The notes under the pieces were generated by a model, which was not told the DNA's origin, did not search any database, and worked only from the letters and a program-made list of their open reading frames with translations. From NCBI GenBank assembly GCA_016781505.1, contig JADDQF010000154.1, positions 5,198-44,287 on the forward strand: a stretch of DNA of 39,090 bases, given 5' to 3'. Source of the stretch: a bacterium. Its GTDB lineage: Bacteria; Chloroflexota; Chloroflexia; Chloroflexales; Kallotenuaceae. Numbering within the stretch: position 1 is the stretch's first letter; each line of letters begins with the position of its first letter. The position numbers and the translations under genes were made by a program. Below, piece after piece: positions 1 to 39,090 of this stretch.

Positions 1-702
1 AACATGGGGCTGAATCGCCCGAGTCGGCCTGCGCCTTCAACGACCGAGCCTAATCGCTCACAAAGCATAGCCGGACGAACATCAGATGTCGCGCCGGAGC
101 CAGCTGAACCGACGAAGGGCAAGCGCTTCGAGCAGACGCGCCGGGACGTGTTGCCCACAGACGAGAGACGCATCAACTACCCGAACCAGCCGCCGCCCAA
201 TCGGGCCAAGCAGTCGCCTTCGGAACAGCAATCAACACAACGGCCCTTCACGCCTCGACCAGACCGACCCGATGGTACAGATACCCAGGGGAGTGGGGCT
301 CGGACGCCGCAGGCAGGGCAAGGTGCTCCAGCTGCCCGAGGTCGGCAGAAACCGCCTGCCCAGGCAGAGCCCGTAGCCAATGTCAGCGACATGATTGCGC
401 GTATGCGACGGCTGCGTGAACAGCGCGAGGCTGAACAAGGCCAACGCCGTAGTCCGCCAATATCCCGCCAAGACCGATCTGCACTGCCTGTGGAGCCACG
501 ATTTGATATCGGAGAGCGGGTACAATGTCTGCCCTATGGCATCGGCATCGTACGAGCCAGCAGACTAGTGGACGGTCGTGAGCTTGTGATGATTGATTTT
601 CCGGACTATGGCGAGATTGAGGTTGATCCCGCCGTCAGTCTTGTACGGCAACTGGGCACAGCACCGCAAGCGGGCGATGATTGGCAAGACGAACGGTCAT
701 AA
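1..702 (+). CDS. C-terminal part of an upstream gene, possibly UvrD/PcrA-type helicase tail (5' partial)
   Basis: The frame is already open at base 1, so the gene probably begins upstream. Residues up to about 160 are a Pro/Arg/Gln/Thr-rich linker with no fold apparent, including a short basic helix (MIARMRRLREQREAEQGQRR). The last 60 or so residues form a compact domain starting FDIGERVQCLPYGIGIV and containing VMIDFPDYGEIEVD. That resembles the small beta-barrel (Tudor-like) tail that ends PcrA/UvrD helicases and related CarD-like modules, which read 'GdrV.h..fG.G.V ... v.F...G.k.l'. The helicase motor itself lies outside the window, so the identity rests on this tail alone. It could equally be a stand-alone protein starting at the ATG at base 4, but no ribosome site is visible because the window begins there. 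Confidence 0.4.
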   Translation, partial: NMGLNRPSRPAPSTTEPNRSQSIAGRTSDVAPEPAEPTKGKRFEQTRRDVLPTDERRINYPNQPPPNRAKQSPSEQQSTQRPFTPRPDRPDGTDTQGSGARTPQAGQGAPAARGRQKPPAQAEPVANVSDMIARMRRLREQREAEQGQRRSPPISRQDRSALPVEPRFDIGERVQCLPYGIGIVRASRLVDGRELVMIDFPDYGEIEVDPAVSLVRQLGTAPQAGDDWQDERS

Positions 703-839
703 CCCGGTGTAGCATCCAGTATCGGGTTGGTAAGTGACACGTTTAGCCCATTATTAAACCGGTTCTGGTTGAACACCTGCGACGTTGTGTGAAGGTGGAA
801 ATAACGATTATCGGCAATACTTACTAAGCAAGGTACGAC

Positions 840-878
840 AGAATACGCCCGACCGTGCTTCACGGTCGGGCGTATTCT
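840..878. terminator. Perfect 18-bp hairpin between convergent genes
   Basis: Bases 840-857 (AGAATACGCCCGACCGTG) pair perfectly with 861-878 around a CTT loop. The hairpin sits between the stop at 702 (plus strand) and the stop at 920 (minus strand), so it can end transcription from both sides. Neither flank has a T-tract, so it is not a canonical Rho-independent terminator. Confidence 0.7.
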
Positions 879-919
879 AGTTGGTCTGAACCAAGATAAA
901 TGAGCAGATTCGGCGCTGC

Positions 920-1111
920 CTAGCGCTCGCCAAGCTCTTCCTCGATCATTTCCCGATCACCTTCAGCCTGGCTTGGCCGGCCTGCCGGCTCCTCAATATG
1001 GCGCCCGCTGCGCGCCTCCTCCGACTCTTTCCGTTCACCCTCGGCCTGGCTAGGCTTGCCGGCTGGCGCGTTCGTCTGGTTGTCATCCATGTTCGTGCTC
1101 CCCTGAGTCAT
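920..1111 (-). CDS. Small acidic hydrophilic protein with two internal repeats
   Basis: A 63-residue protein starting MTQGSTNMDDNQTN. The ATG at 1111 is preceded at 8 bases by AAGGAG (complement of 1120-1125), so it is preferred over the upstream in-frame start at 1144. The body contains a duplicated unit, PAGKPSQAEGERKESEE and PAGRPSQAEGDREMIEE, about 26 residues apart. It has no hydrophobic core, membrane segment or cysteine and should be intrinsically disordered. The style recalls small hydrophilic stress-associated proteins, but no family is recognised. It lies downstream of the sugar-importer genes on the same strand, with about 90 bases between. The strong ribosome site and repeated coding unit argue that it is real. 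Confidence 0.6.
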   Translation of the reverse strand: MTQGSTNMDDNQTNAPAGKPSQAEGERKESEEARSGRHIEEPAGRPSQAEGDREMIEEELGER

Positions 1112-1204
1112 CGCTCCATCTCCTTGTGTCTCATGTACGTGCAACCAGACCGGAATCGTCGCATGTGTTGTGCCACCATCTGGACAGTACGGAGCGTAGT
1201 GCTG

Positions 1205-2200
1205 TCAGGCCGCTGCTTTTCGCTTACCAGAGAGCTGATTTTGCAGCACGACGACCAACAAGAGAAACACACCGCGAATAACAGATTGCCAGTAGGCGCT
1301 AAGATTTTCAAAGCTAAGCATATTGATGATCAGGCCAAGCAATAGCACGCCGACAAAGGTGGTACCCACCGATCCGATTCCACCGGTAAGCAGCGTACCG
1401 CCCACCACCACCGCCGCGATTGCGGTAAGTTCCCAACCCAGTCCCTCGGTCGGAATCCCGGTATAGGTAAGGGCTGCCAAAATCGCGCCAGCCAGTGCCG
1501 CCAAGCCCCCACTCAGGGCATACACGCCAAGCTTGATGCGATCAACGGGTAAACCCATCAGTCGCGCCGCGTCCTCGTTGCCCCCGATGGCCAGTACATG
1601 CCGTCCGAAACGGGTGTAGTTGAGCACGATCGAGCCAAGCACGTACGCCACCAGCAGCATGATCACCGGAAAAGGTATGCCTAGCACACCATTAAGCCCG
1701 ATTTCAACGTAGCCGCCAGCCGTGTCGACGCTGACCGCTGCATTCTTCGCCAGCAGCAGCGCCGCTCCCCGAGCACCGAGGAGCATTGCCAGCGTGGTAA
1801 TAAACGGGGCGATATTAAAACGCGTAATCACCCAGCCATTAAACAAGCCAATCAGCAGACCAGTTCCAACCGCTGCCCCGACCGCCACTGTCGCACCATA
1901 CGGGCTGAGCAGCGCGGCAATCACACTTGCCAGCGCCGCCACAGCGCCGACGGACAAATCGATGCCGCCGGTCATGATCACAAAGGTCATACCCAGGGCA
2001 ATTAGTCCAAACATGGCGTTGTAGCGCAGTAACTCCACGATATTGTAGGTACTGATAAACCCGTTATAGCGCAGCGCGCCTATGCAGGTGAGCACAACCA
2101 ACGCTATCAGCGCTCCCTGCCGTTGGAGCATACTCCCGATCCGTGCTTCAGGAGCGGCAGGTGTTGCTGAACCAGCAGTTGATGACGGGATCGTTGCCAT
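1205..2200 (-). CDS. yjfF: Sugar ABC transporter permease, YjfF/RbsC type
   Basis: A 331-residue inner-membrane permease of the ribose/galactofuranose (CUT2) class. After a short polar N-terminus there are eight or more hydrophobic segments. The family signature TGGIDLSVGAV is followed by the cytoplasmic coupling loop RFGRHVLAIGGNEDAARLMG, which contacts the ATPase. A second conserved stretch, VVVGGTLLTGGIGSVGTTFVG, lies near the C-terminus. It is the last gene of the importer operon, 49 bases after the first permease, with AAGGA before its ATG. Two different permeases with a single double ATPase and one binding protein is the arrangement of E. coli YtfQ-YtfR-YtfT-YjfF (galactofuranose import). 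Which permease matches YjfF and which YtfT is assigned by gene order only. Confidence 0.75.
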   Translation of the reverse strand: MATIPSSTAGSATPAAPEARIGSMLQRQGALIALVVLTCIGALRYNGFISTYNIVELLRYNAMFGLIALGMTFVIMTGGIDLSVGAVAALASVIAALLSPYGATVAVGAAVGTGLLIGLFNGWVITRFNIAPFITTLAMLLGARGAALLLAKNAAVSVDTAGGYVEIGLNGVLGIPFPVIMLLVAYVLGSIVLNYTRFGRHVLAIGGNEDAARLMGLPVDRIKLGVYALSGGLAALAGAILAALTYTGIPTEGLGWELTAIAAVVVGGTLLTGGIGSVGTTFVGVLLLGLIINMLSFENLSAYWQSVIRGVFLLLVVVLQNQLSGKRKAAA

Positions 2201-2249
2201 AGTTTTTCCTTAACGTGATGACCACCCGAACCTCGGTCAGCCCTGCTGA

Positions 2250-3257
2250 TTACACCTTACGCTGCCGTTGGACATACACCGCCAGCAGAATGATTCCGGC
2301 GATAACAATCTGCGCCACAGCAAAGGGCACGCCCTTTGACAGCAGGGTAGAGCGAATCAGCTGAATAATTAAGGCGCCGATCAGTGTGCCACCAATTGTG
2401 GCTCGGCCACCGGTTAGGGGTGTTCCGCCCACTGCCACCGCCGCGATCGCATCCAACTCCATTCCTAGGCCGACACGATTAGCATCCGACGAGGAGTTGA
2501 TGGCGATCACAATCAAGCCAGCCAGTCCGGCCAGCAGACCGCTGATCACATACACCATCCGCTTAATGCGCGCAACCGGAACGCCGGCAAGACGTGCCGC
2601 CGGCTCGTTCCCACCGATGGCCAGCACATACCGACCAAAGATTGTCGCGCGCATCACCCACGCGGCGATCGCGACGATCACCAGCATCAGGATAACTTGA
2701 ACGGGAATGCCCAGTGGCCGGGCCAGGCCAATCACTTGAAAGGCCGGATTTTTGAAGTTCTGGATATTGCCGCTCGTGGCAACCTGGGCAATACCGCGCC
2801 CGCCTACATATAGAATCAGCGTCGCAATGATCGGCTGGATGCGAAAGGTGGTAACGAGCATTCCATTGAACAAGCCAAACAGGCCGGCCACCCCAATCGG
2901 AACCAACCAAGCCAGCACTGTTCCGAGCACGGGAATATTGAACAGGGGCAGGTTGCGGGAAAACAACATCGGTGCGAGCGCCCCTGCAATCGCCATAAGT
3001 GATCCAACCGACAGATCGATGCCACCCGTCGCAATCACCAACGTCATGCCTGTAGCGACAATAACCGTTGTTGCTACCTGCGTAAGGTTCAAATTCAATG
3101 CTGCCAGCGTGCGGAAACTCGGCGTAAACACGAGGTTGTACAGCACAAGCAGCAGCAGCACGGCTAGTGCTCCGTAGGTTTGCCCCACGGCACGGAAGCG
3201 CTCGGGTAGGGCGAAACGACGCTGGGGTAAGCCGGCTACCCGATCAAGCTTCGCCAT
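2250..3257 (-). CDS. ytfT: Sugar ABC transporter permease, YtfT/RbsC type
   Basis: A 335-residue CUT2-class permease that probably pairs with the neighbouring permease as a heterodimer. The start is placed at the ATG at 3257 (MAKLDRVAGLPQRRF) with AGGTGGG eight bases before it. This overlaps the end of the ATPase gene by 14 bases, which suggests translational coupling. Visible landmarks are ATGGIDLSVGSLMAI in the first half, the EAA-like coupling loop IFGRYVLAIGGNEPAARLAG in the middle, and VAVGGTPLTGGRATIGGTL towards the end. Many hydrophobic segments span the chain. A further upstream in-frame start at 3296 would lie deeper inside ytfR and has no better ribosome site. The sugar transported cannot be read from the permease. 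Confidence 0.75.
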   Translation of the reverse strand: MAKLDRVAGLPQRRFALPERFRAVGQTYGALAVLLLLVLYNLVFTPSFRTLAALNLNLTQVATTVIVATGMTLVIATGGIDLSVGSLMAIAGALAPMLFSRNLPLFNIPVLGTVLAWLVPIGVAGLFGLFNGMLVTTFRIQPIIATLILYVGGRGIAQVATSGNIQNFKNPAFQVIGLARPLGIPVQVILMLVIVAIAAWVMRATIFGRYVLAIGGNEPAARLAGVPVARIKRMVYVISGLLAGLAGLIVIAINSSSDANRVGLGMELDAIAAVAVGGTPLTGGRATIGGTLIGALIIQLIRSTLLSKGVPFAVAQIVIAGIILLAVYVQRQRKV

Positions 3258-4806
3258 GTCGTCCCACCTGTTGATCAGTCGTGGACTCGGCACCATGCGC
3301 CATTGCAGTCATGATTGCATCCTCGCTCAAATCAGCGTGGGCCAGCTCCGCTACTGCCTGGCCATCCCGCAGCACGACCACCCGATCACAGCCTTCGGTC
3401 AACTCTTCGAGCTCCGACGAGATCATCAGGACGCCCAGGCCACCCTCGGCGAGCTCGTTAATCAACGATTGAATCTCGCCTTTCGCGCCCACATCAATAC
3501 CACGGGTTGGCTCGTCCAAAATCAGCAGCCGCGGATTAAGACAGAGCCAGCGCGCCAGCAGCACCTTTTGTTGGTTTCCGCCGGACAGCTCGCGAATCTT
3601 TTGATCAGGACCAGCGGTTTTGATGCCCAGCCGTTTGATAAATTGCTCAACAATGGCTTGTTGCTTGTCCCGGGCCACGATACCGTTGCGCGCCAGTACA
3701 GGCAGTAGTGCGAGCGTTAAGTTCTCGCGAACCGACATATAGGGAATAATTCCCTCGGTTTTGCGGTCTTCCGAGCAAAATCCGATGCCAGCGTTGATCG
3801 CATCCGCGGGCGACTTGAAGACAACCTCGGCTCCATCCATCTGAATCTCACCAGCATCTATGGGATCGGCGCCAAAGATAGCGCGTGCCACCTCAGTGCG
3901 GCCTGAGCCAAGCAGCCCGGCAAGCCCAACGATCTCACCAGCACGGACATCAAGATCTACCCCGTGCAGCTTATGCCCGCTTTGCAACCCATGCGCAGTC
4001 AACAGCTCCTGCTTTGCCTGATGCGTCGCGGTTACGAAGCCGGTCGTGCCCAAACGGCGCACCTCGCCCAGCTCTTTGCCCAGCATCCGCGCGACCAGCT
4101 CAAGTTTGGTAATGCCGGCCATTGGCTTGTCGTCTACGGTTTGGCCGTCGCGCATAATCGTAACCCGGTCGCAGACCGCGTACAACTCGTCCAAGCGGTG
4201 GCTGACAAAAATAACCGAGACACCCTCTTGCTTAAGCTGGCGGATCACATCGAAGAGCGTAGCCACTTCCCGCTCGTCCAGTGACGACGTTGGCTCGTCC
4301 ATGATCACCAGCTTGCTGCGAAACGAAACCGCCCGGGCTATCGCCACCATTTGTTGGACCGCCACATTGAGCTGCAGCAGCGGCTGGGTTACGTCAACAC
4401 GAATCCCAAAGCGTTCAAGAATTGTGCTGGCTTCGGCATTCATCCGCCGCCAATCAATCAGGCCAAACCGACGGGGCTCACGACCCATAAAGATGTTTTC
4501 GCTGACTGAGCGAAACGGAACGAGGTTAACTTCCTGGTAGATGGTGCTTACACCCTGGGATTGGGCTTGTTGTGGTGACTGAAAATCGACGGCTTGGCCG
4601 TCAAAGATGATCGAACCGGCATCGCGGCGATACGCGCCGGTTAGGATCTTGATCATGGTCGATTTACCGGCGCCGTTTTGGCCAACTAATGCATGGACCT
4701 CGCCGCGCCCAACCCGGAGTGACGCGCCTTGCAACGCCAACACACCCGGAAATGTTTTCGTGATCCCTTCCATCAGCAACAGTGGTTCGGATTGGGCCAC
4801 AAGCAT
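3244..4806 (-). CDS. ytfR: Sugar ABC transporter double ATPase, YtfR-like
   Basis: A protein of about 520 residues with two fused ABC ATPase domains, the size and layout of RbsA/MglA/YtfR. Domain 1 has Walker A GQNGAGKST, the Q-loop in TIYQEVNLVP and Walker B LVIMDEPTSSLD. Domain 2 has a degenerate P-loop (GLLGSGRTE), signature LSGGNQQKVLLARWL and Walker B LLILDEPTRGIDVG. The stretch EVNLVPFRSVSENIFMGREP followed by RRFGL closely resembles E. coli YtfR as I recall it. It energises the two permeases encoded downstream. The start is ambiguous: ATG at 4806 has GAGG only one base upstream, while GTG at 4800 has the same GAGG at seven bases. A TTG at 4863 would place a 13-bp hairpin inside the gene and is unlikely. 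Confidence 0.85.
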   Translation of the reverse strand: MLVAQSEPLLLMEGITKTFPGVLALQGASLRVGRGEVHALVGQNGAGKSTMIKILTGAYRRDAGSIIFDGQAVDFQSPQQAQSQGVSTIYQEVNLVPFRSVSENIFMGREPRRFGLIDWRRMNAEASTILERFGIRVDVTQPLLQLNVAVQQMVAIARAVSFRSKLVIMDEPTSSLDEREVATLFDVIRQLKQEGVSVIFVSHRLDELYAVCDRVTIMRDGQTVDDKPMAGITKLELVARMLGKELGEVRRLGTTGFVTATHQAKQELLTAHGLQSGHKLHGVDLDVRAGEIVGLAGLLGSGRTEVARAIFGADPIDAGEIQMDGAEVVFKSPADAINAGIGFCSEDRKTEGIIPYMSVRENLTLALLPVLARNGIVARDKQQAIVEQFIKRLGIKTAGPDQKIRELSGGNQQKVLLARWLCLNPRLLILDEPTRGIDVGAKGEIQSLINELAEGGLGVLMISSELEELTEGCDRVVVLRDGQAVAELAHADLSEDAIMTAMAHGAESTTDQQVGRHGEA

Positions 4807-4824
4807 ACCTCGTGTGAATGCGGA

Positions 4825-4857
4825 AGGAGATGGACGAGCAATGTTCGTCCATCTCCT
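4825..4857 (-). promoter_or_regulatory. Intercistronic hairpin between ytfQ and ytfR
   Basis: Bases 4825-4837 and 4845-4857 form a perfect 13-bp stem with a 7-base loop. In the mRNA the hairpin begins about 25 bases after the ytfQ stop and ends about 20 bases before the ytfR start. Such hairpins after binding-protein genes commonly protect the upstream message from 3' exonucleases or partly terminate transcription, giving excess binding protein over membrane components. There is no T-tract after it. The role is inferred from position; the pairing is seen directly. Confidence 0.6.
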
Positions 4858-4881
4858 CGTCAAATACTTGCGCGTGCTGCG

Positions 4882-5997
4882 TTAGTACGCGTTGGCAATT
4901 TCAGTCGCGGCGTTGCTTGAGTCGAAGAACTTATCTGGATTGATCAGCTTGGCCGGCAACTGCTCGCCCTTAGCATAGCGCTCAAGCGCATCGAACGCGG
5001 CTGGTCCAAAGCGTGGGTTACATTCGACGGTCGCACCGAGTTTGCCGTCAATGATCGCTTGAAGCGCGTCGCGCGTGCCGTCGATCGAGACGATGATAAC
5101 ATCCTTACCTGGGACTTTTCCAGCCTGCTCCAAGGCCGCGATCGCGCCAATCGCCATCTCGTCGTTGTGGGCATACACCGCGGTCACATCAGGATGCGCT
5201 TGCAGCAGCGTTTCCATCGCCTGCCGACCCTTGTCGCGGTCGAAGTCGCCGCTCGGATCGGAGGCAAGGAGTTGCATGCCCGGCTGGCTCTTGATGGCGT
5301 CGTCAAAGCCCTTCTTTCGGTCGATAGCCGGAGACGAGCCCACGGTGCCTTCCAGCTGAATAATCTTGGCATTGCCACCAGTTGCCTTGATCAGCCATTC
5401 GGCTGCGCGCTTGCCTTCTTCAACAAAATCGGAGCCCATGAAGGCCACGTAGTCCTGGCCAGGCTTCGCCAACGATTGATCGACGTTGCGGTCGAGCAGG
5501 AACACGGGAATACCGGCAGCTTTGGCCTTGAGCACGGCTTGAGCCAGCGGCTTCTCGGACTTAGGCGCCAGGAAAATGGCATCGACTTTCTGGGCGATCA
5601 TGGTATCGACGTCGGCAATTTGCTTGGCTTCCGAGCCAGTGGCATCGGTATAAATAAGCTCGTAGCCACGCTTTGCGGCTTCAGCCTTCATGCTTTCCGA
5701 CTGCGCAATTCGCCAAGCGCCATTGCTTTCTACTTGGGCAAAGCCAACTTTGTACTTGTCTTTCTTGGTAACCTTCGGCAATCCACCACCAGCAGCGGCT
5801 TCTCCACCGGCAGCAGCACTTGCGGCGGTTCCACCAGCAGCAGCACTCGCGGTGGCTCCACCAGCAGCAACACTCGCCGCGGTACCAGCCGCACCGGTGC
5901 TATCGCCTGTACCAGTTGTGGGCGAACCGCAGCTGGCTAAAACAAGCATCGCGGCAACGACCATCAACACCAGGGCGAACGAACGACTCTGTTTCAC
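4882..5997 (-). CDS. ytfQ: Sugar-binding lipoprotein, YtfQ-like
   Basis: A 371-residue periplasmic-binding-protein family I lipoprotein. A GTG start at 5997 with AAGGAG upstream gives MKQSRSFALVLMVVAAMLVL followed by a lipobox ending in Cys23 (LASC). Residues of about 30-75 are a low-complexity Ala/Gly/Ser/Thr linker with imperfect repeats of the kind AAGGTAASAAAGG. The ligand domain begins KYKVGFAQVESNGAWRIAQ. AIDRKKGFDDAIK, the SGDFDRDKGRQAMETLLQ helix and VYAHNDEMAIGAI all closely resemble E. coli YtfQ, the galactofuranose-binding protein, as I recall it. It is the first gene of the importer operon and faces iclR across a shared regulatory region with a matched operator. The ligand is therefore probably a hexose in furanose form or a related sugar, but this is not proven. 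Confidence 0.85.
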   Translation of the reverse strand: MKQSRSFALVLMVVAAMLVLASCGSPTTGTGDSTGAAGTAASVAAGGATASAAAGGTAASAAAGGEAAAGGGLPKVTKKDKYKVGFAQVESNGAWRIAQSESMKAEAAKRGYELIYTDATGSEAKQIADVDTMIAQKVDAIFLAPKSEKPLAQAVLKAKAAGIPVFLLDRNVDQSLAKPGQDYVAFMGSDFVEEGKRAAEWLIKATGGNAKIIQLEGTVGSSPAIDRKKGFDDAIKSQPGMQLLASDPSGDFDRDKGRQAMETLLQAHPDVTAVYAHNDEMAIGAIAALEQAGKVPGKDVIIVSIDGTRDALQAIIDGKLGATVECNPRFGPAAFDALERYAKGEQLPAKLINPDKFFDSSNAATEIANAY

Positions 5998-6139
5998 GGT
6001 TGTTTCTCCTTTGAAAACCAACAATCGACGCCTCGAGGCACCCGCGACAGGGTACCTGCTCAGACCGGTAACACAACATGCGGCAAGCGGACAAAAAGAA
6101 CCGATGATTTATCCAACGGGGCTGTGGTGCATGGAGCAG

Positions 6140-6185
6140 TGGAACGTTGTTTCATCAAGCTTACACAATAATTCTGCTTTGTCAA
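6140..6185 (-). promoter_or_regulatory. ytfQ promoter with KdgR/IclR-like operator
   Basis: On the minus strand a perfect TTGACA (6180-6185) is followed after 16 bases by TAAGCT (6158-6163). Three bases later comes TGAAACAACGTTCCA (6154-6140). This 15-mer is close to the KdgR-type palindrome TGAAACAnTGTTTCA and matches the site at the iclR promoter at 13 of 15 positions, with the same orientation and spacing. A protein bound there would cover the transcription start. Confidence 0.65.
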
Positions 6186-6397
6186 CCCCCTCATCTTTGT
6201 CCAATACTATGCCTTAACTGTGAGCGGCGGCAATGTTCCGTCGCAGCTACCCGATGAAATGGCATGGGCAGGCTAAGCAATTACTTACATGCGTCGGCAT
6301 CACCGCGATAAATAAAGAAGCATATTTCCTTAGCTATGCAGCACGTGGCGTTGAGCTGATTTGGAGATACTGAGCTCGACAAGGTCCTGCAGATTGC

Positions 6398-6444
6398 TTG
6401 ACAACCACCTTGGCATCCTCTACAGTGTGTGAAACACTGTTCCA
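6398..6444 (+). promoter_or_regulatory. iclR promoter with KdgR/IclR-like operator
   Basis: TTGACA (6398-6403), a 17-base spacer and TACAGT (6421-6426) make a good sigma-70-type promoter. TGAAACACTGTTCCA (6430-6444) starts three bases after the -10 box and should overlap the transcription start. The iclR start codon lies about 50 bases further on. The site pairs with the matching operator at 6140-6154, which suggests autoregulation together with control of the importer. Confidence 0.7.
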
Positions 6445-6492
6445 CTTATTCCTACACCACCTCAACAAATCTATCTCCAAACGGAGCGACCG

Positions 6493-7287
6493 ATGGCCGG
6501 TAATTCAAGCGTCGAGCGAGCGCTCGAGATACTCCAATACCTTTCGCGGCATTCCGGCCAGCATGGAGTTCGCAGCTTGGCTGCCGCGCTGGACCTCAGT
6601 CCGAGTACGGTGTTTCGGCTGCTTGAAACGCTGGAGCATGCCGGCTTTGTGCAACAAAACACGTTGACCGAAAAGTATGAGATTGGGGTCAAAGCCGTGC
6701 AGCTGGGCATTGCCGCGCTCGGCTCACTTGATCTCACTGCCGTAGCACCAGCCCGACTACGCACCTTGGTGAGCGAAACAGGTGAATCTGCATTTCTTGC
6801 CGTACGCGATGACACCGAGGTGGTGTATCTGCTCAAAGAAGAGGGGCGCTATTCGATCCGCACGACCGCCCTGCTTGGTACGCGCCGACCGTTACATTGC
6901 ACCGGACTCGGCAAATCATTTTTGGCGACCATACCACCAGCCGAGGCAGAGGAGGTATTGCGACGGGCCGGGATGGCGGCCCTCACAGCCAACACCATTA
7001 CCGATCTGGGTCACCTTTGGGAAGAGCTCGCATTGATAAGAGTGCGCGGGTATGCGACGGACCGTGAAGAAGTCGAGGAAGGCTTAGCATGTGTGGCCGC
7101 TCCCATTCGTGACTACCGTGGAGCAACCGTTGCAGCTGTGAGCATGGCTGGGCCTGTGGGCCGGATTTTGCCGCACGAAGAGCGTTTTGGCCGACGCGTG
7201 GCTGCAACCGCTCTGGAAATCTCGACTGTCCTCGGATACTTGCCGCGCTCCAATTCCCAAAGCATGGCCGCACTTCACGAGGTCTGA
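6493..7287 (+). CDS. IclR-family transcriptional regulator
   Basis: A 264-residue IclR regulator. The N-terminal winged helix-turn-helix (residues 5-65) begins SSVERALEILQYLS and includes the recognition segment LDLSPSTVFRLLETLEHAG. The C-terminal effector domain has the usual TGESAFLAV, LHCTGLGKSFLA and GLACVAAPIRDYRGATVAAV signatures. The length is typical of the family, and GGAG lies six bases before the ATG. It is divergent from the ytfQ importer and heads the enzyme genes 7474-16132, so it most probably controls both in response to a sugar acid or keto-deoxy intermediate. KdgR, the classical 2-keto-3-deoxygluconate sensor, belongs to this family, and the two operators here resemble KdgR sites. 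The ligand is unknown. Confidence 0.9.
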   Translation: MAGNSSVERALEILQYLSRHSGQHGVRSLAAALDLSPSTVFRLLETLEHAGFVQQNTLTEKYEIGVKAVQLGIAALGSLDLTAVAPARLRTLVSETGESAFLAVRDDTEVVYLLKEEGRYSIRTTALLGTRRPLHCTGLGKSFLATIPPAEAEEVLRRAGMAALTANTITDLGHLWEELALIRVRGYATDREEVEEGLACVAAPIRDYRGATVAAVSMAGPVGRILPHEERFGRRVAATALEISTVLGYLPRSNSQSMAALHEV

Positions 7288-7473
7288 GCTAGTGGACCGG
7301 CATGTACTGCGGCAGGAACGAGATGCATGGGCGATCATGCGTCCGTGTGGTGACTGCCGCATCGCACGGCCCGGCTTCTGATACACTGTGCAACACCAAA
7401 GACCAGCGGAGCCCGACGGTCCAGAACCGCGTGGTTGCTGCTGTTGGGCAGCGTTCATGACAAGGGAGAGCAG

Positions 7474-8235
7474 ATGAAGCTACAAGACCGTGTAGCCGTA
7501 ATCACTGGCGCCGGATCCGGTATTGGACAGGCGATGGCGCTGCAGTTTGCACGGGAAGGCGCCCGTATCTTGGCCGCGGACATTAACGGAGACGCGGCGC
7601 AGCAGACCGTCGGTATGGTCACGGATGCTGGAGGAACCTGCCAGTCATACCCAGTTGATGTGACTCAACCCGAGCAGGTCCGGGCCATGATTGACCAGGC
7701 CTTAGCAACCTATGGCCAACTTGATATATTGTGCAACAATGCCGGCATCGGCTCGACAACTGATGTGGTCGATTGCGAACCCGAGGACTGGGATCGCGTT
7801 ATGACAGTTAACGTTAAGAGTGTGTTTTTAGGCTGTAAATACGCGGTACCCCGTATGGTTCAGCAACAGCGGGGCGTGATCATCAATACCGCATCGGTAG
7901 CTGGCATGGTCGGGATCGTCAAACGGGCCGCGTACTGCGCGAGCAAGGGCGCAGTGATTGCGCTTACCCGTCAAGTAGCCGTGGAATATGTCAAGCAGGG
8001 TATTCGTGTGAACTGCTTGTGTCCTGGTACGGTGGACTCGCCCTGGGTCGAGCGGCTCTTGGCACAGGCCGACGACCGTGTCGCTGCTCGCCAAGCGTTG
8101 GAGGCGCGCCAACCGATGGGCCGCTTAGGCACGCCGGAGGAAGTAGCAGCGGCAGCGCTGTATCTCGCATCCGACGACGCAGCATTCATTACCGGCACAG
8201 GCCTGGTGCTCGATGGCGGTTGGACTGCTGCCTAA
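7474..8235 (+). CDS. NAD-dependent short-chain dehydrogenase, possibly for a 2-keto-3-deoxy sugar acid
   Basis: A 253-residue classical SDR. The Rossmann motif TGAGSGIG is at residues 11-18, and Asp36 at the end of the second strand favours NAD over NADP. NNAG is at 88-91 and the catalytic set is Ser141, Tyr154 and Lys158 (YCASK). The start at 7474 is chosen for the AAGGGAG just upstream; the frame runs open further back to 7435 without a better site. The C-terminal stretch RQPMGRLGTPEEVAA and the D-C-E-P-E-D-W segment recall 2-keto-3-deoxy-L-fuconate dehydrogenases and related sugar-acid SDRs. That fits an operon with an acid-sugar dehydratase and an aldehyde dehydrogenase. Substrate prediction within SDRs is weak, so a sugar (fucose-type) dehydrogenase role is also possible. 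Confidence 0.8.
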   Translation: MKLQDRVAVITGAGSGIGQAMALQFAREGARILAADINGDAAQQTVGMVTDAGGTCQSYPVDVTQPEQVRAMIDQALATYGQLDILCNNAGIGSTTDVVDCEPEDWDRVMTVNVKSVFLGCKYAVPRMVQQQRGVIINTASVAGMVGIVKRAAYCASKGAVIALTRQVAVEYVKQGIRVNCLCPGTVDSPWVERLLAQADDRVAARQALEARQPMGRLGTPEEVAAAALYLASDDAAFITGTGLVLDGGWTAA

Positions 8236-8276
8236 CCCTGCGCCGTTGATTACAGCAGAGGATAAAGGAGGAAGCA

Positions 8277-9797
8277 ATGGCTGCTGAAACACAGCGAGAT
8301 ACCTATCAGCTACTGATTGGCGGCGAGTGGCGCAGTGCCACCGGGGGCGGAATGCGGCCTGTGCTGAACCCGGCGACAGGTGAAGCGTTTGCGAACGTAC
8401 CCGAAGGCAGCCGCGAAGATGCACGGGCTGCCCTTGAAGCAGCGCAGGCTGCCCAGCCGGCTTGGGAAGCACTAACCGGGGTGCAGCGCGCCGACTACCT
8501 CAAGCGCATTGCCGAACTGATCCGCCAGGATGCCGAGCGTCTCGCCCGCATTGTCGTGCAGGAGCAGGGCAAGCCCCTGGTCGAGGCCCGCGGCGAGATC
8601 GCCGGATCGGCGGGCTTTTTTGATTACTTCACCTCGTTCGCCCGCGCGCCCATGGGCGAGATTATCCCGTCCGACAATGCCAACGAGGACATCTGGATCC
8701 GCAATGTGCCGTATGGTGTCGTGGTCGGCATCATTCCGTGGAACTACCCGGCCGCCCTCTTCGCTCGTAAAGTCGCGCCTGCGCTGATGGCCGGCAATAC
8801 CATCGTGATCAAGCCCCACGAAGACACGCCGCTAAGCTCGCTTGAGCTGGCAAAAATCGTCGAGGCGGCGGGCGTACCTCGCGGTGTAGTTAACGTCGTC
8901 ACGGGTGCCGGCCGGGAAGTCGGCGACGCGCTGGTGCGCGATCGCATCACCCAGCTCGTAACAGTGACGGGGTCGGTGCGGGCCGGGCAGGAAATTCTGG
9001 CAGCATCCGCCGAAAACATCACCGTTGTCTCGCTTGAGCTTGGCGGCAAAGCTCCGTTCATCGTGATGGACGATGCGAACCTGGAGCTTGCGGTGCGTAA
9101 CGCCCTGCACGCTCGCTTTGTGAACTGCGGCCAAGTCTGCACCTGCAACGAGCGCACCTACGTCCATCGCCGGGTCTATGATCAATTTTTGGAGCGCTAC
9201 GTCGCCATGGCGAGCAAGCTACGGCTCGGCAATCCCATGCGCACCGATATTGACCTGGGGCCTAAGGTGAACCAGGTCGAGGTCGAAAAGCTGGAGCGCA
9301 TGGTGGCCCGGGCACAGCAGCAGGGCGCTGAGATTGTGTTAGGCGGCAAGCGGCCGGAGGGCGCTGAATTTGAGCGCGGATTCTGGTACTCGCCCACCGT
9401 GTTAACCAACGTTCGCAACGACATGGAGATCATGCAGCAGGAAACGTTTGGCCCGATCTCGCCGGTTATGGCCTTTGACGACTTTGAGGAGGCCATCGCG
9501 CTGGCCAACGATACCCGCTACGGACTAAGCGCCTACCTTTTTACCAATGACCTGAAGCGCATGATGCGCGCCGTCCAGGCCGTGCGCTCCGGCGAAGTGT
9601 ATATCAACAAGATCGGACCCGAGCAGTTCCAGGGCTTCCACACCGGCTATGGACTGAGCGGCATGGGCGGCGACGACGGCCCCCATGGCTTCGATCATTA
9701 CTTCCGCAAAAAGACCATTTATGTCAACTATGGGGATGCGCAGCCAAGTGGATTAATGCCCTACGAGACAGCAGCAACCGACCTTCCACCGCAGTAG
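8277..9797 (+). CDS. AldA-like aldehyde dehydrogenase (lactaldehyde/glycolaldehyde/glyceraldehyde)
   Basis: A 506-residue NAD-dependent aldehyde dehydrogenase. Visible elements are PWN at 154-156, the general base Glu254 in LELGGK, and the nucleophile Cys288 in the N-C-G-Q-V-C segment. The region ELGGKAPFIVMDDANLELAV and the C-E-R-type segment after the nucleophile (CTCNERTYVHRRVYDQF) resemble E. coli AldA, which oxidises L-lactaldehyde and glycolaldehyde. The C-terminus is longer than AldA by an extra tail after YVNYGDAQPS. AAAGGAGG lies just before the ATG and the gene follows the SDR by 41 bases. In this operon it would oxidise the aldehyde half released from a keto-deoxy sugar acid, giving lactate, glycolate or glycerate. 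The last two enzymes of the cluster could use such products. Confidence 0.85.
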   Translation: MAAETQRDTYQLLIGGEWRSATGGGMRPVLNPATGEAFANVPEGSREDARAALEAAQAAQPAWEALTGVQRADYLKRIAELIRQDAERLARIVVQEQGKPLVEARGEIAGSAGFFDYFTSFARAPMGEIIPSDNANEDIWIRNVPYGVVVGIIPWNYPAALFARKVAPALMAGNTIVIKPHEDTPLSSLELAKIVEAAGVPRGVVNVVTGAGREVGDALVRDRITQLVTVTGSVRAGQEILAASAENITVVSLELGGKAPFIVMDDANLELAVRNALHARFVNCGQVCTCNERTYVHRRVYDQFLERYVAMASKLRLGNPMRTDIDLGPKVNQVEVEKLERMVARAQQQGAEIVLGGKRPEGAEFERGFWYSPTVLTNVRNDMEIMQQETFGPISPVMAFDDFEEAIALANDTRYGLSAYLFTNDLKRMMRAVQAVRSGEVYINKIGPEQFQGFHTGYGLSGMGGDDGPHGFDHYFRKKTIYVNYGDAQPSGLMPYETAATDLPPQ

Positions 9798-9927
9798 CCG
9801 CAACGACCGGGACCAGTGGCAGCTGAGAGTGGCTCGGAGCTCCACGTATGCTGTCGCTGGCCTATGCCGCATCATACGCTGTGGCTACGTGGGAACCAAG
9901 AAACGGAAAACGAAGAGGTTTTCGAGC

Positions 9928-12228
9928 ATGGACATATCAGCGAAGCAAGCACTCAAGGATATTCTCGGGCAGCAAACAACCGCTCTGTTGAGCCTGAATC
10001 CATACGAAGCCCGCACCGCTGCCGCCATTTTTGAGCGAATGTTTCCCCCTGACGAAAACGGGCCGGGCGCGATCGAGCTTGGCGTCGTCACCTACCTCGA
10101 CCGGGCACTGGCAGGTGCGTATCGCGACAAAGTTGAGATCTATCGCGTTGGGCTAGCCGCCCTGGATCAGGAGGCACGCCAACAGTATGACCGGCCGTTC
10201 GCCGATTGCAGCGAGCAGCAGCAAGATACCTTGATCGGCCAGCTCGAGCACGGCACACTGCCCGATTTTCAAGCACCGCCTCCGTTCGATTTTTTCAAGC
10301 TGCTGCGGATGCACCTCCAGGAGGGACTGTTTGCCGATCCAGCCTATGGCGGCAATCGCGACAAGCAGGGCTGGCGCTTTTTAGGCCACACCGGGGTCTG
10401 GTTTGAAAACTCCGCCGAGGAAAACCTGGCGACGGAGCCGGTAACCAAGGGTGGGGTGATACAGTCGCTCGCCGACGTGGGCTATTCTCTGGATGGCGGT
10501 CCGCGCGAACCGGTTGCACAGCCAGGATACGATCCCCAGCGGGGCGGGCAACCACCGGCCGGACCCGTCGACGTTGTGCTGGTTGGCGTTGGTGCAGCCG
10601 GGGCGCAAGCGGCGGCGATCCTGTGCCAGGCCGGGCTGCGGGTGGTTGGCTTGGAGGCTGGTCCATGGCGGACCAAGCGCGATTTCGTGCCCGACGAGCT
10701 GGGCTCGGCCTATTACACCCGCGGCAGCATGGGGCCCAAGTTCCTGAGCGAAACACCGCGCTGGCGCCGCAACGAAAACGAACCGACCCGCGAAGCTACC
10801 TTCACCCTTGGCCGCATGATGAACAGCGTAGGCGGCTCGGTGATCCATTGGGGCGGAGCGCTGCGCCGCTGCCACCCACACCACTTCAAGTTTCTGACAC
10901 ATATACGCGAGAACTTTGGCGAAAAGATTCTGCCGGCAGGCCACACGCTGGCCGACTGGCCCATCTCCTACGACGAGCTCGAGCCGTACTACACCGCTAT
11001 CGAATATCACATCGGTGTTGCCGGCGATGGCGCGCGCAATCCGTTCGTGCCGCGGAGCATGCCGCTCCCGATGCCGCCGCTGCGCAAATTTACCATGGCC
11101 GAGGTGTTTCGCACCGCGGGCGAACGCATGGGCCTTCACCCGTATCCAACGCCGGTCGCGGTTAACAGCGTGCCCTACAATGGCTTTCCCGCGACAACCT
11201 ATTGTGCCTGGAGTGGTGGCTTTGGCCCGTTCAACGACGAGCGGTGGCAGCCGGGCCTGACCTGGGTACCCCAAGCGCTGGCCACAGGCAACTTCGATCT
11301 GCGCACGCATTGCCGCGTGGTTCGCATACTCACCGACAAGGATGGCCATGCGAGCGGCGTTGAGTATGTGGACGCCAACGGCAACTGGCAAGTACAGGAA
11401 GCGCACACCGTGATTGTGTGCAGCTACACCTTTGAAAACGTGCGCCTGCTGCTGCTGTCGGGCGATTCTAAACATCCGAACGGTCTGGGCAACAACTCCG
11501 GCCAGGTCGGCAAGCACCTGATGAGCAAGCTGTGGTCGGATGTGTCCGGCTTCTTTCCCGATATCGTCTTCAACGCCCATACCGGCCCAGCCGCCCAAAT
11601 GTGGACCATCGACGACTTCCTTGCGGCGGATGTCGATTTTGGAGCGCTTGGCTTTGTGGGCGGTGCGGCGCCCAACATCGAAAACCAGCGGCTGCCGATT
11701 CAGATCAGCCGCGAAGCCTTGCCGCCGGATGTGCGCTGCTGGGGCAAGGAGTACAAAGATCATCTGCGGCAGTGGCAGCATATCGCGGCGGTACGGCTCC
11801 AGCCGGATACCCTGCCCTACCATGCCAACTACCTTGACCTCGATCCGCGCTATCGCGACCGGAGCGGGCTGGGATTACCGGTGCTGCGCATCACCTATGA
11901 TATGCAGCCAAACGAACACCGCCTGTCAGACTACATGGAGACCAAGGCCGAGGAAATTTTACGAGCGATGGGCGCAACAAAAAGCTGGCGCGGCCAACGC
12001 TTTGGCGGGGTGGTCAGCAGCCACGAGCTCGGCGGCTGCCGGATGGGCGAAGATCCGGCGCTGTCCGTGGTTGGCCCCGATCTCGCCGTCCATGATACGC
12101 CCGGCCTGTATGTTTTCGGTACGGCCGTCTTTCCTTCGTGTCATGGCGTTAATCCCACGCTCACCATGTTTGCGCTCTGCCAACGGGCTGCGGAACAGCT
12201 GGTGGAGCGTCTACGCACCGCGGCATAA
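9928..12228 (+). CDS. Fused gluconate-2-dehydrogenase subunit 3 / GMC oxidoreductase
   Basis: A 766-residue two-domain protein. Residues of about 20-160 resemble gluconate 2-dehydrogenase subunit 3: LSLNPYEARTAAAIFERMFP, then PFADCSEQQQDTLI, then LFADPAYGGNRDKQGWRFLG. Residues from about 213 form a GMC flavoprotein with the FAD-binding GVGAAG at 220-225. The C-terminal signature runs SHELGGCRMGEDP ... VFGTAVFPSCHGVNPTLT, with the usual catalytic His and Asn. In known membrane-bound sugar dehydrogenases the small subunit and flavoprotein are separate chains plus a cytochrome c subunit. Here they are fused, no cytochrome gene follows, and no Tat or Sec signal is visible, so it may be cytoplasmic with an unknown electron acceptor. 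Start ATG 9928 has GAAGAGG nine bases upstream. It probably oxidises a sugar or sugar acid. Confidence 0.85.
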   Translation: MDISAKQALKDILGQQTTALLSLNPYEARTAAAIFERMFPPDENGPGAIELGVVTYLDRALAGAYRDKVEIYRVGLAALDQEARQQYDRPFADCSEQQQDTLIGQLEHGTLPDFQAPPPFDFFKLLRMHLQEGLFADPAYGGNRDKQGWRFLGHTGVWFENSAEENLATEPVTKGGVIQSLADVGYSLDGGPREPVAQPGYDPQRGGQPPAGPVDVVLVGVGAAGAQAAAILCQAGLRVVGLEAGPWRTKRDFVPDELGSAYYTRGSMGPKFLSETPRWRRNENEPTREATFTLGRMMNSVGGSVIHWGGALRRCHPHHFKFLTHIRENFGEKILPAGHTLADWPISYDELEPYYTAIEYHIGVAGDGARNPFVPRSMPLPMPPLRKFTMAEVFRTAGERMGLHPYPTPVAVNSVPYNGFPATTYCAWSGGFGPFNDERWQPGLTWVPQALATGNFDLRTHCRVVRILTDKDGHASGVEYVDANGNWQVQEAHTVIVCSYTFENVRLLLLSGDSKHPNGLGNNSGQVGKHLMSKLWSDVSGFFPDIVFNAHTGPAAQMWTIDDFLAADVDFGALGFVGGAAPNIENQRLPIQISREALPPDVRCWGKEYKDHLRQWQHIAAVRLQPDTLPYHANYLDLDPRYRDRSGLGLPVLRITYDMQPNEHRLSDYMETKAEEILRAMGATKSWRGQRFGGVVSSHELGGCRMGEDPALSVVGPDLAVHDTPGLYVFGTAVFPSCHGVNPTLTMFALCQRAAEQLVERLRTAA

Positions 12229-12275
12229 GTATCGCCTGCTGTCGATACCTCCTAACGATGGAACAAGGAAGTGCA

Positions 12276-13358
12276 ATGAAAATAGAACGTATCGAGACCG
12301 CATATTACCGTTTGCCGTTGGAAGCCGTGGGCGATGCTGGCCACGGTCTGCTTGATTCGGAAGAGCTGATCACGCTCCGCCTCCATGCCGAAGGGCTGGA
12401 AGCGCACGGCTACACCTACACGATTGGCAAGGGTGGTCGCGCCGTGCAAGCCGTCATCGACCACGACCTGGCTCCGATTCTGGTTGGCCAGGACGCCAAT
12501 GATATTCAGCGCTTGTGGAACATGATGTGGCAGCGTTTGTTGTATGTCGGCCGCGGCGGGCTCGCGGCCTTTGCCATCGCCGCCGTCGATGTCGCGCTGT
12601 GGGATCTGCATGGCTTGCGCGACCAGAAGCCGCTGTACGCGCTGTTTGGAGCAGAAGCACGTGATATACCTGCTTACGGATCGGGCGTCGATCTGCCGAA
12701 ATCGCTGGACGATTTGTTGAAGCAGACCGAAAGCTTTATGGCGCGCGGCTTCCCCGGTGTCAAAGTCAAGATTGGCCGAATCGACCCTCAGGAAGACGAA
12801 GCGCGCGTCGGCGCCGTACGCAAGCTTATCGGCCCCGGCGTGGACTTGATGGTGGACGCGAACATGACCTGGACCACAGAACAAGCGTTGGAGCGTGGCC
12901 GCCGTTTGGAACAGTTCGGCCTGTACTGGTACGAAGAGCCTACGATCCCGGAAGATGTCAAGGGCCACGCCCGGCTGGCGCAGGAGCTTGATGTGCCGAT
13001 TGCGATTGGCGAAAGCCTCCATTCGCCCCACGAGTTTCAGCGCTATGTGGATGAAGGCGCCGTGGAGGTACTGCAGATCGATCCGATCACGAATGGCGGC
13101 ATTACCGCGTCCTTGAAAGCGCTCCAGATGGCGGATGCAGCAGGGCTAAAAACCAGCAGTCACTACACCGATGAGCTCAGCGCCCATCTATTGTCGGCTT
13201 CACGCAACGCCGTGTACCTGGAAAAACACGCCTTCGCGCTCGATCCATACCTCCAAGAGCCGCAGCGGGTGGTTAATGGCCATGTGCGCCCAACGGAAGT
13301 GCCGGGCACTGGCATGCGCTTTGATGAATCCGCTCTAGCGCCCTACCGCGACCGCTAG
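12276..13358 (+). CDS. Mandelate-racemase-subgroup enolase enzyme, probable acid-sugar dehydratase
   Basis: A 360-residue enolase-superfamily protein. The full mandelate racemase residue set is present: Lys163-x-Lys165 on the second barrel strand, metal ligands Asp194, Glu220 and Glu246, the Asp269/His296 dyad, and Glu316. These lie exactly one position before the residues numbered in the Pseudomonas putida enzyme. In this subgroup, enzymes with both KxK and the His-Asp dyad include racemases and sugar-acid dehydratases. The context (sugar importer, GMC dehydrogenase, keto-acid SDR, aldehyde dehydrogenase) favours dehydration of an aldonate or aldarate to a 2-keto-3-deoxy acid. The start at 12276 follows AAGGAAG. 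Exact stereochemistry and substrate cannot be inferred. Confidence 0.85.
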   Translation: MKIERIETAYYRLPLEAVGDAGHGLLDSEELITLRLHAEGLEAHGYTYTIGKGGRAVQAVIDHDLAPILVGQDANDIQRLWNMMWQRLLYVGRGGLAAFAIAAVDVALWDLHGLRDQKPLYALFGAEARDIPAYGSGVDLPKSLDDLLKQTESFMARGFPGVKVKIGRIDPQEDEARVGAVRKLIGPGVDLMVDANMTWTTEQALERGRRLEQFGLYWYEEPTIPEDVKGHARLAQELDVPIAIGESLHSPHEFQRYVDEGAVEVLQIDPITNGGITASLKALQMADAAGLKTSSHYTDELSAHLLSASRNAVYLEKHAFALDPYLQEPQRVVNGHVRPTEVPGTGMRFDESALAPYRDR

Positions 13359-13410
13359 ACCAGGAGCTGTCCTTGCCGCGCAACCACAAGCGCGATCAGG
13401 TATCATGCAG

Positions 13411-13433
13411 GAGTGCGGCGTAATACCGCACTC
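13411..13433 (+). promoter_or_regulatory. Intercistronic hairpin upstream of the larA-like gene
   Basis: GAGTGCGG (13411-13418) pairs perfectly with CCGCACTC (13426-13433) around a 7-base loop, about 30 bases before the next start codon and 53 bases after the dehydratase stop. A TATCAT box (13401-13406) just before it could be a -10 element of an internal promoter, but no convincing -35 is visible. It may act as an mRNA processing or stability element. Confidence 0.4.
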
Positions 13434-13462
13434 GCCGTATTCTTGCCGAAGGAGCAGCAGAT

Positions 13463-14734
13463 ATGCAGGTATCGTTAGCATATGGGCGGGGGCGTATGAT
13501 GATCAACGTGCCCGACGATGCGGTTGTGATCACCCCCCAAGAGCTGCCGGGGCTGGCCGACGAGCACGCGGCCTTTGAGGCGGCCGTACGCAGTCCCATC
13601 CAAGCCACGCCACTTCGGGAGCAGGTAGCCGCCGATGCACGGGTGGCGATCGTGATCGCCGACATCACTCGGCCCTCGCCGAGCGAGCGCCTCGTGCCGT
13701 GGATTATGCAAGAGCTGGCGCATGTACCGCGGGAAAATTTTGTCATCATCAACGGGACGGGCTCGCACCGGGCTAATACCCAGGCCGAGCTGGTCCAGAT
13801 GCTGGGCGCGGAGGTCGTCGAAACGGTCCGGATCGTCAACCACAATGCCTTTGACGACGGCACGCTGACCCATCTGGGACGCACGAGCTACGGCGGCGAA
13901 ATCTGGGTCAACAACGAGTATCTCCAGGCGGATGTGCGCATCGTCACGGGCTTTATCGAGCCCCACTTCTTCGCCGGATTTAGTGGTGGGCCAAAAGGAA
14001 TTATTCCGGGTGTTGCCGGCATCAAAACCATTATGCACCTCCACAATGCGCAGATGATCGGCGATGAGCGCTCGACCTGGGCACGCTTGGAAGGCAACCC
14101 GGTGCAAGGCGAGATTCGTGAAGCCGTGGCTATGGCGCCGCCGCACTTCATAGTCAACGTGGCGGTTAATTCGCGGCGCGAGATCACGGCGGTCTGGGCC
14201 GGGCATTACATCGCCGCCCACGAAGTCGGCTGCCGCTTTGTGGCCCAACACGCCACCTGTCCCGTCGAAGCTGTTTTTGATGTTGTGGTGACCACCAACA
14301 GCGGCTACCCGCTGGACCAGAACTTGTATCAAGCCGTCAAAGGCATGAGCGCCGCGGCGCGTATCGTCAAGCCGGGCGGCGCGATCATCGCCGCCGCAGA
14401 ATGCAGCGATGGGCTGCCTAGTCACGGCAACTACAAAGACTTGCTCCAAATGCGCGAGTCGGCCCAAGCGCTTCTGGAAATGATTGAAGCGCCGGGCTTT
14501 GAAATGTACGACCAGTGGCAGGCGCAGTCGCAGGCGCTGGTGCAGCGCAAGGCCCAGGTGTATCTGCACTCGTCGCTCGACGCTGAGACAGTTCGGCAAG
14601 CAATGCTGGAGCCAGCTCCCGACATCGAAACAACCCTGGCGGAGCTAGTAGAGCGCTATGGGCCGGGAGCACGGGTAGCGGTGCTGCCCGAAGGACCGCA
14701 AACCGTGCCCTACGTAACCGAAGCTGTAGTCTAG
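13463..14734 (+). CDS. LarA-family nickel-pincer 2-hydroxyacid racemase/epimerase
   Basis: A 423-residue protein of the lactate racemase LarA family. The conserved residues of Lactobacillus plantarum LarA are all present at a constant offset: His102 (GTGSHR), His168 (EPHFFAGFSGG), Lys178 (GGPKGI, the lysine that carries the nickel-pincer nucleotide) and His194. AAGGAG precedes the ATG. The cofactor-making genes larB, larC and larE are not in the window. Known LarA homologues act on lactate, other short 2-hydroxyacids and D-gluconate. Between an acid-sugar dehydratase and a glycerate kinase, this one could epimerise a sugar acid at C2, interconvert lactate enantiomers made by the AldA-like enzyme, or racemise glycerate. 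Family assignment is firm; substrate is open. Confidence 0.85.
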   Translation: MQVSLAYGRGRMMINVPDDAVVITPQELPGLADEHAAFEAAVRSPIQATPLREQVAADARVAIVIADITRPSPSERLVPWIMQELAHVPRENFVIINGTGSHRANTQAELVQMLGAEVVETVRIVNHNAFDDGTLTHLGRTSYGGEIWVNNEYLQADVRIVTGFIEPHFFAGFSGGPKGIIPGVAGIKTIMHLHNAQMIGDERSTWARLEGNPVQGEIREAVAMAPPHFIVNVAVNSRREITAVWAGHYIAAHEVGCRFVAQHATCPVEAVFDVVVTTNSGYPLDQNLYQAVKGMSAAARIVKPGGAIIAAAECSDGLPSHGNYKDLLQMRESAQALLEMIEAPGFEMYDQWQAQSQALVQRKAQVYLHSSLDAETVRQAMLEPAPDIETTLAELVERYGPGARVAVLPEGPQTVPYVTEAVV

Positions 14735-14761
14735 ACGACGGTGCAGCTCCAAGGAGCCAGC

Positions 14762-16132
14762 ATGAATCCCGATGGCTTGCTGACGTATTCGCTGCGCGCG
14801 CATCCCCAAGGCGGCGCGCTTGTCGAGATCATGGCCGCAGCATTAGCAGCAGCCGATCCCCACGCAGCTGTACGGCGCTCGGTGCGCGTCGCCGACTCTG
14901 CAATCATGGTCGGTAGGCAGCGCTACGACCTGAGTGCTTCCAGCCGAGTCATCGTGGTTGGTGCCGGCAAAGCGGGCACACCGATGGCGGAGGCCGCGTA
15001 TGCGGCGCTCGGCGAGATCATCGCTGCGGGGCTGGTGGTGGTCAAGCAAGGGCATCTGGGGACAACGCATGGGCAGGTAGGTCCCATCACGCTGCTGGAA
15101 GCGAGCCATCCTGTGCCGGATGAGCGCGGCGTGAAGGCTGCTGAGCGGCTGATGGCGCTGCTGGAGAATCTCCGTCCCGCCGATCTGGTGCTGGTACTGC
15201 TATCGGGTGGAGGCTCTGCGCTGCTGACCCTGCCCGCGCCCGGCCTCTCCCTTGCCGACCTGCAAGGCCTGACCAGCGCCCTGCTGCGCTGTGGCGCGAC
15301 GATTGGCGAGATCAACACCCTGCGAAAACACTGCTCGCGCATTGCCGGTGGTCAGCTCGCGTTGCGCGCTAGCCCTGCCCGCGTCGCCACGCTGGTGATT
15401 TCGGATGTGATCGGCTCGCCGCTTGATGTGATTGCCTCGGGGCCGACCGTGCCCGATCCGACGACCTACGCCGACGCCTGGGCGTTGATCCAACGCTACC
15501 AGCTGGAGCAGACCGTACCTGCGCCAATTCTTCATCATTTGCAGGGTGGATTAGCAGGCGAGCTACCGGAAACACCCAAGGCCGATGCCTCATTGTGGCA
15601 GCGCGTGCACAACGAGGTGATCGCGAGCAACGTGTCTGCTGCCGAAGCAGCAGTTATGGCTGCTCAGGAAGGTGGTTTTCAAGCGCAGATTATGACAACT
15701 TTTTTGGAAGGCGAGGCCCGCGAGGTTGGACGGGTAGCCGCGGCGGTGGCGCGTGAGCTCGCACTGCGTGGCCAACCCTTTGGTCGCCCAGCGTTGATCA
15801 TTGCCGGTGGCGAGACGACCGTAACACTAGGGGGCGACGGCTTGGGCGGCCGCAATCAAGAGCTGGCCTTAGGAGCAGTCGCCGGTCTCGCAGGCCTACC
15901 CGATGCCGTGATCGTCGCGCTGGCAACCGATGGCGGGGACGGCCCTACCGACGCAGCGGGTGCCGTGGTTACCGGATCCACACTCCTACGGGCAAAGGAT
16001 CAGGGATTGGATCCAGCCCATTTTCTGCGGCACAATGATGCCTATCACTTCTTTGCTCCACTCGGCGATCTGCTACAGCCCGGCCCGACCCTCACCAATG
16101 TGAATGACCTGCTCTTTATTGCTGTCCCTTAG
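14762..16132 (+). CDS. Glycerate 2-kinase, class II (MOFRL family)
   Basis: A 456-residue protein of the GckA/TtuD glycerate kinase family, which phosphorylates D-glycerate to 2-phosphoglycerate and feeds lower glycolysis. Visible signatures are VIVVGAGKAGTPMAEA near residue 70, the Gly/Ser loop LLSGGGSALL, VISDVIGSPLDVIASGPTVP, and the C-terminal MOFRL domain with IAGGETTVTL and GGRNQELAL followed by ATDGGDGPTDAAGAVV. The start at 14762 (MNPDGLLTY) follows CAAGGAG; the frame extends 21 bases upstream without a better site. It is the last gene of the plus-strand operon, 27 bases after the LarA-like gene and before a strong hairpin. It suggests that one product of the pathway is glycerate, made from glyceraldehyde by the aldehyde dehydrogenase. 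Confidence 0.88.
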   Translation: MNPDGLLTYSLRAHPQGGALVEIMAAALAAADPHAAVRRSVRVADSAIMVGRQRYDLSASSRVIVVGAGKAGTPMAEAAYAALGEIIAAGLVVVKQGHLGTTHGQVGPITLLEASHPVPDERGVKAAERLMALLENLRPADLVLVLLSGGGSALLTLPAPGLSLADLQGLTSALLRCGATIGEINTLRKHCSRIAGGQLALRASPARVATLVISDVIGSPLDVIASGPTVPDPTTYADAWALIQRYQLEQTVPAPILHHLQGGLAGELPETPKADASLWQRVHNEVIASNVSAAEAAVMAAQEGGFQAQIMTTFLEGEAREVGRVAAAVARELALRGQPFGRPALIIAGGETTVTLGGDGLGGRNQELALGAVAGLAGLPDAVIVALATDGGDGPTDAAGAVVTGSTLLRAKDQGLDPAHFLRHNDAYHFFAPLGDLLQPGPTLTNVNDLLFIAVP

Positions 16133-16254
16133 GGCCCCCTGACGAGGCGTTCACATTTGGAGCGCGGCTGGTGGCTGCTGGGGCGCTGCCGCTGGTGGGT
16201 CAGATCGCATTTAAGGAACAACCACCCGCTAAGGGATAGCATGACCTTAAGGGA

Positions 16255-16289
16255 CACGAACCGATTGGATAGCTTCCAATCGGTTCGTG
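16255..16289. terminator. Perfect 15-bp hairpin terminating the sugar-acid operon
   Basis: CACGAACCGATTGGA (16255-16269) pairs perfectly with 16275-16289 around TAGCT. It lies between the glycerate kinase stop (16132) and the convergent small gene ending at 16330, so it may serve both strands. No T-tract follows. Confidence 0.7.
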
Positions 16290-16329
16290 CCATTTCGTCG
16301 TGTGGACGGCGCGGACGGGGGAACAACAG

Positions 16330-16623
16330 CTAGGCACTGTTGCTGCCGATGTCGGTTCCGCTGATGGTCGCACCACCGCCGTCTTGCATAGGCTCGCGCG
16401 CTAGATCCCGCCCAGCTAGGTCTCCGCCCTGGTTTCCGAAACTGCCCAGATCAGAGGCATCGGTCGGACCGCCACTGCCAGTCAGGCCAGACGACCCAGT
16501 AGCCGCATCCAACACATCGTCGGGTAACCCGGCGTTGGCGTCCGCTGTATCCCCTGCTCCAGCGCCGCTGCTTGCGCCCGACTCATCCATTGCATCCGTA
16601 CCGCCCTGTTGGTTGTTGCTCAT
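16330..16623 (-). CDS. Small Gly/Ser/Asp-rich disordered protein
   Basis: A 97-residue protein beginning MSNNQQGGTDAMDESG. The start at 16623 is chosen because AAGGAG lies seven bases upstream; the frame itself is open back to 16713. Composition is dominated by Gly, Ser, Asp, Ala and Thr, with hardly any aromatic residue (one Phe) and no hydrophobic segment, so it is predicted disordered and soluble. No family is recognised. It resembles the 63-residue acidic protein at 920-1111 in style and in having a strong ribosome site, though the sequences are not alike. It is encoded after nagA on the same strand with a 130-base gap, and probably has its own promoter there. Confidence 0.5.
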   Translation of the reverse strand: MSNNQQGGTDAMDESGASSGAGAGDTADANAGLPDDVLDAATGSSGLTGSGGPTDASDLGSFGNQGGDLAGRDLAREPMQDGGGATISGTDIGSNSA

Positions 16624-16755
16624 GATCGCTCCTTGCTCGCTTCCCTCGACACTCTCTGAAGTGGAATGCCGCCGGTTCATAGCCGTCGACAGCAGAACAT
16701 ATGCCAGCATCATACGTTATGTCATGTTATTACAGGAGCGCAGCGTTCGGCTGTC

Positions 16756-17937
16756 TCATGGGTTACTCAGCAGGCTCAATCGCGCTTGCCACTCATCCGT
16801 GGCGAATGCGAGACGGCCACGACAAATGGTAGCCTGCAGCGCGAGTTCGTGATCAAGCAGCAGCAGGTCGGCATCGTAGCCGGGTTGCAGCAAGCCTTTG
16901 CGCGCTGCCACGCCCGCCGAGCAAGCCGGATTAATTGTCGCCATGCCGATGGCACTGGCCAGCGGCAGGTCGGTAAAGCGCAGCACATTGCGCAGGGCTT
17001 GCGCCATCGTCAGCACGCTTCCGGTAATCGTGCCGTCTTGAAGGCGGGCAACTCCCGCGACAACCTCGGCCGGTTGACCGCCAAAGGAAAAGCGGATATT
17101 ACCCATTCCGGCACAGGCCAGGGCATCCGTCACCAGCACAGTGCGCTGGGGTCCGAGGGCGCGCACCAGCACACGCGCGGCTGCTGGGTGTACATGCACG
17201 CCGTCGGCAATCAGCTCGCCTCGCACCTCGTCCGCCTCCACAATCGCGCCTAAGGGTCCTGGCTCGCGATGCAGCAGCGGCCGCATCGCATTGAAGCAGT
17301 GCGTCGCGTGCGTGATGCCGAGCTTGAGCGCCGCTTGCGCCTGCTCGTAGTTCACGTCGGTATGGCCGATGCTGATCGTCACACCTGCGGCCCGAAGCCG
17401 TTGCATTAGCGCTTCGGCGCCAAGCAGCTCGGGCGCCACGGTGATCAGCTTCAGGTAGCCTTGAGCTACATGGAGCAGCTCCTCCGTCTCCGATTCTGTG
17501 GGGGTTCGGAGCCACACTGGGTCATGGGCGCCGCGCCGCGCCACGCTTATGTACGGGCCTTCCAGGTGAATACCCAGCACTTCCGCGCCCGTCTCGTTTG
17601 ATTCAATCGCAGCGATCACCGACCGCATTTGCGCTCGCGGCAGGCCACCCGGCACGCCAACCACTCCAGCCAGAAACGAGGTAGTACCGGTGCTCGGAGC
17701 CCAATGCGCATACGCTGCAATATCGGCCGGATTTTCAGTATGGAGGTCGTGCATGCCGCCGCCATGCGTATGGACATCGACAAATCCCGGTGCGACGATC
17801 AGGCCGCCGACGTCGATGGAGGTGCTATCCGCAGGCAGCGCATCACCTACGATCCGCGAGTCCGCAAACGAGAGTGGAGAGTCCGCACGTTCGCCGGTGG
17901 CGTCGACCAGCCGACCGCCTGTGAGTGTCACCACCAT
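16756..17937 (-). CDS. nagA: N-acetylglucosamine-6-phosphate deacetylase
   Basis: A 393-residue amidohydrolase that converts GlcNAc-6-phosphate to glucosamine-6-phosphate and acetate in amino-sugar recycling. Metal and substrate residues of the family are present: His56-x-His58 (VDVHTHGGG), Glu126 in GIHLEGPY, His192 in IGHTD, His213 in THCFNAM, His248 in DGVHVHP, and catalytic Asp271 in LVTDALACAG. The usual TINPA motif is near the C-terminus. Start ATG 17937 has AAGGGGGG about ten bases upstream. It follows the SIS-family gene by 36 bases on the same strand, so the two are almost certainly co-transcribed and catalyse successive steps. Confidence 0.93.
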   Translation of the reverse strand: MVVTLTGGRLVDATGERADSPLSFADSRIVGDALPADSTSIDVGGLIVAPGFVDVHTHGGGMHDLHTENPADIAAYAHWAPSTGTTSFLAGVVGVPGGLPRAQMRSVIAAIESNETGAEVLGIHLEGPYISVARRGAHDPVWLRTPTESETEELLHVAQGYLKLITVAPELLGAEALMQRLRAAGVTISIGHTDVNYEQAQAALKLGITHATHCFNAMRPLLHREPGPLGAIVEADEVRGELIADGVHVHPAAARVLVRALGPQRTVLVTDALACAGMGNIRFSFGGQPAEVVAGVARLQDGTITGSVLTMAQALRNVLRFTDLPLASAIGMATINPACSAGVAARKGLLQPGYDADLLLLDHELALQATICRGRLAFATDEWQARLSLLSNP

Positions 17938-17973
17938 GGTCGATTGCCCCCCTTGTTTGGTTCACCCGTTTAG

Positions 17974-19008
17974 CTAAACAGTACGCGTCACCTTCTGCAG
18001 ACCGCGGGGACGATCAGGATCAACACCTTTCGCGCGGGCAAGGTTCATTGCCAGCACCTGACCGGGCACGATCGCCGCTATTGGGCTGAGCCACTCGGGA
18101 ACGGCCGGCGGCAATGGCAGCACTGTGGTAGCGAGCGCCTGCGCTTCAGCAACATCCGATGCGACCAACAGCTCAGCTCCTTGCATTTGTAAGTCTTGCG
18201 CCAGCTGCAGCATATCGCTAAAGACCGCGCCCTGCGGCATGATCAACAACACCGGCATGCCGTCAGCTATCGTAGCGATCGGCCCGTGCCGAAAGTCGGC
18301 GGATGAGTAGGCACTAGCCATAACATAGGTGAGCTCTTTGAGCTTCAGCGCCAGTTCGAGCGCGGTGGCATAATTGTAGCCCCGGCCAATCAGCACGCAG
18401 TGCTCCATGTAGCGGTAGCGCTCGGCTTGTTGCGCCAGGTCGTCCACGCCACCCAACACGGCTGAAAGCACGTCAGGCATGCGCTCAAGCTCAGTCCAGC
18501 GCTCCGGTTGGCCATGCCACGCAGCCGCGAGCAGCGCGATTGTGGCAAGCTGAGCAGTATATGTTTTGGTTGCCGCCACGCTTCTTTCAACGCCCGCGTG
18601 CAGCTCAATCACATGGTCGGCCGCCGCCGCTAGCGGTGATGAGCCGTCATTGGTAATCGCCAAGGTGGGACGACCCTGCCGTTTGCCTTCCTCCACCACG
18701 GCCACAATGTCAGGCGATTGGCCGGATTGCGAAATGCCGACCACCAGCGCCTCGTCCAAACGAGGTGGCGTGTGGTACAACGTGTGGAGCGCCGGGGTTG
18801 CCAGGGCAACCGGATGTCCAGTCAGCGCTGCCCACGCATATTTCGCGTAGGTTGCCGCGTGATCGGAGGTGCCGCGCGCCGCAATCAGGGCGTAGGCAAA
18901 CGGCGGCAGATCGGCAACAATCCGGCGGACTCGCGCTCCCTCTTGCGCGATCAGGCCGGCAAGCACATCGGGTTGGCTCCTGATCTCTTCGTCAAGCAAC
19001 ACGCTCAT
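17974..19008 (-). CDS. SIS-domain glucosamine-6-phosphate deaminase (NagB-II/GlmS isomerase-like)
   Basis: A 344-residue protein with two sugar-isomerase (SIS) domains and no glutaminase domain. Phosphosugar-binding motifs are ARGTSDHAATYAKY, GISQSGQSPD and VAATKTYTAQLA in the first SIS domain. The second has ELALKLKELTYVMASAYSSA and FRHGPIA, and the C-terminus DRPRGLQKVTRTV matches the end of GlmS. Lacking the amidotransferase half, it should run towards fructose-6-phosphate and ammonia, as SIS-type glucosamine-6-phosphate deaminases do. It probably uses the product of the adjacent NagA. An AgaS-like galactosamine role is an alternative. The ribosome site is weak (AAAGGAACGATCGC before ATG 19008). 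Confidence 0.8.
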   Translation of the reverse strand: MSVLLDEEIRSQPDVLAGLIAQEGARVRRIVADLPPFAYALIAARGTSDHAATYAKYAWAALTGHPVALATPALHTLYHTPPRLDEALVVGISQSGQSPDIVAVVEEGKRQGRPTLAITNDGSSPLAAAADHVIELHAGVERSVAATKTYTAQLATIALLAAAWHGQPERWTELERMPDVLSAVLGGVDDLAQQAERYRYMEHCVLIGRGYNYATALELALKLKELTYVMASAYSSADFRHGPIATIADGMPVLLIMPQGAVFSDMLQLAQDLQMQGAELLVASDVAEAQALATTVLPLPPAVPEWLSPIAAIVPGQVLAMNLARAKGVDPDRPRGLQKVTRTV

Positions 19009-19130
19009 GCGATCGTTCCTTTACAGCACAGCATTCCTGGCATTGCCTGCGGGGCAGGCCCGAGCCAATAACGGGATCGAGCTGTACAGCGACACACAGC
19101 CCAGCCTGGCCCTGCCACAGGCTTCATGAT

Positions 19131-19141
19131 CGTTGACAACG
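19131..19141 (-). promoter_or_regulatory. Short palindrome upstream of the amino-sugar operon
   Basis: CGTTGACAACG is a perfect inverted repeat (5+1+5) about 125 bases upstream of the SIS gene, with a related half site GTTGATCGG about 20 bases further. It could be an operator for the nag genes. No promoter boxes nearby are convincing and no regulator gene is adjacent. Confidence 0.2.
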
Positions 19142-19227
19142 ATAAGTCATTGTTGATCGGAAACGACCTTGGCTGCAACCTGGCGCGGCCTTGTGCTGTG
19201 ACTGACCGCTTCGGCCGCCGAGGATGC

Positions 19228-19809
19228 CTATGAATGAGGCGGTTCAGCCTCCAGCACTCGGCCCAGAACAAGCAGCGCCTTTAAGATTGCCGCAACCATC
19301 ACTGCTGAGGTAATCTCGTCTGCCCGAATCATCTGGAGCGCCCTGGCAATGGGTACGCGCTCATAGCGCACGAACTCGGTCGCATCCTGATGCTGCTCAG
19401 TTACTGGTCGGACATTGAGCGCCAGGAAGCAATGCGTGGTCTTCTTGATCCGGTGTGGTGCGTCGTGCAGCGGACCAATGCCTTGCCACTCCGCCGCGGC
19501 GTAGCCTGTTTCCTCCGCCAACTCTTTTTTTGCCCGTTCAAGCAGATCGGTCTCACCGTCCTCCACAAAGCCAGCCGGTAGCTCATACACCAGCGCCTCG
19601 ATGCCGGGGCGGTATTGCCGTACCAGCAGCATATCTTGCTGTGGAGTTAACGCCACGATCACCACGCCATCGCGCTCACGCAGCGCATGATACTTGTCCA
19701 AGCGCGAGCCGTCCGGCAGCTCATACTGATTTTCGTACACCTCCAGCCAGGGATCAGTCACCACCACCTGCTGATCAACGAGTCGCCATGTATCGTCATG
19801 CTGCGCCAT
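19228..19809 (-). CDS. NUDIX hydrolase, ADP-ribose pyrophosphatase-like
   Basis: A 193-residue NUDIX hydrolase, the size of ADP-ribose pyrophosphatases (NudF type). The start ATG 19809 (MAQHDDTWRLVDQQVV) has GGAGGCGGAG immediately before it; the longer frame to 19971 would run into the divergent intergenic region. The Nudix box reads GFVEDGETDLLERAKKELAE followed by ETGY. Compared with GX5EX7REUXEEXGU it has Lys for the first Arg and one extra residue between the first Glu and the KE pair. The segment LVRQYRPGIEALVYELPAG upstream of the box is typical of ADP-sugar pyrophosphatases. Its role would be housekeeping removal of ADP-ribose or nucleotide sugars. It lies 219 bases upstream of the SIS gene on the same strand. 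Confidence 0.8.
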   Translation of the reverse strand: MAQHDDTWRLVDQQVVVTDPWLEVYENQYELPDGSRLDKYHALRERDGVVIVALTPQQDMLLVRQYRPGIEALVYELPAGFVEDGETDLLERAKKELAEETGYAAAEWQGIGPLHDAPHRIKKTTHCFLALNVRPVTEQHQDATEFVRYERVPIARALQMIRADEITSAVMVAAILKALLVLGRVLEAEPPHS

Positions 19810-19966
19810 GCTCCGCCTCCATCCACTTGCTGCCCTGCTTGCTTTTGGCGACGAAACGTACAGCAAATTGGAGGCCGTTAACAGTAGCGCTCCGTATGCG
19901 TGGCACACCACTTGCCAAATTGCCGCGGTGGTCGGTATGGCACGAGAGTTATGCGCAGGTGTACTT

Positions 19967-19983
19967 GACAAGCAGGGCTTGTC
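19967..19983. promoter_or_regulatory. Palindrome in the divergent esterase/NUDIX intergenic region
   Basis: GACAAGCAGGGCTTGTC is a perfect 7+3+7 inverted repeat, overlapping a TTGACA (19965-19970) that could be a -35 box for the esterase. No good -10 box was found at normal spacing. It is placed centrally between the divergent starts at 19809 and 20078, where an operator would be expected. Confidence 0.3.
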
Positions 19984-20077
19984 GGTCTCCGCTAGGCAAC
20001 GGCAGTCGACACGATCTTGTTCGGTTAAGGCGCGCCGGCATCCGAAGAACCAGGCCGCATCGATCAGCGAGGAATAT

Positions 20078-21217
20078 ATGCTACGTGCAGGTCAACAAGT
20101 CCTGCTTATGAATACATCAGGTCAAGTCTGTCATTTGGAAGGTCAGGCCGTATCACCCGGCGAATTTATCGAAGTGGTATTGGACACAGAATTTGATCCA
20201 CTCAACGGCGCTGCAGCGCAGGGACATGGGCCTTGGAGCGCGATCGGCTGGACATCCGAGGAGATCAAGCAGGTCGCGCGGGAAATTCGCTACCGCGGCT
20301 CGCGCAGCGTGGTGTGGGACAAGGCCCGGCTAGGAGCGGGATGGCAAGATTATGTCGAGCATCGGGGTGACACCGAGCATACCGTGGTAGGCACGGTCAA
20401 AGTGCTGCCGAACGTGTGGAGTCCACAGCTGGGCAACCAACGGGATATTCTGGTCTACCTGCCGCCCTCCTATGAACAGGGCGACAAGCACTATCCCGTC
20501 ATCTACATGCACGACGGTCAGAATTTATTTGACGAAACCACCAGCTTCGGCTGTGAGTGGCGCGTCGACGAGACCTTGGAAGCGGCGAGCGCGGCGGGGG
20601 TGGAGGCGGTCATTGTCGGCATCCCGAATATGTGCGAAGAACGGCTCGCCGAGTACAGTCCGTTTGCAGATCCCGGTCATGGCGGTGGCCGAGGCGCGGC
20701 CTACCTGGCGTTTATCGTCGAAACAGTCAAGCCGCGCATCGATCAGGATTTTCGGACGCTGTCCGACCGCGAACATACCGGGATTCTTGGCTCGTCCATG
20801 GGAGGTTTGATCAGCCTGTACGCATTCTTCCGCCACAGCGAGACCTTCGGCTTTGCCGGCGTGATGAGTCCAGCCTTGTGGTTCGGCGAGCGGGCCATTT
20901 TTGGGATCGTCGAACACGCGCCGTATGTGACAGGCAAGCTATACCTCGATGTCGGCACGCGGGAAGGAACGTCCACGGTTGGGGATACCCGCGAAATGTA
21001 CGAGCTATTGCAGCGCAAAGGCTACCACAGCCCGCACCAGTTGTTCTACCTGGAAGAGCAAGAGGCTGAGCACTGCGAGGCGGCGTGGGCTGGACGGTTG
21101 AGCAACGCGGTACAGTGGCTGCTGGCAACCACCGAGCGCCTTGAACTGCCGTACAGCGTTAACCGAGGCAGCCGATTGTTGGGGAACGACCGTCCAACGG
21201 TGGCAGCCCGCCGCTAA
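20078..21217 (+). CDS. Putative alpha/beta-hydrolase esterase (esterase D / PF00756 type)
   Basis: A 379-residue protein. The N-terminal 115 residues are a non-catalytic region without a recognised motif. From about 120 an esterase fold of the Fes/esterase D type begins (RDILVYLPPSYEQGDKHYPV, then MHDGQNLFDE). The nucleophile elbow GSSMGG places Ser240. Asp291 (YLDVGTREG) and His332 (EAEHCEAAW) are reasonable triad partners. No signal peptide is visible, so a cytoplasmic enzyme is likely. ATG 20078 has CGAGGA close upstream, while the frame is open back to 19808 through the intergenic region. The substrate could be a carbohydrate ester or siderophore-like ester; nothing nearby fixes it. Confidence 0.75.
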   Translation: MLRAGQQVLLMNTSGQVCHLEGQAVSPGEFIEVVLDTEFDPLNGAAAQGHGPWSAIGWTSEEIKQVAREIRYRGSRSVVWDKARLGAGWQDYVEHRGDTEHTVVGTVKVLPNVWSPQLGNQRDILVYLPPSYEQGDKHYPVIYMHDGQNLFDETTSFGCEWRVDETLEAASAAGVEAVIVGIPNMCEERLAEYSPFADPGHGGGRGAAYLAFIVETVKPRIDQDFRTLSDREHTGILGSSMGGLISLYAFFRHSETFGFAGVMSPALWFGERAIFGIVEHAPYVTGKLYLDVGTREGTSTVGDTREMYELLQRKGYHSPHQLFYLEEQEAEHCEAAWAGRLSNAVQWLLATTERLELPYSVNRGSRLLGNDRPTVAARR

Positions 21218-21246
21218 CTCCGGTTGCCTTGGCGTAACCAACAACA

Positions 21247-21285
21247 TCACCCGGCTGAGGTGACGCACAACCTCAGTCCGGGTGA
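21247..21285. terminator. Hairpin after the esterase gene
   Basis: TCACCCGGCTGAGGT (21247-21261) pairs with 21270-21285 over 15 base pairs with one bulged T and an 8-base loop. It lies 30 bases after the esterase stop, before the convergent KaiC-like gene. No T-tract follows. Confidence 0.7.
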
Positions 21286-21585
21286 ACACATTTAAGTGTA
21301 CCACTATCCCCAACGATGCGACCGCTGCATGCTGCGCCGAAAAAAGGAGTATTTTTAGCCTTTCAAGAGGACAAGGCCAAAACTTAATCAAGGGAGCCGA
21401 CGTTCTAGATGGCATGGACACGGTGTTACCGATGACGCACTCGGCAACATCGTGTCCCGCGCGTTACCCGGTACCGTCAGCTGCTCCTCCGCCTGCAGCA
21501 TCAGCGGATGCAGCCGTGGGCACTGCCAGCAGAGCGCGCATAACGCCGGACCAGCCGTGCCCAAGGATTGCCCTACAGCTTTTTG
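21286..21585. other. Non-coding interval between convergent genes
   Basis: About 300 bases between the esterase hairpin and the stop of the KaiC-like gene. Open frames here on both strands have no ribosome site at their starts and an unstructured composition. An AAAAAAGGAG at about 21341 is not followed by a start codon. I see no supported gene. Confidence 0.5.
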
Positions 21586-23100
21586 TCATGCATCTGGCGG
21601 GACGCTTGAACTCCCACCACCAGCGCTAGCCGACGTTTCGGAGCTTACCGAGACATGGCGGGCCGTGCCGGTTAACATTCTGTCGACGTTGCGGATAGCG
21701 GAGCCGATCGCAATGCCCTGAGATCCAATCACAAATTCACGGATCGTTGGGTCGTATCCTCCATCCCGAATTTTAACGATTGATATCAACCGCTGTACGG
21801 TGGAGCCTAACTCAACCGAACGCAAAAAAAGGATGTTTTCGGCAATCGGAGAAACAATCGGAATCGGCAGATCGACCTGTGGACCAACGAGCTGGCGCAA
21901 CTCGGCAGACAGGAAGGTGGTCACCTGTTGCGCTCGCAGTTCATTCGATAACGCCATCAATACTTGGCCTATGCGCTCGGGATACATCACATGCTGAAAC
22001 GCATCGATGCCATCTAGGAAAAGCCGGCGCACTCGCAGCCGCCGCACCAATTGCAGCAGACGATCTACCTGAAAATCAAGTAGCCCTTCAACTAGGCTGA
22101 TCCACTCCACCTCGATTTGACCGGCAGCTTTTTTGGCCGAAAAGTCCAGGCCTACGCGATCCGCTTTGGCAATCAGCCGATCCGGCGTCTCGTACAGGCC
22201 GAAATAGAGGGCAGGTTCGCCCAAGCGCGCCCCAGCCGCCAGAAAATGTAAGCCAAGGATTGTTTTACCACTGCCCGGTGTGCCAAGCAGCATGGTTGTG
22301 GAACCTGCAAAGACCCCGCCCTGCAACATCGTGTCTAGTCCCGCGATATCAAAGGCTAGCCGCGCGTGACTGGCTGCTACCGGTTTGGAAGGAGTTGCCA
22401 ACACCGCTTCGGTCCGTGGATAGACGGTGATGCCGTCATCGCCCACCACAAAGATGTGCTTACCCGGGATGAATGCACTGCCACGGATCTTGCCGACTTC
22501 CAACAGCCGAACCGTGCGCAAGCCGACCGCATCGGTTCGCAAATAAATCACACCGTCAACGATCGTTTCTTCATAATTGGTCGGCGGTGGGCTGGCAGGA
22601 CCAAGCAAAATCAGAGTGCAACCGCTCGACTCGGTGTACGCGTGCAGCGCATGCAAGGCTTCTTTGACCAGCTGCCCATTACCACCGTGCGCCTTGAAAT
22701 TTTCCAGGCCATCGATCACCAACAAGCTAGCCCGTTGGTCGCGAATAATCCGCTGAACGTACTGGACAAAATCGCGCGCTGTTCCACTTTGTTGAGCACT
22801 TGTGCCACTGAAATATTGCAGCGCATCGCCGACATGCTCGGGCGCGAAAAAGCTGAATCCCGACAAGTGGGCCAGCATCCGGCTATGATGCTCGGTCTGT
22901 AACGTAATATATATAGCCCGTCCACCTCCGGTAACATGCGCAAAACACATTTGATTGGCCAGGGTCGTTTTGCCAGTGCCGGGTGCGCCGGCAACGAAGT
23001 ACATCCCTCCCCGGAACAAGCCTCCGCGCAACACAACATCCAGCCCCGCAATACCAGTCGACATTCGGTGCAAGGAATACGTTGATAGCTGCGAGCTCAT
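21586..23100 (-). CDS. KaiC-like double-lobed RecA-family ATPase
   Basis: A 504-residue protein with two tandem KaiC/RadA-like ATPase lobes. Lobe 1 has Walker A GAPGTGKT (38-45) and Walker B LLVIDGLENF; lobe 2 has Walker A GTPGSGKT (about 273-280) and Walker B LFLDGIDAF. Cyanobacterial KaiC has a Glu-Glu pair after the third strand in each lobe. Here lobe 1 has Thr69-Glu70 and lobe 2 has Glu304-Thr305, so each lobe keeps one Glu. The region matching the KaiC phosphosites reads PIVSPIAEN, with Pro where the threonine would be, so a clock-type phosphorylation cycle is unlikely. No kaiA, kaiB or kinase gene is nearby. GAGG lies seven bases before ATG 23100. A 35-residue Ser/Thr-rich tail follows the second lobe. 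Likely a signalling ATPase of unknown partner. Confidence 0.85.
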   Translation of the reverse strand: MSSQLSTYSLHRMSTGIAGLDVVLRGGLFRGGMYFVAGAPGTGKTTLANQMCFAHVTGGGRAIYITLQTEHHSRMLAHLSGFSFFAPEHVGDALQYFSGTSAQQSGTARDFVQYVQRIIRDQRASLLVIDGLENFKAHGGNGQLVKEALHALHAYTESSGCTLILLGPASPPPTNYEETIVDGVIYLRTDAVGLRTVRLLEVGKIRGSAFIPGKHIFVVGDDGITVYPRTEAVLATPSKPVAASHARLAFDIAGLDTMLQGGVFAGSTTMLLGTPGSGKTILGLHFLAAGARLGEPALYFGLYETPDRLIAKADRVGLDFSAKKAAGQIEVEWISLVEGLLDFQVDRLLQLVRRLRVRRLFLDGIDAFQHVMYPERIGQVLMALSNELRAQQVTTFLSAELRQLVGPQVDLPIPIVSPIAENILFLRSVELGSTVQRLISIVKIRDGGYDPTIREFVIGSQGIAIGSAIRNVDRMLTGTARHVSVSSETSASAGGGSSSVPPDA

Positions 23101-23297
23101 GCGCAGGCCTCGTTCGGCGCATCAAGGCGACCGCCGTCTACGATTTCAGCAAACTTCTACGCTTATTTATTCTGATACGGAGGCGGCAACCATAGCGCCG
23201 TTTTCAATCTGTTGTACGTGAATGCAGTCTGGTGGTGTTAACTCGCTTGATGCACGACGCCGGGGATCATCAGGTGACTGCCGCGTCATGCCGAATA

Positions 23298-23320
23298 GGA
23301 TCGCTTGTTTGGGGCGATCC
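23298..23320 (-). terminator. Hairpin downstream of modB
   Basis: GGATCGC (23298-23304) pairs perfectly with GCGATCC (23314-23320) around a 9-base loop. On the minus strand it begins 13 bases after the modB stop, a normal place for a terminator, though no T-rich run follows. Confidence 0.5.
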
Positions 23321-23333
23321 GGACGGCTGCTGC

Positions 23334-24188
23334 TTACAACGATCCGGATGGAACCGATTGGGCCAGAATGCGCTTCACAACAAACAGTACGGCAAACGAG
23401 GTGGCCAACAGGATCACCGACAACGTGAGCGCCACACCTAAATCCAGCTCAAATCCAAGGTAAATTGCCAACGGCATTGTTTGAGTTCGGCCGGGTAAGT
23501 TACCGGCAAAAATGATTGTAGCACCAAACTCGCCCAATGCGCGAGCCCATGTCATGACAAGCCCGCCCAGCAACATGGTGCGGGATAACGGCACCGTCAC
23601 CAACCGAAAAACCTGCAGCGGCGATGCGCCGTCAATCGCGGCGGCCTGCTCCAGCTCACGCTCAACACGGGCAAACGCGCCCATAGCAGCCTTGACATAG
23701 AACGGCGCAGCCACAAACGTTTGGGCCAGGACCACCGCTGCCGAAGTAAACGCAAGCGAAACTCCCCATTCGGCCAGGTATTGGCCCACCAGGCCCCGCC
23801 GTCCAAAGGTGATGAGCAGGGCAATACCCGCAACGGATGGGGGCAAGACCATCGGCAGATCAATCAGCGTATCAAGCACACCGCGCCCACGAAACGACCA
23901 TCTAGCCAGCAGATAGGCAACGGGTGTGCCGGCGAACAGCGCGATCAACGTTGCAAGGCTGGCGGTTAGCAAGCTTAGGCTGATGGCCTGCACAACGGGC
24001 GGCTCTCCCAGCCGCATTAACACACTCAAAAGATCGATACGCAGCACCAGGGCCACCAAAGGCAGGCACAAGAACAGCAGCAGGGGAGCACTAAGCAGCG
24101 CGAGGGACAGCCACCACGTGCGAACTGGACGGCGGGATGGCAATGCATCGGCCCTCGGTTGTGCGCTCCTGGTCTGTGTTTCTCCCAT
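23334..24188 (-). CDS. modB: Molybdate ABC transporter permease
   Basis: A 284-residue inner-membrane permease of the molybdate/tungstate class. About five to six hydrophobic segments follow a basic N-terminus. LPMVLPPSVAGIALL is characteristic of ModB/CysT-type permeases. The EAA coupling loop reads EQAAAIDGASPLQVFRLVTV, and GEFGATIIFAGN is the usual C-terminal signature. The start ATG at 24188 overlaps the modA stop in a TGATG arrangement, indicating translational coupling. No ModC ATPase gene follows: the next gene in this direction is the unrelated KaiC-like ATPase. The ATPase must be encoded elsewhere or shared with another importer. Confidence 0.88.
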   Translation of the reverse strand: MGETQTRSAQPRADALPSRRPVRTWWLSLALLSAPLLLFLCLPLVALVLRIDLLSVLMRLGEPPVVQAISLSLLTASLATLIALFAGTPVAYLLARWSFRGRGVLDTLIDLPMVLPPSVAGIALLITFGRRGLVGQYLAEWGVSLAFTSAAVVLAQTFVAAPFYVKAAMGAFARVERELEQAAAIDGASPLQVFRLVTVPLSRTMLLGGLVMTWARALGEFGATIIFAGNLPGRTQTMPLAIYLGFELDLGVALTLSVILLATSFAVLFVVKRILAQSVPSGSL

Positions 24189-25135
24189 CACGGCTGCTTC
24201 ACGCTTGACGCGGTGGGCTGCCCAGCGCCATCATCGACGATAAAGCCGTACTTTGCCAGAACATCCTGGCCCTCAGGTGACAGCACATATTCGATGAACT
24301 GGCCGGCCAGCTCCGCATTGGGCGAGTCACTGATCGGCGCGATGGGATAGGCGGCGAGTGTGTTGAGCTCGTCGGGAATATCGATCCGGCCCACCTGGCC
24401 AGCAACCTCAGGCGAAACATCAGAGCTGTACACAACGCCTGCATCCGCTTCACTCAAGGCCACCTTCGTGAGCACAGCCTTGACATTCTCCTCGTATGAA
24501 ACGACATTGCCCAGCACGCTCTGCTTGTAGGCGGCCGAGTACTCCGGCAGCTCCGACGCTTTAGTGAGAAAGTCCAGCGCGTACTCTCCCACCGGCACAG
24601 CTTCGGCTGCCAGTACCAGCTTAACGTTTGGCTTGGCCAGGTCTTGCAGCTGCGTCAGCTGGGCGGGATTATCCTGGGGGTAGATTACCACGAGCCGGTT
24701 ACGCGCAAAGATCTGCTGCGTCCCTGCGCCGACACGCCCGGCCTCAATCGCTACCGCCAGCTGCCGTTGATTCGCAGACGCAAATATATCAGCCGCCGCC
24801 CCTTCCTTGATCTGCTGGGCTAGCTGTTGCGATCCCGCAAAGTTAAGCCGCAGCATGGCAGTGTTGGCGGACTCGAACTGCTTGGCAAGCTCGGTAAATG
24901 CCCCGGCCAGTGATGCGGCGGCAAAGACGTTGAGCGCCCCTGTATTTCCTGCCGGTGTGGCTGGGCTAGGTACCGACTGTGTGTCGGCAGCTGCGCTGGC
25001 TTGGCCGACCGAAGCCACTGTTTGTGTCGCGTTCATATCAGCGCTTGTAGTGCCTGGCACGCCTTGCGTTGAAGATCCGCAGCTGGCCAAGGTGGCTATC
25101 ACCACCATCACGAACGAACGGGCATACCGTGTCAT
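24188..25135 (-). CDS. modA: Molybdate-binding lipoprotein
   Basis: A 315-residue substrate-binding protein that captures molybdate or tungstate outside the membrane. The signal peptide MTRYARSFVMVVIATLASC ends in a lipobox with Cys19. Residues 20-65 are a Ser/Thr/Ala/Pro-rich linker like that of the YtfQ-like lipoprotein. The binding domain opens with GALNVFAAASLAGAFTELAK, typical of ModA, and contains FAGSQQLAQQIKEGAAADIF, the segment that supplies oxyanion ligands in ModA. Further on, EADAGVVYSSD and the C-terminal LSPEGQDVLAKYGF match the family. GGAG precedes ATG 25135 at five bases. It lies 14 bases after the PadR-type regulator, so the three genes form one operon. ModA versus WtpA/TupA ligand preference is not decidable here. 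Confidence 0.9.
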   Translation of the reverse strand: MTRYARSFVMVVIATLASCGSSTQGVPGTTSADMNATQTVASVGQASAAADTQSVPSPATPAGNTGALNVFAAASLAGAFTELAKQFESANTAMLRLNFAGSQQLAQQIKEGAAADIFASANQRQLAVAIEAGRVGAGTQQIFARNRLVVIYPQDNPAQLTQLQDLAKPNVKLVLAAEAVPVGEYALDFLTKASELPEYSAAYKQSVLGNVVSYEENVKAVLTKVALSEADAGVVYSSDVSPEVAGQVGRIDIPDELNTLAAYPIAPISDSPNAELAGQFIEYVLSPEGQDVLAKYGFIVDDGAGQPTASSVKQP

Positions 25136-25149
25136 ACAGTCTCCGTAGC

Positions 25150-25749
25150 CTACCCGATTAATCGTGCTTGCATGTTTTGTTCTACGGGGACCTGAATCAG
25201 CGTTGCTTCACACGTATCGAGCCAGCGCAGCATCGCTTCCAGTTGGCCGCGCCGGAATTCGTTGACCAACAGGGCATAACATTGGGCATCCTCAGCTCCC
25301 GGCAGCTCACTCTCGATGTTCGCCAGCAGATTACGGGTAACGCGCCGCTGTGCTGCGAGAAGCTTTTGCGTCGCACCAACGCCGGCTTGTTGGGCCCAAA
25401 AGAGCTTGGCCAGAAATTCAACGCGAACGTCGCGGCCATGCTCAACCGGAGCGGACAGCCAGGTATTGAACGCCGTATGGCCAGCCGCCGTCAATTGCAA
25501 CAAACGTTTGGGTGGCCGAGCCTCCTGTGGTATTAGCTCGGCCTGCACCAGGCCATCTGCCTCAAGTTTGGCCAACAATGCGTACACATGCGCCTGCTTT
25601 ACGCGCCAGACAAGCCCCAGTCTTTGGGCGTCTTGAATACGCTGATGCAGCTCATAGCCATGCAGCGGCATGTGCTGCAGAAAACCGAGCAGCGCGTGTT
25701 CAACCGTGAGTTGAGGACTAAGCTTCGGACGCATCTTGCCACTACTCAT
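25150..25749 (-). CDS. PadR-family transcriptional regulator
   Basis: A 199-residue PadR-type winged-helix regulator. The DNA-binding domain (about residues 15-95) reads TVEHALLGFLQHMPLHGYEL, and the LVWRVKQAHVYALLAKLEAD stretch carries the recognition helix and wing entry. A C-terminal helical domain (PadR_C, Vir-like) is rich in Leu, Arg and Gln and should mediate dimerisation. It is the first gene of the padR-modA-modB operon, so it probably controls molybdate uptake and itself. ModE is the usual regulator of mod operons, and this protein has no ModE-like molybdate-binding (TOBE/Mop) domain that I can see. The effector is therefore unclear. The ribosome site before ATG 25749 is weak. Confidence 0.8.
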   Translation of the reverse strand: MSSGKMRPKLSPQLTVEHALLGFLQHMPLHGYELHQRIQDAQRLGLVWRVKQAHVYALLAKLEADGLVQAELIPQEARPPKRLLQLTAAGHTAFNTWLSAPVEHGRDVRVEFLAKLFWAQQAGVGATQKLLAAQRRVTRNLLANIESELPGAEDAQCYALLVNEFRRGQLEAMLRWLDTCEATLIQVPVEQNMQARLIG

Positions 25750-25770
25750 ACTCTAAGTACTCAGTGCCTG

Positions 25771-25800
25771 ATTATTGCATCGCGAGCTATTCCCTGTCAA
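25771..25800 (-). promoter_or_regulatory. Promoter of the padR-modAB operon
   Basis: On the minus strand TTGACA (25795-25800) is followed after 18 bases by AATAAT (25771-25776), five of six matches to the -10 consensus. The start codon is only about 20 bases beyond, giving a short leader. TACTCA occurs twice (25744-25749 and 25759-25764) between the -10 box and the start and could be part of an autoregulatory site. Confidence 0.55.
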
Positions 25801-26053
25801 CTTAGGGTAATCCTGCCACGTACACTGATGCTCAAAACAACCAAGAGGCAGATGTTCCAGCCTTACCATCGCTTGTACGCTCGCCGTCCGCATTACCGCA
25901 ATGTAGCCCAAAGTTGTACCCCAGGCCCAACTTGTGACGCTACTGGCTGCGGCGCGCACCCGTTATAGTGCCTCCATTACACACGGCACAATCTTCAAGC
26001 CTTTCACGCTTAGTCCTTAAAGACTTTGGATGTCGCCAAGGAGGAGATAGATC

Positions 26054-26542
26054 ATGCACATGCATTCGCGGGCAGCTACACACGGATCACGCTCACGTAA
26101 TACCGCCGTCCGAAGTGGCCATAATGCAACGCCCGTGTTAACAAGCCCAGCGGCGCTCACAGGTAACTCAGGGGATGACACTCGGTGGCGTGAGCGCGCA
26201 ATTAGCGCGTATCGGCAGTCATTGCCAGACGTAGCCGCACGCTTACGAGCCGAACTGGCCGCGCGCCTGGCAGCACTCACAGCTCAAAATATTACCGCCG
26301 AGTCGATTTACGCCAACTCCGAAGAGCAACTAGCCGTGGTCGCAGTTGACGGGATGGTGTTTCGTCTGCGGCGCCATGAGCTGATGATCGTGCGGCCTTG
26401 TAGCGTTTGTGGAGTTGGCCAGTTTGAAAGCCCGGCCATAGCAACGTTGCCTGAGCTTGGTCATGCGCTTACGGACTGGGAGCCACGCTGTGCACATTGT
26501 ACGGAGGCCGATCCCAGCAATTGGCTCGACCTCGAAAGCTAA
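26054..26542 (+). CDS. Hypothetical protein with two CxxC motifs
   Basis: A 162-residue soluble protein with no recognised family. Residues 1-42 are polar and Ser/Thr/Arg-rich and probably disordered. The middle (about 45-115) is predicted helical then beta, with RWRERAISAYRQSLPDVAAR and the segment AVVAVDGMVFRLRRHEL. The C-terminus holds CSVCG and CAHC about 28 residues apart, a spacing suited to one zinc-ribbon site. The ribosome site AAGGAGGAG nine bases before ATG 26054 is strong. A TATAGT box at 25963-25968 could be its -10 element. It is flanked by hairpins downstream and stands alone between padR (divergent) and rarD (convergent). Confidence 0.7.
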   Translation: MHMHSRAATHGSRSRNTAVRSGHNATPVLTSPAALTGNSGDDTRWRERAISAYRQSLPDVAARLRAELAARLAALTAQNITAESIYANSEEQLAVVAVDGMVFRLRRHELMIVRPCSVCGVGQFESPAIATLPELGHALTDWEPRCAHCTEADPSNWLDLES

Positions 26543-26547
26543 GCGAA

Positions 26548-26575
26548 GAATAGCCTCCCGATGGGCAGGCTATTC
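26548..26575. terminator. Hairpin after the CxxC protein gene
   Basis: GAATAGCCT (26548-26556) pairs with AGGCTATTC (26567-26575). Inside it CCC/GGG continue the stem with one bulged C and a GAT loop, and AGCG/CGCT can extend it outside. It begins six bases after the stop at 26542 and may also serve the convergent rarD transcript. Confidence 0.7.
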
Positions 26576-26620
26576 CGCTGCTTAGATACTCGACCGATAA
26601 TTGCTTATTGCTGGTCGGGC

Positions 26621-26647
26621 GCATAGCTCACCGAGGAACAGCTATGC
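26621..26647 (-). terminator. Second hairpin, downstream of rarD
   Basis: GCATAGCT (26621-26628) pairs perfectly with AGCTATGC (26640-26647) around an 11-base loop. It lies 74 bases after the rarD stop on the minus strand. The stem is weaker than its neighbour and there is no T-tract. Confidence 0.4.
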
Positions 26648-26720
26648 CCGTTGCTTAACCATACGGCCGCAAGCAGTCTTGAGCAACCTATCCAAGAGCT
26701 TTTGGTTACACAAACTGTGC

Positions 26721-27620
26721 TCATGTTTTGCCTGTCGCGCTTGCCATTCGGGCGCCGGAGCGACCGAGGGCAACGCCTTCCAGGGTGTACAGCAGGAGCG
26801 CCAGCCATATTAGGCCAAAGCCGATCATGCGGGCCATGGTTAGCGCCTCGTGGAACACCAGCACTCCCAGGCCAAATTGCAGCGAAGGCGCGATGTATTG
26901 CAAGATTCCAAGTGAAGTCAAGCTGATGCGCCGCGCGCCGGCAGCGAAGAGCAGCAATGGCACGGCGGTAGCCGCCCCTGAAAAGATGAGCAACAGGTTT
27001 GTCGGCCAAGCCACATCGCCGAAAGCGCCTCGTCCCGCCCATTCCTGCACAACAAGATAGCCCAGCGCCGGCAGAAAGAGCAGCAGCGTTTCCAAGCTTA
27101 GCCCTTCCAATGAATTCAGCGCTGCCGTTTTGCGCAGCAGTCCATAAAGGCCGAACGACACTGCCAGTGTTAGCGCAATCCAGGGCACCGCATTGTAGCT
27201 CACGGTCAAATACAGCACACCACAAGCCGCTACCAAAAGGGCGATGCCTTGCCAAAATCGCAGTCGCTCTTTCAAGAAGAGCACGCCAAGCACAACGTTT
27301 ACGAAGGGATTGATAAAATAGCCCAGGCTGGCATCTACAACAAAGCCGGCATTAACCGCCCAAATGTAGATAAACCAATTCAAGCTAAGCAGGAGCGCGC
27401 TGGCCAGAAACGTTAGCACAATACGTGGTTGCTGGAAAAGGTTCTTGAACCAACGCCAGTGGCGCTGATACGTCAGAACAAGGAGCACAAGCAAAAGCGA
27501 CCACACCATCCGGTGGGCCAGAATTTCGAGTGCGGGAACATGCTGCAGCGCTTTCCAAAAAAGTGGCAGTAATCCCCAGCATATGTATGCCCCAGCCGCG
27601 TACACAATCCCTTTATTCAT
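26721..27620 (-). CDS. rarD: RarD-family EamA transporter
   Basis: A 299-residue membrane protein of the drug/metabolite transporter superfamily with about ten hydrophobic segments. The opening MNKGIVYAAGAYICWGLLPL followed by FWKAL, the motif LAHRMVWSLLLVL, and SLNWFIYIWAVN with ASLGYFINPFVNVVLG are the RarD signatures. The second EamA repeat ends SLGILQYIAPSLQFGLGV. RarD proteins were named for chloramphenicol sensitivity, but their physiological substrate is unsettled. The gene is independent of its neighbours, with 174 bases to the frameshifted gene upstream. The short C-terminal tail is basic and polar. Confidence 0.9.
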   Translation of the reverse strand: MNKGIVYAAGAYICWGLLPLFWKALQHVPALEILAHRMVWSLLLVLLVLTYQRHWRWFKNLFQQPRIVLTFLASALLLSLNWFIYIWAVNAGFVVDASLGYFINPFVNVVLGVLFLKERLRFWQGIALLVAACGVLYLTVSYNAVPWIALTLAVSFGLYGLLRKTAALNSLEGLSLETLLLFLPALGYLVVQEWAGRGAFGDVAWPTNLLLIFSGAATAVPLLLFAAGARRISLTSLGILQYIAPSLQFGLGVLVFHEALTMARMIGFGLIWLALLLYTLEGVALGRSGARMASATGKT

Positions 27621-27794
27621 GCAGCTACGACCTTTACGGCAATGCCGATCGCTTCAGCTTGCGCAGAGCCTTAATGATTGCCATAACGGGACCGGGGCGA
27701 TCTCCGGGACTGCAAGCGACCCATACACCAGGTCTCAGATGCACGAGCGCACGCTACACGCGCCACGATCCTGCTAGCGCAGCTTGGGGCCTGG

Positions 27795-28456
27795 TCACGG
27801 AGTACGCTCACGTTGCGTTCCGGCTACCTCATCCAGCTCGATCTCCTGCTGTTCGCGATCTTCCTCGAACAAACGCCGTTTCGCCCGGGTTTGCACATCT
27901 GGATTGTGTGTCTTTTGATCTTCTTTTGTGCGGTGGCTATACATTTGGAACAGCACCAAAGCCACGATCACCAGCGCCATGGCAGCGCCAAACTGCAATG
28001 TCGCAACGGGATCTTGCCATTGGATAAAGTGCTCAAGAAAGGTGACCCCGAGGATCACCACGACCACACTGACAACTTTGGACTCGAGGTCGACCAGGGT
28101 TTCAACGCCGAGCGAGACCGTTAAATTCAGGGGCGTAATGAACAGACTATACAGGCCAACGCCCACAATATAAAAGACGACCGCCTTGAGCATTACGCTC
28201 ACAATTTCCAAAAACTCAACCGTTAAGTCGGTCGTACCTAGCTCGCCACGCAGAACGCCTTGCCACGCATGCCAAACGCCGCCTGAATCGTTCCCAGCAA
28301 AAAAAGCGAGATTGCTACCAACAAGACAGCAACGACGGCAAGCAAGACCACGAAGCGCGTCCGCCCGATGGCGCGGCTAAATGTCGTCATAATCTGTGGA
28401 ACATCGCGCTGTTGTTCGTGCTCTTGCGGCACACGTGCCGGTACCAGCTTACTCAT
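27795..28456 (-). pseudogene. YqhA-family (UPF0114) membrane protein gene split by a frameshift
   Basis: Two adjacent minus-strand frames together make one YqhA-like protein. The first starts at ATG 28456 (MSKLVPARVPQEHEQQRD) with AAAGGA upstream, includes the membrane segment RFVVLLAVVAVLLVAISLFL, and stops at 28238. The second frame is open through the break and reads RGELGTTDLTVEFLEIVSVM, LKAVVFYIVGVGLYSLFI and the rest to 27795. A single base gained on the coding strand between about 28265 and 28305 would join them. The run of seven A (28299-28305, T on the coding strand) is one candidate site. The remaining 46 residues at the C-terminus are charged. This could be a real inactivating mutation or an assembly error. 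A separate start for the second frame at TTG 28211 has no ribosome site and would begin mid-helix. Confidence 0.75.
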
Positions 28457-28688
28457 CCGTTGTCCTTTGGTTGGCCCGCATGCCCCGACCCGAGATGGGT
28501 TTCGTTCAGTTGAATGCGGTGCTAACTTTTGGTATTTCCACTGCAGCGGTAGCACGAAACAGGCCAGTCGCCAGCGCGTATTATTTCTTATGCTTAATCA
28601 GCAGACTCTGCGGTTATACCAAAGTATGCAAGGCCTGGGAAAGCGGTATTATCGAGCGACAACCCCGAACCCCCGGCTTGTCCGCGCC

Positions 28689-29360
28689 CTAGGCACCCTT
28701 AACAAGCGCAATCGCCAAGCCATCGTAGCCTTTGCTGCCAACCGTTTGGATCACGGTTGCAGTTACGCGCGGCTCGGCGGCTAATGAGCTGTTGAAGCGC
28801 TGTACGCCCTGCACGCTTGGGTCGTCGCTTGCAGTGTCGATCACGGCACCGTCACGCACGACGTTGTCGGTAATAATCAAACTACCCGGTCGCGCCAGCT
28901 TGAGTGCCCATTCAAAATAGGCCGGTGTGTTAATCTTGTCGGCATCGATAAACACCAGATCGAACGGGTCATGGCCTTCTGCTGCGAGTTGTGGCAGCGT
29001 TTCCAGGGCGGGCCCGACGCGTACCTGCACCATGTCACCGAGCTGAGCGCGGGCGATGTTGGCGCGGGCAACTTCGGCATGCGCCGGGTTGGCCTCAAGC
29101 GTGACGAGCGTGCCATCGGGCGGCAGCGCTCGCGCGATCCAGATCGTGCTATAGCCACCCAGTGTGCCGATCTCAAGAATTGACCGCGCCTGGATCGACA
29201 GCGCCAGTATATGCAGCAACTGGCCCTGATTGGGCGCCACATTAATCTGCGGCATTCCCGCCTCCGCCGTGCTTTGGAGGGCTGCGTCGAGGATCGGATC
29301 AGGTGGCACAAAAAGGTCGGTAATGTACCGATCAACGGCGGTCCACTGGTCTTGGCTCAC
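28689..29360 (-). CDS. Class I SAM-dependent O-methyltransferase (CCoAOMT-like)
   Basis: A 223-residue methyltransferase of the O-methyltransferase family 3 type (caffeoyl-CoA and catechol OMT relatives). The SAM-binding motif is LEIGTLGGYSTIWIARALP, and the acidic residue ending strand two is the Glu of LVTLEANP. FDLVFIDADK and IITDNVVRDG supply the metal-binding Asp-Asp-Asn triad seen in these enzymes. The start is placed at GTG 29360 (SQDQWTAVDRY), which has AAGGGAG five bases upstream; the frame extends back to 29393. Substrate is probably a small phenolic or catechol-like compound, but no biosynthetic neighbours indicate which. It appears monocistronic. Confidence 0.85.
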   Translation of the reverse strand: MSQDQWTAVDRYITDLFVPPDPILDAALQSTAEAGMPQINVAPNQGQLLHILALSIQARSILEIGTLGGYSTIWIARALPPDGTLVTLEANPAHAEVARANIARAQLGDMVQVRVGPALETLPQLAAEGHDPFDLVFIDADKINTPAYFEWALKLARPGSLIITDNVVRDGAVIDTASDDPSVQGVQRFNSSLAAEPRVTATVIQTVGSKGYDGLAIALVKGA

Positions 29361-29723
29361 AAGCACTCCCTTCACGACGACGCCCACGGCCAACCCTGGC
29401 GGCTGGATCTGCCAAAGTGCAGAAAAAGATTGCCGCTGAGGCGCTCCGCTCTGCTAGGATTTTGATTGGCCGCTTGTCACAACTCTAGCATAGGTAGCAT
29501 AAATACGCCAAAGTTGGGCGCGCTCCACGCCTTGCCGATCAGCGCAACATCAGGTACAGTGCCGCGCAGCGCCTAAGCACCAAAGCGAGTATGGATCTTG
29601 CAGGCTGCACATGTGCGACCAAGCTGTCGTCCAAGCCCAAGGCAGCTGACGTCGAGGCCGGCATAGTACGGGCCCAAGCAGGAATTTTGCTCGCACTTGC
29701 GAACGGCCGGAAGGAGAGGTTGT
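29361..29723. other. Intergenic interval between divergent genes
   Basis: About 360 bases between the methyltransferase start and the chromate transporter start, where both promoters must lie. A direct repeat TAGCATA occurs at 29486-29492 and 29495-29501. A TTGTCA stands at 29474-29479 but has no well-spaced -10 box. No gene is supported here. Confidence 0.4.
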
Positions 29724-30962
29724 TTGACCACCAGCGTTCCTGAAACGCGCGCCGCGTCAAAGCCGGCCGCTCCACCCCATGAGCCCTACGGCAAACTGTT
29801 TCTGCGTTTTTTACGGTTTGGATTGTTGGCCTGGGGCGGCCCGGTTGCGCAGATTGCCATGCTCCGTCAAGAATTGGTCGATGAGGAGCGGTGGGTTACC
29901 AACGAGCGGTTTAACCGTACCCTGGCCGTGTACCAGGTATTGCCAGGGCCGGAAGCCCACGAGCTGTGCGTTTATTTTGGCATGTTAGCGCGGGGTCGTT
30001 TGGGCGGTTTTTTGGCAGGGCTGGGCTTTATGTTGCCCGGCTTCGTGCTTATGTTTGCCTTATCCTGGTTCTATCTAGCGGTCGGGATCACAGCTCCATT
30101 ATTTCAGGGTGTTTTCCTTGGCTTTCAAGCTGCCGTTGTCGCCTTGATCATTCGCGCCGTTCATCGCATCGGCAGCCATGCCCTCCATGACCGCTGGCTC
30201 CTGGCGATTGCGGCGGCAAGTTTCGTCGGGAATTTTCTCGGCGCGCCTTTTTGGCTAACGCTCTTGGTAGCAGGCGGCGCGTATGTTATGGTCAAACGCG
30301 GCTGGCGCCAGGGCGCTGTTGTGCTCGAAGTCGTGTTTCTTGGCGGCATCGCCGTGTATGCTGCTAGCAGCTTCGGTGGCGTTGGAGCGGAGTCAACCGG
30401 GCTGGTCCAGGCAAACGGAGCTGCGGCGGGCAGGGCATCGCTTGGGAGCGTGTTGCTATCCGGCTTGCGCGCTGGCCTCCTAACGTTTGGCGGCGCTTAT
30501 ACTGCCATCCCATTTTTGCAGCGCGACGCCGTCGCCGTCGGTGGGTGGCTGACGACCAGCCAATTTTTGGATGGCATCGCGCTGGGAGGTATCTTGCCAG
30601 CGCCCTTGATCATTTTTTCAACGTTTGTTGGCTATGTTGCGGGCGGGCCGTGGGGCGCGTTGGCGATGACCTTGGGTGTTTTTCTCCCAGCCTTCTCGTT
30701 CACGTTGATCGGGCACACGTATGTTGAACGGATGATTGAGCACCCGGCTATTCACAACTTGCTTGACGGAGTCACTGCGGGCGTTGTGGGGTTGATCGCC
30801 ACCACCTCGATTGTTCTGCTGCGCACCGGCATCACCAGCCTCCCCGCCGCGGTCATTTTCTTGCTGGCGTTGCTCGCGGTGTACCGTTGGCAGGCGAAAG
30901 CTGCTGCGGCGGGCATCGTGCTGGGCGCCGGTCTGCTGGGCGCCGTATTAAGCTCGTTGTAA
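29724..30962 (+). CDS. chrA: Chromate transporter, two-domain ChrA
   Basis: A 412-residue membrane protein with two homologous CHR halves, the long-chain form of the chromate ion transporter family. The first half has FLRFGLLAWGGPVAQIAMLR, then NRTLAVYQVLPGPEAHELCV and LGGFLAGLGFMLPGFVLM. The second has GLRAGLLTFGGAYTAIPFLQ, then FLDGIALGGILPAPLIIFST followed by FVGYVAGGPWGA. ChrA exports chromate from the cytoplasm, driven by ion gradients, and may carry sulfate-like anions. The start is a TTG at 29724, chosen because AAGGAG lies seven bases upstream; the protein then begins with a short polar region. An AraC-type regulator follows on the same strand. No chrB-type regulator is present. Confidence 0.88.
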   Translation: MTTSVPETRAASKPAAPPHEPYGKLFLRFLRFGLLAWGGPVAQIAMLRQELVDEERWVTNERFNRTLAVYQVLPGPEAHELCVYFGMLARGRLGGFLAGLGFMLPGFVLMFALSWFYLAVGITAPLFQGVFLGFQAAVVALIIRAVHRIGSHALHDRWLLAIAAASFVGNFLGAPFWLTLLVAGGAYVMVKRGWRQGAVVLEVVFLGGIAVYAASSFGGVGAESTGLVQANGAAAGRASLGSVLLSGLRAGLLTFGGAYTAIPFLQRDAVAVGGWLTTSQFLDGIALGGILPAPLIIFSTFVGYVAGGPWGALAMTLGVFLPAFSFTLIGHTYVERMIEHPAIHNLLDGVTAGVVGLIATTSIVLLRTGITSLPAAVIFLLALLAVYRWQAKAAAAGIVLGAGLLGAVLSSL

Positions 30963-31086
30963 GCGGGTATGTCGGCTGACGTTGTACAAAGCCAATGGCG
31001 CCAAGTTGTTGCACAATCCAGATAACTTTCGAAGGGGCGCACAACGCGGCGGACGTGTCGCAAAAACAACGAATACATACCTCCAG

Positions 31087-31980
31087 ATGCACATGGTTAA
31101 GGACATCGCTTACGTCGATCTGGCGCATACGGCACCATCCGAAGCACTCGCTTCGTTTATGCTCCGGCGTTTCGAGCACGCGTCGTTTCGCCCACCAGTC
31201 GCCGAGGTACCGCACCGGCATAACTATCAGGAAATCTTTATCGTTCAATCCGGCCACGGTGTGCACGCTATCGATGGACAAGCCATCGACCTGCTGCCGC
31301 GCACGGTATCGGTCATTACCAAAGGCCAAGTACATATCGTCGAGCACCTGACGAACTTGACCGGCTGGTTAATTCGCTTCAGCGAAGAGTTTTTGCCGAC
31401 CGATATGCTGGGCCAGCCAGGCCACTATCAAACAGCGCTCTTTCAGCAGCTGGGTGCAATCCATACCATCACGGTCGACGCAGCCGACCTTGCCGAGCTA
31501 GCCAGCGTTGCTGAACTGTTGGAAGCGGAGTGGTCACAACCGAGTACGCTGGAACAGGAACGCATTCTGCGCCATCTGCTCGCCGTTCTGCTGATCAAGG
31601 TTGAGCGCGTGTTCCAAGCTTCAGCCGGCTCGCCTGGCCAGCAGCGGGAAGCCAACCAGGTATATCAGCGGTTCGTGACCCTCCTTGAACAGGATTTTGC
31701 ACGGCACCATGATGTACGCTATTACGCCGTAGCACTTGGCGTGTCCACCATCAGATTATCCCGCAGCTCAGGCACCATCCTCGGTAAAACAACCAAACAG
31801 GTCATCGACGAACGGATCGTGCTGGAGGCCAAACGGTACTTACATTACACCGACATGTCCATTACCGATATTGCCGTGGCCCTCGGCTACAGCGATCCAT
31901 TTCACTTAAGCAAGACCTTTAAGCGCATCGCCGGTGTTTCACCGCAAGCGTTTCGGGACGAGCGTCAAAAAATGACATAG
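31087..31980 (+). CDS. AraC-family transcriptional regulator with cupin sensor domain
   Basis: About 297 residues. The N-terminal half is a cupin-like effector domain with VPHRHNYQEIFIVQSGHGVH. The C-terminal hundred residues are the AraC double helix-turn-helix: YYAVALGVSTIRLSRSSGTI, then MSITDIAVALGYSDPFHLSK followed by TFKRIAGVSPQAFR, a textbook second HTH. The start is uncertain. ATG 31087 (MHMVKDIAYVDL) and ATG 31093 lack a clear ribosome site, and the frame is open back to 30982, where a TTG also lacks one. It follows chrA on the same strand at about 120 bases and precedes doxX, either of which it could regulate. The cupin usually senses a small sugar or aromatic, so its effector is unknown. 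Confidence 0.82.
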   Translation: MHMVKDIAYVDLAHTAPSEALASFMLRRFEHASFRPPVAEVPHRHNYQEIFIVQSGHGVHAIDGQAIDLLPRTVSVITKGQVHIVEHLTNLTGWLIRFSEEFLPTDMLGQPGHYQTALFQQLGAIHTITVDAADLAELASVAELLEAEWSQPSTLEQERILRHLLAVLLIKVERVFQASAGSPGQQREANQVYQRFVTLLEQDFARHHDVRYYAVALGVSTIRLSRSSGTILGKTTKQVIDERIVLEAKRYLHYTDMSITDIAVALGYSDPFHLSKTFKRIAGVSPQAFRDERQKMT

Positions 31981-32189
31981 CTTGCCCACGATTCTTCCAT
32001 TCCGGTGCCCCACAACCATTGGTATCCTGCTCCCAAGCACCTATGGACAGCGGTGCAAAGGCTGCATGTTGCTGCGGCCCAGGCCGCACGAATCGTGCGC
32101 TGGTGCTTGAAGTGGCAGGGGCGGGTCCGGGTAAACGCCATACACAGCTCTGCAACACAAGCGTTGGATGGAGCGTAAAGGAGAAATCG

Positions 32190-32636
32190 ATGAATCTGAA
32201 CACTCGTGCACTCAACCCCGGCTGGGGACTGGCCGTTATCCGCATTGTGACCGGCATTCTTTTTTTCGTGCATGGCTTGCAGAAATTGACCGAATTTGGG
32301 TTCGGCGGCTTTGCCGGCTTTTTGAGCCAACTCGGCATTCCAGCCGCATCCGCGGCAGCCGTGATTGTAATCCTGGTTGATTTGATGGGTGGCCTTGCCC
32401 TTATTTTGGGCATTGGCACGCGCTTTGTCGCGATCCCGCTCGCAATCGACATGCTGGTAGCCTTGTTAACCGTCCACCTGCCGGCCGGCTTCTTTGTGCA
32501 AAACGGCGGCTATGAATTTGTTCTGCTGCTGCTGGCAGCCAATCTGGCGCTGTTGCTCGGTGGCAGCGGCGCGTTCGCCCTCGACAATCTGTTCGGTCGA
32601 ACTGCAGGCCGAGCCCGACAGCCGGAAGTTACCTAA
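32190..32636 (+). CDS. DoxX-family membrane protein
   Basis: A 148-residue protein with four predicted membrane helices. The DoxX opening is LAVIRIVTGILFFVHGLQKL followed by TEFGFGGFAGFLSQLGIPA. The middle helix carries ILVDLMGGLALILGIGTRFV, and the third and fourth helices are at the C-terminus around FVLLLLAANLALLLGGSGAF. The start at ATG 32190 has AAAGGAG seven bases upstream; the frame is open back to 32019 but that stretch is not DoxX-like. DoxX relatives are small quinone-linked or redox-associated membrane proteins of mostly unknown function. The gene follows the AraC regulator by about 210 bases and may be its target. Confidence 0.88.
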   Translation: MNLNTRALNPGWGLAVIRIVTGILFFVHGLQKLTEFGFGGFAGFLSQLGIPAASAAAVIVILVDLMGGLALILGIGTRFVAIPLAIDMLVALLTVHLPAGFFVQNGGYEFVLLLLAANLALLLGGSGAFALDNLFGRTAGRARQPEVT

Positions 32637-32706
32637 CAGCGTTGATTGCGGCGCGACGGTTAACCCGTGGTCGGCTATCGCCCGAGTTCAGGAGCATTAC
32701 TCCGCA

Positions 32707-32737
32707 TGGAGGAAGCCGCGGCGCGTTCCTCCATTTT
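32707..32737. terminator. Hairpin with T-run between doxX and dedA-like genes
   Basis: TGGAGGAA (32707-32714) pairs with TTCCTCCA (32726-32733) around an 11-base GC-rich loop, followed on the plus strand by TTTT. It lies about 70 bases after the doxX stop. This is the only hairpin in the window with a T-run directly after the stem. Confidence 0.55.
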
Positions 32738-32761
32738 CGGTTAGGCCGCGATGCTGCCGGG

Positions 32762-33376
32762 CTAAACCCGCTCGCTGACCGTAGCAGGCTGCGCCGGACG
32801 GATAAGATAGCGCCCCAGCACAACCATCAGCAGCATACCTACAATCACCCAGGTAAAATTGCCGAGCGCGGCGCTCAACGTTTGCACCTGATCGCTAAAC
32901 AGCCGGCCCATGGTTACGTAAAGCATCACCCATACGATCTCGCCCACGAGATCGAAGCAAAAGAAAGCCGGCAACGGATAGCGAGCCATGCCGCTGGTCA
33001 GATTAATGACCGGTCCAATCGGCGTCATGAGCCAGCGACTGAGAAAAATGCCAAGACCGCCCCAGCGCCGGGCCACCTGTTCGGCTTGCGCAATCTTTTG
33101 GGCTCCTCCGCCCCAGCGACTGATCGTAGCGAGTAATCGGCCACTTCCCCATCGGCCGATGCCATAGCCAACATGATCGCCCAGCACGGCGGCACTGGTC
33201 GTTAGCCCAACAACCCACCCCATATTAAAGGTGCCCTGATCAACAAACGATCCGGCGGTCAGCAGCAGCAGCGTCGCCGGAAGGGGCACGCCCGTCGAGG
33301 CAAACAGGATGGTGGCAAACAATACGGGCAAGCCGTACTGCACCAATCCTTGCAACACGTACTCGTTCAACGTCAT
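32762..33376 (-). CDS. DedA/SNARE-associated family membrane protein
   Basis: A 204-residue integral membrane protein of the DedA (SNARE-assoc/VTT) family, linked in bacteria to lipid-carrier flipping, envelope homeostasis and membrane potential. Visible features are the re-entrant loop region STGVPLPATLLLLTAGSFVD, a second conserved stretch FLSRWLMTPIGPVINLTSGM with the Arg and Pro typical of the family, and FFCFDLVGEIVWVMLYVTMG. The acidic residue common in the first DedA motif is not at its usual place (Ala-Thr follow the Pro). The ATG at 33376 overlaps the stop of the upstream gene by four bases (ATGA), implying translational coupling with it. Confidence 0.85.
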   Translation of the reverse strand: MTLNEYVLQGLVQYGLPVLFATILFASTGVPLPATLLLLTAGSFVDQGTFNMGWVVGLTTSAAVLGDHVGYGIGRWGSGRLLATISRWGGGAQKIAQAEQVARRWGGLGIFLSRWLMTPIGPVINLTSGMARYPLPAFFCFDLVGEIVWVMLYVTMGRLFSDQVQTLSAALGNFTWVIVGMLLMVVLGRYLIRPAQPATVSERV

Positions 33377-33744
33377 GGCGTCCTCGGTTCAACAGGAGGT
33401 GGCGCAGGCGCATCAGGATCAGGTGGACGAGCCCCCCTAAACTGTTGGATAGCGGTCATAACGTTGGCGATCACCTCGTCGGTTGTGCGTCCGGTATCCA
33501 CGGCAATGCGTGCCAACGGCCGGCGATCAGGCTGTGGCGGTAAGCCCAGAGCTTCATGGATCACCTGCGGCGGCACATGATAGCTGTGGGCAACATAGCC
33601 GATATTCATCCAGCCCTGGATCGGCTCATCCGGCCGAGCACGCAGCCTGCGACCGTGCTGTATTCCGCGGATCGCGAAGTTGATGGTCAGCAGACTGACC
33701 AGCACAAACGCCAAACTGATCAACCTGCGACGGTTGTTGAACAT
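33373..33744 (-). CDS. Small membrane-anchored protein coupled to DedA
   Basis: A 123-residue protein with a basic N-terminus (MFNNRRRL), one membrane segment ISLAFVLVSLLTINFAIRGI, and an outer-face domain. That domain reads IQGWMNIGYVAHSYHVPPQV, IHEALGLPPQPDRRPLARIA and a further helix to IQQF. It looks like a compact helical module with a GWM...Y...VP...LGLP pattern that I associate loosely with small 'PWM' domains of unknown function next to envelope proteins. The tail is Pro-rich. ATG 33744 has AAGGA ten bases upstream. The ATGA overlap with the DedA gene indicates that the two act together, perhaps as an anchored accessory subunit. No function is assigned. Confidence 0.7.
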   Translation of the reverse strand: MFNNRRRLISLAFVLVSLLTINFAIRGIQHGRRLRARPDEPIQGWMNIGYVAHSYHVPPQVIHEALGLPPQPDRRPLARIAVDTGRTTDEVIANVMTAIQQFRGARPPDPDAPAPPPVEPRTP

Positions 33745-33862
33745 GGCTGAACTATCCTTGTTCCAACATTTGAACGGCGGATCTGCCACCGCGGCGCACA
33801 AACGCCGCTGCACATACACGCCGTGTTTAGCAGCCTATTATAGGGTATCGTGCTGCGCCGAG

Positions 33863-34054
33863 ATGAGCGAGCTCCACATTCAAGAGATGACGCCGCGCGA
33901 GTCGGCCAACGTACAGCCCGATCAGCGTGAAATCCAGCTCCAGCCCGCTCTCGATCCGCGCACCGAAAAGTATTGCACCCCTGCGCTGTCATGCGCGCTC
34001 AGGCTCTCGGCAGTCCTGCTCCGCCTTTCCAACAAGCATACCAACACCGTATAA
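33863..34054 (+). CDS. Doubtful small open frame
   Basis: A 63-codon frame starting MSELHIQEMTPRESANVQPD and ending in a hydrophobic stretch (PALSCALRLSAVLLRL). Upstream GCCGAG is a poor ribosome site. No family resemblance is seen. It is the only candidate in the 515-base interval 33745-34259, which otherwise holds only regulatory sequence. Confidence 0.2.
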   Translation: MSELHIQEMTPRESANVQPDQREIQLQPALDPRTEKYCTPALSCALRLSAVLLRLSNKHTNTV

Positions 34055-34074
34055 AGAAGTTGTTTAGAAGTTGT
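34055..34074. repeat. Direct repeat upstream of the 34260 gene
   Basis: AGAAGTTGT occurs twice (34055-34063 and 34066-34074), 11 bases apart start to start, about one helical turn. It lies in the interval before the membrane protein gene and might be a tandem binding site. No well-formed promoter could be fixed next to it. Confidence 0.3.
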
Positions 34075-34259
34075 AGTGAAGCTATTGATGTTGGCACAAG
34101 AATGCTATCCTGATTCCTGCGCTTGACGCCCTGGCATTGCACGTGATGTAGCAGTAAGTTCATGACCAACAGTTGTCCCGTGTTCACACAGCTGGGGCTG
34201 CGCGAAGCGGCCGTGGAACACGAAAGAATCGGGCAACCATAAGGAGGAGTATAATCAGC

Positions 34260-34739
34260 ATGTTTTTAGGCAATGTGCTAAGCGGAACAGCAGCGGGACT
34301 CGTTGCGACGCTGCCCATGACGGCGTCGATGGAGGCGATGTTTCGTTTTTTGCCGCACCACGAACAATACGCTCTGCCGCCAGGCGAAATCACAGCCAAG
34401 CTCACCGACGAACTCGGCGTGAACGACCAGCTCGATCAACCGGAGCACGTCACGCTCACGCTGTTCAATCATTTTGCCTACGGAGCGGCAGCCGGTGCAG
34501 TGTACGGACTAGTCGCCGCTGCTTTGCAAACAAAGTTGCGGAGTGCTCCAGCGCTCAAAGGCGTTGGGTGGGGTTTTGTGGTTTGGAGCGTGAGTTACCT
34601 CGGATTGCTACCTGCCCTCGGCGTGTTGCGTCCGGCGACACAGCATCCCGGCCGTCGCAATATGTTGATGATTGCGGCCCATTTGGTCTGGGGCTCCGTT
34701 CTGGGCCTGCTGACCGAGCGTTGGCAACAATCTGCCTAG
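34260..34739 (+). CDS. Small membrane protein, YagU/DUF1440-like
   Basis: A 159-residue protein with four hydrophobic segments. It opens MFLGNVLSGTAAGLVATLPM, followed by MTASMEAMFRFLPHHEQYAL, a pattern of the YagU/DUF1440-like group of small membrane proteins. The C-terminal part reads GWGFVVWSVSYLGLLPALGV, then AAHLVWGSVLGLLTERWQQ. A polar loop (residues about 36-65) containing PPGEITAKLTDELGVND separates the first and second helices. AAGGAGG stands 12 bases before ATG 34260, slightly far but the only strong site. Function is unknown; the YagU comparison is tentative. It precedes ilvA by 176 bases on the same strand. Confidence 0.65.
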   Translation: MFLGNVLSGTAAGLVATLPMTASMEAMFRFLPHHEQYALPPGEITAKLTDELGVNDQLDQPEHVTLTLFNHFAYGAAAGAVYGLVAAALQTKLRSAPALKGVGWGFVVWSVSYLGLLPALGVLRPATQHPGRRNMLMIAAHLVWGSVLGLLTERWQQSA

Positions 34740-34915
34740 CCAAACGGCCGGCTTAACTTGGGGCAGCTGGGCTGGAGCAGCGCACGGCACCAGAACGACC
34801 AGCATAGTCTCGACAGCAGGAACGCTGGATGGAGATTGGCAGATGCGCTTTCGGCAACTTTGAAGCCTTCCGCTTTGCTGCTCCGAGGAACAGCAACGAC
34901 GAGGGGGACAGTTCG

Positions 34916-36457
34916 GTGCGCTGCGCGCGAAAGGACGTTGATTGGGTGGATATTGACTATCTGCAACGCATTCTGACCAGCCGGGTGTACGACGTGGTAC
35001 ACGAGACGCCGGTACAGCACGCTCCACGCCTGTCTCAGCGCCTGGGCAACGCTGTGTACTTCAAGCGCGAAGATTTGCAGCCAATCTTTTCGTTCAAGCT
35101 GCGCGGCGCGTACAATCGTATGGCCCAGCTAACGCCGGCGGAGCGCGAACGCGGCGTGATCACCGCCTCGGCCGGCAATCACGCCCAAGGTGTTGCATTC
35201 TCCGGGGAAAAGCTTGGGATCAGGACGGTGATCGTGATGCCTCAAACGACGCCAACGATCAAGGTCCAGGCGTGCCGGGCCCGGGGCGCCGAAATTGTGC
35301 TGTATGGTGACAGTTACAGCGATGCCGAAGCCCACGCGTACGACCTCCAGCGTGCGCTGGGCCTGACGTTTGTGCATCCTTACGACGATCCGCTGGTGAT
35401 CGCCGGCCAGGGCACCATTGGACTCGAGCTTTCGCAACAGGTGCGCTCCGAGCGCTATCACGTCTTCGTGCCCATCGGCGGCGGCGGGTTGATCGCCGGC
35501 ATCGCCGTCTTTTTGAAGAGCATCTGTCCCGATTTACGGATTATTGGCGTAGAACCGGACGATTCGGATGCAATGGTGCGGAGCGTGCGCCGTGGAGAGC
35601 GCGTAACGCTTGCGCAGGTAGGCATTTTCGTCGACGGCGTTGCAGTGCGGCGCGTCGGCGAGCACACATTTGGCTTGACGCGCAAGTACGTGGACGATTT
35701 TATCCAAGTCAGCACCGACGACGTATGCGCGGCCATCAAAGATGTGTTCCAAGACACGCGGGCCATCCAGGAGCCGGCCGGCGCCCTCGCCGTAGCCGGA
35801 ATGAAGCGCTACGTGCACAAGCACAGGTTGCAGGGTGAGACGTTGGTTGCGCTGACGTGCGGCGCAAACCTAAACTTTGATCGGCTGCGGCATATCGCCG
35901 AGCGGGCGGAAATCGGCGAACACCGCGAGGCGCTGCTGGCGGTAACGATCCCGGAGCAGCTGGGAGCGTTCAAAGCGTTTTGCCGTGTGGTGGGGCAGAA
36001 CAACATCACCGAATTCAACTATCGGTACGCGCCGCGAGACGACGCCGTCGTCTTTGTTGGCATCCAGCTGGAGCACGCAGACCAGCGGCTGGCACTGATT
36101 GCTCAGCTTGAGGCGGCTGGCTATGCTGTGCTTGATCTAACCCATAACGAACTGGCCATCGTCCACCTGCGCCACATGGTTGGCGGCCGCGCGCCAGAAG
36201 CCAAGCACGAGCGGCTGTACAGCTTTGAATTCCCCGAGCGAACCGGCGCGCTGCTCCAGTTCCTGGAAACAATGGACGAAACCTGGAACATCAGCTTGTT
36301 TCATTATCGTAATCATGGGAGCGCGCATGGCCGTGTGCTGGCCGGCATCCAAATTCCGTCCCAGGATTTGCAGCGCTTCGAGGCATCCCTTGACCGCCTC
36401 GGCTACCACGCCACCGACGAAAGCGATAATCCGGCGTATAAACGCTTCCTCACCTAA
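34916..36457 (+). CDS. ilvA: Threonine ammonia-lyase, biosynthetic
   Basis: A 513-residue PLP enzyme converting threonine to 2-ketobutyrate, the first step of isoleucine synthesis. The PLP lysine is Lys61 in FSFKLRGAYN, one position off E. coli Lys62. Also visible are TASAGNHAQGVAFS, the phosphate loop PIGGGGLIAGIAV and the EPAGALAVAGMK region. Two ACT-like regulatory repeats follow: REALLAVTIPEQLGAFKAFC and, after YMVGGR-type spacing, RLYSFEFPERTGALLQFLE. Such repeats bind isoleucine and valine. The start is GTG 34916 with GAGGGGG eight bases upstream, giving the expected length; the frame is open back to 34829. No T-box or leader peptide was found upstream. It stands apart from other ilv genes. 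Confidence 0.93.
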   Translation: MRCARKDVDWVDIDYLQRILTSRVYDVVHETPVQHAPRLSQRLGNAVYFKREDLQPIFSFKLRGAYNRMAQLTPAERERGVITASAGNHAQGVAFSGEKLGIRTVIVMPQTTPTIKVQACRARGAEIVLYGDSYSDAEAHAYDLQRALGLTFVHPYDDPLVIAGQGTIGLELSQQVRSERYHVFVPIGGGGLIAGIAVFLKSICPDLRIIGVEPDDSDAMVRSVRRGERVTLAQVGIFVDGVAVRRVGEHTFGLTRKYVDDFIQVSTDDVCAAIKDVFQDTRAIQEPAGALAVAGMKRYVHKHRLQGETLVALTCGANLNFDRLRHIAERAEIGEHREALLAVTIPEQLGAFKAFCRVVGQNNITEFNYRYAPRDDAVVFVGIQLEHADQRLALIAQLEAAGYAVLDLTHNELAIVHLRHMVGGRAPEAKHERLYSFEFPERTGALLQFLETMDETWNISLFHYRNHGSAHGRVLAGIQIPSQDLQRFEASLDRLGYHATDESDNPAYKRFLT

Positions 36458-36532
36458 AGACAAAGGTCGTCCAAAGCGCTTCACGCATCGGTTGGCACGG
36501 CGGTCACACGCACAACTAGGACAGACAGCGGC

Positions 36533-36549
36533 TGCGATACAGTATCGCA
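36533..36549. promoter_or_regulatory. Perfect 17-base palindrome after ilvA
   Basis: TGCGATACAGTATCGCA (8+1+8) lies 75 bases after the ilvA stop and 80 bases before the next start codon. It could fold as a 7-bp hairpin with a 3-base loop (weak terminator) or serve as an operator for the gene at 36630. The odd-centred perfect symmetry is more typical of an operator. Confidence 0.35.
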
Positions 36550-36629
36550 AGGGGATGCACTACGGCCGCAAACGGGCTACAGTCCTTTCCGCCGCGGTAG
36601 CGAACGCCAACCCGCCGCAAGGAGCTCGC

Positions 36630-37163
36630 ATGATCACCTTTACGCAAACACCGGCGACATGTATGGCTGATTGGCATACCGAGGTAGCTCGCTTCAAGGA
36701 AGCCGCGCTGCTTCAAGTACGCCATGCATTGGTCACCCTTGGGCTAGCCAAAACGCCATTTGCCGTTGACGAAGCGGGGCAGAGCATCGTGCTGGATCGG
36801 AGTCGACTCCCCAATCCACAGCAATGGCATCGCCACCTGTGCCAAGCACTCAACGGCGAGCTGGCGCATTCTTCAGCCGCTGGCGATGCCGTCCAAGCCC
36901 TCGAAGCGCATGTATGGCACGTGTACGATAGCCACTTGCATGGCCTGCTGCAAGCAACACATCAAGTTGTGACCGTGGATCAAGGGTACCGATTGAACAC
37001 CTGGCTGGCTGAGCATGACGGCTACCACGCGACGATTGTGACAGGCACCAAAGTTGTTGCTCGGACAGAACATGGCACGCGCACCCGTTTGGATGCCATG
37101 TTAGTGGCGCTGTGGCAGCTCAAGCAGCTGTGTCAAACACCAGCAGAGGGCAACGAGCACTAG
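36630..37163 (+). CDS. Hypothetical protein
   Basis: A 177-residue soluble protein beginning MITFTQTPATCMADWHTEVA. The start at ATG 36630 has CAAGGAG eight bases upstream; the frame is open further back inside ilvA, but that is coincidental. The first 100 residues look mostly helical with many His, Gln and Leu (HRHLCQALNGELAHSSAAG, HVWHVYDSHLHGLLQATHQV). The later part is mixed, with TWLAEHDGYHATIVTGTKVV and a helical end ALWQLKQLCQT. Two Cys and many His are present but without a metal motif. I do not recognise a family. It is followed by the response regulator gene at 138 bases. Confidence 0.65.
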   Translation: MITFTQTPATCMADWHTEVARFKEAALLQVRHALVTLGLAKTPFAVDEAGQSIVLDRSRLPNPQQWHRHLCQALNGELAHSSAAGDAVQALEAHVWHVYDSHLHGLLQATHQVVTVDQGYRLNTWLAEHDGYHATIVTGTKVVARTEHGTRTRLDAMLVALWQLKQLCQTPAEGNEH

Positions 37164-37301
37164 CCAACAGACGCGCTGCTCCTTCGGTACTGTGCGGGCT
37201 ATCATGCGCATACTGCCGGTCCTGGATTGGTACAATACCGATATGTCCCGATATCCGAAAGCAACACCATTCCGAGCGCCAAACACATAGGAACACCCTC
37301 C

Positions 37302-37676
37302 ATGACAGCCACTGCTAACGTTATTCTCGTTGCCGAGGACCATCCTGATATTCGCATGCTGATCGGTGCAGTGCTCCAAAGTGACGGGTACACCGTTGTG
37401 CTGGCTGAAGATGGACTGGAAGCGGTGCAGCGCGCATTTCAGACCAATCCTGCGCTGGTGGTTACGGATGGACGAATGCCGACTCTGGACGGATGGGAAG
37501 CCTCCAAGCGTATCCGCGCCAGGTTTCCCCACACCCCGATCTTGATGCTGACCGTCCATACCGAGCCGTATGAACAGGAACGTGGACGCGCTTGCGGTGT
37601 GACGGCCTTTATGGGGAAGCCGTTTGACCCGGACATGTTGCTCGCTGAGGTAAGGCGGTTGATCAGCCCAGGGTAA
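37302..37676 (+). CDS. Single-domain response regulator (CheY-like receiver)
   Basis: A 124-residue stand-alone receiver domain. The acidic pocket is Glu12-Asp13 (VAEDHPDIRML), the phospho-acceptor is Asp56 in VVTDGRMPTLDGW, the switch Thr is Thr84 in LMLTVHT, and the conserved Lys is Lys106 in MGKPFDPD. No output domain follows, so it would act by protein contact, for instance with a histidine kinase, a diguanylate cyclase or a phosphorelay. No kinase gene is in the window. ATG 37302 has TAGGA at about ten bases; the frame is open back to 37227, where that stretch has no receiver-like sequence. Confidence 0.9.
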   Translation: MTATANVILVAEDHPDIRMLIGAVLQSDGYTVVLAEDGLEAVQRAFQTNPALVVTDGRMPTLDGWEASKRIRARFPHTPILMLTVHTEPYEQERGRACGVTAFMGKPFDPDMLLAEVRRLISPG

Positions 37677-38074
37677 CGTACCTGCGTGACCTTGCTCACG
37701 TGGTGGGGAGGCGAGGTAGTCAGCAGGATCTAACAGCAGCGCCACGGCTCAAGGCACGTCGGCCCAGTATGTTGATTACTGGTTATCGGAGAAATGTTCC
37801 AGCGAAGCTTCCCGGTACCATCTACCGCAAGCTGCACTGCTACCGCTGGCAGAGCCACGTCCCAAATGCCGCCTTGTCGAAGATAGATAACGGACACCCG
37901 GCCGAGCTGGCCAAGGTGTCCGTCGCTTGTTGTGTCTGATTGTGCTTGAACGAGCTGGAGCGCCCGTTCTCACGCTCGTTGAGATTGCAACTAGAGTCGG
38001 GGCAATGCTCGCCGGAGGCAATTTTATGCGTTAGAAAGGGGGATCATTGCTTGGGACGGTTGGTCGTCGATCAG
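37677..38074. other. Non-coding interval with a hairpin
   Basis: Nearly 400 bases after the response regulator without a supported gene. The 79-codon frame at 37700-37939 has no ribosome site and runs through the hairpin at 37890-37923. A short CGTGA/TCACG inverted repeat at 37685-37700 is too small to call. Confidence 0.4.
37890..37923. terminator. Hairpin in the interval after the response regulator
   Basis: ACGGACACC (37890-37898) pairs with GGTGTCCGT (37915-37923), and inside it GGCC/GGCC continue the stem around GAGCT, with C and AA as internal unpaired bases. About 210 bases past the response regulator stop. The downstream sequence CGCTTGTTGTGTCTGATT is T-rich but interrupted, so terminator use is plausible. 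Confidence 0.5.
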
Positions 38075-38105
38075 CGGCTTGTTGAAACGACTTTCCAACA
38101 AGCCG
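38075..38105 (-). terminator. Hairpin downstream of the 38108 gene
   Basis: CGGCTTGTTG (38075-38084) pairs perfectly with CAACAAGCCG (38096-38105) around an 11-base loop. On the minus strand it begins immediately after the stop of the hypothetical gene, as expected of its terminator. No T-tract follows. Confidence 0.55.
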
Positions 38106-38107
38106 TG

Positions 38108-38449
38108 TCAGGACGCCACAACGTAGTGGGCGGTAGGCCGCCATGTGTCGATCACCGGCTCGGTCAACCGATCGCCGGCCTGGTTGTACAGTGCCCGAAC
38201 TGTTGTGAATTCATTGATAATAAACACCCGCACAAACGCTCCATCCGGCATTGTGTCCAGCCATTCATCGGCAACCGGCGTACGGTCATACGTGCACATA
38301 TCACCCTTGGTGTCGCTCGAAAGTCCTTGGTCGGCAATAAAGGCTCGGTCGATGGCCGTTGCCGGATTTTCAACCGTTTGTGTATCTTCAACAGCCTGAA
38401 AAGGCTGGGCATAAGCAAAGGGTTGGGCGTGGAACCAGTGCGTTGTCAT
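38108..38449 (-). CDS. Hypothetical small soluble protein
   Basis: A 113-residue acidic protein, MTTHWFHAQPFAYAQPFQAV onwards, with no membrane segment and a single Cys. The middle contains KGDMCTYDRTPVADEWLDTM and a short beta-like stretch GAFVRVFIINEFTTVRALYN. The end reads TEPVIDTWRPTAHYVVAS. GGAG is seven bases before ATG 38449. No family is recognised. It is isolated, with a hairpin directly after the stop and more than 400 bases of apparently non-coding sequence upstream, and lies close to an insertion-sequence remnant, so it may belong to an accessory region. Confidence 0.55.
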   Translation of the reverse strand: MTTHWFHAQPFAYAQPFQAVEDTQTVENPATAIDRAFIADQGLSSDTKGDMCTYDRTPVADEWLDTMPDGAFVRVFIINEFTTVRALYNQAGDRLTEPVIDTWRPTAHYVVAS

Positions 38450-38854
38450 ACTTCGTCTCCGTATTTATGATGTTGGCTGCGACGAAGCAATAATGTAGTG
38501 GCACGCATAATGTACCGCGCTCGCGCCGCTAGCAACATACCCGATGGCCCTATATACTGGGTAGCCATGAGGCCGGTGTTGGGGCGTATCGCCGGATTCG
38601 GTGAGCAGCATGTTCGGTCGGAAGTTTGGGGGACAGCTTGCGTGTAGCTGAAAGACCCCAGAGCATGAGCCTTGCGTACAGGACAGATAGTGCCCTCGCT
38701 CCTACAAGAAAAATACCAACACAATCGTAACTCCCAGACCAATAGCCTCTGGCTAATCAGAACGCTAGCACACACCCACTTATAATCGGCACCCTCGTTA
38801 CCAGCTTCCTCGGATCATGATCCTGCGCCATATAGTTGCGGACTCCAGCTGTAG
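38450..38854. other. Intergenic interval before the insertion-sequence remnant
   Basis: About 400 bases between the hypothetical gene and the IS end. It should hold the promoter of the 38449 gene, but I could not fix convincing boxes. Open frames here have no ribosome site and no recognisable protein sequence. Confidence 0.4.
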
Positions 38855-38880
38855 TGACCTTCGCCCGCTTTCGTGGACAT
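38855..38880. repeat. Terminal inverted repeat of the IS3-family element
   Basis: Terminal sequence beginning TGACCTTC and ending GTGGACAT, matching the general IS3-family end. The partner repeat at the other end is not in the window. Confidence 0.65.
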
Positions 38881-38884
38881 GTAG

Positions 38885-39037
38885 TTACGCCGCCTGCACC
38901 ATAGTCTGTTGCATTCGATAGTGCACCTCGTACTCCGCTGGGCTGCGATAGCCCAGCGCTGAGTGCCGCCGCTGCCGATTGTAAAACACCTCTACATATT
39001 CGAAAATCGCGCTGCGTGCCTGGTTGCACGGCGTGTA
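38885..39037 (-). pseudogene. IS3-family transposase (OrfB) C-terminal fragment
   Basis: The 51-codon open stretch reads, after a few divergent residues, [20 protein letters not shown] followed by [11 protein letters not shown], the unmistakable C-terminal end of IS3/IS150-type OrfB integrases, including the last part of the DDE domain (the F-x-Y-I/V-E-x-x-Y-N-R-R-R-H-S motif with its conserved Arg and His). The stop TAA is at 38885-38887. Upstream an in-frame TAG at 39038-39040 ends the readable frame, and the catalytic Asp residues lie beyond what is present. The gene is therefore non-functional as seen. The host IS is only represented by this end. Confidence 0.85.
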
Positions 39038-39090
39038 CTACTGGTGGTACACCAACTCGATAGTCTAAACGCAAATGACAAAACCGCCGG

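Follow-up and report, generated by a model that had tools for sequence, protein, structure and literature searches.

Gene content and promoters of the divergent locus

The window, i.e. the whole stretch of 39,090 nt that was analysed, contains a 495-bp intergenic region from which a sugar importer operon is read leftwards, and an IclR-family regulator gene followed by a set of enzyme genes rightwards. The features of this locus are the following:

1205..2200, minus strand: sugar ABC permease (BPD_transp_2)
2250..3296, minus strand: sugar ABC permease (BPD_transp_2)
3244..4797, minus strand: sugar ABC transporter ATPase with two ABC domains (profile matches)
4882..5997, minus strand: YtfQ-like sugar-binding lipoprotein (Peripla_BP_4; YtfQ model 266 bits, cut-off 510; probably starts with GTG at 5997, preceded by AGGAGA)
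6140..6154, minus strand: left putative operator, TGAAACAACGTTCCA, at the importer promoter (family consensus in PMC8222616)
6158..6185, minus strand: importer promoter (TTGACA 6185-6180, 16-nt spacer, weak -10 box TAAGCT 6163-6158; direct reading)
6398..6426, plus strand: iclR promoter (TTGACA 6398-6403, 17-nt spacer, TACAGT 6421-6426; 10 of 12 matches in the promoter scan)
6430..6444, plus strand: right putative operator, TGAAACACTGTTCCA, at the iclR promoter (exact match to the group 2 consensus TGRAACANTGTTYCA)
6493..7287, plus strand: IclR-family regulator, 264 aa (Pfam IclR_C 150 bits, HTH_IclR 59 bits)
7474..8235, plus strand: short-chain dehydrogenase, SDR (profile matches)
8277..9797, plus strand: aldehyde dehydrogenase, ALDH (profile matches)
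9829..12228, plus strand: Gluconate_2-dh3 domain fused to a GMC oxidoreductase (profile match; start uncertain)
12258..13358, plus strand: enolase-superfamily (MR/MLE) enzyme, probable sugar-acid dehydratase (talarate/galactarate dehydratase model 250 bits, cut-off 500)
13463..14734, plus strand: LarA-type nickel-dependent racemase/epimerase (NCBIfam NF033504 523 bits, above the cut-off of 460)
14762..16132, plus strand: glycerate 2-kinase-like protein (DUF4147/MOFRL; profile matches)

The 187-bp gap between iclR and the enzyme genes contained no recognisable promoter or terminator, and transcription likely reads through from the regulator into the enzymes, although these might be served by a promoter of their own. 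In the GMC fusion, the gluconate 2-dehydrogenase subunit 3 domain precedes the oxidoreductase within one 799-aa frame, and orthologues are present in 19 of the 158 genomes of the class. Besides, an amino-sugar pair of NagA-like amidohydrolase and SIS-domain genes (16756-19008, minus strand) converges on the enzyme operon, and a 504-aa protein encoded at 21586-23100 displays, by eye, a KaiC/RadA-like arrangement of two P-loop motifs.

An earlier note on this DNA had described two similar 15-mers, each three bases downstream of the -10 box of a promoter with a perfect TTGACA, between divergent ytfQ and iclR genes. Re-reading of the sequence confirmed both words with their positions and orientations, the two TTGACA boxes and the three-base gap at either promoter, and profile matches bore out a YtfQ-like solute-binding protein on the left and an IclR protein on the right. 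The claim that the two words are equally placed is correct but for a single base: counted from TTGACA, the right site starts 32 nt and the left site 31 nt downstream, so that each would cover the expected transcription start, near 6433 on the plus strand and near 6151 on the minus strand. The left -10 box agrees with TATAAT at only three of six positions and was rejected by the promoter scan; the two TTGACA boxes are the only such words in the intergenic region. By eye, we saw no tandem second box or three-box site next to either 15-mer. An inverted repeat, ACAGTGT-5-ACACTGT (6422-6440), overlaps the right -10 box and the right 15-mer, yet with arms of 7 bp it may plausibly be due to chance.

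Operator motif and identity of the regulator

Both 15-mers fit the pattern TGRAACANNGTTYCA, which is near the palindrome TGRAACAN1-2TGTTYCA defined as the group 2 IclR-family motif from 282 proteins (Suvorova and Gelfand 2021, PMC8222616). The right site matches this published consensus exactly and the left site with one difference; a palindromic operator motif of group 2 type is hence found near the gene of the window IclR itself. Taken alone, the likeness of the two words is weak evidence, since of 300 dinucleotide shuffles of the 495-bp intergenic region, 33 (11%) contained some pair of 15-mers with at most two mismatches. More telling is their common fit to a single family consensus: out of 20,000 shuffled versions of the intergenic region, two contained TGRAACANNGTTYCA at least once and none contained it twice, and it was absent from 100 shuffles of the window. 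We therefore regard it as very improbable that the 15-mers are chance resemblances devoid of regulatory function. While the frequency of similar pairs in shuffles would agree with chance, as would the observation that across the class the operator pattern was only moderately commoner than its reversed control, the two exact matches to TGRAACANNGTTYCA within 495 bp, their location downstream of the region's only two TTGACA words, and the genome-wide scarcity of the pattern and its association with iclR genes (see below) all argue against it. The two 15-mers are very probably operators of the adjacent IclR-family protein.

The earlier note had further linked these sites to KdgR and its ligand, 2-keto-3-deoxygluconate, and this part was not supported. 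Both the HTH_IclR and the IclR_C domain of the window protein scored far above their gathering thresholds, but all NCBIfam equivalog cut-offs were missed. KdgR (NF011671) was the second-best NCBIfam match with 168.6 bits, far below its cut-off of 275, and was surpassed by BhcR (NF045644), the best match with 206.4 bits against a cut-off of 350. In gammaproteobacteria, the KdgR operator has the consensus RWWGAAACGNCGTTTCAKKA (PMC8222616, Table 1), which the window sites do not follow: its core GAAAC/GTTTC is only partly there, the right halves being GTTCCA, and the motif that they do match is common to a whole branch of the IclR family. The probable sugar-acid dehydratase and the glycerate kinase of the operon would suit a keto-deoxy acid route; however, the genes beside the sites included no recognisable keto-deoxy acid aldolase or KDG-route kinase. 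The KdgR assignment was accordingly rejected on equivalog score and operator motif, and we consider it quite unlikely that the regulator is a KdgR orthologue sensing 2-keto-3-deoxygluconate. As to the ligand of the window IclR, the ligand-oxygen residues of IclR have been given in E. coli IclR numbering as G160, A161, D212, S239 and S241 (PMC11323563). In an alignment to 2o99, with the numbering placed by hand, the window protein keeps G160, D212 and S239, while A161 is replaced by L and S241 by A; a carboxylate ligand would hence be plausible.

In several genomes of the class, five of them in the order, TGAAACAWWGTTTCA palindromes lie ∼30 nt upstream of genes for ZnuA-family solute-binding proteins (loci L109, L110, L111, L115 and L117, near 1501), four of which were confirmed with Pfam. 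These palindromes are candidate operators of a metal regulator that resemble the KdgR/IclR site. A KdgR-like word is therefore not diagnostic of KdgR, as close versions of it mark zinc-uptake-type genes in this class.

Sites in the genome and in related bacteria

With 4.18 Mb and 96% completeness, the genome that contains the window has genes for two IclR_C proteins. A scan of it for further copies, as proposed in the earlier note, with the slightly wider pattern TKRAACANNGTTYMA returned four places, against none for the reversed control. Two are the window 15-mers. The genome's one other iclR gene (contig C48) has the third, TTGAACAATGTTCCA, at its 5' end, 16 nt past a TTGACA-17-TATCAT promoter. 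The fourth, TTGAACATGGTTCCA on contig C8 (L105, 9763-9777), precedes an SBP_bac_5 solute-binding gene by 20 nt. As the pattern was widened after the C48 site had been seen, this third match does not count as independent confirmation, whereas the fourth match and the lack of matches to the control do. Five copies with one mismatch to the sites elsewhere in the genome were not accepted: four lie within longer reading frames and the fifth, 142 nt upstream of a LacI-type gene, adjoins a masked stretch.

The left halves read TGAAACA in the window pair and TTGAACA in the C48 and C8 sites. This division into two pairs suggests two related but separate regulons, in which case TTGAACATGGTTCCA would be a candidate member of the second IclR's regulon; the very similar site of that regulator makes cross-regulation possible. 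Might the window sites then belong to another regulator altogether, either this second IclR or a metal regulator with similar operators? The TTGAACAATGTTCCA site of the second IclR would be in keeping with this, as would the ZnuA-associated palindromes, which imply that the word is not exclusive to IclR. We nevertheless deem it unlikely, given that the window genes are unrelated to metal uptake, that the window pair differs from the C48 and C8 sites in its shared left half, and that iclR directly adjoins the pair. The operon of the second iclR gene (L067, 5877-13371, contig C48) itself encodes an FAH-family protein, an aldehyde dehydrogenase and an IlvD/Edd dehydratase, probably of a pentonate-type pathway, and lies opposite genes for a zinc alcohol dehydrogenase and a Gfo/Idh/MocA protein, with xylulokinase-like and beta-glucosidase-like genes nearby.

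Neither the 158 genomes of the class, nor a 400-genome sample of the phylum, nor a public genome scan yielded an orthologue of the window IclR exceeding 43% identity; the best match, 43%, came from the class, with lower values in the phylum sample and 25-31% in the public scan. Likewise, when TGRAACANNGTTYCA was sought near IclR genes across the class, the only gene recovered among the fetched loci was the window genome's own. Importer orthologues, on the other hand, were present in 16 other genomes, with solute-binding proteins 55-81% identical. The fetched stretches around them contained no IclR gene, and up to 900 bp upstream of them there was no exact or one-mismatch site, the sole two-mismatch word (L052) lying within a reading frame. 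A genome of the same family and a sister genus (G051, L169; 99% complete) carries SDR, ALDH and GMC genes 78-82% identical to those of the window, in another order; it lacks an IclR_C protein genome-wide, and no operator was found upstream of its SDR or GMC gene. Site and regulator are thus missing together in the relatives.

Importer orthologues (L053, L054, L055, L056, L058-L063, L065, L066) are often divergent from an enolase-superfamily gene, ∼30% identical to that of the window, followed by an SDR gene, again without an IclR gene. The link between importer and dehydratase consequently has independent support, and their pairing is conserved in relatives under other control.

A twin layout similar to that of the window was seen in one further genome (G090, L089), in which iclR is divergent from another gene, with a perfect TTGACA in both directions and one palindrome per promoter: TGAAAACTACTTTCA abuts the -10 box and TGAAACGGGTTTCCA lies 11 nt past it (by eye, unscored). 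It differs in that its IclR is 39% identical to the window protein and that Pfam gave no match for the divergent gene. Another genus includes three genomes (L016, L019, L026) in which a palindrome-like TGGAAA-N4-TTTT is located 4-5 nt past the TACACT box of iclR, likewise by eye and unscored. This suggests that one operator per promoter, placed at the start site, may be a recurring design.

Regulatory model and comparison with known systems

The operator reading is backed by the fit to the family consensus, the scarcity of the site, its presence at the other iclR gene, its absence where no IclR is encoded and the twin layout in G090. What stands of the original interpretation is therefore a pair of IclR-family operators over the expected start on both sides; the reference to KdgR and 2-keto-3-deoxygluconate was not supported. 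We infer from sequence that the window IclR binds these sites, that it represses rather than activates and what kind of inducer it responds to. In the proposed mechanism, an IclR dimer or tetramer would sit on each palindrome just downstream of the -10 box and, by covering the transcription start, would block RNA polymerase leftwards, into the importer operon, and rightwards, into a unit comprising iclR and the sugar-acid enzyme operon. A small carboxylate derived from the imported sugar would probably release IclR, whereupon import and breakdown would be induced together, and iclR would control its own expression. Taken as a whole, this explanation (IclR operators, start-site blocking in both directions, release by a carboxylate, joint induction and self-control) appears highly probable to us.

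For Caldicellulosiruptor, a site within the 5' leader or overlapping the promoter was read as the mark of a repressor, KdgR being among those so classed (PMC8579813). The location of the window sites downstream of the -10 box fits repression by blocking, and the window IclR most likely represses in both directions. It would be less in line with an activator or a dual regulator acting through at least one of the two sites, a reading to which we assign a low probability. Dual regulatory roles are known in the IclR family. BhcR, the best profile match, activates its target operon in Paracoccus (PMC11323563) and has a candidate site upstream of a -35 box, so that members of the family can act other than by blocking. 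However, both window sites lie over the start, where a bound protein normally blocks, and the right promoter, whose match to the consensus marks it as strong, would work without activation.

The repression model makes the locus an ordinary, well-precedented case of regulation with a well-supported IclR operator pair. A bolder reading, which we put forward only tentatively, is that an undescribed oxidative sugar-acid route is run by an acquired IclR of new effector specificity, whose operator variant differs from the one used by the second IclR. Its candidate enzymes would be the GMC oxidase fusion, the dehydratase-like protein, the Ni-dependent LarA epimerase/racemase and the glycerate kinase. 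In either case, the locus connects an orphan YtfQ-type importer with a specific set of enzymes, an aid in guessing substrate and pathway. Besides, two regulators with four sites form a clean system for studying the operator specificity of IclR paralogues.

Among known systems, BhcR of Paracoccus (PMC11323563) resembles the window regulator in profile and in adjoining a divergent target operon, yet it activates, its candidate site being upstream of -35, serves another pathway and has an equivalog cut-off that the window protein does not reach. KdgR of gammaproteobacteria and Caldicellulosiruptor (PMC8579813) matches the proposed role of the window protein as an IclR-family repressor of sugar-acid genes with sites over the promoter or in the 5' leader, but its operator consensus differs and the window protein remains well under its cut-off. 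Group 2 IclR regulons (PMC8222616) share with the window the palindrome and their small, local extent, and frequent targets of the family are sugar and sugar-acid transport and dehydrogenase genes (COG1028 SDR, COG1012 ALDH; PMC8222616), while the window's gene set of GMC fusion, LarA and glycerate kinase is a particular one. The group 2 proteins of that survey include none from Chloroflexi (PMC8222616, Table in section 13), and the window thus places a probable IclR operator pair in a phylum beyond those represented there.

Follow-up and report, generated by a model that had tools for sequence, protein, structure and literature searches.

The Pfam family Gluconate_2-dh3 (PF13618) takes its name from gluconate 2-dehydrogenase, and in the classical complex of this enzyme the small subunit is a separate, exported protein, accompanied by a cytochrome. 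Pyranose 2-oxidases and C-glycoside oxidases are not known to have an Fe-S relay or a small-subunit domain. The closest described systems are three-subunit membrane FAD dehydrogenases, the FAD glucose dehydrogenase of Burkholderia cepacia (GDH; 6A2U, 8GRJ) and the fructose dehydrogenase of Gluconobacter (FDH; 8JEJ). In the catalytic subunit of Burkholderia GDH, a 3Fe-4S cluster bound by Cys212, Cys218 and Cys222 carries electrons away from FAD towards the heme subunit; FAD is covalently linked to His105, and His476 and Asn519 form the likely catalytic pair (PMC6719666). In the cytochrome subunit, the third heme adjoins this cluster (PMC9727119).

The window, i.e. the whole stretch of DNA analysed here (39,090 nucleotides, from a member of the Kallotenuaceae, Chloroflexota), contains one gene in which the small subunit and the flavoprotein appeared to be joined. 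Its features are the following.

9928..12228, + strand: fused gene, Gluconate_2-dh3 plus GMC FAD oxidoreductase, 766 aa (translation, Pfam)
9913..9918, + strand: Shine-Dalgarno-like AAGAGG, 9 bases 5' of the ATG at 9928 (sequence reading)
10003..10395, + strand: Gluconate_2-dh3 (small-subunit) domain, residues 26-156, helical (PF13618)
10396..10566, + strand: inter-domain linker, residues 157-213, with low model confidence in part (Pfam bounds, AlphaFold2 model)
10567..12225, + strand: GMC flavoprotein part, residues 214-766 (Pfam, alignment, structure comparison)
10846..10848, + strand: H307, matching the FAD-linked His105 of Burkholderia GDH (alignment; role from PMC6719666)
11182..11247, + strand: former 3Fe-4S loop, residues 419-440, with T423, S429 and P434 at the ligand positions and no Cys (alignment; ligand roles from PMC6719666)
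12022..12024, + strand: H699, catalytic His of the His/Asn pair, equivalent to His476 of Burkholderia GDH (alignment; PMC6719666)
12151..12153, + strand: N742, catalytic Asn of the same pair, equivalent to Asn519 of Burkholderia GDH (alignment; PMC6719666)

The frame at 9928-12228 (+) has no internal stops, and it extends upstream of the ATG to a GTG at 9829. The original prediction held that a small subunit is followed by a complete GMC flavoprotein in one chain, and the Pfam search proposed with it confirmed this, with the coordinates, strand and frame correct. All three domains scored above their curated cut-offs in the single 766-aa product: PF13618 (E 2e-28, 99.8 bits versus a cut-off of 23.4), GMC_oxred_N at residues 347-523 (47.5 bits versus 23) and GMC_oxred_C at residues 642-750 (67.9 bits versus 24.6). 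In the source genome (96% complete), the fused gene is the only match to PF13618 and the only match to GMC_oxred_N. Among the 31 rows of alignment A2, PF13618 was found in 20 (all 14 fused members and 6 small-only rows) and GMC_oxred_C in 25 (all 14 fused members and 11 GMC-only rows). A frame-shift or gene-calling artefact was rejected because the one-chain arrangement is repeated in 18 full-length members. The search against PHROGs gave no match, the terminator scan gave a count no higher than chance, and the promoter scan (7 promoter-like sites versus 3.6 expected) was not used. No description of such a PF13618-GMC fusion was found in the open-access literature, a search outside which most subscription papers fall; the small domain is named in PMC10924467.

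The full-length AlphaFold2 model had a mean pLDDT of 87.7 and a pTM of 0.89. The nearest solved folds of the GMC part, which is about 26% identical to them, were the catalytic subunits of FDH (8jej_A; Z 41.0, rmsd 3.4, 517 residues aligned) and Burkholderia GDH (6a2u_B; Z 36.5, rmsd 2.9, 502 residues aligned). Pyranose 2-oxidases and C-glycoside oxidases (7QF8, 7DVE, 8QVE) came next, sharing the GMC fold with a Z of about 32 and 16-23% identity. Modelled alone, the small domain reached a pLDDT of 85.2. For this domain, no PDB match was found at E 0.01 with a 17-row profile (alignment A3), no Foldseek match at E 0.001, and no Z of at least 5 among the chains compared with VIA-align 2. The PF13618 family, as represented by this alignment, may thus lack a solved structure.

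Like Burkholderia GDH and Gluconobacter FDH, the fused enzyme has the His/Asn pair, the position of the flavin-linking His and a small-subunit partner; the flavin-linking His and the catalytic pair were present in all 16 aligned fused rows. Unlike these enzymes, it has its small partner fused and lacks the three 3Fe-4S cysteines, a Tat signal and a linked cytochrome. None of the three ligand positions was occupied by Cys in any of the 16 fused rows, nor in the fused members L159 and L160 (18 full-length clade members out of 18), and the ligand positions of a fragment, L157, were also non-Cys. All three cysteines were kept in 44 of the 50 other distinct family rows, a count made by eye that excludes L070, L155, L097, L098 and four repeats. 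The widened alignment brought in 22 rows, not all of which could be assigned as fused or separate. The six exceptions outside the fused clade had lost one cysteine (L086, L056), two (L134, L136) or all three (L130, L156), so that the cluster can also be lost without this fusion, and L130, L156, L134 and L136 rule out that its loss is exclusive to fusion. For L130 and L156, the small-domain profile detected a separate small subunit. The profile gave no match at L134 and L136; at L136, a separate small subunit is likely, since residues 24-762 of the query aligned across one stop. The L156 gene (7050-9381, - strand), devoid of all three cysteines although not fused, shares its genome with the fused member L149.

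The original prediction also stated that the protein has no signal sequence and that no cytochrome subunit gene accompanies it, and both statements held. No recognisable export signal was seen at the ATG (9928) or the GTG (9829) by inspection, and in the pattern test the protein showed neither an RR motif nor a strong hydrophobic stretch. Moreover, no Tat-like signal was found at the plausible starts of any fused row, as judged by pattern and hydropathy rather than by a trained predictor. Tat-like signals were observed on six separate small subunits (L071, L072, L078, L079, L080 and L086), as well as on those of L127 and L128; other RR pattern matches, which lay upstream of plausible starts or had no hydrophobic stretch, were not counted. 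In the window, no plausible c-type cytochrome gene was found, the sole CxxCH in a frame of at least 80 codons lying at 2790 (-) in an unrelated frame. Four cytochrome-c domain matches were found in the genome (96% complete), all of them away from the fused gene and spread over three places. By ORF reading, two of these places correspond to a CopC/CopD-like protein and a Rieske/cytochrome b cluster, and the third is beside a sugar-dehydrogenase-like beta-propeller; none of the matches was recognised as a cytochrome subunit of the gluconate dehydrogenase type. Across the 14 fused-clade loci, the small CxxCH ORFs observed were limited to two, one at L032 (14677-14979) and one at L033, antisense to the fused gene.

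The closest separate-gene relatives, L075-L078, are 45-49% identical to the window protein in the GMC part, and their small-subunit gene adjoins or overlaps the GMC gene. They resemble the fused enzyme in having no CxxCH ORF in the stretch, and differ from it in being two genes and in keeping the three ligand cysteines. Three of them (L075, L076 and L077) also lack a Tat motif. Since these separate-gene neighbours already lack both signal and linked cytochrome, the fusion cannot be what removed them; and since they still keep the cysteines, the cluster can serve other partners. In L075, one frame (9544-10953, - strand) just upstream of the GMC gene, and overlapping it, combines a DHDPS-family domain with a Gluconate_2-dh3 small subunit; an assembly or annotation error is possible.

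In trees built with the columns of the 3Fe-4S loop left out, the fused clade was monophyletic, with an SH-aLRT of 99 (16 of 48 rows), with 100/100 in a careful search (15 of 28 rows) and with 99 (16 of 70 rows), and it nests among separate-gene relatives that retain the ligand cysteines. Its nearest neighbours, L075-L078 and L150 (separate genes) and L070 (fused), all keep the cysteines, and a tree joining L070 to the fused clade was not rejected (p-AU 0.2). Because L070 is fused, retains its cysteines and can be joined to the clade in this way, fusion may have come first and cluster loss later. L070 (8016-10280, + strand), on a plasmid of Lichenicola cladoniae and about 38% identical to the window protein, is a possible intermediate between the separate genes and the cluster-less clade. 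An additional fusion, placed elsewhere in the tree, was found in L155 (7589-9850, - strand), from a Herpetosiphonaceae MAG: it is a second, distant fusion (about 30% identical) in the genome of L031, and, unlike the window protein, it keeps the Fe-S cysteines, as does L070. The same three Pfam domains thus occur in one chain in L070 and L155, which are sugar-dehydrogenase-like, and in L092, L093, L095 and L097, proteins of about 670-730 aa from another GMC subfamily, whose N-terminal PF13618 match is weaker but above the cut-off. Fusion as such is therefore not unique to the clade, but where it occurs elsewhere, either the cysteines are still in place or the protein falls in that other subfamily.

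To follow the spread of the fusion, we carried out the survey proposed with the prediction in three phyla. In the window's phylum, 4 of 400 genomes (its own included) have a full-length fused gene; the figures are 7 of 396 for the phylum of the Rubrobacteraceae record and 3 of 298 for that of the Gemmatimonadetes record, with a fused-gene fragment in each of two further genomes (G053 and G672). Members from named sources include those of a Herpetosiphonaceae MAG (L031, 82% identity), a Gemmatimonadetes MAG (80%) and a Rubrobacteraceae MAG (74%); the member on a plasmid of Arthrobacter sp. StoSoilB3 was 48% identical. Across the phyla, many members share 67 to 82% identity, and the identity between phyla, together with the patchy distribution, suggests horizontal transfer of the fused gene. 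The fused member L149 sits on a contig of 4.4 Mb, so that MAG contamination is no explanation for this distribution.

The genes around the fused gene are the following.

1205..6024, - strand: sugar ABC transporter, with two permeases, an ATPase and a substrate-binding protein (profile matches)
6493..7287, + strand: IclR-family regulator (Pfam)
7435..8235, + strand: short-chain dehydrogenase, SDR (profile matches)
8277..9797, + strand: aldehyde dehydrogenase, AldA type (NF007497/PRK10090 over cut-off; nearest solved relatives are aldehyde dehydrogenase A)
12258..13358, + strand: mandelate-racemase/enolase-family (MR_MLE) enzyme, 29 bases 3' of the fused gene (profile matches)
13463..14734, + strand: nickel-dependent 2-hydroxyacid racemase, LarA family (NF033504 over cut-off)
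14741..16132, + strand: glycerate 2-kinase-like protein, DUF4147 plus MOFRL, 6 bases 3' of LarA (profile matches)

The best solved relatives of the ABC binding protein are the furanose-binding proteins YtfQ and GafA, which bind galacto- and arabinofuranose (PMC10191376). The MR_MLE protein, a probable acid-sugar dehydratase or cycloisomerase judging from its matches, is nearest to 2OVL and to the 3,6-anhydro-L-galactonate cycloisomerase 5XD7. The LarA and glycerate 2-kinase-like genes (13463-16132, +), only six bases apart, suggest that a 2-hydroxyacid is racemised and then phosphorylated. Farther along, on the opposite strand, a NagA-like deacetylase and a NagB-II/GlmS-like isomerase (16756-19008, -) form an amino-sugar module.

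Among the 14 fused-clade loci compared, several of which are cut by contig ends (L154, from the same record as L031, was left out), an MR_MLE gene was present in 10 (8 of the window's type and 2 of another), an aldehyde dehydrogenase gene in 9 and transporter parts in 6. Two MR_MLE subfamilies, about 31% identical to each other, partner the same fused enzyme, one in the window (12258-13358) and the other in L031 and L032. LarA was also found at L032 and L033, as well as, together with an FAA hydrolase, beside the fused gene of L159 and L160; an FAA hydrolase is carried by L032, too. At L149, L144 and L142, the fused gene lies near arabinofuranosidase or GH2 genes. Deeper members of the clade, namely L069 (Arthrobacter plasmid), L073 and L074, occur in other neighbourhoods, so that no single pathway fits all members. 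Overall, the fused gene lies in a predicted sugar-acid operon that is common to three phyla. From this context, the putative substrate is an aldose in its furanose form that would be oxidised without being phosphorylated, but the MR_MLE matches (2OVL, 5XD7) do not single it out.

Taken together, the fused protein presents a GMC part with the His/Asn pair and the flavin-linking His, and a small subunit in the form of the N-terminal PF13618 domain that it has in common with gluconate 2-dehydrogenase; the cluster cysteines, the twin-arginine signal (by pattern only) and a linked multiheme cytochrome c are missing, though a remote cytochrome partner is conceivable. We did not file it among the membrane FAD dehydrogenase complexes because of these three absences; in its working it would resemble the membrane FAD sugar dehydrogenases, but as a single chain and without the relay. 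The product is probably a cytoplasmic, relay-less, single-chain FAD sugar oxidoreductase, a reading that we hold with fair confidence and in which substrate and acceptor are the inferred parts. The strongest evidence for it is the loss of the cysteines, which weighs far more than the missing signal or cytochrome, and which also strengthens the suggestion, made in the original prediction and supported here by inference, that the enzyme works in the cytoplasm with a different electron acceptor.

As to this acceptor, the enzyme could be a true oxidase, in which reduced flavin and O2 yield H2O2 as in pyranose 2-oxidase and bacterial C-glycoside oxidases; we give this a substantial, though minority, probability. 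The absence of the relay cysteines, the retained flavin-linking His and the place of these oxidases as nearest folds after the fructose and glucose dehydrogenases are consistent with it, but Z values of about 32 are typical for the whole GMC fold, the pyranose oxidase model TIGR02462 scored 35 bits against a cut-off of 544.9, and a sequence does not reveal whether an enzyme acts as an oxidase.

We give the same probability to a dehydrogenase that works in the cytoplasm and, like choline dehydrogenase, delivers its electrons to a membrane quinone or to some other diffusible carrier. The Rieske/cytochrome b complex of the genome makes a quinone pool likely, and saving electrons would pay in a catabolic operon; against this, no membrane anchor was seen at the N terminus, the part inspected for one, and the betA models scored far below cut-off. 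Among diffusible carriers, mycofactocin was unsupported: the model of the mycofactocin dehydrogenase MftG, TIGR03970, gave 54.7 bits against a cut-off of 387.45, and that of the mycofactocin maturase (rSAM), TIGR03962, exceeded its cut-off in none of the 13 fused-gene genomes.

That the enzyme is still periplasmic and cytochrome-linked, exported by an unseen partner and with FAD handing its electrons straight to a cytochrome c encoded in the genome, is improbable. The four cytochrome-c domain matches would allow for it, but they are remote from the gene and of other kinds, no signal is present and the cluster-binding loop has been rewritten. A non-catalytic or degenerate remnant, which the lost cysteines could suggest, is hardly credible given the identity kept by many members across phyla, the conserved operon position, and the catalytic and flavin-linking residues found in every fused row examined.

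For the cytoplasmic single-chain oxidoreductase, the following route can be proposed. A sugar or sugar derivative would be imported via the adjacent furanose-type ABC transporter and oxidised on FAD, and the reduced FAD would be reoxidised by a small acceptor such as O2 or a quinone, with no Fe-S cluster leading to a periplasmic cytochrome c in between. The product would then be processed by enzymes encoded nearby, namely the MR_MLE dehydratase or cycloisomerase, the aldehyde dehydrogenase, LarA and the glycerate kinase. The small domain, once a partner in export, was probably retained within the chain to assist folding or to serve as a lid. The probable ancestors of the fused clade are separate-gene forms that were already cytoplasmic and still had the cluster; the clade would later have spread horizontally among Chloroflexota, Actinomycetota and Gemmatimonadota.

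More broadly, and only tentatively as a whole, a membrane respiratory dehydrogenase may have been rebuilt as a soluble, cytoplasmic, one-protein sugar oxidase. Its export-chaperone subunit would have become a domain, and the cluster, the cytochrome dock and the signal would have been lost. The enzyme would serve a new non-phosphorylating route for sugar acids, carried between three phyla in the form of an operon, with the signal-less, cluster-keeping separate-gene relatives as preserved steps, although we consider this full scenario doubtful. FAD glucose and fructose dehydrogenases are used in biosensors, and their 3Fe-4S cluster and cytochrome decide how electrons exit from the flavin. A natural clade that has kept the active site, dropped the ligands, linked cytochrome and signal, and fused the small subunit allows the purpose of each part to be tested directly. 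As separate-gene relatives exist with and without the signal, the cluster cysteines and the cytochrome, the order of loss can be studied, and the fused clade is a possible source of simple one-chain enzymes.
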